From Bryopsis sp. KO-2023 (Eukaryota > Chlorophyta > Ulvophyceae > Bryopsidales > Bryopsidaceae): a stretch of DNA of 64,000 nucleotides. Location of the stretch: assembly GCA_030272585.1 (NCBI GenBank), contig BSYQ01000010.1:2046001-2110000 (forward strand), written 5' to 3'. Positions within the stretch are counted from its first letter, which is position 1, and every line of letters begins with the position of its first letter. This document shows, one piece after another, positions 1 to 64,000 of the stretch. The translations under genes were made by a program, and so were the position numbers. The notes below the pieces were generated by a model. The model was not told where the DNA came from, ran no database searches, and saw nothing but the letters and a program-made list of their open reading frames with translations.

Positions 1-3000
1 GGCAAGTGTGCTCGACAGGTGTGGAGCACCACCAAGAGGTGCCCTGTGTGCTCGGGGGAAATGATGAAAAAACCCAAAATTTTCCGCCCTCCCAGATACC
101 AGTGATTAAAACAAGGGAAGAGAAAAAAGGAAAAAAAAACCAAAAAACAAAAGAGAAAAATGCCCCCGTTTTTTCCGGTTTTTCGTTGTTTTTTTGTTGT
201 TTTTTTTTTCCGGTAAAAGAGAGAGATTAAGAAATTGAGATTTCATGGCACAATGAGATTGTGCATGTGGGTTCATTATGAGAATGAATTTGGGGGGTTG
301 GGGTAGGGATGGGTTGTGACTGTGCGTCAGGTGGTTTTTCTATAAATAGATATGAATATAAGTATAGGTGTGGGGGCAAAATGTGAAAAAACGTATTATG
401 TGCTCTGTTTGGCTGATTTGTGAAACGAAGATATATTTGAGTTGGGCGTTCGTCTTTTTTTTCCCCTTTTTTTCTTTTGGAGGGTAAAAAAAAAAAAAGA
501 AAAAAAAGGGGGAATTGGGAGGAAGTCCACAAGAATGTTTTTCAAGAATGCATCTTTAATCAAAAAAAAAAAGAAAGGGAGTGGGAAGAAGAAACAAAAA
601 AATGAGCAGTGTTCGTTAAGTTCGATCAGAGCAAAAAAAAAAAAAGTGGTTTTATCATAAAAAAAATTGAAGAGAATTTTTCAAGGCCTTCAAAGAAAAA
701 AAAAAAAGAAAAAAAGGTGAACAAGAGCCGAAAAGAAAGTTAAAAAAAAAAAAGAAAGAAAAAATCTGTTGGACACAGTGAGAGAGAAAATGGAAAAAAA
801 CAGTTGAAAAAAAAATATGGAAAATATGGAAAAGAAAAAGAAATGGCTGCCTGGACTGAATTATCTATCATTTTGGGGGTTTATTTATATATATATATAT
901 ACATATATGTGCATACACATAGCAATATCAAGAATGAGTGTTTTTTTAATTGCATTTGATGCTTTTGTTTTCGACATGTTTCTATTTGGGGTTATTTTTT
1001 GGGGATGTTTTGTTGTTTTTTTCTTTACCCTTTACCCTTTCCTCTCTTGGGAGGGAAATGCAGGGGTGGAGGGCAAGAAAAAAAAAGAAAAAGAACAAGA
1101 AGACTACATTGAGTGTTTTTTTTTTGTGTTTGTTGGCATGGTGAAATTTCAGCCACAGCCGAAAGTTACTTCGAAAGTTACTTTTTTTGGGGGGAAAAAA
1201 AACAAGAAGGGAAAAAAAAAAATGGGAGTTTATGAGGGCAACGATCGTTTTATTAGGAAATAATGCAATGTTTCGGAGAAAAGGGGGGGGGGGGGGGGAG
1301 AGAGAGTCTGTGGCAAAAAATTATGTAAACCCGTTTGCCCGTTCCCCCCCCCCCCCCCCCTTCCTTTACGAAAAGCGATTTCCTGTTTCTTGAAACCTTT
1401 CGTTTGTGTGTGTGTTTTTTGGAGAAATAATTTTTGTTTTTTCCTTTTTTTTTTTAAGAGGGGGGTGGTTTTTGGCAATGTTGGGGAATGGGCTTGTCAT
1501 TTGTTGGGTTGATGAAGAAATTATGCTGCATTTGAAAACAATGGGGTGATTTTTTTTTCTTTATTGAGCAACCTTTTTTTTGGGAGGTTGCTTTTTTTTG
1601 ACAGATATATCTGTATATATTTACGTTTTATTTTTTGGGGCGGGAGTTTTATTGTTACTTTACGAGGATGGTTCAGTTCAATCTTGCTTACCGAAAAACA
1701 AGTGCTTCTGTGTGCCGGTTTTTCCCTCTTTTTTTTTTTGGAATTTATCGGTGTTTTCTTCAAATATGATTTGCATCGTGGTCCAAAAAAAAAAAATCAA
1801 GGGAAGGCATCAGATTAAAAAAAAAAAAAAGGAAGTGGTGCTGCCCTTTAAAAAAACAAGAACGTATCCAGTTACTGGGATGTTTCTTTTTTTTTTTTTT
1901 TACTGGGTGTGTTTTTAATTGCATGTAAGGGGTTTGGAAAGGAAAAAAAAACCGCTAGCCCTGTTGTTTTTATCACAACTGTTTATAAAACAAAACAGGG
2001 GGAAATGTAAGGCCAGAAAAAATATGATTGTCAAATTTCGCGTGTTGATGAAATAAGACGTGATATCAATGGTTGGTTCAATGGTGAGATTTCAAATTCC
2101 CAAGCAAAAAAATCAGGTAGAAAAAACAAAAAAATAGGCATATATGTGCGGAGAAACAAAAAAAAAAGATTTTTTTTGTCCCTTTGCAAGATGCTTTTTT
2201 CACAACATGATGAGCTGGCAGGCAGGTAGGCTTGCAATATATTTCTTGAAAAAAACGTTTATTTAACTTTTTCGGAATATATATTGCATGATTCGGGGGC
2301 AACGGAGCCACGGCAAAAATACGAACAAGAAAAAAAAATCAACAATTATCCAATCTCGTAGTTCAAAATCATGGGTAAATCTGGGGCATGACATTTTGCA
2401 CTTTTTCAAATATTCACTAATTTTGGGGGGGAAAAACCCCAGCCATTCCTGCTATGATCGATTTTGGGAAAAAAAAGGGGGAGGGGGGATGATGCCACGG
2501 TATGTTTTTTTTTTTTGCTTTTTTGGGAGGAAGCCTTAGCAGAATCGACAAACGGAACATCCCTGGGGAGTTTTTTTTTGTTGCCCTTCTTGATGGGTTT
2601 TTTCTTTTGACGGGATGAATGAATGCAAGGTTGGGTTCTTTCCCTTTCTGGCTTCCCTTTCCATTCCTTCCGTAATTATATATATATATATATAACAATT
2701 CCGGAAGGGCAGGGGGGGGGGGATTGTATTGACATTAGCCCTTTCTGTTGGGGGGGGAAATTTGAAACATGCATCAAGTTCTCCAAGTGTAATCTTAGTC
2801 GATTGTGCGATGTTACAACAACAAGAAGTTGAAAACGAAGAAGAAAAGAAAAAGAGAATCGCAAAAAGAAAAGAAAAAGAGAATCGCAAAAAGAAAAGAA
2901 AAAGAGAATCGCAAAAAGAACAAAAAAAAGGGGGGGGGGGAAAGAAGGTATTCTGACATAGCATATCACATCTTTGAATGGCTTCGGAGTTTGGAGTGAG

Positions 3001-3850
3001 TTTTTTTTTTTTTCCCTTTTTTTTTGTTTCAATGGCTGGAGGACTGGCAATGGGATAATAAAAGAAAAGACCCAGTGAAAAAAAGTAAATGTTGGAAGTG
3101 ATTTAGGGCAGACATCATACTTTTTATAACGCACCGTTTGCAAGGAAGTGGTGGGATTGCTTGTGACCTATCCGTTTTTTTAATGATTCCAAATTCTCAA
3201 AACAGAAGAAAAAAGAAACCAGCTGATTGATGCATGGCTTTACAAGGAACAGGATTTTCTTTCATTTTGCACCCGTCCAAAAGAAAAAACCAAGTGCAGC
3301 TGGATAGAATCACATATACATATATTACACATATATATATATATATATATTACATGGTGTTTGCAAAAAATCCCAAAAGCATCTGGGAAAAAAAAATTGC
3401 CAAGCAGGATGGATGTGAATGTAATTGAGTAGGTTCAGTGGGGGATCTGCCTTGCATGATGGATGATGCATTTGTTGCTTGTGTATTTTGTGTATTTTTC
3501 TTTAAAAATTTTATATTGATGTGGCACATCAAGGAACAATACAAACTCAAAAAAAAGGTCGTGTCCTGTAATAGATTTTTGCCACCTCTCTCCAAAACCT
3601 AAAATTAGTTCCGATGCCATTCTTTGTTGGATATATTATGTTTTGTTTTGTTTTGTGGCAAATATTTGGCCCCAATTGGCAAATCCCTGCGAAAAAAACA
3701 GGTTTGGCAACAAGCAGTTCGAGCCAAAAAAATATAATGAATAATAATATGATCAGAAACTGTTCGAAACAAAACGAAACAAATTTCAATGGACACATCA
3801 TGGACATCGTGAAAATTTTCTTAACATGAACCACAATCACAAGGCTTTCA
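1..3850. other. Homopolymer-rich stretch, no gene recognised
   Basis: Long A and T runs with many G-runs on the + strand (for example near 1285, 2430, 2716, 2745 and 2930) and only one long C-run (about 1336-1359). All open frames are Lys/Phe/Gly low-complexity translations of these runs and show no domain. G-runs on the sense strand are typical of introns elsewhere in this window, so this may be intron or 3' flank of a + strand gene lying to the left. That is inference. Confidence 0.6.
2853..2921. repeat. 25-bp purine tandem repeat, about 3 copies
   Basis: The unit gagaatcgcaaaaagaaaag plus aaaaa is repeated about three times inside a purine tract. It gives Lys/Glu/Arg-rich translations in the overlapping frames and looks like simple tandem expansion. 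Confidence 0.75.
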
Positions 3851-6800
3851 TTCCCCCTCTTTTTTTCTTTTCTGCTTTTTTTAAATTTCAAATGTGAAGT
3901 GATTTAAAAAAACATGCCAATTCCGAAAGTCAACCAGTAAATCAATCCCAGCAGTGCCAAACATCCATTAACTTTCTTTTTTCTTTTTTCCTTTTTTTTA
4001 AAACCCCCACTTCTTTTTTCCCCCTTTGTGTCTTTGTCAATCCTCTATTTGTATTGCCACAACAAAGAACACACCTTTTTTTTTTTTTAAACCCCGAAAT
4101 AAACCTCCCCAACCTCCCCAACATCCCCAAATCCATGTAAAAATTCCTCATTTGAACACATACGTGGTCATAAAACCAAAAAAAAAAAAAACGTCCTCAT
4201 AATCATGAAGGATCACCCGCCAGCACAAATCATATACTTTGCTGATTTTTTTTTTCATTGTGGATGCCTTTTTTTGCCTAATGTAGACACATAAACAGAT
4301 ATCGTTCCTTTTTTTTTCCCTCTGAAATATATATAATGTTTTAAACCATCACAGATACTTTTTCTGATTTTTTTTCCCCCTTCCACGTCAATTTTTTTTT
4401 TTTCGACTGTTCATCGTCTTATAGAGCTCAACCCGTTGGGTTCCATTTTCCCCTTTAAATTGGCATCCCATTCCATTCCATTTTTTTTTTTTTTTTTTTT
4501 GCACTCTTTCATTCTGTGATCCATCACTCCATCACATAAATATGCCAAAAAAAAAAAAAAAAGAAAAAAAAAAAACACGAAACAGCAAGCAACATCCCAT
4601 GGCTGAGTCCTCGACCCAAATATACTTTTATTTGCAATATATATATAATCCTCAAAAAAAAAAAGCTGCCATTTAGGAAAAACACGACAGAAGGTGTACC
4701 CAGATTCAAATGTGCATGAGGTCAATCCCAAAAAAAAACATCACTGGCCATTTTTCTCAAAAAAAAAAAGTCAAATCTACCTACCAAAACAAATTGAAAA
4801 AAAAAAACAAAACTAGTAAAGAACTGCACCAAAAATATTTGGTGCCCCATGTCTACCAAAAACAAATCCCCAATCATCCACCAACCCCCAAAAAATCCAA
4901 ATAAGGCATGGGAAAATTTTTTCTTCAAAAAAAAAAAAGAACACTCACTCACTCAGCACGAAGAAAAAAAATAAAAACAAATTAAATGTGTGGCAAAAAG
5001 AAAATTCTTAAGAAACTGCTGGTGAGTGGGTTCATTTTTTTTTTCCTTTCTTTTTTTTTTTCCTCCCCTTTTTTGTTTTTTTTTCGAGTATACAGCAGAT
5101 TCTCAAAATTTGTCCTCCCTACACACATCTGCCCCAAACTTCATAAAAAAGAAGCAAAGGGCATTTCGCGGTTGGGTCAGTCTTTCACAACCCCCCCCCC
5201 CCCCCCCCCCCCCCCTTCTTCCAATGGCCTGATATTTGACTAATCCCTCATTGCACCGTGAGTTTTGGCCAAAATTGGATGATGGTTCCACATTACCACT
5301 TCCCAACCCTGTCCTTGAAAAAAAAACACCCAGTCAAACCATGCGGAATCCCCACATATCAATCGGCAGACATCAAAATACAAGAAACAGGGATGGGCTG
5401 TAATAATGCCGGACCAGAAATAAGGTTCCTTTTTCTCTTTTTTTTTTTTCGTGCTCCCCCCCCCCACCTCCTTTGACGGATTCTTTATAGCCAAAGGAGA
5501 CAAAAAGAAAAAAAAGATCAGCAAGTATTGCAATAATACAAAACGTAAAAAATCAGGCACAGCCAACGTCGAGCAATGGCAAAGCCATCATGTCGATTGT
5601 TTTGAAACTGAAAGGACCAGCATCGTGTATTCTAAATATATATCTTTTTTTTCCTTCCTCCTGAAGGTTTTTCCCCCCGCCCCCAAAAGCATGTCGAATG
5701 AAATCTATAATTTTTTTTTCCTCTCGCTCTCGTTGCCCCTCCTTTTCATTTGTTGCGAAAAAAAAAAAAAAACGAAAAACGTTTTTTTTAAATCCCCCAG
5801 GGAGAACGAGCCGGAAGGAAAAAAAAAAAAACGAAATCAAAAAACATGGTTCAACTAAAGAACTATGTTGCTGCTCCATCATGCATTTAGTTTTCTTTTT
5901 TTTCTCTCTCTTTTCCCCCCCCCTTTTTTTTTATAAAGTTGTTGTTGCTTCAGGTTCCCACCCCACCCACATATATACTTTTTAAAATGAAATCAAACTG
6001 TACTCTCAATACTAAAAATGCAAAGCGAAAAAAAAAACACAAAAGAAAACGAAAGGAAAGACAAACGAAATATAGAACGATTACGATATATCTTCTTTTT
6101 TTTTCCCCCTCCCCAAATTAAACACCAAAAAAAAAAAAACACAAGGGAGAACCATCCCTTGTGGATACATATCGTCCCTGTGCAACATGCAAATCTTTTC
6201 TTTCTTTCTTTTTTTCCAACCCCTCTTTTTTCAGTTATCTTTTTTTTTTTTCGAGGGTAACTTGTAGAGAAGAGAAGAAGAAGAAGCAATCCTGTACGCA
6301 TGCTCGGTAAAATATTTCTCCCAGAGCGCACAGGCAAATCAAAGAAAAAAAATATCGGGCAGAGAAATATTTCCCTTTCGAATAAAGCCCCCCTCCCTCC
6401 CTCCCACCCACCTCATGATGCTGAGATAAACTTTTTCTCCCCAATCCCCTCTCCTCTTTTTCTCCCCCAATTTTTCCCTGATCATTCCTTTTTTTTTTTC
6501 CTCCTTTTTCTCCTTCTTCTTCCCTCTCTCTTTCTTTTTCTTTTTCTCCCTTTTTTTTTTTTTTTTTAGAAAAAGAAAAAGAAAAAGAAAGAAACCAAGT
6601 AATCTTATAGAAAGAAAACACATGCCACAGCGAACGATCTAGGGACAGCACACACACACACACACAAACCTTATTCAACCTCCAGTTGAAAAGGATTTCG
6701 ACCCTTTGTGCATATCCCCTTCCAACCCCAAACACACCCATCCCCAAACAATCAATCCAGCAAATATAGCTTTCCCCTATATGATTTTCTAGACTATTTC

Positions 6801-7314
6801 TTTTCTTTTCCTTTTTGTTTCCAACCAGCAGTTCCCCGCTTGTTTTCTTACCTTCCCTTTCTTTTGTTGATGCATGTGGCAATACATAAACTCTAAAATT
6901 CTACCCCCCCCCCCCCCTCCAATTCCCCACACCCCGCCCAAATTCTAACATCCACATGGCACAATATTTTCGTATCTTGTAATCTTGGGGCTGTTTAGTT
7001 TTCATCTTTTTTTTGTCCCCCTTTTCCCGCTCCATTCCCACAAGTTTCACAAACTCAGAATGTCCAGGAGAAAAAAAATTTTAGTTCTCATCTTTTTTTT
7101 TCAGTTTTTGCTACTGTTGTTGATGCATTTCTCATAGCGAGCGATGCATTTCTCAAAGAACCCCATACGTATGTATAAATATCTATGGATCTCACTCTCG
7201 ATCTCACACTTTTGTTTTTTTTGTTTCATGTCCTTCCTTGATAGAGTATTTTCTCTCTCACTCTTTTTTGTTTTTCCCCTTTCCTTTTTAAACCCTTTGA
7301 AACTACTCCCCCGC
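3851..7314. other. Homopolymer-rich 3' flank of the transporter gene, no gene recognised
   Basis: A/T runs mixed with C-runs on the + strand (about 5190-5215, 5458-5466, 5916, 6386-6408, 6903-6918), so the minus strand is G-run rich, as in the introns of the minus-strand transporter that ends at 7315. A (CA)n tract lies near 6651-6664. No exon-like segment with a conserved motif was seen. Probably untranslated or intergenic sequence. Confidence 0.55.
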
Positions 7315-10175
7315 TCAACTCAGTTGCTTGAGTAATTCCTGCACAGCAGTCCAAGTTCCGGACACCGCACAGAACCCACCCAGCGCCAGCACCAAATAAT
7401 TCAAGTATTTTTCGTTGGTTTCCAGATCCTCGTCGAACAATTTCAAATGGCACAGCGCTGGAAACATGACGCTGACTGTGATCGTCAAAAAGCTCCCCAC
7501 GATGGACATCACCTGAGCGAAATACGGCACTTGAGTCGCCAGAAACAGAGCTCCCAGGCCGAGACCTGTCCGGTTCAATCTTGCGAGGTTTCCTGTGGGC
7601 CCTTTGATGCTGATCCCCAGGTGCTGTTCGACACCGCGAGCGACTGGCTCCAGAGTCAGAGCAAATTTCGTGAAGGGCGAAACCAGAATCAAAGATGTCG
7701 ACACCAAACTCAGAAGACCAGGGGGCAGGTTGAGAGTGACTTCCTCCATCGTTCCGGAGCCATACATGCAGTAGCCGGCGATACCTACACACAGACATAC
7801 GAACATGTCACGATCAGGCCAGAATCGCACTTCTGTTCCAACCACTGTCTTGTTTGCTGCATGAGAGAAAGCTTTTTTTTGTGTTTTTTCATGGTCGTAT
7901 ACCTTCTCCGGTCAAAATCCAGATACAGGGGTTCTGTATGTCGCTATGGAGGAAGAAAATATTGTTCCGGCATGGAGTTGATTTTGAAATGATTTGCCGA
8001 TCTTACCCATGGTTATGCATGTGGCTCCCACGATCATGTAAGTTTTATCCAGCATCGGACCGTATTCTTGCTTGTCTTTCATGGAGGCATAGATCGATGG
8101 AAACACGGCATGGCCAGCGAAAACAAAAGCGATCAGCCCGAAGGCGCTCGGCAAAGTGTCTCCATGAACTGCAACCGTGTCGGCAATCTGTTTCACACAC
8201 AAGAAAAAAGAAAAATTTGAAAAAAAATACCACACAGAGATGAGCAAAACTGAAAAGAATGGGGCATGTCGACAAGATGTTGAGCATCGCATGTTAGCAA
8301 AGTGCAACGAAAGAGTGAGCAGATTTTCTTTTTTATGTTCTTTCTTTTTATCCCCCTTCTCCAACTTTTTCCCTATTCGAGTTTCGATCGCTACCGAAAC
8401 GTGGAAACCACCACAGTCGTTGGAGATCCTCTACCATCTTCACAGCAAGAACAGGTGATTTTCCATGTAAACACCCCCCCTTTCTTTTCTTTTTTTTTTT
8501 TTTTTACCTGCATGCCACCATGGAAGAACTCGTAGGTGACGACTCCAGTCAGACCCAATGCAGAGAGCACACCGAATGCTCCCACGTAGGACAAGGAGCT
8601 CAGGTCGGTCAACCACGTGGTTGGGAGGAAGATTCCGGCACTCATGGCCATCAACTCTTCCCTGGAGGGCAGGCTCCTGTGGGGCATGAGCTGCTCCAGC
8701 AGCATTCGTAGATGATCTCCTTCCAGAATGAAGAAGAGAGCGCACGTCCCTATCAACTCAGCGTACAATATCTGCATGAACCATCAAAGTTTGAAAAGTG
8801 AGATTCTGTCGAAGTCGATCCAAGGGGTCTTTCGGAGTCGATCCAAGGGGGAAGCAAAAGTGCTTTTTTTTTTCTTCTAGTGTGTGTGGAGGAGGAGGTC
8901 GTCTGGGTTTTCTGTTGTGGTGGTGGTTAAATTCATTCTGAGAATTCTGAGAAGAGGAAAGCTCGTGTAGTGAGTTGGAAAGGAGCATGATTCAAATTAG
9001 CTTTCCACATTCAACCTTTTTCCACCAAAAAATCCAGAAAAAAAATGAGTACATCATGCATCGAATGATACTGTGAATCATTTGATGGATCGGCAAAGCG
9101 ATTCATTCACGTGGCCCCCAGAGTTTCGATTCGTTTCATTCGGCGAATTTTCTCGACGACTATATTTTCTTGCTCACCGTGGTGATAAACTTTCGACCTT
9201 CCGGCCCGAACGCTGCCTCCCCGATGTCCTCGTAGCTCTTCAACACTTTCCCCACGAAGGATTCTTTTGGACTGTCAGAAACCACTGACGTCGACGGCTC
9301 AGAGGTCGAAGCGACCGCGGGCGAATCACTTTCCAATTTCTCAGAAACGACTACAGCTTCCACGGTCACGGGGACATCCATGGACGCAGCATTGCTCGTC
9401 TCCTCAAGCTGTTTTCGCTTTGCTCGATAGGAATTCACTTCCTGGCACTTTATCAAGATCTTTCCCGTGTAGTTGGTGCACCCCCAGATGACGCCTAATA
9501 CACCCAGTGACGCCCAACCTCCCTGCGAAGGAAATCCGAAGGACGAGAGCGTTTGAGCGAACGGAAGCCGATTCGTTGTACAGAAACGGAGCACTCCGAC
9601 GTGGATCTCGGACGAGATTGAACAAAACAACCAACAAACAAGAAGCTACGACCACTGACTCATTCAGCAACCAATACCTCGTTGAGCGAGTACGGTATCG
9701 AAAGGAGTCCAACTCCCATCAAGATGTTCACCGCATTGAACAGAGCTTCTTGCGTGGAAGATCCTGCGCACCGAAAATCGCCCCTCTTACGAAAACTTGC
9801 AAGTAAAACAACCCTTGTGCTTCATTCAGAAACACTGCGAAGGCACCTCGACAAAAAATGCGAACATGGAATCAAGAACGTCGAGGTTGGAGCTTGTGCT
9901 CGAACAGACGAGGCCGTGGGATCCGTACCTTCGTCGTCGTCGCCTTCATGCTCGTCGTTGCTCGTCGGCAAAGGGAGCGTGGGTGGGACTCTCAATCCTT
10001 GCGCACGCAGAGGTGGGCACCTCGCTGGGCCGGGAGCATCCGACCCTGACACGCACTTGCACAGCGCGTCACCGCGACTCCTTCGAGCGACAACGCGCCC
10101 ACGCAGGAGCGGACTCCTGCTCCCCACCAATCGCGTACCCCCCTCCACACCCGACATCAAGAAAGACGATGGCAT
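7315..10175 (-). CDS. AVT-type amino acid transporter (AAAP/SLC32-36 family), six exons
   Basis: Likely a proton-coupled amino acid transporter of the vacuolar/vesicular AVT1 type, in an endomembrane. Predicted exons on the minus strand: 10175-9929, 9763-9678, 9522-9178, 8771-8508, 8187-8007 and 7784-7315. All introns are GT-AG and phases agree, giving 530 residues. Family hallmarks seen are NILMGVGLLSIPYSL, followed after a splice by NEGGWASLGVLG, which is the first transmembrane hairpin of AAAP proteins; FGPEGRKFIT joined to ILYAELIGTCALFFILEGD; GLIAFVFAGHAVFPSIYASM; and GYCMYG. About ten to eleven hydrophobic segments follow an acidic N-terminus of about 80 residues. The start at 10175 is the first ATG in the open N-terminal exon; this part is poorly conserved, so the start is the least certain point. 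Substrate cannot be read from sequence. Confidence 0.9.
8805..8850. repeat. 23-bp tandem duplication in transporter intron
   Basis: Two adjacent 23-bp copies sharing gtcgatccaagggg and differing at a few positions lie in the third intron of the transporter gene. Recent slippage or duplication; no function is suggested. Confidence 0.7.
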
Positions 10176-10644
10176 TTTTCCGTCGCTTTCTCGTTGATTA
10201 ACGTCTCAAGGTTTCCGTGCGTCTCGGTTTCTGCCCAGCTCTTTTCAGAAACTACGTAATTCTTTTGGATGGGGAAAATCACATACACTTCCAGCGGAAA
10301 GCGGGACTGTAGTAGGTCGAAGAATAAAAGCTCTCCTGTGAGCGCGTGGAGACGGAGGACGTGTGTCAAGATGGCGCGCCCGGTGCCTGTTTGTTGTTTT
10401 TTGTGCACGTTTCACGTGGGGGTCGCATGTGAATCTGTAAACACTCTGGTGGGGGTGCGAGCCGGTTGCCTCTTCTGAGGACCATTGCCGTACACCGACC
10501 CCCCTCCTTGGGAAATTCCAAGTCCAGTAGTTGAAACACGCGCCCGTTCCGTCCAAGGAACCCCGCTGTCCCATCTTTCAACCCCTCCCACAAACATTAT
10601 TTTTATTTTAGGAAAGAAAGAAAGCTTAGGAGTCTTTTTACACT
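10176..10644. other. Upstream region of the transporter gene
   Basis: Balanced base composition without homopolymer runs, unlike the left flank. Probably 5' UTR and promoter of the minus-strand transporter gene. Short open frames here show no domain. The element 1 target-site copy CACT ends this segment at 10641-10644. Confidence 0.4.
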
Positions 10645-10971
10645 TGTTGGACCGGGTAGAACACAAGTACTGAAAGACAGACATAAGAGCGTCACATCAA
10701 CAAATCCACACAACGGACACTCATTTCTAATGAAAGTACTACCACACGATTTGACTCTGAGAGCGATGTCAAATGTGTTGAATCGACTGGTCAGTGCGGG
10801 TGAGAGGCCCCATGGCAGTAGGGGTTTTACGTTAGAAGTACGAGGTATGAGTCAGTGGAGGAAGTGTGAGAGTTGAGTGAGTCGGGAAGGAAAGTCTGTG
10901 AACGGGAGTTCGGGGTTGTCTTTTTGTTGTAAGACTTTTTTTGCGGAAGGCTCGTTCTTCCAGTAACAACA
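10645..10971 (+). repeat. Element 1 left LTR
   Basis: 327 bp, TG...CA ends, matching 17708-18034 throughout by eye. The final A is also the A of the polyprotein ATG, so there is no untranslated leader between LTR and ORF. Confidence 0.93.
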
Positions 10972-13900
10972 TGGTTTCGGAGCGAACAGGGTGGATCCTG
11001 GCCTTTGGGGGCTTGGCTCTACTAGCCGGTATGTCGCTGCTGTTACAGCGACCACCGACGATATCAGATCAAAATCAGAGATAGGACTTTCCGGTTACGG
11101 TACCGTAAACCGTACCGTAACCCCACTCCGGTCACTTACGGTTACGGTAGTTACGGTCCGGACCGGAGTGGTTTTCGTGCTCGGAACCGGACCACCGTAC
11201 CACTCCGTACTGCTCCGGTACCGGACCGTACCGACCGTAACCACCGTACCAACCGTAAATAGTAACCCCCGCAGGGTCCCGAGAACCCAAAGGAACCCAA
11301 GGGGATTCGAACCCACGACCTTACAGACTACAGCCAAACGCTTTAACACTGAACCACACTACTTCACGATGATTTAGGGGCTACCGTAGCTATACCGTAC
11401 CTGTTCCGTACCGTAAAAACAACATATTACTCCGGTTACGGTACGGAGTTACGGCCGTAATACGGAACCGTAAACCGACCGTAACCGGACCGGACCGTAG
11501 CCGGACCAAAAATTTGGCCCAAGTCCTATCTCTGATCAAAATGCGGCGCCGGCAACACCAGCCGGAAGGGTGCCAGCAACGTATCCCCCATCACCTCCTC
11601 CATTCTCTACGCCTCACACGCCCAGAACGTCTCCACACGAGCTCTGGCAGAGGCTGATGTGGTCGATCAGACATCGACACTCACATCGTGCCCTACCCTC
11701 CCCTTCACCGAACCCCGCTGCTGCGTGGGACACCCTGGAGCTTGTGCAGCTTGCAGACAGGATGCACAAGCTCTGGGGTGTCCTGCGGGGATCCAACGCC
11801 AACCTGGTCGGAGCAGGGATCGCCTCCTCGCTTCTGCTGGGGTACCTACTGAAGTTCCTCGACAAAGGTTCTGCATGGTTACGGCGGCGTAGAACAGAGA
11901 CGGCGATGAGAAGGGAAGTCCTGGAGCTCGGGAGTGCGGCGCCTGCGGCTTCAGTTTCGACGGAGGGATCAGCTACGTTGGACAGACTTCGGCGGCTGCA
12001 ACAAACGGAGGAGGAGACAGAGTTGGAGTTCTTGCAGCGGTTTTTCCTGATGTTCTTAAACACGGGACAAGCGGCGGAGGTGGAAGAGGAGAAAAAAGCG
12101 GTCAAGCTACTCGTGGCCCGGTTACCGGGGAGGGTGTTGAGCCGCGTCGTGTTGGAAACAGAGTTCGAAAAACTGACCTTCAGCGGACTTCGGGAGCTTT
12201 TGGATCGAATGAAGAGGAGGACGGAATACAGGGAAGCAGTTCTCGCGGAAGTAAAGAAGGAGGAGGAGGGAAAGGCAGAAGTGAAAGTGGATGCTAAAGC
12301 AGAACCTAAGGTGGGGACGAAAGTTTTGGTGGCGGACAGGCCACCTACTCGGACGGGAGAGATTCCGTACTGCCAGTTTTGCGGGCGGAAGGGGCACTGG
12401 GAAGCGCAGTGCCGGACGAAGAGGAGAGCGCAGGTGGCGAGTGTGGAAGAGGATGCTTTCGGCGAGCTGCTGGAGGCAATACAGCACGAGCAGCCGTCGT
12501 CGTCGTGCCATTCGGTCGCAGCAGGAACGCCCGCCGGAGATACGGTGCGAAAACAACTTCGGGTGAAACTCAGGCTGGAAGGAGAACAGGGAGGGAGTAA
12601 CCACCTTTTCGAAGCGTTGGTCGACAGCGGAAGTGGATGCTCCATCATGCCATGGAAGGTATGTCAAAGGCACGGATGGGTAGTCGCTCCTCCGAAAGGA
12701 GTGCTAACGCTGACCGGGTTCAATGGAAGCAAGGAGAGCGTGCGAGGGACGGTGACGCTCGACGTCAAAGTAGGACCGTGGGAGGGGAAGGAAGTATTTT
12801 TGGTTTCGGAAAACACATCCCAGATTATTCTGGGCGTCCCCCTCCTCGCACACCTTTCCCTCACCGTCGACTGCGCTCGCAACTGCCTCTGGGGCAAGAA
12901 CGGAACGTCCATCCCTTGCCACGCAGTCATGAAGGTAGGGGAGAAGTCGGGAGAGTTAGAGCGGGGTGTGGTTCGAGTGCTGCAAGACCCCCTCACGAAA
13001 AAAGGACGCAGGATTCGTTTAGTGGGAAAGGATGGGGAGTTTCGGTTACCCCTGGGTTCGTCGTTGGTTCTGGGACCCTACGCGATTAAAACGGTTGTTC
13101 TTCCTTTTCGAATTACTGGGCCTGGCCTGTTTTCGTTAATGGCCATAGGACAACCCCACAACCTCCTTCACTCTGTGACGACGAACTCCGACGGAAGAGT
13201 TCGACTCACGCTGTATAACGCCCAGTTGGAGGCGAGGATGCTTACTGCAAAACTGTGTTTGGTTAGCTTCAGGGTGGCTGAGGGAACGCCGGTGGTGATA
13301 GAGGAAGGAGGAGCAGAGGAGGAATGTGTCGAACGGGAGGAGGATGGTTTACTGCCCCATGGTTTGGATCTCAGAGAGAAGGAGGAAGTGGAACCTGAGG
13401 AGGAGGGGTGTTTTGGGATTGAAAAGAAGGGAGATGGAGGATGTCAAACAGTTTCTTTTCCACCACAGGAAGTGGAATCTGAGGAGGGGGGGTGTTCTGG
13501 AATAGAAAAACAGGGAGATGGAGGATGTAAAAAGGTTTCTTTTCCACCACCAAAGAATGACTGTGGGTCACTGGAAGTGTTTGACAGAACCAGTGGTTCG
13601 AAGGGCAGTTGGGGCACAATGCAGTCGAATCAGGACTGTGTTTCACAAACAGGCCAGCTTGCATCTGTTGGACAGCAGTTGAGCCCAGAGGGGGACAGTA
13701 GAGTACTATCGAATTCTGCCCAAAACAGGGATATACCGACCATCAGTTCCGACTCTGGAGAACAGCATCTCAGTTCAGGGGATGGGTGTGTGTTACGGAG
13801 TTCAACAACACAGAACAGTGAGGCTGTAGCTACTGAGAATCCAACAAACAGTGCAACACTGAGGAAGAGCCAGAGCACAGCCTCTCTCACAGAACTGGAT

Positions 13901-16900
13901 GTGAGTTCTGCTACGCACTATCCACTCAGGGACAGGATTGAGGGGAAGGACTCTGAGAATGAGGGGAGAACACAGACATCAAACACAGACTTTGAATGTC
14001 AGCCCAATAGCTCTAATGCTACTGGACAGTTCATCAGTTCAGATAGGGAGAAGGGAGAAAAGAATTTTGGCTTACACACCAGCAGTTCAGAGGCTGTACA
14101 TCACTTACCCAAGTCAGATACTCAGGGAAGGGTACAGCAGTCGAAATTCCACACACAGGAGGAGAATGTAGCTTCTGAGAGTCCTGCAAACAGTGCTACA
14201 CTGGGGACAAGCCAGGGTACATTCTCCACCCCCCAGCAGGATCAATGGAGGGACTTACCAAGGGGGAGAGAGGGACGGACATGTGGGGAAGACCAAGGCA
14301 CCCAGAGTGTCCTCACACCTAACAGCCTGACTGCACACAGCACTCTGCTGCAAGAAAGCAAAGCTGTAGCTACTGAGAGTCCTACAGACAGGGAAACATT
14401 GGGACAGAGCCAGAGTACAGTTCAGAGTTCACAAAAGGAAAAAGGGGGCTGCTCACCCAGGGGGGGGGTAGTCGGGGCAGTGGAACAAACACACAATGAG
14501 GGACAGACTGTAACTACTGAGAGTCCCACTAACAGTGACATACTGGGGAAAACCCAGAGTTCAGTCTCTCACCTTCAAGAGGAAAAATTACTCTGCTCAC
14601 CCAGGGGGGGGGTAGGGGGGACAGTGGAACAGGAGCACCTTGATCTCTGGAAGTACTGGGAAGCCCTCAGAGGGAAACCACCAGGCAGAAGTTTTAGCGA
14701 ACACACTACATCCCCTTTCTCTCACCTGACGACGATTTGGGAGGAGGTGGCTGACGACCTTCTCGACAACACCACAGCAGTAGGGACAGGGGAAAGACTC
14801 TGGAACGGACATACTGCTACGGTGCAAACCACTCAGGAACAACCTGCCTGCACGTCGGAAACGCAGTCAGAGACGGAGGATACAGGCTCAGTGGAATACT
14901 GGCGACGCGAATTTCCGAACGTGATTCGTGACGACCTTAGCAGAGACGCAAAGGCGACTGCTGCTCCTCTTCGGGTTTGCCACAGGGAGGTGAAATGGCG
15001 CGTTCCCTTCCACAGGATTCCGCTGCACAACACGGGGATACGGTACTACGCCACCGACGTCGCGCCTAAGGAGATTCGAAAACTGCTTACCTCGTTGCAG
15101 GGGCAAGGCGTCATCCGTCCCCTGGGCGTCGGCGAGCGGGCTCTGTTCTCCCCGGTCCTGTTCCTCCGCAAACCCAATGGCAAAGTCAGGAAAACGGTGG
15201 ACTTCCGCCTCCTGAATTCGTACTCGGACGCCTGGAAGACGTCCCTGCTCCATGTCCGGGATGTGCTGAAGTCGATCCCACCGGAGTGGGACTACTTCAC
15301 CGTCCTGGATCTGGAGCAGGGCTTCTTCCAGGTGGACGTTTGCGACGCCCTCCAACCCCTCTTCGCGTTCGAAACCGGAGAGGGGGATTACACCTACCTC
15401 CGTCTCCCCCAGGGCTGGAACTGTTCGCCAGGGCTGTTCCACTCCCGCATCCGGAGCTCTATCCATGGATACCCCGGTCGTAACTTCGTCGACGACCTCA
15501 TAATCGGCGGAGAAGGCGTCGAAGGCCATGACAGGAACCTGCGACGTGTTCTGACCAGGCTCGACGAAATGGGATTACGGATAAACAGGGAAAAAGCGGT
15601 CGTCAGACAAAAGGAGGTTACCTACTTGGGGTACACGGTCACGAAGGGGAGCTACGGCCTTCGACGCTACGTCGACGACCAAGTGCGTCAGTTGCCAGAA
15701 ATGCGCGACGTCAGGGACGTCCGTCAATTCGTCGGCATGCTTAATGTCTGCAGGGGAGTTTGCCCGAATTTCCATAACATCATTCAACCTCTGCTGGAGC
15801 TTCCCAAGGGATCGAATTCGAAACTCATGCAACAGTTGGTGGCAGAAGCATGGAAATCCATACTGACTAATAATGTCAAGTTGGGTAATTCAGATTCTGG
15901 AGAGTATAATCTGTTTACAGACTGGTCATCCTCTGGGTGGGGGTATGTTCTGTTCAGAGGTACCCCCTCAGAGGGGTGTATCGTCAGCCTCAACAGTCGA
16001 AAGTGTGCGGATAAGGGAGGAGAAAAAGTCAGCTCCTATTTGGGGGAGCTTCAAGCTCTAATATGGGCATTGAAATCGGTTTCACAGGTGGTGGCTGGGG
16101 GTCAGCTAACCCTGCACACTGATTCGAACTCAGCAGTGCAAAGGATTACGAAGTTAGCACCGAAAGAAGTCGTGGAGGACATCAGAGTGGTGCGTCTCTT
16201 GGCTTGGTTGGCAGAGAACTACCCCTCCCCTGGAAGGTTGAGGGTTCAATTCCTGCCAGGGACATCTAACCCTTGGGCTGATCTCCTGTCTAGATGGTAC
16301 AGCAGGCCAACACAAACACAAGGGCAGGTGTGTGCACTTGAACCACAAGAGATGCAAATCAGTAAAAACACAAGCATGGAATCAGGAGGATCCAACAGAT
16401 CAACAGAACAGGTGCTGGAGCAGGCTGAGGCAGTGGACTCTAAAGAGAGTGATTCAGGAAGGTCTGGCATGTCAGGAAACACAGAGTTGGGACATGCATA
16501 TACAGGAGGCTCAAGAGGAGAGGAGTTGGGCAAGATAGCGGAAGGGAAAGAGCTGAGCAGAGATCAGCTGGAACGGTTGCACAAGGAGGGACACTGGAGC
16601 CCACAAAAATTGCTATGGCTGTGTGCACAACATGGATGGAAGGCTAATAGAGGAGATCTGGAGGAAATTCAGAGGTACTGCCAGACCTGCCAGAGGGTAG
16701 CCCCTAAGAAGGAAAAAGAACTTCTTAGGGGAGCTGGGCATCTAACCCACCCTGGTCAAACAGTGGGCATGGACATCATCGGTCCACTACCCTCTGGTAG
16801 GTCTGGCCACAATCATATAGTAGTGGTGGTGGACCACCTCTCTCGTGATTCGATGGTTTGGAAGACAAAGGAGGTGAAGGGGAAACAGGTCAGAGAGTGT

Positions 16901-17506
16901 TTAGGTGAGTGGATAGCGACTCATGGATCTCCAGACAACCTATTATGTGATGGAGCTGCCTACTTCCATTCGAAGGACATGAGAGCATGGTACAAAGACA
17001 ACCACATTCAGGTTTGGAGGACACCCCCTTATCACCACAGAGCGAATGGAGTGGTGGAGAGGAGGAACAGAGCTCTGATTTCTAAAATCAGAGTACTGTT
17101 GTTGGATCATGGAGGGTATTGGGATGATTGGCTGCAAAAGGCCAACTGGATGGTCTGCAACATGGTGAATAGAACCACTGGATGGCCACCATGCAAAGTG
17201 TGGACACTATCAAGCAAGGAGTGGGATAGAATTCAACAGAGATTGAAGGAGAGCAGAGATAAGGTGAATGCACAGAAAAAATTGTCTGACTGGAATCATT
17301 TTCTGGGAGAGGAGGTCCTTTTATATGATTCAGCAAGGGCTGAAAAAAAGGATCAGAAATTCAGTGCAAGTTGGAAGGGACCATATAAAATAGTGGAACT
17401 GATTTCCCCCAGTCGAGTCAGGATTGAGGAAATCAATGGCAAACTCAGGAGGGGTAGGAAACCCTTCCTAGAAGTGCACAAATCACAGATCAGGCACTTC
17501 TTCTGA
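10971..17506 (+). CDS. Element 1 gag-pol polyprotein, interrupted by a MITE
   Basis: The frame opens at ATG 10971, runs to 11075, is broken by the MITE with its 8-bp target duplication (467 bp added, which shifts the frame), and resumes at 11543, staying open to TGA at 17504-17506. Counting from 11570, motifs are: zinc knuckle CQFCGRKGHWEAQC near residue 266; aspartic protease DSGSG near 350; RT with DFRLLNS near 1209 and FVDD near 1306 in place of the common YxDD; RNase H with TDWSSSG near 1447; integrase HKEGH...CQTC zinc site near 1670 and a D,D,E core from about 1733, with HHRANGVVERRNR near the final Glu. Between protease and RT lies a linker of several hundred Ser/Thr/Glu/Gln-rich residues with internal repeats. 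No chromodomain. Confidence 0.9.
10972..10983 (+). other. Primer-binding site of element 1
   Basis: TGGTTTCGGAGC starts at the base after the LTR. It implies a primer tRNA ending GCTCCGAAACCA. The same 12 bases occur next to the 5' LTR of element 2. Because the ORF starts at 10971, this site lies inside coding sequence. Confidence 0.7.
11076..11534 (-). mobile_element. hAT-like MITE with internal tRNA-like sequence (copy 1)
   Basis: 459 bp. Terminal inverted repeats are CAGAGATAGGACTT and its complement, flanked by a perfect 8-bp duplication ATCAAAAT (11068-11075 and 11535-11542). CAG-type ends and 8-bp duplications are hAT hallmarks. The interior is dense in CCGTA/TACGG motifs and holds a pol III B-box (GGTTCGAATCC, minus strand, 11302-11312) with an A-box-like region near 11341-11365. 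No transposase. It breaks the element 1 ORF, so it moved after that element inserted. Confidence 0.9.
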
Positions 17507-17707
17507 GTAGAATGGTGGTGATGAGAGAATAGGTAGGACCAGAAGACATAGTAAACGGAGTAGAGAAGGTTTCTTTTCCATCCGGTGAGGGATGTTTTTT
17601 TTCTGATGAAACACAGTGTAGGAGAAGGCTACACTGGTGTGGAAGTGAGGATATTAGTTTCTTCTACCACGAGTAGAACTTTTTCGGAGGTTTGAGGCAG
17701 TGAAGCG
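17507..17707 (+). other. Element 1 3' untranslated region
   Basis: Noncoding DNA between the polyprotein stop and the right LTR. The purine-rich stretch just before 17708 (ending gaggcagtgaagcg) is the likely polypurine tract, although it is not a perfect purine run. Confidence 0.6.
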
Positions 17708-18034
17708 TGTTGGACCGGGTAGAACACAAGTACTGAAAGACAGACATAAGAGCGTCACATCAACAAATCCACACAACGGACACTCATTTCTAATGAAAGT
17801 ACTACCACACGATTTGACTCTGAGAGCGATGTCAAATGTGTTGAATCGACTGGTCAGTGCGGGTGAGAGGCCCCATGGCAGTAGGGGTTTTACGTTAGAA
17901 GTACGAGGTATGAGTCAGTGGAGGAAGTGTGAGAGTTGAGTGAGTCGGGAAGGAAAGTCTGTGAACGGGAGTTCGGGGTTGTCTTTTTGTTGTAAGACTT
18001 TTTTTGCGGAAGGCTCGTTCTTCCAGTAACAACA
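17708..18034 (+). repeat. Element 1 right LTR
   Basis: 327 bp, matching 10645-10971 along its whole length by eye, followed by the target-site copy CACT. Confidence 0.93.
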
Positions 18035-18038
18035 CACT

Positions 18039-18953
18039 CGAGAAGATCGCTATGGCTGTACACCAAAAAAGAAAGGAAAAGGGAAACCATCACCTGCAAA
18101 GAAGCAAAAAAAAAGAAAAAAAAAACATTTTGCACTGTGGAGGGTGGATGATTAATGAGTAAAATGCTGCCTGAAAAGTTGCATTGTAAATTGTGGAGGA
18201 AACAGACAACCCCCAGCATGTGTTTTGTAATAATTTATTATCGGTTCGATTATTACAACGACAGCATGCAGGAGAAACGAGAAAAGAGTGAAGTTTCTTC
18301 AAGTTGTGCTTTTCCCCTAACCTTTTGGAAAAGGATCACCCCACAGCCAGCCACCAGGATTTGTTGCAACAAAGAATCCGGTGAAGGTTTTTGAGTTTGA
18401 AAACTATGAAAAACATAAAATCCCATAAAAACAGAGCCCATAACATAATGGGGAATGGTTCAATCAATGGATGAAAACGCATCAATTGCTGCTGTCCAGC
18501 TTTGTGGAAGATCTCTAAGACCTCAGTTGTGGCCCGTTGTGTGAAGTTTCAGGGTTTGCTTGACCGCTTGCCTTTTTTTTGCTGCGATTTTACCGCCCAC
18601 AAATCCCCCCTTTCCACCCCATCTTGGAACTGCAATTGAGTACACCAGAACAAACAAACAAACATCAATTACATTGTGTAGGAGAAATATTCTCCTATTA
18701 CAAGGATCAGTAAAAATCAAATGTGAACATGTACACCAGAACACAAAACCGAGGTCCAAAAGAAAATCTTGCGGATTTGGATTCAATCAAGAACAAAAAC
18801 GGCGGCGCGAGATGAGTTTGATTACAAGCCGAGGTTTCTCCATTTTTCCTCCTTTTTTGGACTTCTTGAGTGCACCAGCCGCAAGTGGGGGGGACCCAGG
18901 AGTTTTTGGAAAGCGTTGCGCAGGGACGAGGGACCTCGGTCGGTAGTGGAGCC
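18039..18953. other. Spacer upstream of the eL20 gene
   Basis: AT-rich DNA with no recognised exon. The last 100 bases before 18954 are richer in G and C and probably contain the promoter and 5' UTR of the ribosomal protein gene. No element boundary was seen beyond 18038. Confidence 0.5.
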
Positions 18954-21583
18954 ATGGACGTCAAAAGGAAGAGCAAGAAGTTCAGCAAGACGGTGGTAGG
19001 TCTCGGTTTTTTCGAATCGTTTTCGTTTCTGGGTTTCTTTTGTCCCCGATGAGATCCCCCCTCTACGGAGAATAACAAGAATCACTACCCACACACGGAC
19101 GAACCAACGGAAAAACAAGACACTAACCCACAATGGGTTTTTCCCCCCTTCCTCGGCATATGTTCATTGAATTTTCTGGCGACAGCTGGGTTTTCCCCCT
19201 GAGTTTTTTTGCGGTTTGGACGACTTTTCCAATCAAGCACGGGATGGACTTATTATTCGTATTTTTTTAACTATCGGTAGGGTGCGTATACGTACAAGCA
19301 ATACCATGTGGTCGGAAGGCATTTGCCGGGAGTGGGGAAGGCCACCGAGGAAGATACTCCTCTCTACAGAATGAAGATCTGGGCTAAGGACCACGTCAAG
19401 GCTAAGAGTAAATTCTGGTAAGCATGTCTAGAGCTCTATCCTTTGTCTTGCTTGTTTCATGTTTTTTTGGTTTATTTTATTTTCGGGTTTTGCTGGCATA
19501 TTACCCTCTATGAGGGTGGTGGGGTTTTTTTGATGAATGACAGAAAGAGAGGGTGGGGGGGGTGCTTCTTGGCATATCGTTGAAAAGGCTTGATTTTTTT
19601 GAGGTTTGTATATTTTGGAAACTAGAAGAGGACAGGGTATATGTATTGGGCGGTACTTTTGGTTGTATCACTGGATGCATTCGTTTTCTGTTGGTTTCAT
19701 TGTATTTTGTTTTGATTTTTTTTCGGTTTTTTTTTTTTTTCCCCCGAATGAAACAGGTTTTTCTTGAAGAGGCTCAGACGTGTGAAGAAAGCCAACGGTC
19801 AGATCATTTCTGTGACTGAGGTAGGCACCGAAAAGAAGTATTTGATTTTATTCTTTTTAATGCTTAGATGGAAAGATAAGAAAGTGAGCTTGGGTATATC
19901 CAGCCTCTGCTTGTCCTTCTTTTTGAAGGAAAGGGTTTCTTTTCAGTTCCATCATTTGCGCTTGTTGGATTTTTTTGAGGGAAAGGGTAAAGAAAGGGAG
20001 AAGAATTAGGAAGATCATTATAGAAGGAATGATGAGAAATTTGCCAAGGCATTACCCTGACGATGCTAAATCATCACTGATGATCAATGCAAATATCCTC
20101 GTTGAATCTGACCTTCGTTTTTCTGGTTTTTTCCTTTTTTTTTGGGGGGGGGGGAGGGGAGTCTTTTTGAGGGTATTCAATTTTTTTTTTCCTCCTGGTG
20201 GTGTTTAAGATCATGGGAAAATTGGGAGGAATGATGAGAAATTTGCCAAGTCATTTTTCTGAAGATGCTAAATCATCACTGATGATCGAAGCAAAATCCT
20301 CGTTGAATCTGACCTTTCGATTTCCCTCATTTGTGACAACTTTATTTTTTGAAGATAAAGTTCCCAAAGCACTTTGTTTACACACAAACCGTAGCATTTT
20401 CTATCCTATCCGGACAGCTGGGGCATTTGTTTTAGCAGAAATTAGGGGGTGTTTGAGGCTTGTGGGGGAGTGATGAGAAATTTGCCAAGGCATTGCCCTG
20501 AAGATGCTAAATCATCACTGATGATCGAAGCAAAATCCTCGTTGAATCTGACCCCTTTTTCCTTTATTTCGAAAAGTTTGGGAGCGATCATTGAATCCTG
20601 GTCGATACAATGTTGGTCGTGAAATTTTGAGCAGAAATCAGTGAATCGGTGGGAGTGATTAGAACACTTGCTATCACTGAGCTCCACGTAGAGCTTTGAT
20701 GATCGGCAAAATCCTCGTTGAAGAAATGACCCATTCTCTTATACCAAACATGCATCTTGGAAATGGATCCTCCTTGGGTTGAAGTAGTATTACCCCTGGA
20801 CCATTCTGTGTTTTTTTTGGGGGGGAGGGGGCACCATAAATATGGCTATTTTTTGTTGAAATGGGGTTTCAGTGTGGTGTCATGGTGTTGCATTTCAGAT
20901 TCCTGCCCAAAACCCCACGGTGCCCAGGAACTATGGTGTTTGGATTCGATGCCAATCTCGAACCGGTACTCACAACATGTACAAGGAATACAGAGATGTG
21001 ACGATGAACGGGGCAGTGGAGCAGATGTACAATGAGATGTCCGCCAGGCATAGAGTCAGAGTTCCTCAGATTCAGGTACCCTCCACAAAACAATCCATTT
21101 TCTGGTGCTTTGAAAAACAATGGGTTTCAACCGATTTTGTATATCGACCATTTTTGTTTGGACTGCGTGGAGGGTTCATTCGACTGAGTATTGAATCACT
21201 GTCTCTGGATGGGGGCTTTTTTCTTAGCTGTGTGTTCCCTAGCAGCGCATTTTATCATGCAAAAACCACGATCGAATCCCTTTTTTTTTCCAATGAGTTG
21301 TTGGGCCACCTGTGGATTGCATACCAGTTTGCCCAATCGTCTTGTTTTGGCATCCAAGGTGCTGAATGATAAGGATGAACCGAGCGTTTGATACCGTATG
21401 TCTGACTTTCTGCAGATTATCCGTGTGGCCGAGCTGACATCCAACCAGTGCAAGCGAAGTCAAGTCGTCCAATTCCACGACAGCAAGATTAAGTTCCCAG
21501 TCGTGCAAAAGAAATACAGGGCTCCCCAGCACCACATGCGCAAACTGTATGCTTACAACAGACCCACTGTCAGTATGTTCTAA
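18954..21583 (+). CDS. 60S ribosomal protein eL20 (L18a), five exons
   Basis: Structural protein of the cytosolic large ribosomal subunit. Predicted exons: 18954-18995, 19281-19417, 19757-19820, 20899-21075 and 21416-21583; GT-AG throughout with consistent phases, giving 195 residues, slightly above the usual 175-180 because of a basic N-terminal extension. Family motifs are [58 protein letters not shown] and [11 protein letters not shown]. The ATG at 18954 opens a 14-codon first exon ending just before the conserved domain, a common layout for ribosomal protein genes. Introns are rich in T and G runs. Intron 3 hosts C/D snoRNA-like repeats, matching the known habit of snoRNAs residing in ribosomal protein introns. 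Confidence 0.95.
20023..20116 (+). ncRNA. Intronic C/D-box snoRNA, copy 1
   Basis: Lies in eL20 intron 3. Box C ATGATGA (20029-20035), box D' CTGA (20057-20060), box C' TGATGAT (20078-20084) and box D CTGA (20108-20111). GAAGG (20023-20027) pairs with CCTTC (20112-20116) as the terminal stem. The antisense element before box D, TCCTCGTTGAAT, is complementary to an 18S rRNA segment resembling ATTCAACGAGGA near the 3' end of 18S (recalled, not searched), predicting 2'-O-methylation at the first A after TTC. About 94 nt, a usual C/D length. Confidence 0.8.
20224..20318 (+). ncRNA. Intronic C/D-box snoRNA, copy 2
   Basis: Same box order as copy 1: C at 20231-20237 and D at 20309-20312. The stem GGGAGG (20224-20229) pairs with CCTTTC (20313-20318) using G-U pairs. 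The guide before box D is the same as copy 1, while the region before box D' differs. Confidence 0.8.
20465..20555 (+). ncRNA. Intronic C/D-box snoRNA, copy 3
   Basis: Box C is GTGATGA (20470-20476) and box D is CTGA (20548-20551). The stem is GGGG (20465-20468) with CCCC (20552-20555), again different in sequence from the other copies but still paired. The box D guide TCCTCGTTGAAT is conserved. Confidence 0.8.
20651..20732 (+). ncRNA. Divergent or decayed fourth snoRNA copy
   Basis: It retains a C-like GTGATTA (20655-20661), CTGA (20677-20680), a C'-like TGATGAT (20697-20703), the shared stretch GGCAAAATCCTCGTTGAA and a GGG/CCC end stem (20651-20653 with 20730-20732). Box D has decayed to ATGA and box C has one substitution. 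Probably a pseudogene copy, or a diverged gene. Confidence 0.45.
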
Positions 21584-22483
21584 AAAAACCCAGAAAAGCT
21601 TGCAGTCGTTTTTGCTCTTTTCTTGGGATTTTTAAACACAGCTGTGGTTTCTTGTTTCGTCCTTGTGTCGATGAGGAATGGATTTTTTTTTCCGGACCAG
21701 GGTGGGCTTCGTCTGGGAAAAGAAAAAGGGGGGAAATGGAAAAAAAAAATCGAAAAAAAAAAGATTTAAGACCAAGGTGGATGATCTGGAGTGGTGGCTT
21801 ATGTTGAATTGGAGGAGGTTGTGTGTGTGTGTGTGTGTGTAGTAGAGGTTATTTTCTTGGGTCGAATATCATTTTCTTATAGTCCCACACAAGGAGTTCA
21901 AGATTTTCTTTTTAGCCCCTCCACCTTGCCCGGCCACTTTTTCCCCAGCCGTTTCCCATGGCTCTGTCTCGCCCCGATTGCAGCAGGAATAAACAAGAAA
22001 GAAAGGACTTGACCTCGCTCCGATTGCAGGAGGAGTAGACAAGAAAAAACGACTTCACTGCACACGAAAAGAAGAGGTCCTTATATACATAATGGCTGAC
22101 CAGGGGTTGTGATTCCTCCAGAAAATAACAAGATCATACACTTCCTTTCAACAGTCCCATGTTGGACAAAAGGAGTGATGGGGAAAAAACAGTCCGTTTT
22201 AACCAAAATAAATTCTTTTGGGAATGAAAAAGCCTTCTTTTGCAGTACCCCTCCAAACAACAGTCTGAGCCCCCATACATGGCAAGAGGCATCTTTGATT
22301 CGCATCCTAGAAAGTGGTTGTAGGCTGCTTTATTCCTGTAGGCCAATGTAATCATTGATTGATTGATCGATTCCTGTAGGCCGGTTTTTCTAGTGCAGCA
22401 TAGATTAACAGAGATGGGTGTGTTCCACATGGGTTGGGGTCTTTTCATGGAAGTGATCACTGATCACAGAGGAAACAGGGTGG
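21584..22483. other. Spacer 3' of eL20
   Basis: Contains a (GT)n tract near 21821-21840, a short direct duplication sharing ccgattgcag and aacaagaaa (about 21970-22046), and the 25-bp insertion at 22345-22369. No gene recognised. Confidence 0.5.
22332..22382 (+). mobile_element. 25-bp non-LTR retrotransposon tail with 13-bp target duplication
   Basis: ATTCCTGTAGGCC occurs at 22332-22344 and 22370-22382, flanking a 25-bp insert that reads TGTAATCATTGATTGATTGA with short ends. The same 3' motif occurs at 29389 and 30757. A minimal insert with a long target duplication fits a severely 5'-truncated LINE or SINE insertion. Confidence 0.6.
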
Positions 22484-22825
22484 TGTTGGACCCGAGAAAA
22501 CACAAGTTCGGACAGTCGGACAAAGCGACATCACATCAACTGATATCCACATCTGGCTCTTAATGAACGTCAGATCATGAGAATGACTCAGAGAGAGGAT
22601 TTGTAACGACAACAACAACGACAATAATTACATATTGATTTGTATCGATTGAATCGACTTGTCAGGACTGTAGAGACACCACTTCCGTGACATCTGGGGT
22701 TTACATTAGAAGTACGAGGTATGAGTAAGTGGAGTGAGAGAGTGAGGGTTGAGTGAGTCGGGAAGGAACGAGAATTCGGGTTGTTTTTTTGTTGTAAGAC
22801 GTTTTTTACTTCTTCAGAAACAACA
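22484..22825 (+). repeat. Solo LTR related to element 1
   Basis: 342 bp, TGTTGG...AACAACA, alignable to the element 1 LTR along its whole length (shared blocks include TTAGAAGTACGAGGTATGAG and GTTGTAAGAC) but clearly diverged and with an AAC-rich insertion. Flanked by a 4-bp duplication GTGG (22480-22483 and 22826-22829), the same duplication length as element 1. No internal element sequence follows, so this is a solo LTR. Confidence 0.85.
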
Positions 22826-22879
22826 GTGGTAGAAATTGAGGAAACGCGGTCAAAAACCAACTGGGGACGCGCGTCGCGG

Positions 22880-23341
22880 ATGGCGGAACGAACAAAAAAG
22901 CTCAGCAAAGCGAGGGGGAGGGCAAAGGAGCCAATGGAGGTGCCGGCGGTGAATGGTTTGAAAGAGCGTTGGGTGGAGAGCGATCTGACGATGTTGGAGG
23001 CGGCGGATGAAATCGAACGTTGCAGGGGGCGGATTAAAGATTTGGAAGCGGAGGTTGAACGGAGAAAAAAGCGAGACGATGAGATACAATCGGGGCTGAA
23101 TGCCCTGAAGCGGCAGATAGTGGAATTGGGGAAGCTGGTAGAACAGGACAAAAAACAGCGGGCAGAAAATGCGGCGCTGTGGGCCGAGAATCAACGTTTA
23201 GCGAAGGAGATGCAAAATTCGGAGGGATTTGCCAGGCTTCGTCAGATTCTTGGTAAACGGGGTCATCAGGCTGTGTCAGGTGCCAGCGAGGCCACACCAA
23301 GTGAAAAGCGAGCGTGTTCTAAGATTGAGTGTGGAGAGTAA
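22880..23341 (+). CDS. Coiled-coil protein of unknown function
   Basis: Single-exon ORF of 153 residues starting at ATG 22880, 54 bases after the solo LTR. The frame is also open upstream into the LTR, but that part is noncoding repeat. The N-terminus is basic (KKLSKARGRAK). Residues about 30-120 form a long charged heptad-like coiled coil (ADEIERCRGRIKDLEAEVE, then LKRQIVELGKLVEQDKKQRA). The tail is basic with scattered Cys. No catalytic motif and no membrane span. The layout resembles the coiled-coil part of the accessory ORFs of elements 2 and 3, but I see no Cys/His cluster. The GC-rich coding patch in AT-rich flanks supports a real gene; function unknown. Confidence 0.55.
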   Translation: MAERTKKLSKARGRAKEPMEVPAVNGLKERWVESDLTMLEAADEIERCRGRIKDLEAEVERRKKRDDEIQSGLNALKRQIVELGKLVEQDKKQRAENAALWAENQRLAKEMQNSEGFARLRQILGKRGHQAVSGASEATPSEKRACSKIECGE

Positions 23342-24860
23342 TTTGTACCCCATGTGATGTCTAGGTTTTGTTTGTTCGAGTAGGTGAGGTAGTTTCGAGG
23401 GGTAACAATATGTGTGGTCCTCCTCACCCTGAAAAGCATGTATATAAATAAATATATATATATATATATATATGCTTCAGAATCTATGTGAGACAGTACC
23501 CCTTCGGGCAGCCCCATTTACATTAAATGATATGATTGCACACGAGCAAGCCTGCGTCCAGATGCGGAACATTTCTTTTTCTGTTCATATTCATCAGGGT
23601 TTTCTTTGGAGCTTTCCTCCGTGTGTGTTGACTCTCTTTTCTTAACCGGGGCGAGACAATCATGCGAATGGTTTTTTGTGAATGAATGACATGTGTAATC
23701 AGCATCTTTTGCTAAAAAAAATACACATCGATGTACGAAACCAAAAACAGAGAGCAGACGCACAGAAAATGAAAAACCACTCTCAAAAAACAAGAAAAAC
23801 CTTCTGCCTTGTGTGGAGACCGGTGTGTTTTTTCGGCTCATAAAATTTGTCTGGCAATATTTGGGTCCACAAAAGGACCACACCACCTGAAGTTTGGTTG
23901 GGCTGGAGCCACATCCAAAAAACCAATCAACGATCCCACAGAACTCACGACCAACGGAGGCAAATCAATGCTGTGGTCCAAAGCTTGTACTGGTTGGGGC
24001 CATATTTTCTTATTTTTCGAACAAATCGGGGCTACAACAGGATGAACAGCCAAAATTTAGGACCACTTTTGGGCCGCCGAAATTGAGAAAAAAATATGCT
24101 GGTTACATACCTTACAATTTGTAACGTTATACAAACGTTAACGAGTTGGGAATACTTCTCATTTTTTTCCATTTTGTCCAGTGTTGGTGCTCCACAACCT
24201 ACATTGGGAGTTTTCTGAAAGCTTGTTGCTGACTGATTTTCCTTTGCATGAGAGAAAAGACCAGAGCAGTTGGGATGGGTGGTGTCACTCATCAGTATCT
24301 CAAATTTCCACAATATGCAAGCCACTGTACTGTGCTAAACAAAGGTTGCTGAAAAGGTTGCAGAAAGGAAGAAATTATATGTTTGCGACCTTTTTTAGAT
24401 GCTCCTGAATGTGCAACCTTTTTTCCACCCTGGCATCTTCCCCAAAATATTCGATTGTTGAAACGTGTTCTGAGTTTTCCTTCGCACAGACTGCCACCAA
24501 GTCGTAGGCCAATGCCAATGCTTAATATTGCACGTGTTTTTCAAACCTTTTTTTTTTGTTCCCTTTTCCAAATCTCTGCAATCAGCCCATCAAATCAGCA
24601 TACAACACTCCATTGAGACATGTCGCCACACCAACACGCTGCTGGCGAATACGATAGATAGGCTGTGCAGAGGGAAAAGAAAGAAAAAAAACCCGAAAAA
24701 ACGTGGAGCAATCGACCACCAGCCCTCAGAATGTCAAAGCTGTGCTTGTGCATTCGCTCCTCCTTCCACACAATACATCCTGGTGAAACCAGGATTCCGA
24801 ACATTCATTTCTACCATACAAAGTACATCAAGATGCATGCATGCATGCATGCAATGCATG
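23342..24860. other. Spacer between coiled-coil ORF and holocytochrome c synthase
   Basis: Holds a (TA)n tract (about 23441-23473) and an (ATGC)n tract (24835-24853) just past the synthase stop. The 23820-24330 part is less AT-rich but shows no exon I can support. Convergent 3' flanks of the two neighbouring genes. Confidence 0.5.
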
Positions 24861-26650
24861 TCATTCGTATCTCCATCTTCCAGAACTCATCCATCGACAC
24901 TGCATCTTGATTCTGTCCCAAGCGCCTTGGAAGGAATCCAAGGCTGGTCTGACATCCAGATGCATGGCTACTGGCATGTCAGGGAGAGGAGCAGCATTGT
25001 AAAAGTCGATAATGTAGCGGACCTCTCTTCCGCATCTATCCACGACCCAGTCGTGTCTGTCAAAGGGAAGCTTATAGCCCTGCATGCCGACCAAGAAAAC
25101 AAAAACAAGGCACCTTTAGAAAAAGGAGAAAGCGCCTCTTGCTTGCTTGCAACCCCCAACCAAAAAATCCTTGAAACACCCCATTCTTGGGGTTTTTTTC
25201 TCCTTATTCTGGCCAAAACTAATCCAGACTTTTTCGACAGAATGGTTTTCTCACCAGGTAATTCAGCAGCCTTGCTTTCGGGCTGAATTCGTTCGGCCGA
25301 CCCCGGAAGTTCTTCAATTTTGGGGCTCCGCATTCGGATTGATGCATTTCTTCCCAACGCATGACCTCCCTCCAAGCTCGCTCATTCACGGCGTTATGAA
25401 TGGCCACCACAGTCCCCATATCTTTCTCCTGAGGTTTCCAGCCCTGCATCATCCGCAAGAACATCCCCTCATGCTCCACATTTTCCTCTGGAAAAATCAA
25501 CAACGATCCGTCGGCCAAGGCAGGTTTGGAAGATATTACACCTTTTTTTTTTTTTTGTCTTTCTTTCAAAAGGCGTTTTTTAAAGAAAACATTTTTAGGT
25601 TTTGATGTCGACCTGTGAGTCCGTCTCCTGCGAAATCTTCAGATTTATGGTGGACTTTTGAACGCCGATTAAAATATTGAAAAATAGAAAGCCAAGAAAA
25701 AACAATCCAAAGGGTGTGTGATTGTTGCATCGGCGGTGTTTCCAACCGAACGATTTTTGTTTTTTCACCAAGCTGCTTTCTTTGTCAATGTGGTCATATG
25801 TTTTTGAAGCTAAACCCATTTACAACAAAAATGTTGAACGGAAAAAAAGAGCTATTTTCTTTGTTTTCTCGATGTCTAAATATCTCCCCCCCCCCCTCTA
25901 ATTAAGCATCAACATTTCTCAACCATAGTGCAATCGATATGCGCCTATTCCCTGAAAACAAATCATTCGACTTTTAACCAAAACAACACATTTTCCTGAT
26001 GCTGGATGCATGGGTGATTCTCACCCCCTCACTTTTTTCTTCATGGCATTGAAAAACTGGTTTTCGGACGGGTACATCCACACATCGCTCTTCGTCTCCT
26101 GATGACCTGGCAAACTCCCCCCAGCCACAGGAATGTTCGATGCTGCTCTATGTTGCGACAGCCCAGCTTTCCCTTCCCCCACCCCATTTACAGCTTCTTG
26201 TGAAACGGGGCATCCTACAGCAATGAGGCCAATGCATCAGCAAAAAAAATTTGCAAAATCAAGCATTTTTTCTTTTTTAAACGAACAAGAATCTACAGAG
26301 TATGAAGTTCCCTTTCTATAATCAAAAAAAGATTTTTTTTTATTTTTTTATTTTTTTCAGATCCACTCCATGACGTTTCACCAATTCGCCTGGAAAAAAA
26401 AAAGAATCCTTCGTGCCCAGCGAGCGACATGCATCCTTCCCAAAAAAAAACCAAAAAAAACAGGATGGAATCTCAGCATGTGACTCCTATATGTGTTGGA
26501 AAAGGTCGCACCCCCAAAGCCAGAAGGACGTTCCTCCTGATTGACGTCTCCTTTGGCGCAAGCAGCGCTTTTGACGGACGATGCGTTCACGAAGAGTTTG
26601 TGCGCCCCCGCGGTCCTATCAGCATTGGAACTCGTTTCGTTCACAGGCAT
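24861..26650 (-). CDS. Holocytochrome c synthase (cytochrome c heme lyase), four exons
   Basis: Attaches heme covalently to apocytochrome c in the mitochondrial intermembrane space (system III). Predicted exons on the minus strand: 26650-26512, 26214-26033, 25443-25255 and 25079-24861; GT-AG with consistent phases, 242 residues, slightly shorter than typical (about 250-300). Family motifs: heme-regulatory GCPV at residues 47-50; [29 protein letters not shown], whose H123 matches the His known as the axial heme ligand in the human enzyme; [41 protein letters not shown]; and [16 protein letters not shown]. The first exon is chosen because its donor is in the phase needed to join GFG to GCPV; its ATG is the least certain point. 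No separate targeting peptide is evident, as is usual for this family. Confidence 0.92.
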
Positions 26651-27997
26651 TTTTGCCCACCAAATATTCTGATCTTGGTGGACACCCCTCTGAATGAATG
26701 GCCAGCTGACGAGCAAGCCGATCAAATTGGGATGGAAAACGATTGGTGTGTGTGTGCGTTTTGGTATTTGTTTCAGATGATTCGATTCTACGAAACAGTC
26801 AGGATCTGGAGCGGGTTTTTTTTTTTCGCTTGGATTTTTTTGCATCATCTGGTGAGGGTGAGCCGGGGGAAGCGGCCGGATGAAGTTTTTCGTTCTCGTC
26901 TGATTTTTTGTTTCTATTTTATTTTTTAATTTACTACTTTTTCTGTTGAATTTGCATTCTTGGATTCGAAAAAGTACTTTTTCCACAGCCACTTCCAAGC
27001 ATGCAGGTGTTATCACTGAATCAATTTCTCACCAAGAGTTCAAAATCATGTGTTGATATTTTTGTGGAGCCGATTGAATCAATTACAATGTGAGCCCGTC
27101 AGAAATTGAACCATCAAGCTGAAATGAGCAAACCCCCCTCCCCCTTTTTGTGGGCCGCATTTGTGAGGCTAGATGAGACTTGCTTTTTCCTTCGATTTTT
27201 TCTATTTTCAACCTGTTGCCACAAATTGAGGCAATTTCAACAAGCTATGAATCGTTTTGTAATACTGTGATTAAAAAAATCAAATTGTTGGCCAATTGTG
27301 GGGTTTCTGGTATTTAAGGTGTATGTTCTGAACTGCTTGTGTCGTTTCTATATTTTCCCTTTTGGACCTGTTGCTGTAACCTGACAAAGGAACGTCCCAA
27401 TCACTTGCTCACAAGGTTAGCTAGCTTCCTCTGTGCGGGTTTCTTGAAATATTTCCTGCAGCTGCCTTTCACGACTTCCAGCTGCTTTTTTTCATTGGGT
27501 TGCCCACAATAGTAAGCCCTTGCATTTTATTCTTGAGTTGGGTTTATCAGTACAAATGCTAGTACCTGTTTGTGGGAGGGTTGCCACGAGTTTTGTTTTG
27601 TTTTGGAGTTTCATATGAAACATGCATGTTTTGGAGAATCGCTCCCCTGCCCATTGTTTGGTCCACTTCTTCGTTCCGCGGAAAAAAATAGAAACAACGT
27701 GCGCGTGGCGCGTGGTGCATTGGCGATTTAAGCTCTTGCAAAATATTATGAGTTCTTGCTTTTGTGGGGCTCGACGGTAATATTATTTTCGCGAATAGCG
27801 GGGAGCGAATAAATGGTAGGCGGCGTCGCGCGCCCATGGAGGTTCGCGACAGACATCCGGCGCCCGACAAGACACTCCAAACACCGTGTCAAGAACAAGT
27901 CCCTTTCCGAACTCTTTTGAACATTTCGCGCCGCTCCCAAGGAGGAGCCCAAAATAAACAAAAAGTCTAATACGGAGGAAAATCGCGTGGCGTTCAA

Positions 27998-28026
27998 CGT
28001 TGGACTAACAAGTTGTTAGTCCAACG
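27998..28026. repeat. Near-perfect palindrome, 14-bp arms
   Basis: CGTTGGACTAACAA and its exact complement TTGTTAGTCCAACG are separated by one base. The right arm is the D-arm region of the adjoining tRNA-Gly-like sequence, so the left arm is an inverted copy of tRNA-derived bases. It could extrude as a 14-bp hairpin. Confidence 0.85.
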
Positions 28027-28057
28027 GTTAGGAGACTTGCCTTCCAAGCAAGGGACC
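28013..28057 (+). pseudogene. tRNA-Gly(UCC)-like sequence, 3' half degenerate
   Basis: TAGTCCAACGGTTAGGA matches the D-arm of eukaryotic tRNA-Gly. The anticodon arm CTTGC-CTTCCAA-GCAAG (28036-28052) is perfect, with anticodon TCC at 28043-28045. The T-arm that should follow is replaced by GGTGGGGAGTTTTGACC without a TTCGA loop, and no acceptor stem pairs. A tRNA pseudogene or tRNA-derived fragment. Confidence 0.65.
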
Positions 28058-28513
28058 TTGGTGGGGAGTTTTGACCATGGTGGAATACTGGTTACTTGTT
28101 TTGCCCCCCAACGGTTCTTAAGAAGCTGGAGCCAACACAATGGGTTTGAGTTCAATCATGAGGTGCTTTCGCATTGCCATATCAGCAATATGTGGCCAAA
28201 ATTTACACAGAACATACAATACTCCACACGGTCCAGGTCTTCTTTCTCCAATGCTTCCCCCCTTGCTGCGTTTTCCCCCTTTTTAATTTTCGGTTGTTTT
28301 TGGCTTTTTCAGCTGTGGATATGAATTCTTTTTTCAGAAAATTTTAAACTGTGCAAATGATGGCGAATTTTCTGTCGAAGATATCGACTTGAACTGTCTA
28401 CCTTCCAAGAAGCTTCTCTGCAGCTGCGTTGCAGCGTTCTTCTCTGAAAAGGGCAAACAATAAAGACGACTGCAACGACAGCTGGGGCACTGAACTCGCA
28501 GCCTTTTGAAAAG

Positions 28514-28957
28514 ATGGTGAAGCGCTATTGCATCGCTTTAGACAACTATGATGTGTATCCTGGCGGAACGGTCACTGGCCAGGTGTTCTTGGAAATAAAC
28601 GAGCGCACCAAAGCAAGGGCAGTTCGGCTCTCCCTTGTTGGAAAAGAGAAAGTGTATATCACTCGAAGCAATGGCCAAGGTAAAACCAGCAGCACCTATT
28701 GCGCTAAAAGAAAGTTCGTCGATGAACAAGTGACGCTCCTCGGCTTGCCAAAGGGAACCTTCTTGGAGAAAGGTCGTCAATACTCTTTTCCGCTCAGCTT
28801 TTCCCTTCCCAGAGATTGCCTCCCAAGCTGCGGGCACAACGTTGGGAACAGGATCGTCTATGAGATAAAGAGCTGGGTCGATAGGCCAATGAAGCTGGAC
28901 CTCAAGTGCAGGGCCGAATTGCGGACATGCAGCAAATTAGATGCTAGATTTATGTAG
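28514..28957 (+). CDS. Arrestin N-domain-like protein, C-terminal arrestin lobe missing
   Basis: 147-residue open frame from ATG 28514 to TAG 28957. The sequence follows the arrestin N-lobe pattern: ALDNYDVYPGGTVTGQVFLE, a KARAVRLSLVGKEKV strand pair, FLEKGRQYSFPLSFSLP, then RIVYEIKSWVDRP. Arrestin-fold adaptors bind cargo or receptors in trafficking, but function cannot be inferred here. Full-length alpha-arrestins have a second beta-sandwich lobe, and nothing like it appears downstream. Either this is a short N-lobe protein, a truncated gene, or a first exon (a weak donor GTAGAA sits at the stop). No signal peptide or membrane span. Confidence 0.65.
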   Translation: MVKRYCIALDNYDVYPGGTVTGQVFLEINERTKARAVRLSLVGKEKVYITRSNGQGKTSSTYCAKRKFVDEQVTLLGLPKGTFLEKGRQYSFPLSFSLPRDCLPSCGHNVGNRIVYEIKSWVDRPMKLDLKCRAELRTCSKLDARFM

Positions 28958-29365
28958 AAAAGATACTGCAGCCCTTCTGTTGATGGCTTCTTCTCGGGAG
29001 GAGTTCAAACCATGAAGTCCTTGGGGGGGGGGGGTCAGGTTTGATTGGAGTCGGTTGATGTTCCCCTTGCTGTTTGGATAACTTTTCACAAAGGCTCTCC
29101 CCATCCTATTGCAATTTCCTCCTGAGTGTATTGTGTGTATAAGGTCCCAACACTGTCCGCTCAATTTCCTTCGTACCTTTGTCAATCCTTTCTTGCCACC
29201 CCCATCACTGTTGAGGTTCTCTTCTCCATCTGGATATCTCAATTTTTTTTTTCAAAAAGAAACAAGAAACATTGGTGTTGTTTTGCTTCCCGTTCCCTCA
29301 ATCTTTTCAGTCCCTTTGTTTCTCTGTGGTTTTTTGTTCCCCTTGCCACATTTAAATACCAAATC

Positions 29366-29430
29366 ATTGATAATATGATGTAATATGAGGCAACATGTAA
29401 TCATTGATTGATTGATTGATAATATGATGT
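29366..29430 (+). mobile_element. 33-bp non-LTR tail with 16-bp target duplication
   Basis: ATTGATAATATGATGT occurs at 29366-29381 and 29415-29430. The 33-bp insert between them ends GGCAACATGTAATCATTGAT plus further TTGA units, the same terminus as at 30757 and 22345. Confidence 0.65.
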
Positions 29431-30612
29431 TGATTTTCCATTGGATAGAGTCAACTTTCCCACCAAAATCTCAAGTCAGAACCTGACAAGAAACAACTTC
29501 AAACTTTCTGATTCAATTTTTTCTCCCAGAAAAAAAAAAAAAAAATAAATAAAAAATTCAAAGAAATTCGACCGGGAAAAATGAAATCACAGCCGAAATA
29601 TCCCATGGAACAAGTTCAACCCCCCCGAATGTAAAATCCCATATCTACGAGGGTGCTCTTTTTGTTTGTTTGTTTGTTTAAAAAACACTCTTGTGACACA
29701 TGAAAATGGCCATTCAAAATTCTTCCGAAACTTTGAAAATGTTCAGCGTTTTCCCAACCAAGGAAGAACAGAAACCCCGCCGTCTCCGACCCCACCCAAA
29801 TCCTTCTGTTGCAGGTTGATTCTTCTTCCTTTCCCTAATTTTCTTTCAACTTCTTTCAGAAATTTCAAGAATTACGCATGGATTAAAAAAAACGACTAAG
29901 CTTCTCCAAAAAGCCTATTTTCGATCACCACAAATTCCCCGCTCATTGAAAACAAAATTCGCAGCCAAGATTCTCTCTACCCACTGAATTCTCCTGACTT
30001 TTTTTTCTTCCTTCCCCCCCCCCTTCCATCGATTTTCACAAACTGTAGGTTCTCCTGGGGAGAGTTTTTGAGCTGCTATTGAAGAATCATTTTGGCAGAT
30101 GCAACAAAACCAAACAGAAAATATTTCCTCCCAAATGGCTTAGTTTACAAGAAGAAACTGACAGAGAAGCACCCATCAGAATTTTGTTTTTTCCAACTCT
30201 CCCCCCAAATGCCCAGTTATTTCCTTCCTGAATATCCTAAATTCTCAGCTAAGTTTCAATTTCACAGACATTTCTCTTTTCGGTATTTTGCATTGTCTAT
30301 TGATCCCCCCCCCCCCCCCCCCCTTCCTCTCCAACACTTGTTTTTTTTTCCCTTCATTGACCCAAATTCTTTCCACATATAGAGTTTTGCCTTTACCTCT
30401 CCGACCCCTCATAAACTTAAATCCCTGTCATAAACCTTTTTTCATTTTTTTTTTCTGACCCCTTGTAAAAGCGAGAAACTCCCCATAATTTCCTAGTCAC
30501 ATCTTCAACCAAATTCTTTTCCCTCAAAAAAAAAAAAAACAAAAAAAATATTCTCTTTCTAACCCCTCATAATCTCCTCCATCTAATCATCTTTTCCTCC
30601 CTTTGATTCCTT

Positions 30613-30790
30613 TTTTGTGATTTTTTTGTGGAAGTTCTGCCACTGTGATCACCTTCCCGTTATATCGGGCGAGATTTTCCCAGAGAGACCTGGGTGTAAT
30701 GCACCTCGAAACAATCGTGTCTTGGAGGGCTTGGGTGTGTGTATGAGTGGCTCCTCAGGCAACATGTAATCATTGATTGATTGATTGATG
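30613..30790 (+). mobile_element. Longer copy of the non-LTR 3' end
   Basis: A patch of balanced composition (about 175 bp) in AT-rich DNA that ends in AGGCAACATGTAATCATTGA followed by TTGA repeats, the shared terminus of the two short insertions above. No target duplication was identified, so the left boundary is approximate. Confidence 0.4.
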
Positions 30791-33700
30791 TGCATCACGT
30801 GAGTGTTGATTTGTGCGAAGTCTTACGATTCCCAGTTAATAAGCACTCTGAACCTTTGTAACCTGGGCACAACCACCTTGCTTTAGTGGTTCTTGGGACT
30901 CCTCAAACAACAGTTGTAGAAAAAAAAAATAGAAAAAAATAGAAATCAATGAACAGACACGTTGTGTGGCGGTTCCTTCGTCTCCAAATTTACCAGATCT
31001 TAAATAAGAATGCTCTTTGTCTTTTTCTGAACTGACATGTAAGATGCATTCTGAGTTACAACCCTGCATAAAATGAATATCAATGTGTCATAAACTGCTG
31101 TGTTTCAGGTTGTCCCGTTAGAACTCAACCTTTCTTCTTTCGACAGTCAAGTACCTGATATCTTGATTGTCCCTTTTTTCATTACAAGACGAGTCTGTTG
31201 TTCTTTTACCCCAAACTCCCATCTGCCCCCCCCCACACCAAAAAAAAACTCGTTCAATGTTCATAAGCAGTAAAAAAACGTTAACATTGATGCAAAGACC
31301 ACCCCACAGATAAATCTCCAGATGACCAGACAGATCCACCCAGTTGTTAAATGCAATAAAAACACACAGAACAGGTCATAGCCTTCACTAAAATTCAGCC
31401 CCCTGTTCAACCAGACATCAATATCCTTTCACTGTTTTGACCCCAACCCCTAGGACTCTCCGATTCGGAAACAAAACGATTGAAGCTCAAATACCTCATC
31501 AACTCTTCTCCCTTTCTTGTTTTTTTTTAATGGGTATAATTTATGCATGACCCTAGAAGATTAGCAAAAAACAAATAATCATGGCCGGACAGACTTTCAT
31601 TCCAGATGTTTCTGAACCCCTTCTAAACACATATTTTATTTTCGAACATGGGGTCTCAATCTTGACCATATGAATTTGACACATCGAAACGATCCCCGCA
31701 AGACATCAATCTTGAAAAAAACGAAAAAAAAAAACATCGGACTCCTATTCTCTCAGTCAGACACAGAATCCGAATCTATATCAACAGCTCGAGAAAAGAA
31801 AGATATTAAACCCCTAGGAGCTCCGTGGCCAAACCCATGTAATCAACAAAAACCAAGAAAAACACCTTCATCCCCCCCCCCTCCTCCTCCCCTTCCCAAA
31901 ATGAAACTAGCTTTTTTTTCACTTCTTTTTTCTTTTCTTTTTTATAGCTCCTGAGGTAATGATCCCATTTGAGTGCCGTGACTAATGACAAATATTCCAT
32001 TTTAAAACAGAATAATAAAACAGAAAAGAGAAAGAGAGAAAAGCATGAGAAAGGTTACTTGACTGCTTGATGATTTTGACAGGCACCGTGGTACAAAAAC
32101 AAAAACCACCAAAAAAACAATCTAAAACAAAATGAAATCGACTGACCCCCAAAACGCCAAAAATCAAATACATTGAATCACAGTAGACTTGTCCAAACAA
32201 ACATGACAAAAAAATAAATGAAACACAAAAAAAAGAAAAAGAAACGCATTTTCCAGCTGAGAAAAGCGGTTTTCTTTTCGATTTTTTTGCGCTTGGATGA
32301 CAGACACTAACCCACACTTCTTCTCTTCTGTCGTTCTTTTTGGGCTTGATTCAATATTTAGTTTAATACTCATGTCTCTTGCCACAGCTGCAGAAAGCAA
32401 AAGATTATCGGAAATCACGAGTTCCCCATATGGAAAACTCTCCAACGCTATTTAAAAAACAAATCCAAGGAAAATTTCCCCTTTATCTTTAATTTTTTTA
32501 TTCCTTTTTCTTTAACTTTCTTTGTTTTTGAAAATGACATTGATTCCCTTTCCCTATCTCACTCAAATCCTCACTTTTTCACTCTCATGTCTTCTTTATG
32601 GAGGATTGCCAGTTCTTCCTGGCAATAAAATTGCAGAGTTTTGGCTGGTGTTTTTAACTTTTCGTTTATATGTTGGTAATCCACCCTTTCAAAAAATGTA
32701 GAGAAAAAAAAAATACCAAAAAAAAAAAGAAAACGAAGCTTGCTTTCGTGTTTTTTTCCCTTCCTGTTTTTCCCTGTTTTCTTATCCTTTCAAATTCTCA
32801 TTTCGATTCTAAATTTGTAACATGTTCCTCTTTGAAAAATGATCACTCTTTTTTGTCACTCTTTTTTATCACTCTTTTTCTGGCTTTCTTGCATCCAGAA
32901 AAAAAAAGATTTTACACAATTTCCGACATCCAAAATATTTTCAAAAGAAAATCGACACCCCCTCCTCCCCTCCCTTTGCCACCCTCCAAAAATGCACAAT
33001 CATTATTTTCTTTTTCTGAATATAGATTTTATGTAAGCAGACATGAATATAGCGTGCGTGGTGGTGCTTCTTTTGAAAAAAGGGGGGGGGGGAATATCAG
33101 AGTCCACATCAATAGGGTGCTAAAACCCAGGTCAACAGAAACTCAAAAAAACCCATCCTTGGTGTTTTAAGAAAAAAAATGGGGGCAATAAAAGAAAAAA
33201 AAAGAAAAAGAAAAAAAAGAATCCTGTCCACTTTTTTCTGTTTTTTTAAAAGGGGGATGGGGGACATGAACAAAGCCCAATCAACTGTTTGAATAAGAAA
33301 ACCAAAAAAATCCCCCCCCCCCCCCGTCCCCACCAAAAAAACAGCCCCTTTTCATGGGAAAAGAAAAGGAATTCCACATCAATCTATTTCTTTTCTTCTT
33401 GCCCTTCTTTCCCCATCCTTTTTCTTTTTGTTTGAAATCCCCTCATTGTTCCAATTTTTTTTTTTTTGTGTTTGAAAATTTTAGGCAAAAGCACACACAC
33501 ATCATAGAGCTGCTGAATTCTATTTTAGGAATGAAACCAAACTTTTATTTATTTCTGAAATTCTCTTCGTTTTCTTCTTTTTTTTATACCAACCATAACA
33601 CGCGATCGAGAAATTGAAAAAAAAAAAAAAAACACTTTCTTTTTCTTCCCTTTTTTATACACTCAAATAAAAAAAGAAAGAAAAGAAAGAAAAAAGCGGC

Positions 33701-35116
33701 ACATTTTCTCTTTTTTTTTTTTCTGGAGGGGGCGATGTCGTAATTGCTCTGTATTCTTTCGATTTAAGAAAAAGGAACGTTTAAAAAGAATCCGAACAGG
33801 AGAAAAAAGAAAAGAAAAAAAACAGCCAAAATAACAAAAGAGGGGCAAATCCACACGAATTCTATAGCAACAGATACAAGACAATTCCCACATTTTCAAA
33901 ACTCCAAATTTGTACATTCAAGCACAGCTCTTTTTCCAGAGCCTTTTCTTTTTTGTGTGTTTTTTCTTTCTTTTTCACTCCGTTTTTTTTCTTTTTTTTC
34001 CCCCCTCCCCCCCCCCAAACACCCCATCTAGAAATATTTTCTCCACGATTTTTTTTTTTGGGCATCGATTTCCCTTACAACAATAAACCAGATCAATCAG
34101 ATCAATCATAGCCCATTTGAATCAAAACCCTTTCCCCACCCACCCCCAACAAAGAAAAAAACCTCACGACCAACCCCCCCCTCCCTTTCCCCCTCGGGCG
34201 ATTTTTTTTTTTTTTTTTTGAACTTCTCGGAGCGTTTCTCAAATTACAATTTTCTTTTTTGTTTTTTGGGGGAGGGCTCCCTTCGAAACCCAATATCAAA
34301 GCCACACAAACTCAAAAAGCTACATACATTGGATTGTCCATACATATATGTATATCGGATTCGAACTCCATAGGATCACAAACCAAAAAAAAGTTTTTTC
34401 GAAAAGTCAAACCACCGCCCTCTCTCTCTTTTTTTTTTTCCACCAACCTAGTCAGAACAAAAGCAACATCAAATACACAAAATACACAGATAGATTTGCA
34501 TTCCCTCAGAGATTTTTTTTTTTCCTTTTCTTTCTTTCTTTTTTCTTTCGACCAAAACTCCCCAGCAAGCCAAAAAAAAACAAAAAAACAGATGGCGGCA
34601 TATCATGTAATAAAATACGTGATTTGCTAACTTATCCGGCGAAATTTTTTTTTTCTTGGCCTTTTGATTCTCTCTCTCTTTTGCTTTTAAATAATCTTTC
34701 TTTTGGTTAAGAATTCTATAAAAAAAATGCCTTTGCTTCAAATCTGTTTTTTTTTCCCCTCTCTTTTGCAACAAAGTTATTTCCCCTTTTTTTTCACCTG
34801 TTTTTTTTTTTCACCTTTTTCTTTTCTAGCATTCCACATCCATTATCTCGATCAATATTTCCACCCAACATAACAAACAGCGAATCCACGGGGATAATTT
34901 TTTCTTTCCTTTCTTTTTCCTACATAATATCTTTAATTAATATTTGATGGACTTAGCCCCATGAGCAGAACAAAAAAACTACCACTGCTTCTATAAAAAA
35001 AAAAAGAAAAAAAGAGGGACTCGACTTCAGAAAAACGCTGATGAATAATGGGCCTCTGTTCTGCTTTTTTTTTTTTTTTTTTTAAATCTCTACATGTTTT
35101 CTTTTTCAGCTGAGCA

Positions 35117-38100
35117 TCAAGACCAGCTCCATTGTCTTTGCATGGAATTTCCTTGCAAATGGAACGAATCTCTGAGGTCCCTCGACACAGGCATTGGAGG
35201 TAGCTCAAAATAAGCTTCGTGGGTTGTTTGTGTCGATACAGGGAGCTCACTGGAGCCCTCCACAGAACTATTTGTAGAAGCAACAGCCTGTTGAAAACAT
35301 GCCAAAACTGATCAGAAAATATACAAAAAAAATAAAACAAATCTGCATCAAAAACTTGAAATAGCAGAGTATTTTGCAAGACGCATTCTTCAGTTTTTTT
35401 ATTTTTATTTTTATTTTTTTGGGGGGAGAATACATTTCCTGGTGAACGACTCTTCCAAAATTATGCTTGCCTGCATGGAGAGGTCAGAGTGGTGGCGAGC
35501 TGTCATTTCTGAGAAGGGGCTGGATTGTCTGGGTGCTGGAGATGGGTTGCTGGGACCTGCCAGTCCAATCAGCCGTCGCCCACTGCTGGATCGACCAACA
35601 GGCCAGCCTCTGGCATGCCTGCTCTTTGGGGATCTGCGTAGCACCATTCAACATCTTATTTTGGATATTTTGTTAATTTCCACTTTTTCATCAAAACCCA
35701 ACTGGCTGGAAGTGTTTGTGCCACTCTTTGCAGGGAAACAAATTGACAATGCACACCATCCACGTTTTGTTTTTGTTTTTTTTTGGGTGATTGCAGCTTT
35801 GGGTTTTCTTTCTTTGCTGCCAATTTTATATTTTCTATTCCTAGTATTATTTTTATTTTATTCTTACTATTTCTGTTTTTTTTTTTTTTTTTTTTGGGGG
35901 GGGGGGGGGGAATTGTGACGTAATGACTACCTCTCCGATGGCAGCGGACCGACCGCATCCCGTTTCTCGTGCATTTCACCGTCAGACGAGCTACGGCTGA
36001 TCGTCCTCATAACCACACATACTTCCTTCATATCCAAATCCCCCTCGCCACTCATTTCAGCACTCGTCGAAGGCTCCCCATTCAGATGGCCCGACGGTTG
36101 CTGGTAATTTTCATCAGAATCAGCATCCGACCAGCAACAAGTCCCATCGTCCCCGGAGGATTCGCTGGATGAGCCATCGCCAAACCCCTCTTCCAAATGA
36201 GATGAATAGGATTCTTCCAAATCCAGTGGTGTGGAGCCTCGAGGGCCCAAGTAGCGGAGTTGATATTGCAGGTCGAAAGGTAACCCCTCCCCGCTTCTCG
36301 AGGCGGGTTCCGGGGAGGGGGCGTGCGGACGATGGGGGTGAGACTGGCCGGAGTAACCCCCCAGTTTCTTGTTGGAGTGCGTGACGCCCTGCTGGCGGCG
36401 GGTTCTCCTGCGTCTGACGCGGCGTTCCTGGCGCTCCAATCGGCGCTGGGAATCGAGCTCGCGTCGGCGGTGCCGTTTTCTCGCCAGCACGAAAATCAAC
36501 GCGACCAAGAGGAGTGCGAAGAGCAGTATGGGCACGAGGGACGCGATCACCGTGAGCGTTATTTTGTCCCTGCCCGCAGTTGGGGGGGAAGGGATACTGG
36601 GAGCAGCAGGGGGGGGAGGGTCAATGGGAGCATTAGGGGGGGTTTCGAACGTGATTTGAGGCTCTATGAGTTGCGCGGGGACCCGCCCGGGAGGGGGAGT
36701 GTTGGGAGTGTTTTGGGTTTTATTAGTGGCCACCTGCTCCACCAAATAAACAAGGCAACAAAAATGAGGAGAACCTGATGGAGAAACAGCATTCCAAACG
36801 AACCCCGAAGAAACTTATTGTTCCAACATCCATAGCTTGCATGCATGTGTAATTCATCAATAGCTTGCATGCATGCATGCATGTGTAATTCATCATACAT
36901 GCAAACAGATATCATGCATGCATCCGGAATGCATAGGACCGGTGGACGCGCGTGACTGATGGACATACATTAAAGAAACAGATAAAGCCCTGATGACTAC
37001 ACCGACCTTGAGCAGCGCGTCCGCCTCCATCTTCCCCTGGACCCCCAAAGCCACTGGGCAAAAATCCCCTTTGAAGGATGTGGTGGAGCTGGTCAGGTTG
37101 CCACCCAAGGTGCTGCACAAGCCGTCATCGAACACGTAAATGGGGTTGCACACCCCTTCATCCCCCAACGCTTGAATCGGCGTCGCCCCGCGTTTGTCTT
37201 GGGCGGTGTGGTCCGCCCCACTCGTCAGCAACTTCGCAATCGCGTCCGGTCTGATGCACCCGGATGCGAAATGCAAAGGTGTTCTGCCCTCGATGTTTTC
37301 GCTGGATACGTAAATTCCGGGGACAGCCAACAGATCCGCCACCAGTCTCTTGTCTTTCCGTCTGGCGGCGAGATGGAGGGGGGTGTTGCCGTATTTGTCG
37401 GCGGCATTCACGTTCACGCTGTCTTGACGCAGTAAAAACGTGAGGGCCGCCCTTTGAGCGCTGTCGACGGCGGTGTGCAGAGGCGTCCAACCGAACTTAT
37501 TTGGCATGTCGATTAATCGACCGTAGATCAGCCCGGAAACGGGGTCGCGCTCCCCAGGGGGGAGAGATTCCTGGTCAGCAGCAACAATGCCAGAATCAGA
37601 ACATGCAACCATGCAACAGCCCAGAAATCTAGACGAGAAACGGCATTAAACGGTCTTTCTAATTTCATTCTACATTAGTCATCCCCACGTTGGGTGCCGC
37701 CATTACGTGAATGGCAGGTCATGGGATTGGAGACCATTTTCAATAGCTTCTGTCGTTAAGAAAAGTCGCACATAAGACGTTTCTCTTCCCCCCCCCCCCA
37801 AAAAAAAGAAGCTTTTTTTTTTTTTTTTTTTAGGTTTTAGGTTTTTTTTAGTTTCCTCACCATCAAATAGAAAGAAAAATATATTTCATTAACTCGAAAT
37901 TATATTTTACTGCAGTGGAATTTCCCACCACACAAAAAAGCCCACATAATTTTCTCATCGAAGAATTGCAGGTTCCTTTCCTCCATCCATCCACCCACCA
38001 CACAGCAGAAGAGGCCGTGAATTTTTCTTTGAGAATATAACTGCAAAAAAGTTGAATCACCTGCCGTGCTCTCAATTTTTCATCATGCTTGATGAGCAGT

Positions 38101-41100
38101 TCCACAACCGAAACGTGGCCAAAGCGAACAGCGGAGTGCAGAGCGGTTTCTCCTTTGGTGTCCGTAGCTAAATGTACTGGAGACATTTTGAATCCTCCAT
38201 CGGGCGTCGGCTTTGAAGTCTCAGATCTGGACGGAAACGAAAACAGGGGAATATCAAAAAAGTTGCCCTGCATCGAAACCTCGGGCATCTTCCCCCCCCC
38301 CCCCTCCTTTTGATTTTCAGGTTTTTATTTCGGGTGCCAAAAAAAAACGGTACAAGCAAACATTCACAACCACAGAATCGCCCAACCATCAGCAGCAAAA
38401 ATGCTCAGCGTTGCCCTAAATCTTCCTTGCAGAAACTTTGTTCAGAGTCATCCAGCTATCCAACGAAAAGCCTTCATCATTACAGAACTAGCTAATATTT
38501 TCTCAAAAATATCCAACTTACGCAGCCAATAAAGCCTTGACGACCCCCACATGACCATCCCAGGCAGCAAGGTGCAGCGCCGTTTTCCCTCCATTTTGAG
38601 CTGCGAGAATATCGGCCCCGTTGTCCAGCAACAAGGCGACCGCACTCTGGTAGCCCTCCAACGCAGCAATCAGAAGGGGGGTCTCCCCATTGTTGTTTGC
38701 AGCATGCACATTTGCTTTTTTTTCCAACAATTTGGACATCACCCGGGTCTGGCCTTCTTGGGCCGCCACCATCAACGGGGTGAAACCATTATTGATGGAA
38801 GCCTCGGTATCTGCACCCTGGGAATGCAAGGGAAAAAAAACAAAAATTAATTCAAGTAGAAAAATTTATCTAAAAATTTATAAGCAATTATATATATAAA
38901 TATAAATAAAATTATATATATGTTCTCTTTTAAAAGAGAAAAGAAGAAAAGAGAAAATTCTTTTGAATTCAAAGAAATTAATGAAACAGCCAAACATGCC
39001 TTGGATCAAAACAATCCTTGCCACTTCTAAAATGAATTTCATCTGGTTTATCACCCCCCCCAAAAAAAAAATGAAACTAAAACACTAAGAAAAAACTAAA
39101 TAATTAAAGATGAATCAAGAGATTTCAAAAAAATACAGAAGCTTCTCAAACAAATTTTTATAAGTGCTGTGTTTTTCTCCCCACATCGAAATATTCCAAT
39201 ATCAGAATTCAATTTTGCACATTCAATTATTTTGATATTCCCCTTACATTTTTCAGCAAGACGTCGACCACCGCAACATGCCCCCCCACTGATGCAACAT
39301 ACAACGGGGTTTCGCCAACACTATTGCTGGCATCGACATCCACGTTGTAGTTTTCCAGCAAGAGCGTGACCATTCTGGTCTGACCCTGGGCCGCTGCGAT
39401 GAGAAGCGGGGTTTCCCCTTTGGCATCCCTGGCTTCCCGCTCCCCACCAGCGTCCAGAATGCTCCTGTGACAGACCGGAAAATAAAAAAATGAACGATGT
39501 GCAAAAAATGAACGGTGTGCTTGTGGTGGCAGGTTTTCGGGAAGCAATGCTCCGTGGCGATATGCGGTTTGGAAAACGAGTGCAAAGAAAAATGCATATG
39601 TTCATGTGAGCGTGTATTTTCCCATTTCTTTTTTTTCAACCCCAAAATTCTGCAAACTACTGACGAGCATAAATACAACACAAAAAAGCTATGGAAAACA
39701 AAAAAAAAAAGCTATCGGTTATTTCATTCTGTATATCTTCAAACTTCAACAATAACAAAACAGAAAACATGCCAGACGCCATTTCTTTCGCCCCGATTAA
39801 GCGATTTCCTCGGGATTACATTATAAAAATCGATTTGCCCCCCACCCCCCTTCCTACTTTGCGATCGAAACGCTTCCATTCATGGCAGCAGCATGGAGAG
39901 GAGTGAATCCAATTTTGTTTGGAGCATCCACATCGAGCTGAGACCTCTGGGGCTCAGGTGCCCCCAACAGCGCTCGGACCACTTCTTCATGCCCCTCCAC
40001 AGCAGCGACGTAAAGAGGTGACTCATCTTTCTTGTTCAGTGCGTTCACGTCGGCATCACCCTCCAACAACGCCTGCACATGGATTCAGAAAAAAAAAAAA
40101 AAAAAAAAAACAATTTCAAACAGTTTTCTTTTTTTTTTTCATCCTGGGGAAATCAATTTGCGATCTCTGTTTCGAAGGATATCTTTTTCTTTTTCCGTCG
40201 AAACTTTTCCTGAAAAAGGAAAAAAAAGAGGTTTGCTGGAAAGGGATCCGACCGACAAAAATTTGGATTTTCCAGGGAAAACAGAGGGAAAAAAACCCAT
40301 TCATATCCACCGCATATATGTGCCGCACTCCCGACCTGAACAACATCTGCATGGCCCTTCTCAGCAGCAATAAACAAAGGCGTGTTCCGATCTCTGTCTT
40401 TCGCATCCACATCCCCTTTGGACAGCTCCGGCAGCAGCAACCCCACGATATTCACCACACCCCTCTCAGCAGCGACATGGAGGGGGGTCTGGAAGGTTTG
40501 TTCGTGAACCAGCGCCGGATCGGCCCCTTCTTCCAGCAGAAAAGCCACCACATGGCGGCGATCATTGTAAACAGCAAGATAAAGGGCGCTGTAGCCTTGG
40601 TCATCCACAGCATCTATGTCGATTCCCTTTTTCTTGTATAACCTGATCACATCTTCGACGCCGACCAAATCGCCCTCTTGGGCGGTGTCTCGCAATTCTT
40701 GCTCACCCTACAGGTGTCCAGTTGAAAAAAAAAAAGTGTTGGATGAGGGATGAGGTTTTTGTATTAATAAATCCGTAGGGTATTAAAAAAAAAAACATCC
40801 CGGGATATCGAAACAAATTCGTTTAGTTTTACAATTGAGAGTGATTTTTTTCGAACTCACAAACAAAGAATCAACAGAGAAACAATTGTTGTCAATTATT
40901 ATTCCAATCGAACCCCCTCCTGTAAATTCTGAATGTTCAGCTACCTACTAAATCCATGAAAAAAAAAACTGATATTTGGAATTTGCAACAGAATGAGCTC
41001 CCTGTAGGTGAGCTGTGGAGGTCAAATTCTGAAATCAAGAAACTTCTTAAGAAAAATGGGCTCTTCTCTGATTGGACACTGAACCCCAGAAAATATTTGA

Positions 41101-41757
41101 AAGTAAGACCACATGGAAAAACAAGCTAGGGCGCCAAGAGAATGAGCAATTCCTGAAATGAGCAATTCCTGAAATGGGGGGGTACACAGCTCTCCTTGGT
41201 ATGCATTACTAATCCATTACTAAGCCATGCTCGAGAATTGCATTCGATCCAACCTTGGCTCGGTCTTCTTGCAACCGCTTTTCCTCTCCGATTCCCGCAG
41301 TCGTGTTGGGGCCAGCCATGGTCCTTCCAAAAATGAACCCCCCTCCTGGATTTCGAGCACCCGGTAACGGCGTGGGGTTAAGTTTCGCCGCTAGGGTACT
41401 GTTCAGCGGCACCGCCACGTAGAACGGCGTCCTGCCCCTGTTATCCTGAATATCCAGCGACGCCCCATTCTCCATGAGCCCGTCCACCATTCGAGTATCC
41501 ACCCTCACGGCAGCCAAGTGCAACGCGGTTTCCCCCATGACATTCTGTGCATCCACGTCCGCCCCAGCTTTCAGCAAAGCTAGGGCTGAATCGTAGTGGC
41601 CTGTGGTGTTTCCGTTGGCGGCATAATGCAGAGGCGTCCAAAGATCCACCTCCTCTGGGGAGTTCACGTCGGCACCCCTTTTGATCAGAGTCTTGACTCG
41701 TCCGACCTCCCCCTCGTTGGCAGCGTCCCGCAGCTTTTGTTCGTCGGTAGCAGCCAT
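35117..41757 (-). CDS. Ankyrin-repeat protein with one membrane span, ten exons
   Basis: Predicted exons on the minus strand: 41757-41254, 40707-40336, 40072-39858, 39464-39248, 38817-38522, 38226-38061, 37570-37007, 36733-35931, 35633-35471 and 35287-35117, phase-consistent, about 1156 residues. About 18 ankyrin repeats fill exons 1-7 (GWTPLHTAVD, GNTPLHLAAR, GKTALHLAAWDG, GFTPLHAAAMNG and others). Exon 8 carries a Pro-rich linker, a hydrophobic span at about 836-862 (ITLTVIASLVPILLFALLL), a strongly basic stretch (RKRHRRREL) and an acidic Ser-rich tail. If intron 8 is retained, translation stops at 35927 (1046 residues). Intron 9 would use a GC donor (CAG|GCAAGC). No N-terminal signal peptide is seen, although the basic flank argues for a cytosolic C-terminal side. 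Ankyrin repeats suggest protein binding; the partner is unknown. Confidence 0.85.
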
Positions 41758-44045
41758 TCTATGGTTTCAACACCACGCCGACGTTCGGGGGCGTGCGTGT
41801 GTTGTGTGCTGTTGTTTTTCGTTTCCTATTCTTTTTCGGTTTCCTCCCCCCTTTTTGAACGACTGAGAAAACCTACATAACGCAATCCATACAAGGGAAC
41901 ACCCCTTTTTTGCATCGGTCCTTTTCAACGACGTGACAAGAAAACTGATCTGCCCAACGCGACCCCCCCCCCCCTCCCCCCCTCTCCCGTTTTCTTCAGA
42001 AAGCAACAGGAAAAATCGAGTCGATCAGGGACGGCGGACAGCAGCAAAACACTGGGTTGGATAATATCAAAATTTATCCGAAAGCTTCCGCAAGTTTTTC
42101 GTGAAAGGCGTTTGATACGCTTTCTCAACCTACCTGGCGGTGTCGAGAATCGACAGCCTTTTGTCTTGTGGTTTTTGTTTTTGGTTTTTTTTTCCACAAA
42201 AAAAAAAGCACGGACGAAAAAGAAAAGAGCCCAATCGCTGGGCGGAAACAGCAGCTGTTTCTGTTTTCGCAGAATTTTTTTATAGGACTTCTGCGCCCAT
42301 TGTTTCTTTTTCTGCGGCCGTTCGAGCCTTTCGACTTCGTGACAATTGGGAGGATGGTTGCACCATTTGGTGGAAGTCACTTCGAGCGCCACCTCCAAGT
42401 CATATCTCAGCCACGACGTGACAGACCCGCTCAGAACGCGACGAGTGTGTGCTGACTGGTTATGTGGGGTTCGTTGCTTTTTTTTTCGTATTTCGTTCGA
42501 CTCCGCTCCGACTCGAGCCACTTAAAAAAAAAACACAAAGAAAGAAGGTGCACCCTTTATCACCAGTGTCTCTGGTAAAAGGATATAGTTTCAATTGGAG
42601 CTTTGAGCGCGTGCATAAAATTGAATCGAAATAAACGAAATAAAATCGAACACACCCAAGAGATGCCTAAACTTCGGCAAAAAAAAACGCAGGACTTAGT
42701 TTAACTCTCGGAGCTTTTCGAGTTGTTTCTTTACAAATTCCGTTTGATTTCGTTCGACCGAGAGTCAGAAAGGAGCTCCCTTGCCGTCTGACAATTCTGG
42801 AGGCTTCTTTCAGGCTGGAATCGTGTCATGGTGTACATGGACACAAATTAATTCAGCTGCAGCAGAATGGATGCCAGCCCCAGCACCCAATTCCGAATCC
42901 TCAGAGTTAATATATATATAACACAAGTTGCACACTTGGGGGACCATGCTGCCAACATATGGCGAGACGATGTGAATCGGACCAAAGCTTCATTTTTGCC
43001 CCTTGCCCCATGACTGACTTGCGTTCGGCCGTTATCAATCCTATCGAATTGAACTTTAATTTTACACAAAAGGCTGAGTGCAGGTCCGTTCACGAGACAG
43101 ACTCAGAAGCGGGTGGTGGCTGCATAGGGTCACCCGCTCCCCTGTAGGATTTTGTCAAGAACAGGAGACGTCGGCCATCATCAATTCATACACCACTCCA
43201 GCCAACATTGCCTTGACGATTTGGAGATTTGGTTTCCACAGCCAAATCCAAAGTATTGGAATATGCTGGGAAAACCACTTTTCCATGGAAACCACCACCG
43301 CTGCAAATTTTTCTCTTCCTTCAGAAAAGCATTAACATTACCAAAAAACGACAGAATTTTTGCTTTTCCCCCCTTTCAGTAATCACAATCTAAAATCTTC
43401 GAACCTCATTCCTCCATCTTTTGGTTTTGTGCCTACAGACTTAAAAAAAAAGAAATCCAGAGTTTGCTACTACTGAATGTGATTTTTTTTCCCTTTCAAC
43501 TTCTCTGTGCCCTGCTTCCTCTGCTACTAACTAAGTGGAAGTCCCCCATAGTGCGTTCAAAGAAACTAAACGCCACCCAAAAAAGTATTGGAAAAACACA
43601 TCTTCCCTTGCTTCGCTTTCGTATTTCTGACAACTCATGTCGCCTTCGAAAAGTTTCCATCCACATGTGTTTGCAGTAATTAATTAATTACTGAATTATA
43701 ATTGAATTATTATTATTTATTATTATTATTACTTTCCCCACCACATCTTCCAGCCTTTCTTCCAAGTTTTTCGAAGTTTTGTTGTGAATATCAAACTCTA
43801 TAAAAAAAAGATTTTGTTGTAAACTCCATCAAGCTGCAAGAATCGAGTTTTCCCACCACAGCCAGGTCCAGCGACCCTACGAAATTAAGACTCGACCATC
43901 AACAAAACAGACAACTTCAGTCTTGATTTCAGGGGTAACTGAAGGCTATCCTTGGTTCGAAACAATGCACGGAACGGCTGCAGGAAGAAAATATCTGTAG
44001 TTTAGGGGATAGGTTAGATACGAGGCAATACGTGGAGAGCTCGGA
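41758..44045. other. Spacer upstream of the ankyrin gene
   Basis: C-runs near 41963-41985 precede the start codon. 42100-42520 is less AT-rich and may hold the promoter and 5' UTR. From 42600 to 44045 I see AT-rich DNA with an ATT/AAT-rich tract near 43677-43732 and no exon. Confidence 0.45.
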
Positions 44046-44510
44046 CAGAGATAGGACTTTACGGTTACGGTCACCGTAATCGGACCGTAACCACCGTAAC
44101 CGGACCGTAACCGGAGTACAATTTTCGTCAGAAAATCGTACTTTTACGGCCGTAACCGTAGCACCGTACCACTCCGTACCGCTCCGTACCGGACCGTAAC
44201 GACCGTAACGGCCGTAACAACCGTAAACCGTAGAAAGTGACCCCCACAGGGTCCCGCGATTCCAAAGGAACCCAGGGGGATTCGAACCCGCGACCCTACT
44301 GACTGCAGCCTAACGCTTTAGCACTGAACCACGCTACTTCACGGTGATTTAGGGCCTACCGTAGTTATACCGTACCTGTTCCGTACCGTAAAAACAACAT
44401 ATTACTCCGGTTACGGTACGGAGTTACGGCCGTAGTACGGTGACCGTAACCCGACCGTAACCGGACCGGACCGGAGTCGGACCAAAAATTTGGCCCAAGT
44501 CCTATCTCTG
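44046..44510 (-). mobile_element. hAT-like MITE with internal tRNA-like sequence (copy 2)
   Basis: 465 bp with the same CAGAGATAGGACTT inverted ends. Flanks AGCTCGGA (44038-44045) and AGCTCGGT (44511-44518) form an 8-bp duplication with one mismatch. The B-box lies at 44278-44288 (minus). It is more diverged from the other copies, which agree closely with each other, so it is probably older. Confidence 0.88.
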
Positions 44511-44727
44511 AGCTCGGTAACACTATAGGAAATTCGCTGAATACGTTGTAAGCAATCGCATGGTTAATGGCATCATTAACGTTGTTCTACACCCCTTTTG
44601 CATGGTTGTTTTTCATCGTTGTGGAGTGCATACTTAACATTGATGGTTTTTTTAGCACCCTGAAGCAGCCGGCGAATCGCGCAGAAGACCCGATTAGCAT
44701 GGTTGACGTCTTTTGGAAACGACATGG
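44511..44727. other. Leader of the 57-bp array with an inverted unit fragment
   Basis: Contains GTTGTGGAGTGCATAC, the complement of the GTATGCACTCCACAAC segment of the 57-bp unit, so a fragment lies inverted to the array. No gene. Confidence 0.5.
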
Positions 44728-45082
44728 TTGGGTACTCCATTCGCAACGATGCAGTTTACAACGCAGACAGAAGATTTTACATCGATTAGTATGCACTCCA
44801 CAACGATTCGGTTTACATCGCAGACAGGGGATTTTACACTGATTAGTATGCACTCCACAACGATTCAGTTTACAACGCAGACAGGGGACATCACACCGAT
44901 TAGTATGCACTCCACAACGATTCAGTTTACAACGCAGACAGAGGATTTCACACCGATTAGTATGCACTCCACAACGATGCAGTTTACATCGCAGACAGGG
45001 GATTTCACACCGATTAGTATGCACTCCACAACGATGCAGTTTACAACGCAGACAGGGAATTTCACACCGATTAGTATGCACT
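44728..45082 (+). repeat. 57-bp minisatellite, left block
   Basis: About six units of 57 bp, each containing GCACTCCACAACGATTCAGT and CGCAGACAGGGGATTTCACA. The unit is 19 codons long, so several frames stay open on both strands. Units vary at a few fixed positions. The block is cut from the rest of the array by element 2. Confidence 0.9.
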
Positions 45083-45555
45083 TGTAGTGAATCCGCCTGC
45101 AGACCGCTATTGTGGGCTGCCGGCTGTGAACTGCAAGCCTGAAACGGCTTGGAGGGAAAGAATAGACGACTTGGAAGCGAGACAAAGGGAGTTGAATCCC
45201 AAAGTAAGGTTACAAGAACGTTCAAACCCCAAGAACTTATAGAATACCCTAGCAGCCTTGATCCTAACTGATCATAGGCTGTAACATCAGTCTGCATCAC
45301 TGCTGCAAGGCATCAAACCTTGCAGTCCTTTCAATCAGAGCCCAGCTCAGCCCCACGGCCATTCCTGTGGTGCTGAGCCACCTTCTAGAACATTCTAGCT
45401 GCCAGCTCAGTAGTCCACGTACTACTTCACTGCCAGCACACCCTGACTGACTGTATGCTGCCTCAGGGCAGCCAGCCTCCTACTTAAAGTACTGCAGGAC
45501 TGTCAGCAAGCCTGCTGACGTACTGCAGGGCTGTCAGAAACCCTGATTCGCTACA
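45083..45555 (-). repeat. Element 2 3' LTR
   Basis: 473 bp, same length and apparently the same sequence as the LTR at 53076-53548. The adjoining 45556-45566 reads ATGGGGAGGAA on the minus strand, a good polypurine tract. Confidence 0.95.
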
Positions 45556-46257
45556 TTCCTCCCCATCTGAACTGCAGTAGCCCCTTACTGCACTTTGACT
45601 GAAATAAATCAACCTTTTAGGGAAATTCCATAGCTCAATAAAGATCTGAAAACTCATCATCAAATCAAACCCTACTCCCTTGTAGGTCTAATAAAACATC
45701 AACAACCAAAGAACCCTGCTGCACACTTAAACTGTTTTCTGCAGCTTCTCACTTCCTTGGCATATAAGCTTCTCACTTCCTTGGCATATAAAACACAACT
45801 AAGAAATAATGTTATGCCCAAGGTCACAACCCTTGCAAATATAAAAACCTCAATCAGTAGAAAACAAGTCAAATGACTGATCAACAGTTTTCCAAAATAA
45901 ACACTGCTTATCAGCCCACAAAATCTAGCAATCAGTAAAAATTTCCCATATCAGAATATATTATTAAGCTGCAGCAATAAACCACATTCTGTTGCAGCTA
46001 TCAAAAATGTATCTAGTTGGCAGGTTTATTAAGAATCTCTGAAAAATACTCTGCCTGTCCCATAAGCACTCAAGAAAAAGGAACAAAATGATATAACTCC
46101 CTCAGAAAATTGTTCTTTTCCAAATTCCACCAAATCAAGAAATACACCAAGTTTCATTCAATCAGCCTAATATGTTCTGCCTGAACTGGCAGCTCCCACT
46201 GCAAATCATATTTCAATAAAAACCAAACATTTCTTCAGTGACCTGCAGCAAACTGCA

Positions 46258-47106
46258 CTAGTCACCTGCACCCTGTGAGATCACCTCATCTAGACTCCTC
46301 TTTTTTGCTGACCCAGATTTCTTAGAAGGTATAACCTCCCACTCAACAATCCGGTGTGGTGCTGCATCACGGTTTGTCTGATTCCTTCCTGCAGTGCTCT
46401 TAGGCAACTCCAATCCTGCAATCCGAAGTGTTGTCATGACTCTTGCTGGAGGGACTGCCACGCCTGGATGTCTCCTTATCATCCTGCACAATCCACATTC
46501 TCCAAACTGAGCAGGTCCTGGACTTGCTACCTTCAGAGAAATTGGACAGTTCGCCTGCATCCTTCCCTCGGCATCGAGCTGAATAGTGGTATCATAGGCA
46601 TACCACATCCTCATCCAACAAACAGATTTGCAGCAGACCCTGTGCTGACCACAAGGGAATGTGTGCACTGGTCTGTTGCAGGTCTTGAAACACAAAGTGC
46701 ATCCCATGCTTGACTCTGTCAGTCCTTCCACAGGGTTTAGCTGCACTTCTGGCACTAGCAGTGTCTGATTTGGAAGTATTCTGTCAACAGCATTGCTGTT
46801 CCACCCTGCTTCTTCTTCCTTAACATCAGCCACCTTTTCCTTTCCTGCAACTGACTTTCCTTCACATTCCATTACTCTTCCTGAGATCTCATCCGCATCT
46901 GCATCTCTGAGCTGAGTCCCTTGCACCACTTCTGGTATATTCGCTGCCCACTCGCGCCAACGATAATTTTCAGCACGGGCGGCCTGCAACTCAGTTCTTG
47001 CTTTCCGAAGCTGTGCGGACAGATTTGCTGCTGATGCTGCCCTGGAGCTCAGTAACTTGAAAGCTTGTTCCACCTGATCCTCGGTCTCTTGAGCGTGGTC
47101 TACCAT
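46258..47106 (-). CDS. Element 2 accessory ORF downstream of pol: coiled coil plus Cys/His cluster
   Basis: 282 residues, starting 58 bases after the pol stop and in the same orientation, where some elements carry an env gene. No signal peptide and no membrane span, so it is not env-like. Residues about 5-55 are a coiled coil (SAQLRKARTELQAARAE). A Cys/His-rich region follows: C136, C139, C143, H148, C152, C158, C159, C163, then C187, C204 and C207, spaced like a RING- or PHD-like zinc fold, though I cannot assign a known family. The tail has a basic KKSGSAKKR stretch suggesting nuclear entry. A similar architecture is found downstream of pol in element 3. Function unknown. Confidence 0.75.
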   Translation of the reverse strand: MVDHAQETEDQVEQAFKLLSSRAASAANLSAQLRKARTELQAARAENYRWREWAANIPEVVQGTQLRDADADEISGRVMECEGKSVAGKEKVADVKEEEAGWNSNAVDRILPNQTLLVPEVQLNPVEGLTESSMGCTLCFKTCNRPVHTFPCGQHRVCCKSVCWMRMWYAYDTTIQLDAEGRMQANCPISLKVASPGPAQFGECGLCRMIRRHPGVAVPPARVMTTLRIAGLELPKSTAGRNQTNRDAAPHRIVEWEVIPSKKSGSAKKRSLDEVISQGAGD

Positions 47107-47163
47107 TCCTGCTCACGCGAACGATAAAGAGAAAATAACACTCTCCCTTTTCTTCTTCAATTT

Positions 47164-50100
47164 TTACTGTGCTTTCCGACTAGGACGTCGCCTCATTGCG
47201 GTCCCTTCACTCCTTTGCTGATAGTCACGTAGTACATCTCGAGCATTCTGCAAATGTTCTGCAGGTTCCCATGTGTCCTCAGATTGATCATATCCCTGCC
47301 ATCGAACAAGGTACTGCTTCTTGCCTCTGACAGTTCTGTCTGCCAGAATTCTGTCCACCTGATATTCCTCTTGACCATCCACAAGCTCAGGTTCCGGTTG
47401 CCACCTGGGTGCCTCCCTTGCTGGAAAGCTGCCCACCTGATCTTCAAATGCAGGTTTGAGCTTGGACACATGAAAGACATCATGTATCCTCCAGTGACCT
47501 GGCAGTCTCAACCTGACTGCAACCTCAGAGAGCTTTTCAGTGACTTCAAATGGTCCACAGTACTTTGCTGACAACTTTCTGCTCAACACTGCAGGTAGGG
47601 GTAAGTCTTTTGTGGCCAGAAAAACTTTTTCGCCTGGCTCAAAGCCCCCTCCCCGCCTGGTTTCGTCCGCCACCTGGCGTTGACGTGCCTGAGCAGCAGC
47701 AATATTGTGTCTGCATTTTTCCAGATCAGATTGCCAAGTAGTCCACCAATCATCCACTGCAGGGCAGGCTGACACAGCCACAGCACTTGCAGGAGTCCTT
47801 GGGTTCTGCCCATTCATCAAATAGAAGGGGGAGAATCCAGTAGTAGCATTGACACTGGAGTTATAAGCAAACTCAGCAGCTGCCAAGTGCTGGTCCCAAT
47901 CTGTTCCTGCAGGTTCAACATAACTGCGCAGAATTTCCTGCACTGTTCTGTTAGCCCTTTCAGTCTGACCATCTGTCTCAGGATGATAACTGCTTGACAT
48001 TGCCAATCTTGTTCCAGCCTTCTTCCAAAGAGACCTCCAAAAATTGCTAGTGAAACGAGTATCCCGATCAGAAACAATTTCTTGAGGTAACCCAAAGAAA
48101 CGAACCACATTCTGGAAAAATAAATCTGCTACCCCTGCAGCAGTAACCGTCTGCTTAGTCGGAATAAGTCTGATCATTTTTGTGAACCTATCCACAACCA
48201 CCAACAAATAATCTGACCCAGTTCGAGTTCTAGGTAAAGGCCCAACAAAGTCAAGTGAAACACTGGTCCACCTGCCATCAGGAATAGGCAGGGGCTGCAG
48301 CTTACCCAAAGGCCTCTGATTAGAAGCCTTATTCCTCTGACATGAAATGCAATTCCGGACATACTTGTGCACTGACTCGGAGATGTGGGGCCAGAAATAA
48401 TGCAACTGCACCCTGACAAGGGTCTTCCTTCTGCCCAAATGTCCTGCCAATGGGGACTCATGGCAGTCATGCAGTATTTTCTCCCTGAGCCCATCTGCTT
48501 CAGGAATCCACCATTTCCAAGCATTCCCAATTCTTCTCCAGAGCCTTTGGCCATCCCATTTCACATGTCCAGGTCTGTGTCTTGCAGTGATCAACTGTTG
48601 ACACAGTGGATCTTTTGAATAAGCTGTCTGCACCTGTTGCAGGAATCCTTCTGCAACTTCCAGCCTAGCCTGAGCATTCATTTCAGACTTTGTTTCCTCC
48701 ACTTGATGTGTGGCCCTGCTCAGAGCATCTGCCACCACATTGTCTCTGCCTGGTCTGTACTTAATCTCGAACTTGAAAGATTGCAGAGTCTCCATCCATC
48801 TTGCTTGCCTCTGCGACAGGTGAGGCTGAGTATGCAAGAACTTGAGGGGTGCATGATCGGTGTGCACCACAAACTCTTGTGCATCCAAATAGTGTCTCCA
48901 GACCTTCAGAGCATGCACAACTGCTAGCAGCTCCTTTTCATGAGTAGCATAGTTGAGTTCTGCAGGTTGCAGCTTCCTGCTTTCAAATGCAACTGGCTGC
49001 TGACCCTGTCCCTTGTCCTGAGTTAGGACTGCTCCTATTGCATAGTCCGAAGCATCGGTGGTCACTTCAAACTTCAGACTTGGGTCAGGCACCAATAGTA
49101 CCGGTGCAGACATCAATGCCTCCTTGATATCCTGCATGGCTGCAGCTTCTGTCTCAGTCCATTTCCACTCTGCATCCTTTTTGAGTAATGCAGTCAAAGG
49201 CTTGGCTCTGGCAGAGAAGTCCTTCATGAACCTCCTGTAGTAGTTTGCCAATCCCAAAAAGGACCTGAGATCCTTCACTGATGTCAAGGGTGGCCAATCT
49301 CTGATAACCTGCACCTTGCTCTGCAACACCTGTACTCCTGCAGCACTTAACTCATGCCCCAGAAACTCAACTTGATCTCTGCAGATCTCACACTTTGAAG
49401 CTGATGCATACAACTTCTGTTCCCTCAACCTCTGCATCACTTTCCGCAAATGAACTTTGTGTTCTGCCCAATCTTTGCTAAAAATCAAAATATCATCCAA
49501 GTAAACGATGCAAAAGGCGTCCAGAAAATCATGCAGCACATGATTCATTGTGTTCATAAAAGTGGCAGGGGCATTTGTCAGCCCAAAAGGAAGAACAACA
49601 TACTCATAAAGGCCATACCTGGTGCGGAAGGCCGTTTTCTCACAATCTGCAGGGTCCAACCGCACCTGATGGTAGCCTGAGCAGAGGTCAATCTTGCTGA
49701 AGCAGCGTGCTCCCTGAATCTGATCCAGCAACTCCTCTATCCTCGGGATAGGATACCTATTTTTCACCGTTAGTTTGTTAAGTGCCCGAAAATCCACACA
49801 CATCCTAAGTTTCCCATTTTTCTTAGGAACAAACAAAACTGGCGAACCCCATGGAGACTTGCTAGGTCTGATAAATCCCTGCTTCAGCAACTCTGCTAAC
49901 TGCTTTTTCAGTTCTTCTCTTTCTGCAAAACTGGCCCTATAAAGCCCCTTTTTCACTGGTTCTGCACCTTCCACCAACTCAATCTTATGATTCACACCCC
50001 TGTCAGGAGGTAACTCCTGCGGCAGTTCCTCTTTAAACAAATCCTGAAACTCCTTTCTGATCTGTTTTTCTAACTCAGCTGCCTCTTTTCCTTCCTCTGA

Positions 50101-50328
50101 CAAGGTTTCTGCAACACTGCCTTTTACTGCATCAGTACTTTCCACATTATTAATCAAATGTTCTTCCTGAACTTCCCGAAGATTTACCAAATACATCGGC
50201 ATACCCTTGCGGGCTGCCCGAGCACACTCTTTGGCGGACATCATATCCAAATCTTCAGTACTGCAATCCTCTACTCTACCATTCTGCATTCTGAGTTTGA
50301 CTACTCCCTGAGGTGTCTGCAAAACCAA
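47164..50328 (-). CDS. Element 2 pol: RT, RNase H, integrase, chromodomain
   Basis: 1054 residues counted from ATG 50328. RT: MCVDFRALNKLTVKNRYPIP, then YLDD at 276-279. RNase H: TTDASDYAIGAVL and THEKELLAVVHAL. Integrase: H/C zinc site (HLGRRKT...CISCQRNK), D,D,E core with SLDFVGPLP, SDRDTRFTS and TDGQTERANR. C-terminal chromodomain at about 975-1040 (VDRILADRTVRGKKQYLVRW, then GYDQSEDTWEPAEHL), which in chromoviruses directs integration to marked chromatin. It is in the same frame as the protease ORF, separated from it by one TGA at 50341-50343. Confidence 0.95.
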   Translation of the reverse strand: MVLQTPQGVVKLRMQNGRVEDCSTEDLDMMSAKECARAARKGMPMYLVNLREVQEEHLINNVESTDAVKGSVAETLSEEGKEAAELEKQIRKEFQDLFKEELPQELPPDRGVNHKIELVEGAEPVKKGLYRASFAEREELKKQLAELLKQGFIRPSKSPWGSPVLFVPKKNGKLRMCVDFRALNKLTVKNRYPIPRIEELLDQIQGARCFSKIDLCSGYHQVRLDPADCEKTAFRTRYGLYEYVVLPFGLTNAPATFMNTMNHVLHDFLDAFCIVYLDDILIFSKDWAEHKVHLRKVMQRLREQKLYASASKCEICRDQVEFLGHELSAAGVQVLQSKVQVIRDWPPLTSVKDLRSFLGLANYYRRFMKDFSARAKPLTALLKKDAEWKWTETEAAAMQDIKEALMSAPVLLVPDPSLKFEVTTDASDYAIGAVLTQDKGQGQQPVAFESRKLQPAELNYATHEKELLAVVHALKVWRHYLDAQEFVVHTDHAPLKFLHTQPHLSQRQARWMETLQSFKFEIKYRPGRDNVVADALSRATHQVEETKSEMNAQARLEVAEGFLQQVQTAYSKDPLCQQLITARHRPGHVKWDGQRLWRRIGNAWKWWIPEADGLREKILHDCHESPLAGHLGRRKTLVRVQLHYFWPHISESVHKYVRNCISCQRNKASNQRPLGKLQPLPIPDGRWTSVSLDFVGPLPRTRTGSDYLLVVVDRFTKMIRLIPTKQTVTAAGVADLFFQNVVRFFGLPQEIVSDRDTRFTSNFWRSLWKKAGTRLAMSSSYHPETDGQTERANRTVQEILRSYVEPAGTDWDQHLAAAEFAYNSSVNATTGFSPFYLMNGQNPRTPASAVAVSACPAVDDWWTTWQSDLEKCRHNIAAAQARQRQVADETRRGGGFEPGEKVFLATKDLPLPAVLSRKLSAKYCGPFEVTEKLSEVAVRLRLPGHWRIHDVFHVSKLKPAFEDQVGSFPAREAPRWQPEPELVDGQEEYQVDRILADRTVRGKKQYLVRWQGYDQSEDTWEPAEHLQNARDVLRDYQQRSEGTAMRRRPSRKAQ

Positions 50329-50340
50329 CTGCTTCTTCTG

Positions 50341-51354
50341 TCAATCTATCATAGGGTTATGTTTACTCAGCCAAGACATACCTAACACCAGATCATATCT
50401 GCCTAGTGTCACTGCATACATCTTTTCCTCTGAAACAAACCTCCCCATCTTGACACTGGCCTGCAGTTCTTTTTCTACCTTCTCTGAAGTCTTGCCATCT
50501 GCTAACTGCACTTCAGTAACCACCTCAGAAGCCTTTGCCTGAATGTCATTTTCTAGCAACCAATCTTTCGAAACAAAATTGTCGGTTGCACCACTATCTA
50601 ATAAAATTCTTGCAAAACAACCTGCCACAGCCCCTGTGGTCTTCAACAATCCTTGAGTCCCCACTTGGACTCCTCTCAACTTCAAAACTGGGGGTTCACT
50701 TGAACAAACATTCTTAAGGGAATCTGCACTAAGTTTCCCCTGTTCAAGCTCCTCTCTCACTGAAAAATCTGATGTGTCTGCCCTCAGATCACCATCAGTA
50801 CTTTTACACTCAGTAACATTGTGCAGCTCAGGTTCAGGCTGTACACCTCCCAAACCTGCACTGCCCGACATCACCTGCAGGCTGGGTGTGGCTTCACTTG
50901 GCTCATCACCTCCTGCCTCAGAGACCAGAGCGGTTGTGGCTTCACACAGCCCACAACCCTCCTTCGTTGTCCCTTTATCCTTCACCAGACATTCTGCAAA
51001 TGTGGCTACACAAGGCCCTCCACCTGCAAAATTCAACACTGACACTGCAGGATCCCCTTCAGGTATGGCTACCCATGGCTCTGTACCTGCAAGGTTCTCC
51101 ATCTTCTTCTTCTTCTTCTTCTTCTCCTTGGCTGAGGCTACACGTGGCTCTCCAACCTTGGAGTTCTGCTTTAAAATTCCTGCTACCCCCCAATTGGTAG
51201 CCTCTCTGTGTGGTGGGCTGCACCGGCCATCCCACACTCCACTTCTATCCTCCTCCGCCAGGATTTCTCGGCCAGCAGTCTCTCCAGACTCTGGCCTCCT
51301 CAGTTTTCCTGACAGTCTGCAGCAAAATGTCCTTTCTTGCCGCAGTTGTAACAA
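50341..51354 (-). CDS. Element 2 protease region
   Basis: An open frame overlapping the gag end by about 55 bases, in the -1 frame relative to gag. The aspartic protease site DSGAT is at about residue 253 with the following strand DLVLGMSWL near the end, the retropepsin pattern. The N-terminal 200 residues are low-complexity Glu/Ser/Gly-rich. The listed start is arbitrary because the protein is probably made by frameshift from gag. The frame ends in a single TGA and continues open as pol. Confidence 0.85.
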   Translation of the reverse strand: MLQLRQERTFCCRLSGKLRRPESGETAGREILAEEDRSGVWDGRCSPPHREATNWGVAGILKQNSKVGEPRVASAKEKKKKKKKMENLAGTEPWVAIPEGDPAVSVLNFAGGGPCVATFAECLVKDKGTTKEGCGLCEATTALVSEAGGDEPSEATPSLQVMSGSAGLGGVQPEPELHNVTECKSTDGDLRADTSDFSVREELEQGKLSADSLKNVCSSEPPVLKLRGVQVGTQGLLKTTGAVAGCFARILLDSGATDNFVSKDWLLENDIQAKASEVVTEVQLADGKTSEKVEKELQASVKMGRFVSEEKMYAVTLGRYDLVLGMSWLSKHNPMID

Positions 51355-52481
51355 TCAACATTCGCTGCAGAGTGACCTGCATCCATTCTGCTCCTTCTGG
51401 CAGAGGTACTCTCTCCAGATCTCCTGTTCTGCCTCTGTCTGCGAGGACTACCACTGCGTCCTCTGCTTTTACTGCGACTGTCGCTTCGGTTTCTACCAAC
51501 ATCAAAACCCACGCGGTTACGCTGGAGGCCATCAACCTCCATGCGGTCCCCTAATTGTGGTGTATATTGGTGTGGTGTATACCTATCACGATCTGCGTCA
51601 GTTCTGCCACGACCAGTACTGCGACCTCGACTCTGCGATCTTCCTCTGCTGTAGGATCTGCCTCTGCTGTAAGATCGGCCTCTGCTCTTTGATCTGTCTC
51701 TGCGTGATCCTTCACGCCTGCCTCTGGGACTGTGACCTCTGCGTCCTTCTCTGCGGTACGCCTCCAGTGGACCTTCCCAAGTGGCGGCAAGTGCTATCGC
51801 ACGCTCCAGATCTGCAGGATCTTCCATTTCAACTTTAGTTCGCAGACGTTCATTCAGACCCTCTACAAAACGAAACAGCTGCTCTCCAGCGTTGCTGTCA
51901 TTGATTTGCAGCATAAGTCTTCTGAACTGATGCACATACTCAGCAACAGTAGATCGTCCCTGCCTCAGACGAGACCATTCTCGCCTGAAGTCTTTGTTCT
52001 CATTCGTTTTACCAAACTGCTGTCTGAGTGCTGTCACCAAAGCTGGAACGTCCTGTGGCAGATTCAGCTGTCCTGCCATCGCAGCTTCATACCGACCTCT
52101 CCACCAAGTGCCTGCTGCTCCTCTCAAGCATCCTGCAGCCACTAGTACCTGCTGTTCCCTGTCCCTGGTTGCAGTAACATCAAAGTATGTCTGCAACTGG
52201 ACTTGCCACTCATTGAGGGGAACATCATGTGGATCACCATACCACATGTCAGGGCCTTTCGCCCTAGCTCTGCCCAGAGCTGCGGGAGGTTGCTGCTGTG
52301 CCATCCTGTTGTGCACTGCGTTGCGAGCTGCGTCGTCCATCTGCACGTTCACGTTGGCTGCTACGTGTCTCAGGTGCTGGACCTCTTCCTGCATGTCCAA
52401 AATCATCTGCCTCAATCCCTGCACGTCGAAGGGATCTGGGGCCGGCATTCCTATCTGCGGCTGCTCGTCCTGTCCAGCCAT
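51300..52481 (-). CDS. Element 2 gag
   Basis: 393 residues from ATG 52481. Retrotransposon gag domain: WQVQLQTYFDVTATRD, GAAGTWWRG and FRREWSRLRQGRSTVAEYVH, then LRTKVEMEDPADLERAIALA. An Arg/Ser repeat tract follows (RSKSRGRSYSRGRSYSRGRS). The C-terminal zinc knuckle CYNCGKKGHFAADC binds RNA. The last codons before the stop contain GGAAAAC, where a -1 shift would enter the protease frame. Confidence 0.92.
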   Translation of the reverse strand: MAGQDEQPQIGMPAPDPFDVQGLRQMILDMQEEVQHLRHVAANVNVQMDDAARNAVHNRMAQQQPPAALGRARAKGPDMWYGDPHDVPLNEWQVQLQTYFDVTATRDREQQVLVAAGCLRGAAGTWWRGRYEAAMAGQLNLPQDVPALVTALRQQFGKTNENKDFRREWSRLRQGRSTVAEYVHQFRRLMLQINDSNAGEQLFRFVEGLNERLRTKVEMEDPADLERAIALAATWEGPLEAYRREGRRGHSPRGRREGSRRDRSKSRGRSYSRGRSYSRGRSQSRGRSTGRGRTDADRDRYTPHQYTPQLGDRMEVDGLQRNRVGFDVGRNRSDSRSKSRGRSGSPRRQRQNRRSGESTSARRSRMDAGHSAANVDCYNCGKKGHFAADCQEN

Positions 52482-52860
52482 CTCTGCGCTGCTCTCTGCG
52501 TTCTCTTTCCTGCTGTCCTCTCAAGCGATTCCTGTATATATTGCAGTTGGGATCAGTACACTCTGTGTATCTGAAGTACCCTGGACCCTGTTCTGCTCTG
52601 CGGTGACCGTGAGGGGGTGCTCTCTGAGCGCCTGGCTCCAACACTGCCAAAGGGTGTCTGACAGGTCCAAGTATATGTACAGGCTGAGCAAAACGAAGAG
52701 GAGAAGGTAAACGAACCACTGTATCAGGAAAACGCAGTGTGTGTGGCAGCACCCCTTCTGGGTGGTTCTCTGCTGAGTCCTCTGAATGAATACTCGTCTC
52801 AGAGTCAGAAACCACTTCAATAACTCTGTCACTACCACCAAAAGGTCTGCCGAAACTCAT
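52482..52860 (-). CDS. Element 2 5' ORF upstream of gag
   Basis: An ATG at 52860 opens a frame of 198 codons running to 52264, overlapping the start of gag in another frame. The unique upstream part (about 126 residues) is Pro/Ser/Arg-rich with CTDPNCNIYRN and no recognised domain. It may be a short leader protein or the true gag N-terminus joined by a +1 shift. Confidence 0.45.
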
Positions 52861-53062
52861 ACAACCAAAACTCGACCAAGCAACAGCTGCGCCTGTGACT
52901 TTTCAAGTCTGCTTCCCTGAACAGCGCAAAAACTGCGTCTGTGTGCTGCGCCTGTGCGCTGCTTCTGTGTGCTGCTCACAGCACTCTCCAGTTCTATCTC
53001 TCCCAAGGCTGTGGGGCCTTCCAAGGTCCTCCAGCGACCCTGCACAGTCTTGCTGCGCCCCT

Positions 53063-53074
53063 GCTCCGAAACCA
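53063..53074 (-). other. Primer-binding site of element 2
   Basis: On the minus strand TGGTTTCGGAGC lies one base after the 5' LTR. It is identical to the 12-base site of element 1, implying the same primer tRNA. Confidence 0.75.
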
Positions 53075-53075
53075 A

Positions 53076-53548
53076 TGTAGTGAATCCGCCTGCAGACCGC
53101 TATTGTGGGCTGCCGGCTGTGAACTGCAAGCCTGAAACGGCTTGGAGGGAAAGAATAGACGACTTGGAAGCGAGACAAAGGGAGTTGAATCCCAAAGTAA
53201 GGTTACAAGAACGTTCAAACCCCAAGAACTTATAGAATACCCTAGCAGCCTTGATCCTAACTGATCATAGGCTGTAACATCAGTCTGCATCACTGCTGCA
53301 AGGCATCAAACCTTGCAGTCCTTTCAATCAGAGCCCAGCTCAGCCCCACGGCCATTCCTGTGGTGCTGAGCCACCTTCTAGAACATTCTAGCTGCCAGCT
53401 CAGTAGTCCACGTACTACTTCACTGCCAGCACACCCTGACTGACTGTATGCTGCCTCAGGGCAGCCAGCCTCCTACTTAAAGTACTGCAGGACTGTCAGC
53501 AAGCCTGCTGACGTACTGCAGGGCTGTCAGAAACCCTGATTCGCTACA
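53076..53548 (-). repeat. Element 2 5' LTR
   Basis: 473 bp, TG...CA on the element strand, matching 45083-45555, followed on the right by the target copy GCACT. Confidence 0.95.
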
Positions 53549-53788
53549 GCACTCCACAACGATTCAGTTTGCAACGCAGACAGGGGATTTCACACCGATT
53601 AGTATGCACTCCACAACGATATAGTTTACATCGCAGACAGGGGATTTCACACCGATTAGTATGCACTCCGCAACGATGCAGTTTACAACGCAGACAGGGG
53701 ATTTCACACCGATTAGTATGCACTCCACAACGATTCAGTTTACAACGCAGACAGGGGACATCACACCGATTAGTATGCACTCCACAAC
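53549..53788 (+). repeat. 57-bp minisatellite, middle block
   Basis: About four units continuing the left block in register once element 2 is removed. The block ends at TCCACAAC (53781-53788), the target copy of the MITE that follows. Confidence 0.9.
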
Positions 53789-54254
53789 CAGAGATAGGAC
53801 TTGGGCCAAATTTTTGGTCCGGCTACGGTCCGGTCCGGTTACGGTCGGTTTACGGTTCCGTATTACGGCCGTAACTCCGTACCGTAACCGGAGTAATATG
53901 TTGTTTTTACGGTACGGAACAGGTACGGTATAGCTACGGTAGCCCCTAAATCATCGTGAAGTAGTGTGGTTCAGTGCTAAAGCGTTAGGCTGTAGTCTGT
54001 AAGGTCGTGGGTTCGAATCCCCTTGGGTTCCTTTGGGTTCTCGGGACCCTGCGGGGGTTACCATTTACGGTTTACGGTTGGTACGGTGGTTACGGTCGGT
54101 ACGGTCCGGTACCGGAGCAGTACAGAGTGGTACGGTGGTCCGGTTCCGAGCACGAAAACCACTCCGGTCCGGACCGTAACTACCGTAACCGTAAGTGACC
54201 GGAGTGGGGTTACGGTACGGTTTACGGTACCGTAACCGGAAAGTCCTATCTCTG
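53789..54254 (+). mobile_element. hAT-like MITE with internal tRNA-like sequence (copy 3)
   Basis: 466 bp, opposite orientation to copies 1 and 2. Perfect 8-bp duplication TCCACAAC (53781-53788 and 54255-54262). Inverted ends CAGAGATAGGACTT. A-box-like sequence at about 53960-53985 and B-box GGTTCGAATCC at 54010-54020 on the + strand. By eye nearly identical to copy 1 except for a short internal indel. Confidence 0.92.
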
Positions 54255-54790
54255 TCCACAACGATTCAGTTTACAACGCAGACAGAGGATTTCACACCGA
54301 TTAGTATGCACTCCACAACGATGCAGTTTACATCGCAGACAGGGGATTTCACACCGATTAGTATGCACTCCACAACGATGCAGTTTACAACGCAGACAGG
54401 GAATTTCACACCGATTAGTATGCACTCCACAACGATTCAGTTTGCAACGCAGACAGGGGATTTCACACCGATTAGTATGCACTCCACAACGATATAGTTT
54501 ACATCGCAGACAGGGGATTTCACACCGATTAGTATGCACTCCGCAACGATGCAGTTTACAACGCAGACAGGGGATTTCACACCGATTAGTATGCACTCCA
54601 CATCGATTCAGGTTACAACGCGGAAAGGGAATTTTACACCGATTAGTATGCACTCCACAACGATATGGTTTACAACGCGGACAGGGGATTTCACACCGAT
54701 TAGTATGCACTCCACAACGATATAGTTTACAACGCAGACAGGGGATTTCGCACCGATTAGTATGCACTCCACAACGATGTAGTTTACAAC
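54255..54790 (+). repeat. 57-bp minisatellite, right block
   Basis: About nine more units. Including the two blocks to the left, the original array had about 20 units. The last units are more variable. Confidence 0.9.
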
Positions 54791-54900
54791 GGGTGGAGGC
54801 ATCGTCACATTGTTGGTTGTGGAGTTTGCAACGTTGACTTTTACAACGGGTGGAGGCTTCGTCACATTGTTGGTTGTGGATTTCGCAACGTTCTTTACAA
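54779..54900. repeat. Short tandem repeat bordering the array
   Basis: Two copies of about 56-60 bp sharing ACAACGGGTGGAGGC and TCGTCACATTGTTGGTTGTG, different from the 57-bp unit although both contain GTTTACAACG-type sequence. Confidence 0.7.
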
Positions 54901-55121
54901 ATTCAAATTTAAAAATGCCCATCAATGTTGCTACTAAAAATGAAATAAGGGTCACTCCCTACCATCCCAACTCACAAATGAAAACATGAAAAGCCGAAAT
55001 ATCAACCTGCATGTTAATTCTGGATTAACATATAAGAATCTCCTCTAACTCTCTACTGGAGGCAGAAGCACTGGTTCTTCTTCCCATCTTGAAAAGACCT
55101 CTTTGTATTCTTCTCGTAACT

Positions 55122-56140
55122 CTAGTCATTAATTCTGATCCATGGACCATTCTTGCAACCGTCTTTTGAATAGTTACAGAGCCTCCTCTTGAAGCTCCTC
55201 GCACAGCAAGAAGCACCAACACCACGGCAAGCCTCCAACTGCTTCCCTCCACCACAAGCATATCCAACGACAGTGGTTGCACCTTCTGTCACTGATGAAG
55301 AATCCCCCCCACAAAAGCTTTCAGCTGCAACTGTGCCCTCCTTTGTGTATGCAGAAGCAGTTGTGGATGCGAACGTGACAAATTGGTCTGAAACGGTCGA
55401 CTCCACTGGCTCCTCCCCACCAATTACAATAACCAAGACCCCAGCTGATTTTGCTGCCGAAATGACCATATCGGTCAACAAGTCAGGCATATACACCTGG
55501 GGAAATGATAAAGAAAGAAAAACCTGAAATAAATTTAAAAATGAACACGAAAGAGTGTAATAGTTTTAATTAGTTTTAGTTTTAGTTTTAATTTAACAAG
55601 TGTGGTGGAACCAGACCAAACCTATTACAGTGGCAAGCGCTACAAAACCATAAAGAAAGGATAGTCTCAATAGAACATCGCAGTTCAGGATAACCTCCAC
55701 AATTTCAAATAACATCTGCTTCTTGCGACTTTTCAAATGCCTGCAAAAATCAAAGGCATTGGTTAATGATCTTCCATGCATACACATCAAGGGATCTATC
55801 ATATGAAGGACAGAACAGAGTGCCTAGTTGTCGTACTGGTTTCTCTGGAGTTTCCTCTGGTTGCTCACCTGGAGCCTCAGGCTTCTCTTCTGGAACCTTA
55901 GCAGGCTTCTCCGGATTTTTAACTGGAGCTGGTTCTGCAGGTTTCTCCACAGGGCTTGCAGGAACAAAAGAACCAGTGGCCTTTGCTGGGGTATAGGCTC
56001 CAGTTGACTTAGCTTGGGCACCTGACACCTTTGCCTCTGGCCTTGCAGAAACTGGTGCTGGAGGTAAAGGAGCAGGAGGGGGAGGAGGTGGTGGAGGAGG
56101 TGGGGCAGGTTTAGGCTCATCAATTACCACTGTTGTACCA
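55122..56140 (-). CDS. Hypothetical protein exons: Pro/Ala-rich segment and membrane segment
   Basis: Three exon-like segments on the minus strand whose joins I cannot resolve. (a) About 56140-55869: GTTVVIDEPKPAP followed by a polyproline run and Pro/Glu/Lys repeats, ending at a good donor CAG|GTGAGC. (b) About 55737-55593, after a TTTTTGCAG acceptor: HLKSRKKQMLFEIVEVIL, then a hydrophobic span (LSFLYGFVALATVIGLVWF) and a stop. (c) About 55510-55122, after an ATTTCCCCAG acceptor: VYMPDLLTDMVISAAKSAGV, then a Cys- and Ser-rich part. TVVIDEPK resembles the end of SURF4/DoxX-type proteins, so (a) may be the C-terminus of the next feature. Function unknown. Confidence 0.4.
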
Positions 56141-56880
56141 CTCGGGAATCACAGCATCCCGGAGTAGGTGCTGGCCCAGTGGCTTCGGATCATGTCTCCG
56201 GTGCTGATGTGGATTCTCTCTATCTATCCCTCATCGGCTGACCAATCCCAATCCGGCTGACCATGCGTTACAGGTGGAATTGAACGAGTTTTTCGCTTCC
56301 GTCAGTTTTTTCACTTCTCCCCTAGATGCACCTGGTCACAGTCACCGCTGTTTGAAAGGCACTTTTGCCACTTTCAAAACTTTACATTTTTTTTTTCCGA
56401 TTTCCTACAGCTCATAGAAAGAAGAAGAGGTAGTGCTTTGAGCGCTAGACAACCGATAGGTTTATTATGAGTCATATTTTTCTGTATCCACACCTTGGCT
56501 TCTTTACTTCGTTCTCCTCGGCACCCAAACTGCCTTCGGCCTGGCCTGTTTTGTCAGATTCTTCCTACAGCTGGCATCGAAGGTCCACCTACTACAAATG
56601 CACAGCAATTTCCCCATTAGTTTAACAAACTTAAATCAAATCTTTGCCATTCCTACTCTGCTTTCTCTTTTTACTTTCTTTTTGAAAAAAAGCACACTGA
56701 AGTCATGTCCTTTCCCTGGAAGAGTTTTTTCAATTCTTTTTCTCAGAAACACCCTGATTGATAATATCATACTTCTGTGCAGCAAGTGGGTTTCAAAAAT
56801 TGATGTGCAGATACCTCACAACACCAGGGAGGCTAAACATAGCATCTTGATGCCTGCAGGCCATTAATTGGAAGTCAGAC
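56141..56880. other. Probable intron or spacer
   Basis: T-rich DNA between exon-like segments of the minus strand. No supported exon; if the flanking exons belong to one gene this is an intron. Confidence 0.35.
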
Positions 56881-57330
56881 CTCCAGGGGGGAAGCCGATC
56901 TCTGGCAGACATCCGGCTAATCCTGCCTCTGTCTTGTACCCGGCTGCGAAGGGGATCGATAACGCAAACTCCAGCAGGAGCCAATTATTGTCGTGGCCGT
57001 CACGTATCTCCCTATGCTGCTGGCCCAAAGGCCACAGAGCTATGATGCGACGAATCTACACACAAAAATCCCCTGAGAATTAGAAACTGACCCCAGCAGC
57101 TGAAGAAATACTGGGAGGGAAATTGCTGTTGGCTTCAAGAAAAATGCCAGTTTCAGACATGCGACCTGAAGATGTGAACGACAAACCAGCGATGGGGGTT
57201 GGAAATTATGGGCAGCAAGATTTGCAACACGTTGGAATACCTGGACATAGCCGACATACATAAACAGGGCATTGAGCAGCATTCTTCCCACCAAGTGCAA
57301 AGGATTTTCTGTGACCAAGAACGTTATCAT
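56881..57330 (-). CDS. SURF4/DoxX-like membrane protein, partial model
   Basis: Two minus-strand exons fit together. At 57330-57241 the sequence reads LVTENPLHLVGRMLLNALFM, then YVGYVQ, ending at a CAG|GTATTC donor. At 57055-56881, after a TTTTTGTGTGTAG acceptor, it reads IRRIIALWPL, DGHDNNWLLLEFALSIPF and AAGYKTEAGLAGCL. GR-x-LL-x-x-(L/M)FM followed by G-(Y/F)-KT is the pattern of SURF4/Erv29-type cargo receptors of the ER and the wider DoxX fold. N-terminal exons were not found, and the 3' end at 56881 is uncertain in frame. Function is inferred from the two motifs only. Confidence 0.45.
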
Positions 57331-58240
57331 CCTTGTACAGACTGACTGATGATGGAGTTGACAATTTCACTCACGTAGTTGACTTGGGATGTCCGGACAG
57401 GCGAGGGTCACAATCCAGCATACATGTGGGAAATCACTCAAACGCATGGTTCTGAAGTTTCGTGAACTGCATCCAGACCCTGCCACATCCTCATAGGGAA
57501 TTACTATTCTGACGCCCCTTCCCCCCCCCCCCCAAAAAAAAAAAAGAAGGGATAGAGAAAGAGCAGCCCTGCCAACTAGTACCTTCACAACAGAATCTTC
57601 GCACTTGTAGATGCACACCGTTTGTCGGGGGTTGGCGTTCTTGAGGACGACTTCCTGTTGCCTTTATGATTTTCCATGGTCCATTTCCTATCCATTACCA
57701 ACCCCGTTTTTCCAGCCTACAGTCCATCGTAATTTCACAAGCACCAGACCTGACCTTGAAAGAAAAAATCCAAAAACCTCACCCCACAAAAAAACCCAAC
57801 CAGCAGCCCTGTTTCTTGCCTATTCAGAGGGGAGTTCGAGAACAGAACTGGTGTACTGAAAAAAAAAACATATAACAAAATTAAACAATAGATCACTCCC
57901 ACCAGCCACCTCCCACCCAACACCGGTTCCAGGTTGCGACCTCTGTGGTGGTTCGCATGGTGTTCTGTGAGGTGGGCAAGCCGGAGGACATACGCACCAG
58001 AGGTTGTGAACCATCTCCTTTGGTTCCAGCGGGACCCACTTTTTTCGGCAGCAGATCTTGGAGCCAAAACGTTCGTTCACCTACGAAACCACCATTGGCG
58101 CGAGGGGCCCCCAAATCATAAGCCGTCCGAGAACAACCCTTCCAACGCTCAGGCTCAAACCAGAAAGAAGCGTCGATGGTCCACGGAAGCTCACAGCTTT
58201 TTCCCTTGAGGCGACCGCAAAAGCACGCCGGCAAAGAACG
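57331..58240. other. Region without a supported gene
   Basis: A C-run at about 57521-57533 on the + strand. Several overlapping ORFs on both strands at 57900-58260 are GC-richer than the flanks but show no motif. Upstream exons of the SURF4-like gene could lie here. Confidence 0.35.
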
Positions 58241-58325
58241 ACATCGTCGAATCGACATTGTAAGATCAAGGTCAATGTTTAAACGAAAGATTAAAATTGT
58301 TCTTACAATGTCGATTCGACGATGT
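58241..58325. repeat. Perfect 25-bp inverted repeat with 35-nt spacer
   Basis: 58241-58265 is the exact complement of 58301-58325 (arms begin ACATCGTCGAATCGACATTG). The strong hairpin, with no tRNA or coding sense, looks like a foldback element end or a small hairpin RNA precursor. Confidence 0.9.
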
Positions 58326-58437
58326 CACTCCGTTTACCTAATTCTGGAGACACTAAGTTTTCACATGGTTGAGTGGTTCATTTGCAACGATGTCGTTTAC
58401 AGCGACGACAGACCACTCTGCAACGTTAATTACAAAT

Positions 58438-58627
58438 CCCCCAGCTCAGTTGCCCCCCAAAACAGCCAGAAAAAAAACAAGACAAATCAAAGTCCACACC
58501 CATCATCCCCCAGCTCAGTTGCCCCCCAAAACAGCCAGAAAAAAAACAACAAGACAAATCAAAGTCCACACCCATCATCCCCAAACTCAGTTGCCCCCCA
58601 AAACAGCCAGAAAAAAAACAAGACAAA
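58438..58627. repeat. 69-72-bp tandem repeat, about 2.7 copies
   Basis: Units share CTCAGTTGCCCCCCAAAACA and AATCAAAGTCCACACCCATC. Length is a multiple of three, so one + frame reads SVAPQNSQKKN repeatedly. No domain. Confidence 0.85.
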
Positions 58628-59289
58628 AGGTCCGGTGGACTTGAACAACGTGTTTAAGATCGTGGGCGTTGGTGAAAAAAATTACCCGGTTTTGTTGGAG
58701 ACGGTTCCGACAAAAATGATGAGGATGGTGGATGAAAGGGGGAATTCACGCTGTTGCATGTACAATGGAATGTGAACGTTGTAAAGGTCTTGGTCCACGT
58801 TGTGTATTTGAGGAATGGCACTGCCAACCATGTAATGGTTGGACGAGCGTTGCAAACACAATGGGTACTCCACATTTGTTTTAATATCCAGAAAAACAAC
58901 CATGCATAAATCTGCCTGAACCATGCTGTGATCGAAACGACAATTCCCACACATGATATCCAGAATGACAACCATGTACAAGAACAGTCCAACCACAACA
59001 CAGTTGCAACGATATTTCCAGATGAACCCGAAGTTGACGTCTGGAAAAGCAACCGTGTATATGACCAACTGCACGTTGTAGTTTAACAACGTTGTTTCCA
59101 GGGCGCCCTTTCTGACACCTGAAACTGCTTTTTAACGACGTATTAGTCGACGGTGGCGAGCCCCGAATACTTTTTCAAGATATATGTGATGTATTTTGTG
59201 TTTCTTTCAAAACTACGTTGTTGATGTGGATGTCTGCGTTGTCGGCTGATCAGGCCAAAAGGCCGTCACTTGCGAAACGCGTCGAAAGC
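58628..59289. other. Repeat-derived spacer
   Basis: Contains recurring ACAACCATG and GTTGCAACG-type motifs resembling those around the 57-bp array, including one near 58381-58400 just to the left. No gene recognised. Confidence 0.4.
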
Positions 59290-59632
59290 AGTTGTATCTT
59301 GGCGGAAGACGCCTAGTGATACGGGCGAGAAACAATAGACAACAAGAACATTTGATTACATCGGGTAGCCTCTTAAATAGGCTCTAGATTCACAACAGAG
59401 TTCCACCCAGTCACCGGAATTCCAAGGGAATTCCGTCCGACACTATCCCACACCGTTCCACCTCAGCCTAGTCAGCTCCACCCCACTCCCACTCACCCAA
59501 ACTACGCTCTCGCCCAAAGCAGGGCTTGAACCCGTGACCTCCCTGACTGGATACACTATCCAATGCACTAAGCCAGCTCACTGGCCTGGGGGTTCACGGT
59601 ATAATACGAGTTCCTTCGTATTAACTACTCCC
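59290..59632 (-). repeat. Possible 3' LTR of element 3, with tRNA-like segment
   Basis: On the minus strand a purine tract (AAGGGGGGGAG) ends near 59628, then comes DNA with a TATTTAAG box (near 59370) and a tRNA-like segment with B-box GGGTTCAAGCC (59523-59533) and GGCTTAGTGCATTGGATAG. The position after the accessory ORF matches element 2. The other LTR lies outside the window, so the ends are unproven. Confidence 0.35.
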
Positions 59633-59810
59633 CCCCTTAGTTTCTATCGACCCTGATAGAAGGAAGTAGTGTTTGAGTTCAGAAGTGGTTTGATTTTGAG
59701 AAGTGGATGAATGGAAACAATTAACTGAAAATCTGTTTGAAATCATAACAGTCCCAAAACAGTCCCATAACAGTCCCAAAACTGACCCAATAATCAAACA
59801 CAATAAAACA

Positions 59811-59912
59811 CAAACAGCAAATCAACCCCAAAACAGAAACAGCAAATCAACCCAAAAACAGAAACAGCAAATCAACCCAAAAACAGAAACAGCAAATCAA
59901 CCCAAAAACAGA
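59811..59912. repeat. 25-bp tandem repeat, four copies
   Basis: AAACAGCAAATCAACCC followed by an A-rich end, repeated four times; simple tandem expansion in the 3' noncoding part of element 3. Confidence 0.85.
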
Positions 59913-60001
59913 AGTCTCACACAAAAACCCATCAAAAACATCCAACTGCATAATCATCCCAGATTATCCCAAATCAGCCCCAGATCATTCCACAGATTAA
60001 T

Positions 60002-60736
60002 TCACATTAAGTCGTCGATCTCCCAGTCAGCGTCGTCGATGACGAACCCGTCCGACGACGACGTCTTCGTCTTAGGCCGCTTCGCTCCAGCCTCCTTCGC
60101 TCCCTCTTCGTCGTTACTCCCCGTCACGCTGACGACACGCTTGCGCGAGTTCGGCACTGCGCGCACCATCACGCTTTCCGCCGACGGGACTTCGCCTAGT
60201 GGGATCAGCGCTGGAGGGGGATCACGAGTGAGGAGAAACCTCGTGAAGTGCGTCACGAGCTCGTGATGCATCACCGGACGTCCGTGCGCGTCACGTGGGA
60301 TCTTGTGGTAAGGTAGTTTTTCGAAAAAGCAGAAGGGGCAGCCAGGAAAAGGGGTTCCGAACCGTGGAACTCCGTCGCGCAGCAGCGTCAGACTCGGCCA
60401 CACCCCTGTGCGAGTAAAGTGGTTGACTGCGCGGTTCAGGATCACCGCTCCTCCAAAATGCGCGCGACACGTTCCGTGAAACGAGCACAGAGATTGGAAC
60501 TCCCAGGTACGGTCGTCAGCCCCACAAGGCAAGCATAAACACGGACGCTTCCCGTCGAACAGATCAGGCGCGTCCTGGGTGGTCGGAATCCATCCCGGCG
60601 GAACCGCGACATGGTTCGCAGCCTCCAGCAGGGCGCGATTCTTTTCACGTTCGGCGAGGAGGAGGTTAAAACACTCCTGCGTTTCGGCGCGAGCCTTCTC
60701 GAGCTCGGACTTTTCGATCGGTGTGTTTCTGTGCAT
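60002..60736 (-). CDS. Element 3 accessory ORF: coiled coil plus Cys/His cluster
   Basis: 244 residues from ATG 60736, same orientation as the pol that ends at 61312. Residues about 8-42 form a coiled coil (SELEKARAETQECFNLLLAE). Cys/His cluster: C66, C68, C71, C84, H87, C90, H93, then C133 and C136 in FPGCPFC. The C-terminus has a basic KRPKTKT motif and an acidic end (DDADWEIDDLM). No signal peptide or membrane span. Architecture and position match the accessory ORF of element 2, although residue identity is low, so this may be a diverged homologue. Higher GC than flanks. An alternative is a host gene next to the element. Confidence 0.65.
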   Translation of the reverse strand: MHRNTPIEKSELEKARAETQECFNLLLAEREKNRALLEAANHVAVPPGWIPTTQDAPDLFDGKRPCLCLPCGADDRTWEFQSLCSFHGTCRAHFGGAVILNRAVNHFTRTGVWPSLTLLRDGVPRFGTPFPGCPFCFFEKLPYHKIPRDAHGRPVMHHELVTHFTRFLLTRDPPPALIPLGEVPSAESVMVRAVPNSRKRVVSVTGSNDEEGAKEAGAKRPKTKTSSSDGFVIDDADWEIDDLM

Positions 60737-61311
60737 GTTTTTTCCTTACTGACTTCTGGTGTAGAACCTCTAATATACTGTCCTTTACTCATATGTGTTA
60801 CTGACGAGGTCGCCACTTACTACCTCGTGGATTCGAGTAGACCCGACGTCTCTCCGACGTTGACGCGGATATTTTCGCGTAGGACTACGTCGATAGTATC
60901 TATTTTAAGGTTTATTAATGACACTGCCACTTCTACGATCGTGAATCGTAGCTCTGGTACGGTGGCTTAGTTCACTAGAGCGTGACTCTAGTCTGAGAGG
61001 TCGCGGGTTCGAATCCCGGTCTCTGCAAGTGGGTTCTCTTTGGTTCATGGTATTCCATGAATATCCTTTCGTCAATAATACATAAGAGTAATTATTATTT
61101 GTAGTAATAATTTACTACCTCGTACTACTAGTTTTACTATGCTTGTAAAGTATATTCGTAGATTTAATTACGAGATAACACCACGGATCTCGCAGCCGCT
61201 ACGGATAGTGTGACTAAGGCTCGACGGTGCCGTTATGTTATAAAGGTCGTGCACTGCCTTTATAACACCTTCCCTTAATCCTCCGTCGCCATCACCATTA
61301 GTACATCGGTT
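60737..61311. other. Spacer between element 3 pol and accessory ORF, with tRNA-like segment
   Basis: 575 bp. On the + strand a tRNA-like stretch at about 60960-61025 has an A-box-like GTGGCTTAGTTCACTAGAGC and a perfect B-box GGTTCGAATCC (61006-61016), but no pairing acceptor stem, so it is not a functional tRNA. On the minus strand AAGGGAAGG followed by TGTTATA at 61267 could mimic a polypurine tract and LTR start. Confidence 0.5.
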
Positions 61312-64000
61312 CTAACCGTTTCCGCGGGGCCTACGTCTAAGCGTAGCGCCGGGCTGTGTATTTCGTAAGTAACTAGCTAGAATATCTTTAGCGTTAGATA
61401 AGTGTTTCTCAGGTTCCCACGTACTCTCCGTTAACGGATAGCCTTTCCAGGCGACGAGATATCGTCGTTTAGAACCTTTCCCCTTATGGTTTATAATAGC
61501 CTGTACTTCGTACTCGACGTTTCCTTCCTCATCTAACTCTCCTTCCGGAGGTTGGACATCCCGTAAGAATTCCGTATCACGTACAAACAGTTTGAGACGT
61601 GAGATGTGGAAGACTGGGTGTGCTCTCCATGAGGTAGGTAAAGCTATTCGGTACGCTACGGGGGATATAACCTGTGTAATCGTAAATGGTCCAACAAAAC
61701 GTCTACGTAACTTGGTTGGGATATGCTTTAAAGCAGCGGGGAGTAACACTTTCGTGCTTACTACCACCTCGTCCCCCACCGAGAAACGAACGTCCCGTCG
61801 TTTAGTATTGGCACTCTGAACCATACGATGCTGAGACGCTGTATAATTACGCTTAGCATCCCGTAAGATTACATTCATCCGTTCCAACATTTCACTTACA
61901 GCTTCTGCCTTAGAAGAGATAGACCGGTTAGTAATATCAAAGGAGGTAGGATGTTGTCCGTACAAGAGATATGCGGGAGAATAACCCGTGGAGGCGTTCA
62001 CCACGTTGTTTGCCGCAAATTCGAGTAAAGGTAACATACTAGACCATTGCTCCGGGTTGTCTTCGATGTAAGGCCTGATAAAGTTTTCGAGAGTTCTAAT
62101 CGTAACTTCGGACTGGCCATCGGACTGTGGGTGATAAGCCGAGGACATCCGTAAGTCCGTTTTGAGAATTCGAAATAACTCTGACCAGAAATTACTGGTA
62201 AATCGCGGATCCCTATCCGAGATAATAGCCTTAGGTACCCCATAATACCTATAGATATTGTCAACAAATAGTTGAGCGTATTGGGCAGATGTAATCGTCT
62301 TCGTGCATGGAACAAACCGTACGTATTTAGTCAACCTATCTACGAAAACCGCCACCGAATCGTACTCGTTCGATAAAGGTAAATCCGTAACAAGGTCCGT
62401 AGTAATTTGTTCGAACTTAGCCGTAGGAATCGGAAGAGGTTGTAACAACCCTTTTTGCTTTTGGTTGTCACTCTTGATTCCCTGGCAAGTAGGACACGAA
62501 CGTATATATCTCCCAATATCCGTAAACATCCCTTTCCACCAGTATTTTCGTTGTATCAGTTCCGCTGCCCTAGTAATTCCTACATGACCCACAGAGGGGA
62601 TATCATGGTGTTCACGAAGGATGTTTTGCCTAAGTGAATCGGGAACTACGAGCTTAGGGTGTGAAGATGTACTAGCCTTATACCATAAGAACTTATCCTC
62701 AACATAGTACTTCTTTCCCATCCGAGTCGGTTGCGTTAGCAACTCCTGTAACTTGGGATCGGCATCTAAGGCCTTGATCCAAGTCTCGGTTTCTACAGGA
62801 TCCACCATACATGTAGATACAGCGTTAACCTCTTCTGTGGTGGACACATGGAGTGATCGAGATAGAGCGTCTGCAAGAACGTTGGCCTTGCCCGCGATAT
62901 ACTTGATAGTAGGCTTGATAGAGAGGAAAAACCCACTCCTCAACCACTTGGTTTGTGTACGAGAGAGTGTTTGTTGGTCCATAAATGAAGTAAGTGGTTT
63001 ATGGTCCGTAAGTACTGTAACTCCTCCATCACAACCCTCCAAGTAGTGTCTCCATGTACTTAGCGCATAAGCAATAGCCCCGAGCTCTCTTTCGTAGGCC
63101 GAATAGTTTCTTTCCGCCGGACGAAGCCTTCTCGAGAGGTATGCGATAGGTTGTAGTCCACTTCCGTTGTCTTGCGTCAGCACAGCCCCATATGCCGTGG
63201 CCGAAGCATCGGTAATAACCGTGTATGGTTTCTTTGCATCTGGTAGTATTAGAATAGGGTAATTAGACATCTGTCGCTTGAGTTCCGTAAAGGCATTTTC
63301 TTCCGCAGGACCCCATTGCCACTGCACATCTTTACGAACCAAGTCGTTAAGTGGTACAGCTATCTTAGCAAAGCCCGGAATGAATTTTCGGTAGTATGAA
63401 ACCATTCCAATAAAGCTTCGAACATCCGCTACGTTGGCGGGTGTTTTCCAATCGTTAATAGCTTTAACCTTTGCTTCCAAAGGTTTAACCCCACTTGGTG
63501 TTATTTGATGTCCCAAATACTCCACTGATTGTACAGCTATATCAGATTTTAGCCCTTTCGCAAATAACTTGTGCTTAGCTAGCCTGGTAAGCACTTGATC
63601 GAGGTGTTCGAGGTGTTCTTCGATGGTGTCCGAGAATACAAGTAAGTCATCCAAAAATACAAGTAAGAAGTCATCGAGCATATCGGAAAATAGATCTTGT
63701 ATCATGTGAGAAAATTGTGGTGGTGCATTTGTGAGTCCAAATGGGACCACTAACATTTCGAAGTGACCATATCGTGTTCGAAATGCCGTTTTCTCTGTAT
63801 CTTCCGGTCGTATTGGCATTTGCCAGTATCCGGACCGTAGGTCTATTTTGCTGTAATATTTAGCCTTAGCTAACCGATCGATGAGTTCTTCCGGAAGAGG
63901 TAATGGATATCTATTCTTTTTCGTAGCCTTATTCAACCATCTGTAGTCCACGCACATGCGCAAACCACCGTCCTTCTTAGGTACGAATAGTATAGGTGCT
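61312..64000 (-). CDS. Element 3 pol: RT, RNase H, integrase, chromodomain (partial)
   Basis: The frame is open from the right window edge to the stop at 61312, so gag, protease and the first RT residues lie outside. RT: MCVDYRWLNKATKKNRYPLP, then FLDD (63646-63657). RNase H: TDASATAYGAVLT and ERELGAIAYALSTWRHYLEG. Integrase: zinc site HVGITRA...CPTCQGIK, core TTDLVTDLP, SDRDPRFTSNFW and SDGQSEVTIR. The C-terminal chromodomain reads YEVQAIINHKGKGSKRRYLV then GYPLTESTWEPEKHL. A chromovirus-type Ty3/gypsy element, related to element 2 in layout but clearly different in sequence. Uninterrupted across 890 codons, so possibly functional. Confidence 0.95.
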   Translation of the reverse strand, partial: APILFVPKKDGGLRMCVDYRWLNKATKKNRYPLPLPEELIDRLAKAKYYSKIDLRSGYWQMPIRPEDTEKTAFRTRYGHFEMLVVPFGLTNAPPQFSHMIQDLFSDMLDDFLLVFLDDLLVFSDTIEEHLEHLDQVLTRLAKHKLFAKGLKSDIAVQSVEYLGHQITPSGVKPLEAKVKAINDWKTPANVADVRSFIGMVSYYRKFIPGFAKIAVPLNDLVRKDVQWQWGPAEENAFTELKRQMSNYPILILPDAKKPYTVITDASATAYGAVLTQDNGSGLQPIAYLSRRLRPAERNYSAYERELGAIAYALSTWRHYLEGCDGGVTVLTDHKPLTSFMDQQTLSRTQTKWLRSGFFLSIKPTIKYIAGKANVLADALSRSLHVSTTEEVNAVSTCMVDPVETETWIKALDADPKLQELLTQPTRMGKKYYVEDKFLWYKASTSSHPKLVVPDSLRQNILREHHDIPSVGHVGITRAAELIQRKYWWKGMFTDIGRYIRSCPTCQGIKSDNQKQKGLLQPLPIPTAKFEQITTDLVTDLPLSNEYDSVAVFVDRLTKYVRFVPCTKTITSAQYAQLFVDNIYRYYGVPKAIISDRDPRFTSNFWSELFRILKTDLRMSSAYHPQSDGQSEVTIRTLENFIRPYIEDNPEQWSSMLPLLEFAANNVVNASTGYSPAYLLYGQHPTSFDITNRSISSKAEAVSEMLERMNVILRDAKRNYTASQHRMVQSANTKRRDVRFSVGDEVVVSTKVLLPAALKHIPTKLRRRFVGPFTITQVISPVAYRIALPTSWRAHPVFHISRLKLFVRDTEFLRDVQPPEGELDEEGNVEYEVQAIINHKGKGSKRRYLVAWKGYPLTESTWEPEKHLSNAKDILASYLRNTQPGATLRRRPRGNG

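Follow-up and report, generated by a model that had tools for sequence, protein, structure and literature searches.

A box C/D snoRNA array in an eL20 intron of Bryopsis sp. KO-2023 with predicted guides to one segment of 18S rRNA

Four related repeats in an intron of a ribosomal-protein gene raise three questions: whether they are small nucleolar RNA genes, which bases of the organism's own rRNA they would address, and whether the diverged fourth copy still belongs to the set. The repeats lie in a 64-kb window (the whole stretch of DNA analysed), which is part of contig C10 of a 91.1-Mb assembly in 28 contigs.

The array and its host intron

A preliminary description had placed snoRNA genes in intron 3 of eL20 (RPL18A), and the match of the joined exons to PF01775 (E 6.3e-24) bears out this placement. 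Chains of eL20 from solved ribosomes also match the exons, with a best E of 1.1e-64. The intron occupies window positions 19821-20898 on the plus strand (1078 nt, GT...AG splice sites), and the following exon begins at 20899. A second eL20 copy was not found; both matches of the eL20 C-terminal part fall at the array locus. Elsewhere in the window, long open reading frames at 11570-17506 (plus strand), 47164-50328, and 61312-63963 (both minus strand) resemble Ty3/gypsy-type retrotransposon polyproteins, as judged by eye from their translations. Two further minus-strand frames, at 44587-45300 and 54246-54767, are built of tandem HTNRCEIPCLRCKLHRCGV-like units and probably reflect a DNA tandem repeat.

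The four units are all encoded on the plus strand. Unit 1 (20023-20116) is closed by the terminal stem GAAGG/CCTTC and carries box C (ATGATGA) at 20029-20035, D' (CTGA) at 20057-20060, C' (CTGATGA) at 20077-20083, and D (CTGA) at 20108-20111. In unit 2 (20224-20318), the stem GGGAGG/CCTTTC can be lengthened to 11 pairs if G-U is allowed, and the boxes lie at 20231-20237 (C, ATGATGA), 20259-20262 (D'), 20279-20285 (C'), and 20309-20312 (D). Unit 3 (20464-20556) has the stem GGGG/CCCC plus one G-U pair, with box C (GTGATGA) at 20470-20476, D' at 20498-20501, C' at 20518-20524, and D at 20548-20551. The diverged unit 4 (20648-20735) ends 3 nt beyond the position first given for it, 20732; its stem is GGTGGG/CCCATT, and its boxes are GTGATTA (C, 20655-20661), CTGA (D', 20677-20680), TTGATGA (C', 20696-20702), and ATGA (D, 20726-20729). 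Consensus boxes C (RUGAUGA) and D (CUGA) stand near the ends of units 1-3, and the internal boxes D' (CTGA) and C' (nTGATGA) are present in all four.

These features confirm the array as originally observed: every unit has its four boxes in the order C, D', C', D, and the end stems differ in sequence yet pair, with 5, 11, 5, and 6 contiguous pairs in units 1-4 (G-U included). The gap before box C is a constant 1 nt in all four. Across units 1-4, the third stem pair reads A-T, A-T, G-C, and G-C, and the fourth reads A-T, G-T, G-C, and T-A. At random positions from approximately window 18001-23000, a stem of at least 5 pairs in the same geometry was obtained in 1.5% of 200,000 draws. The final descriptor, which was set post hoc (RTGATxA ... 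yTGA, x-y Watson-Crick, stem of at least 5, gap of 1), recovers exactly the four units on the plus strand of the 64 kb and nothing on the minus strand; two reversed-sequence controls gave one match in total. An earlier, looser scan with canonical boxes, stems of at least 4 pairs, and variable gaps returned units 1-3 on the plus strand and two matches with 4-bp stems on the minus strand.

An Rfam search of the window gave no family at its gathering score, the best sub-threshold match reaching 25.3 bits versus 45, as is expected if no family model covers the array. The intron stretch gave 21 sub-threshold matches with E up to 10; C/D snoRNA families account for 19 of them, including one on the minus strand. 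When the naked RNAs are folded to minimum energy, the core of the D guide pairs with box C in units 1-3. This pairing competes with the kink-turn, so proteins would need to overcome the naked fold.

No further copy of the array was found in the 91-Mb assembly at the sensitivity used, that of a DNA search that skips common words and could therefore miss divergent copies. With unit 1 as the query over the assembly, only units 1-3 are returned, and unit 4 returns only itself. The pattern TTCCTCGTN{0,8}CTGA occurs at 153 places in the genome versus 122 in the reversed control, which is near chance; among 30 of these loci, one has a loose box-C variant, which lies approximately 40 nt upstream, closer than in the array, and two more that were read by eye have no box C. 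The stricter pattern TGATGAN{45,75}CCTCGTN{0,8}CTGA occurs at 19 places versus 1 in the reversed control. Three of the 19 are units 1-3; among the other 16, only locus L105 has a 5-pair stem, in a different geometry, and L095 has a stem of 4. Viral contigs containing CCTCGTTGAATCTGA (41 loci) were set aside as chance occurrences, since none has an exact box C in the 100 nt that precede it. One entry of the viral collection, L001 (IMGVR_UViG_3300029287_000002), ends in approximately 750 nt of eukaryotic 18S joined to a sequence unrelated to it and is likely a chimera. Literature text searches for TCCTCGTTGAA and UCCUCGUUGAA returned no title concerning snoRNAs.

D guides and their predicted 18S target

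The organism's own 18S gene lies on contig C24. The target segment, which reads GGTCTTCAACGAGGAATGCC, is the same in the three rDNA copies found there and in a fragment of 18S located on C7. Complementarity to a conserved 18S segment upstream of box D had been proposed. The segment does occur in the organism's rDNA, but the complementarity amounts to 11 bp rather than 12, the 18S reading CTTCAACGAGGA. The proposal that units 1-3 share one D guide holds, the guide being invariant among them. In unit 1, the guide (D+2 to D+12, 20096-20106) pairs with 18S 1531-1541, and its predicted 2'-O-methylation target is A1534, as it is for the guides of unit 2 (20297-20307) and unit 3 (20536-20546). The guide of unit 4 (D+2 to D+14, 20712-20724) pairs with 18S 1529-1541 and is shifted by 2 nt, with U1532 as its predicted target. 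All four guides are on the plus strand.

Pairing is uninterrupted Watson-Crick from D+2 over 11 bp in units 1-3 and 13 bp in unit 4, and each unit therefore has at least 10 bp of rRNA complementarity directly upstream of box D. The duplex energies with 18S are -17.6 kcal/mol (units 1-3) and -22.1 kcal/mol (unit 4). Among approximately 2,960 random 22-mers drawn from the neighbourhood, a score of 11 was reached by 1. When the D duplexes with 18S are ranked for each unit, the top three listed lie within 1529-1541 in every case. Against 5.8S, the D guides form at most 7 pairs.

Positions were converted to yeast numbering through C1604, which we take to be the base methylated as Cm1639 in yeast and Cm1645 in Arabidopsis. 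On this basis, A1534 corresponds to yeast A1569 and U1532 to yeast U1567, and the letters agree at three check positions. By the same conversion, a functional orthologue of yeast snR57 or Arabidopsis SnoR8 would be expected to place G1537 or A1538 opposite D+5, where the array has A1534 (units 1-3) and U1532 (unit 4). The methylation register itself depends on the D+5 rule, to which exceptions are known. Yeast D' boxes lacking the 5' C are described as shifting or doubling the methylation site (PMC5389607). Box D of unit 4 likewise lacks the 5' C, and its target could thus also be the neighbouring C1533, should such a box be read at D+6.

Two resemblances to the 18S of other eukaryotes were dropped. 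A target AACGAGGAT in the 530-loop area was rejected because the organism's 18S has ATCGAGGAACG and the best D duplexes listed all lie within 1529-1541, and a sense resemblance of ATTTGCCAAGG to the 18S of other eukaryotes was rejected because the organism's 18S matches no further than CGCCAAGGA. Apart from the guides, the 18S gene on C24 (locus L047, minus strand, 1358-3112) has GGTGCCAGCATCTGCGGTAA in place of the GGUGCCAGCAGCCGCGGUAA of the Rfam eukaryotic consensus; GGTGCCAGCATCTGCGGTAA represents two changes in a 530-loop strand and is identical in the three C24 rDNA copies. Pieces of 18S outside the rDNA contig comprise a long partial on C7 (L049, Rfam 500.6 bits) and a short match on C22 (L052; 38 bases, 97%), on which Rfam makes no call.

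Unit 4, the history of the copies, and alternative explanations

The fourth unit had been described as decayed, a view that its structure does not support: the compensating stem and the kink-turn pair are retained, and the D guide is longer, at 13 bp. Unit 4 is off the box consensus, with box C changed from GTGATGA to GTGATTA and box D from CTGA to ATGA. Both changes fall on bases that pair in the kink-turn, where G-C is replaced by U-A, and the unit carries the compensated variant GUGAUUA/AUGA. Its terminal stem is re-formed from different bases, and D' and C' are intact. A hairpin between D' and C' (GCTC-CACGTA-GAGC; 20681-20694, plus strand; 4 bp, 6-nt loop) stands at about the place where units 1-3 have GATG-CTAAAT-CATC, of the same size with other bases; as an argument it is weak, since each hairpin alone is attained by 8-10% of shuffles. 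The box variant has described precedents. The snoRNAs GtNM-R12-14, from cryptophyte nucleomorph small-RNA loci, combine AUGAUU with AUGA. These changes are termed compensatory by the authors, who cite archaeal mutants that regain protein binding once both are made (PMC6461891). In Dictyostelium, too, a small fraction of the snoRNAs is reported to have an AUGA box D (PMC8817022).

Units 1-3, each approximately 90 nt long, are 91-93% identical to one another and lie 202 and 239 nt apart; being related, they are not independent observations. The MAFFT alignment, which misplaces the 3' end of unit 4, was not the basis of the pair counts. No clear similarity is seen among the spacers: for 9 of the 10 spacer pairs, the observed score was reached by 9 to 92 of 100 shuffles, the exception being the pair s1-s4, whose score was reached by 1 of 100. 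Similarity ends at the unit borders, which fits RNA genes that are under selection or are kept alike by conversion. The "active" duplication suggested in the preliminary description is not demonstrated: the spacers cannot be aligned, and the copies are therefore not of recent origin unless the units are held alike by gene conversion.

The explanation that best fits the array is a set of four intronic C/D snoRNA genes, of which units 1-3 likely direct modification of 18S A1534 and unit 4 that of U1532 or a neighbour, an assignment that we make with good confidence from the boxes, stems, and guides. Two alternatives concern whether the units function at all. One keeps units 1-3 as functional A1534 guides and treats unit 4 as a decaying, functionless copy. 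Unit 4 does stray from both box consensus sequences and no longer has the D' guide of the other units, and its D'/C' hairpin alone is attained by 10% of shuffles. However, decay should break pairs of the kind seen here, so the compensating box changes and the rebuilt stem count against it; D' and C' are also preserved, and the guide exceeds those of the other units in length. We consider decay of unit 4 unlikely. The other alternative, that the repeats are neutral intronic copies without RNA function, would agree with the appearance of the array at one locus only. It is hard to reconcile with four box sets with compensating stems, a guide that fits the organism's own 18S, and conserved units amid unalignable spacers, and we regard it as highly improbable.

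Other alternatives accept the RNAs and assign them a different role. The D' side might be the main guide, aimed at 28S, an snRNA, or an mRNA, with the D guide secondary. Long identical stretches are kept around D'/C' in units 1-3, and in units 1 and 3 the D' guide could pair over 7 bp with 18S 1541-1547, adjoining the D target; pairing of at least 7 bp within 18S 1521-1560 was obtained with 2.3% of random 22-mers from the window. The D' scan covered 18S and 5.8S, because in each of three rDNA units on C24 the 28S consists of exactly 5000 N after the 5.8S gene (L053 4602-9601, L092 1-5000, L093 4502-9501) and is unreadable, which leaves room for a 28S target. Against a leading role for this side, the D' guides differ between units next to the box, whereas the D guides are invariant in units 1-3; unit 2 lacks the 7-bp match; and at their best the D' guides match 18S and 5.8S no more closely than random 22-mers match 18S. 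The 7-bp pairing next to the D target in units 1 and 3 is suggestive only, and a D'-led function seems to us quite unlikely. Less expected still is that the D-guide pairing serves an 18S folding or processing chaperone or another modification, such as acetylation. The pairing covers the equivalents of the first bases of a functional ridge described between P- and E-site tRNA at yeast 1575-1578, which adjoins the region (PMC9418376), and C/D snoRNAs that guide acetylation are on record (PMC5464676). Unbroken pairing from D+2 past D+11 nevertheless has the geometry of a methylation guide, and C/D RNAs of yeast and plants are reported to guide methylation in this very segment of 18S (PMC5199042, PMC8053127).

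Proposed function and relation to known systems

These considerations allow a working model of the array as a set of methylation guides. The four snoRNAs would be released from the eL20 pre-mRNA, and in each the C and D boxes would form a kink-turn that the terminal stem holds closed, as the compensatory changes support. The RNAs would then bind Snu13, Nop56, Nop58, and fibrillarin, the last of which has a gene in this genome. The element upstream of box D would pair with 18S rRNA around CUUCAACGAGGA; units 1-3 would direct 2'-O-methylation of A1534 (yeast-equivalent A1569), and unit 4, with its 13-bp guide shifted by 2 nt, that of U1532 (yeast-equivalent U1567) or a neighbour. The copies probably arose by local duplication, after which selection would have held the RNA units as the spacers drifted apart.

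A sliding guide, in which compensated duplicate snoRNAs aim at two bases, A1534 and U1532, within a single 18S hot spot beside the P/E-site ridge, is a possibility that we advance tentatively. If it is true, the spot would stay methylated while the precise base that is modified could drift freely, as the marking of other bases of the hot spot in yeast and plants would also imply. The array would constitute a new C/D snoRNA family beyond the Rfam gathering scores, with a predicted 18S site absent from the table rows compared. The novel elements are the base predicted to be methylated, the occurrence of two registers side by side, and a compensated kink-turn in unit 4; guide register, stems, and kink-turn pair are seen changing together inside a single intron. 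Because the segment contains yeast m7G1575 and lies beside the P/E ridge, the importance of the exact methylated base is directly testable.

Within the same 10 nt, yeast 18S is reported to carry Gm1572, guided by snR57, and m7G1575, made by Bud23 (PMC5199042), and Arabidopsis 18S to carry Am1579, guided by SnoR8 (PMC8053127); a plant survey lists snoR8 as an orphan and a recent innovation (PMC5122169). Methylation at the equivalents of A1569 and U1567 is absent from the yeast and the Arabidopsis, tomato, and tobacco table rows compared and from the Dictyostelium table. As judged from the numbering, snR57, also a box C/D RNA, addresses the same conserved CAACGAGG segment of 18S; its methylated base, Gm1572, lies 3 nt downstream of the predicted A1534, the two being compared by target position only (PMC5199042). 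SnoR8, likewise box C/D, addresses the same segment by position, again from the numbering, and its target lies 4 nt downstream of A1534 in a comparison that is also of target position only (PMC8053127).

The box variant of unit 4 is closest to that of GtNM-R12-14, which combine a box C ending in AUU with a box D of AUGA in a compensated kink-turn; unlike unit 4, those RNAs are nucleomorph-encoded, and the likeness is confined to the described box variant (PMC6461891). Neighbouring bases of one rRNA segment are also addressed from one guide region by yeast snR13, U18, and snR48, which methylate two nucleotides each, but there a single RNA with an unusual C'/D' motif is described, whereas the array uses separate copies with shifted guides (PMC5389607). 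Arrays of this general kind are well known from the reports cited here, both as C/D copies that share a host gene and as the clusters of Chlamydomonas and plants. The Chlamydomonas and plant clusters, and human families within one host gene, likewise reflect local C/D duplication inside one transcription unit (PMC7671301, PMC8178906), and the human hosts described include the ribosomal-protein gene RPL17 (PMC8178906). The eL20 array differs from those clusters in having four copies within one intron and one guide in two registers (PMC7671301, PMC8178906).
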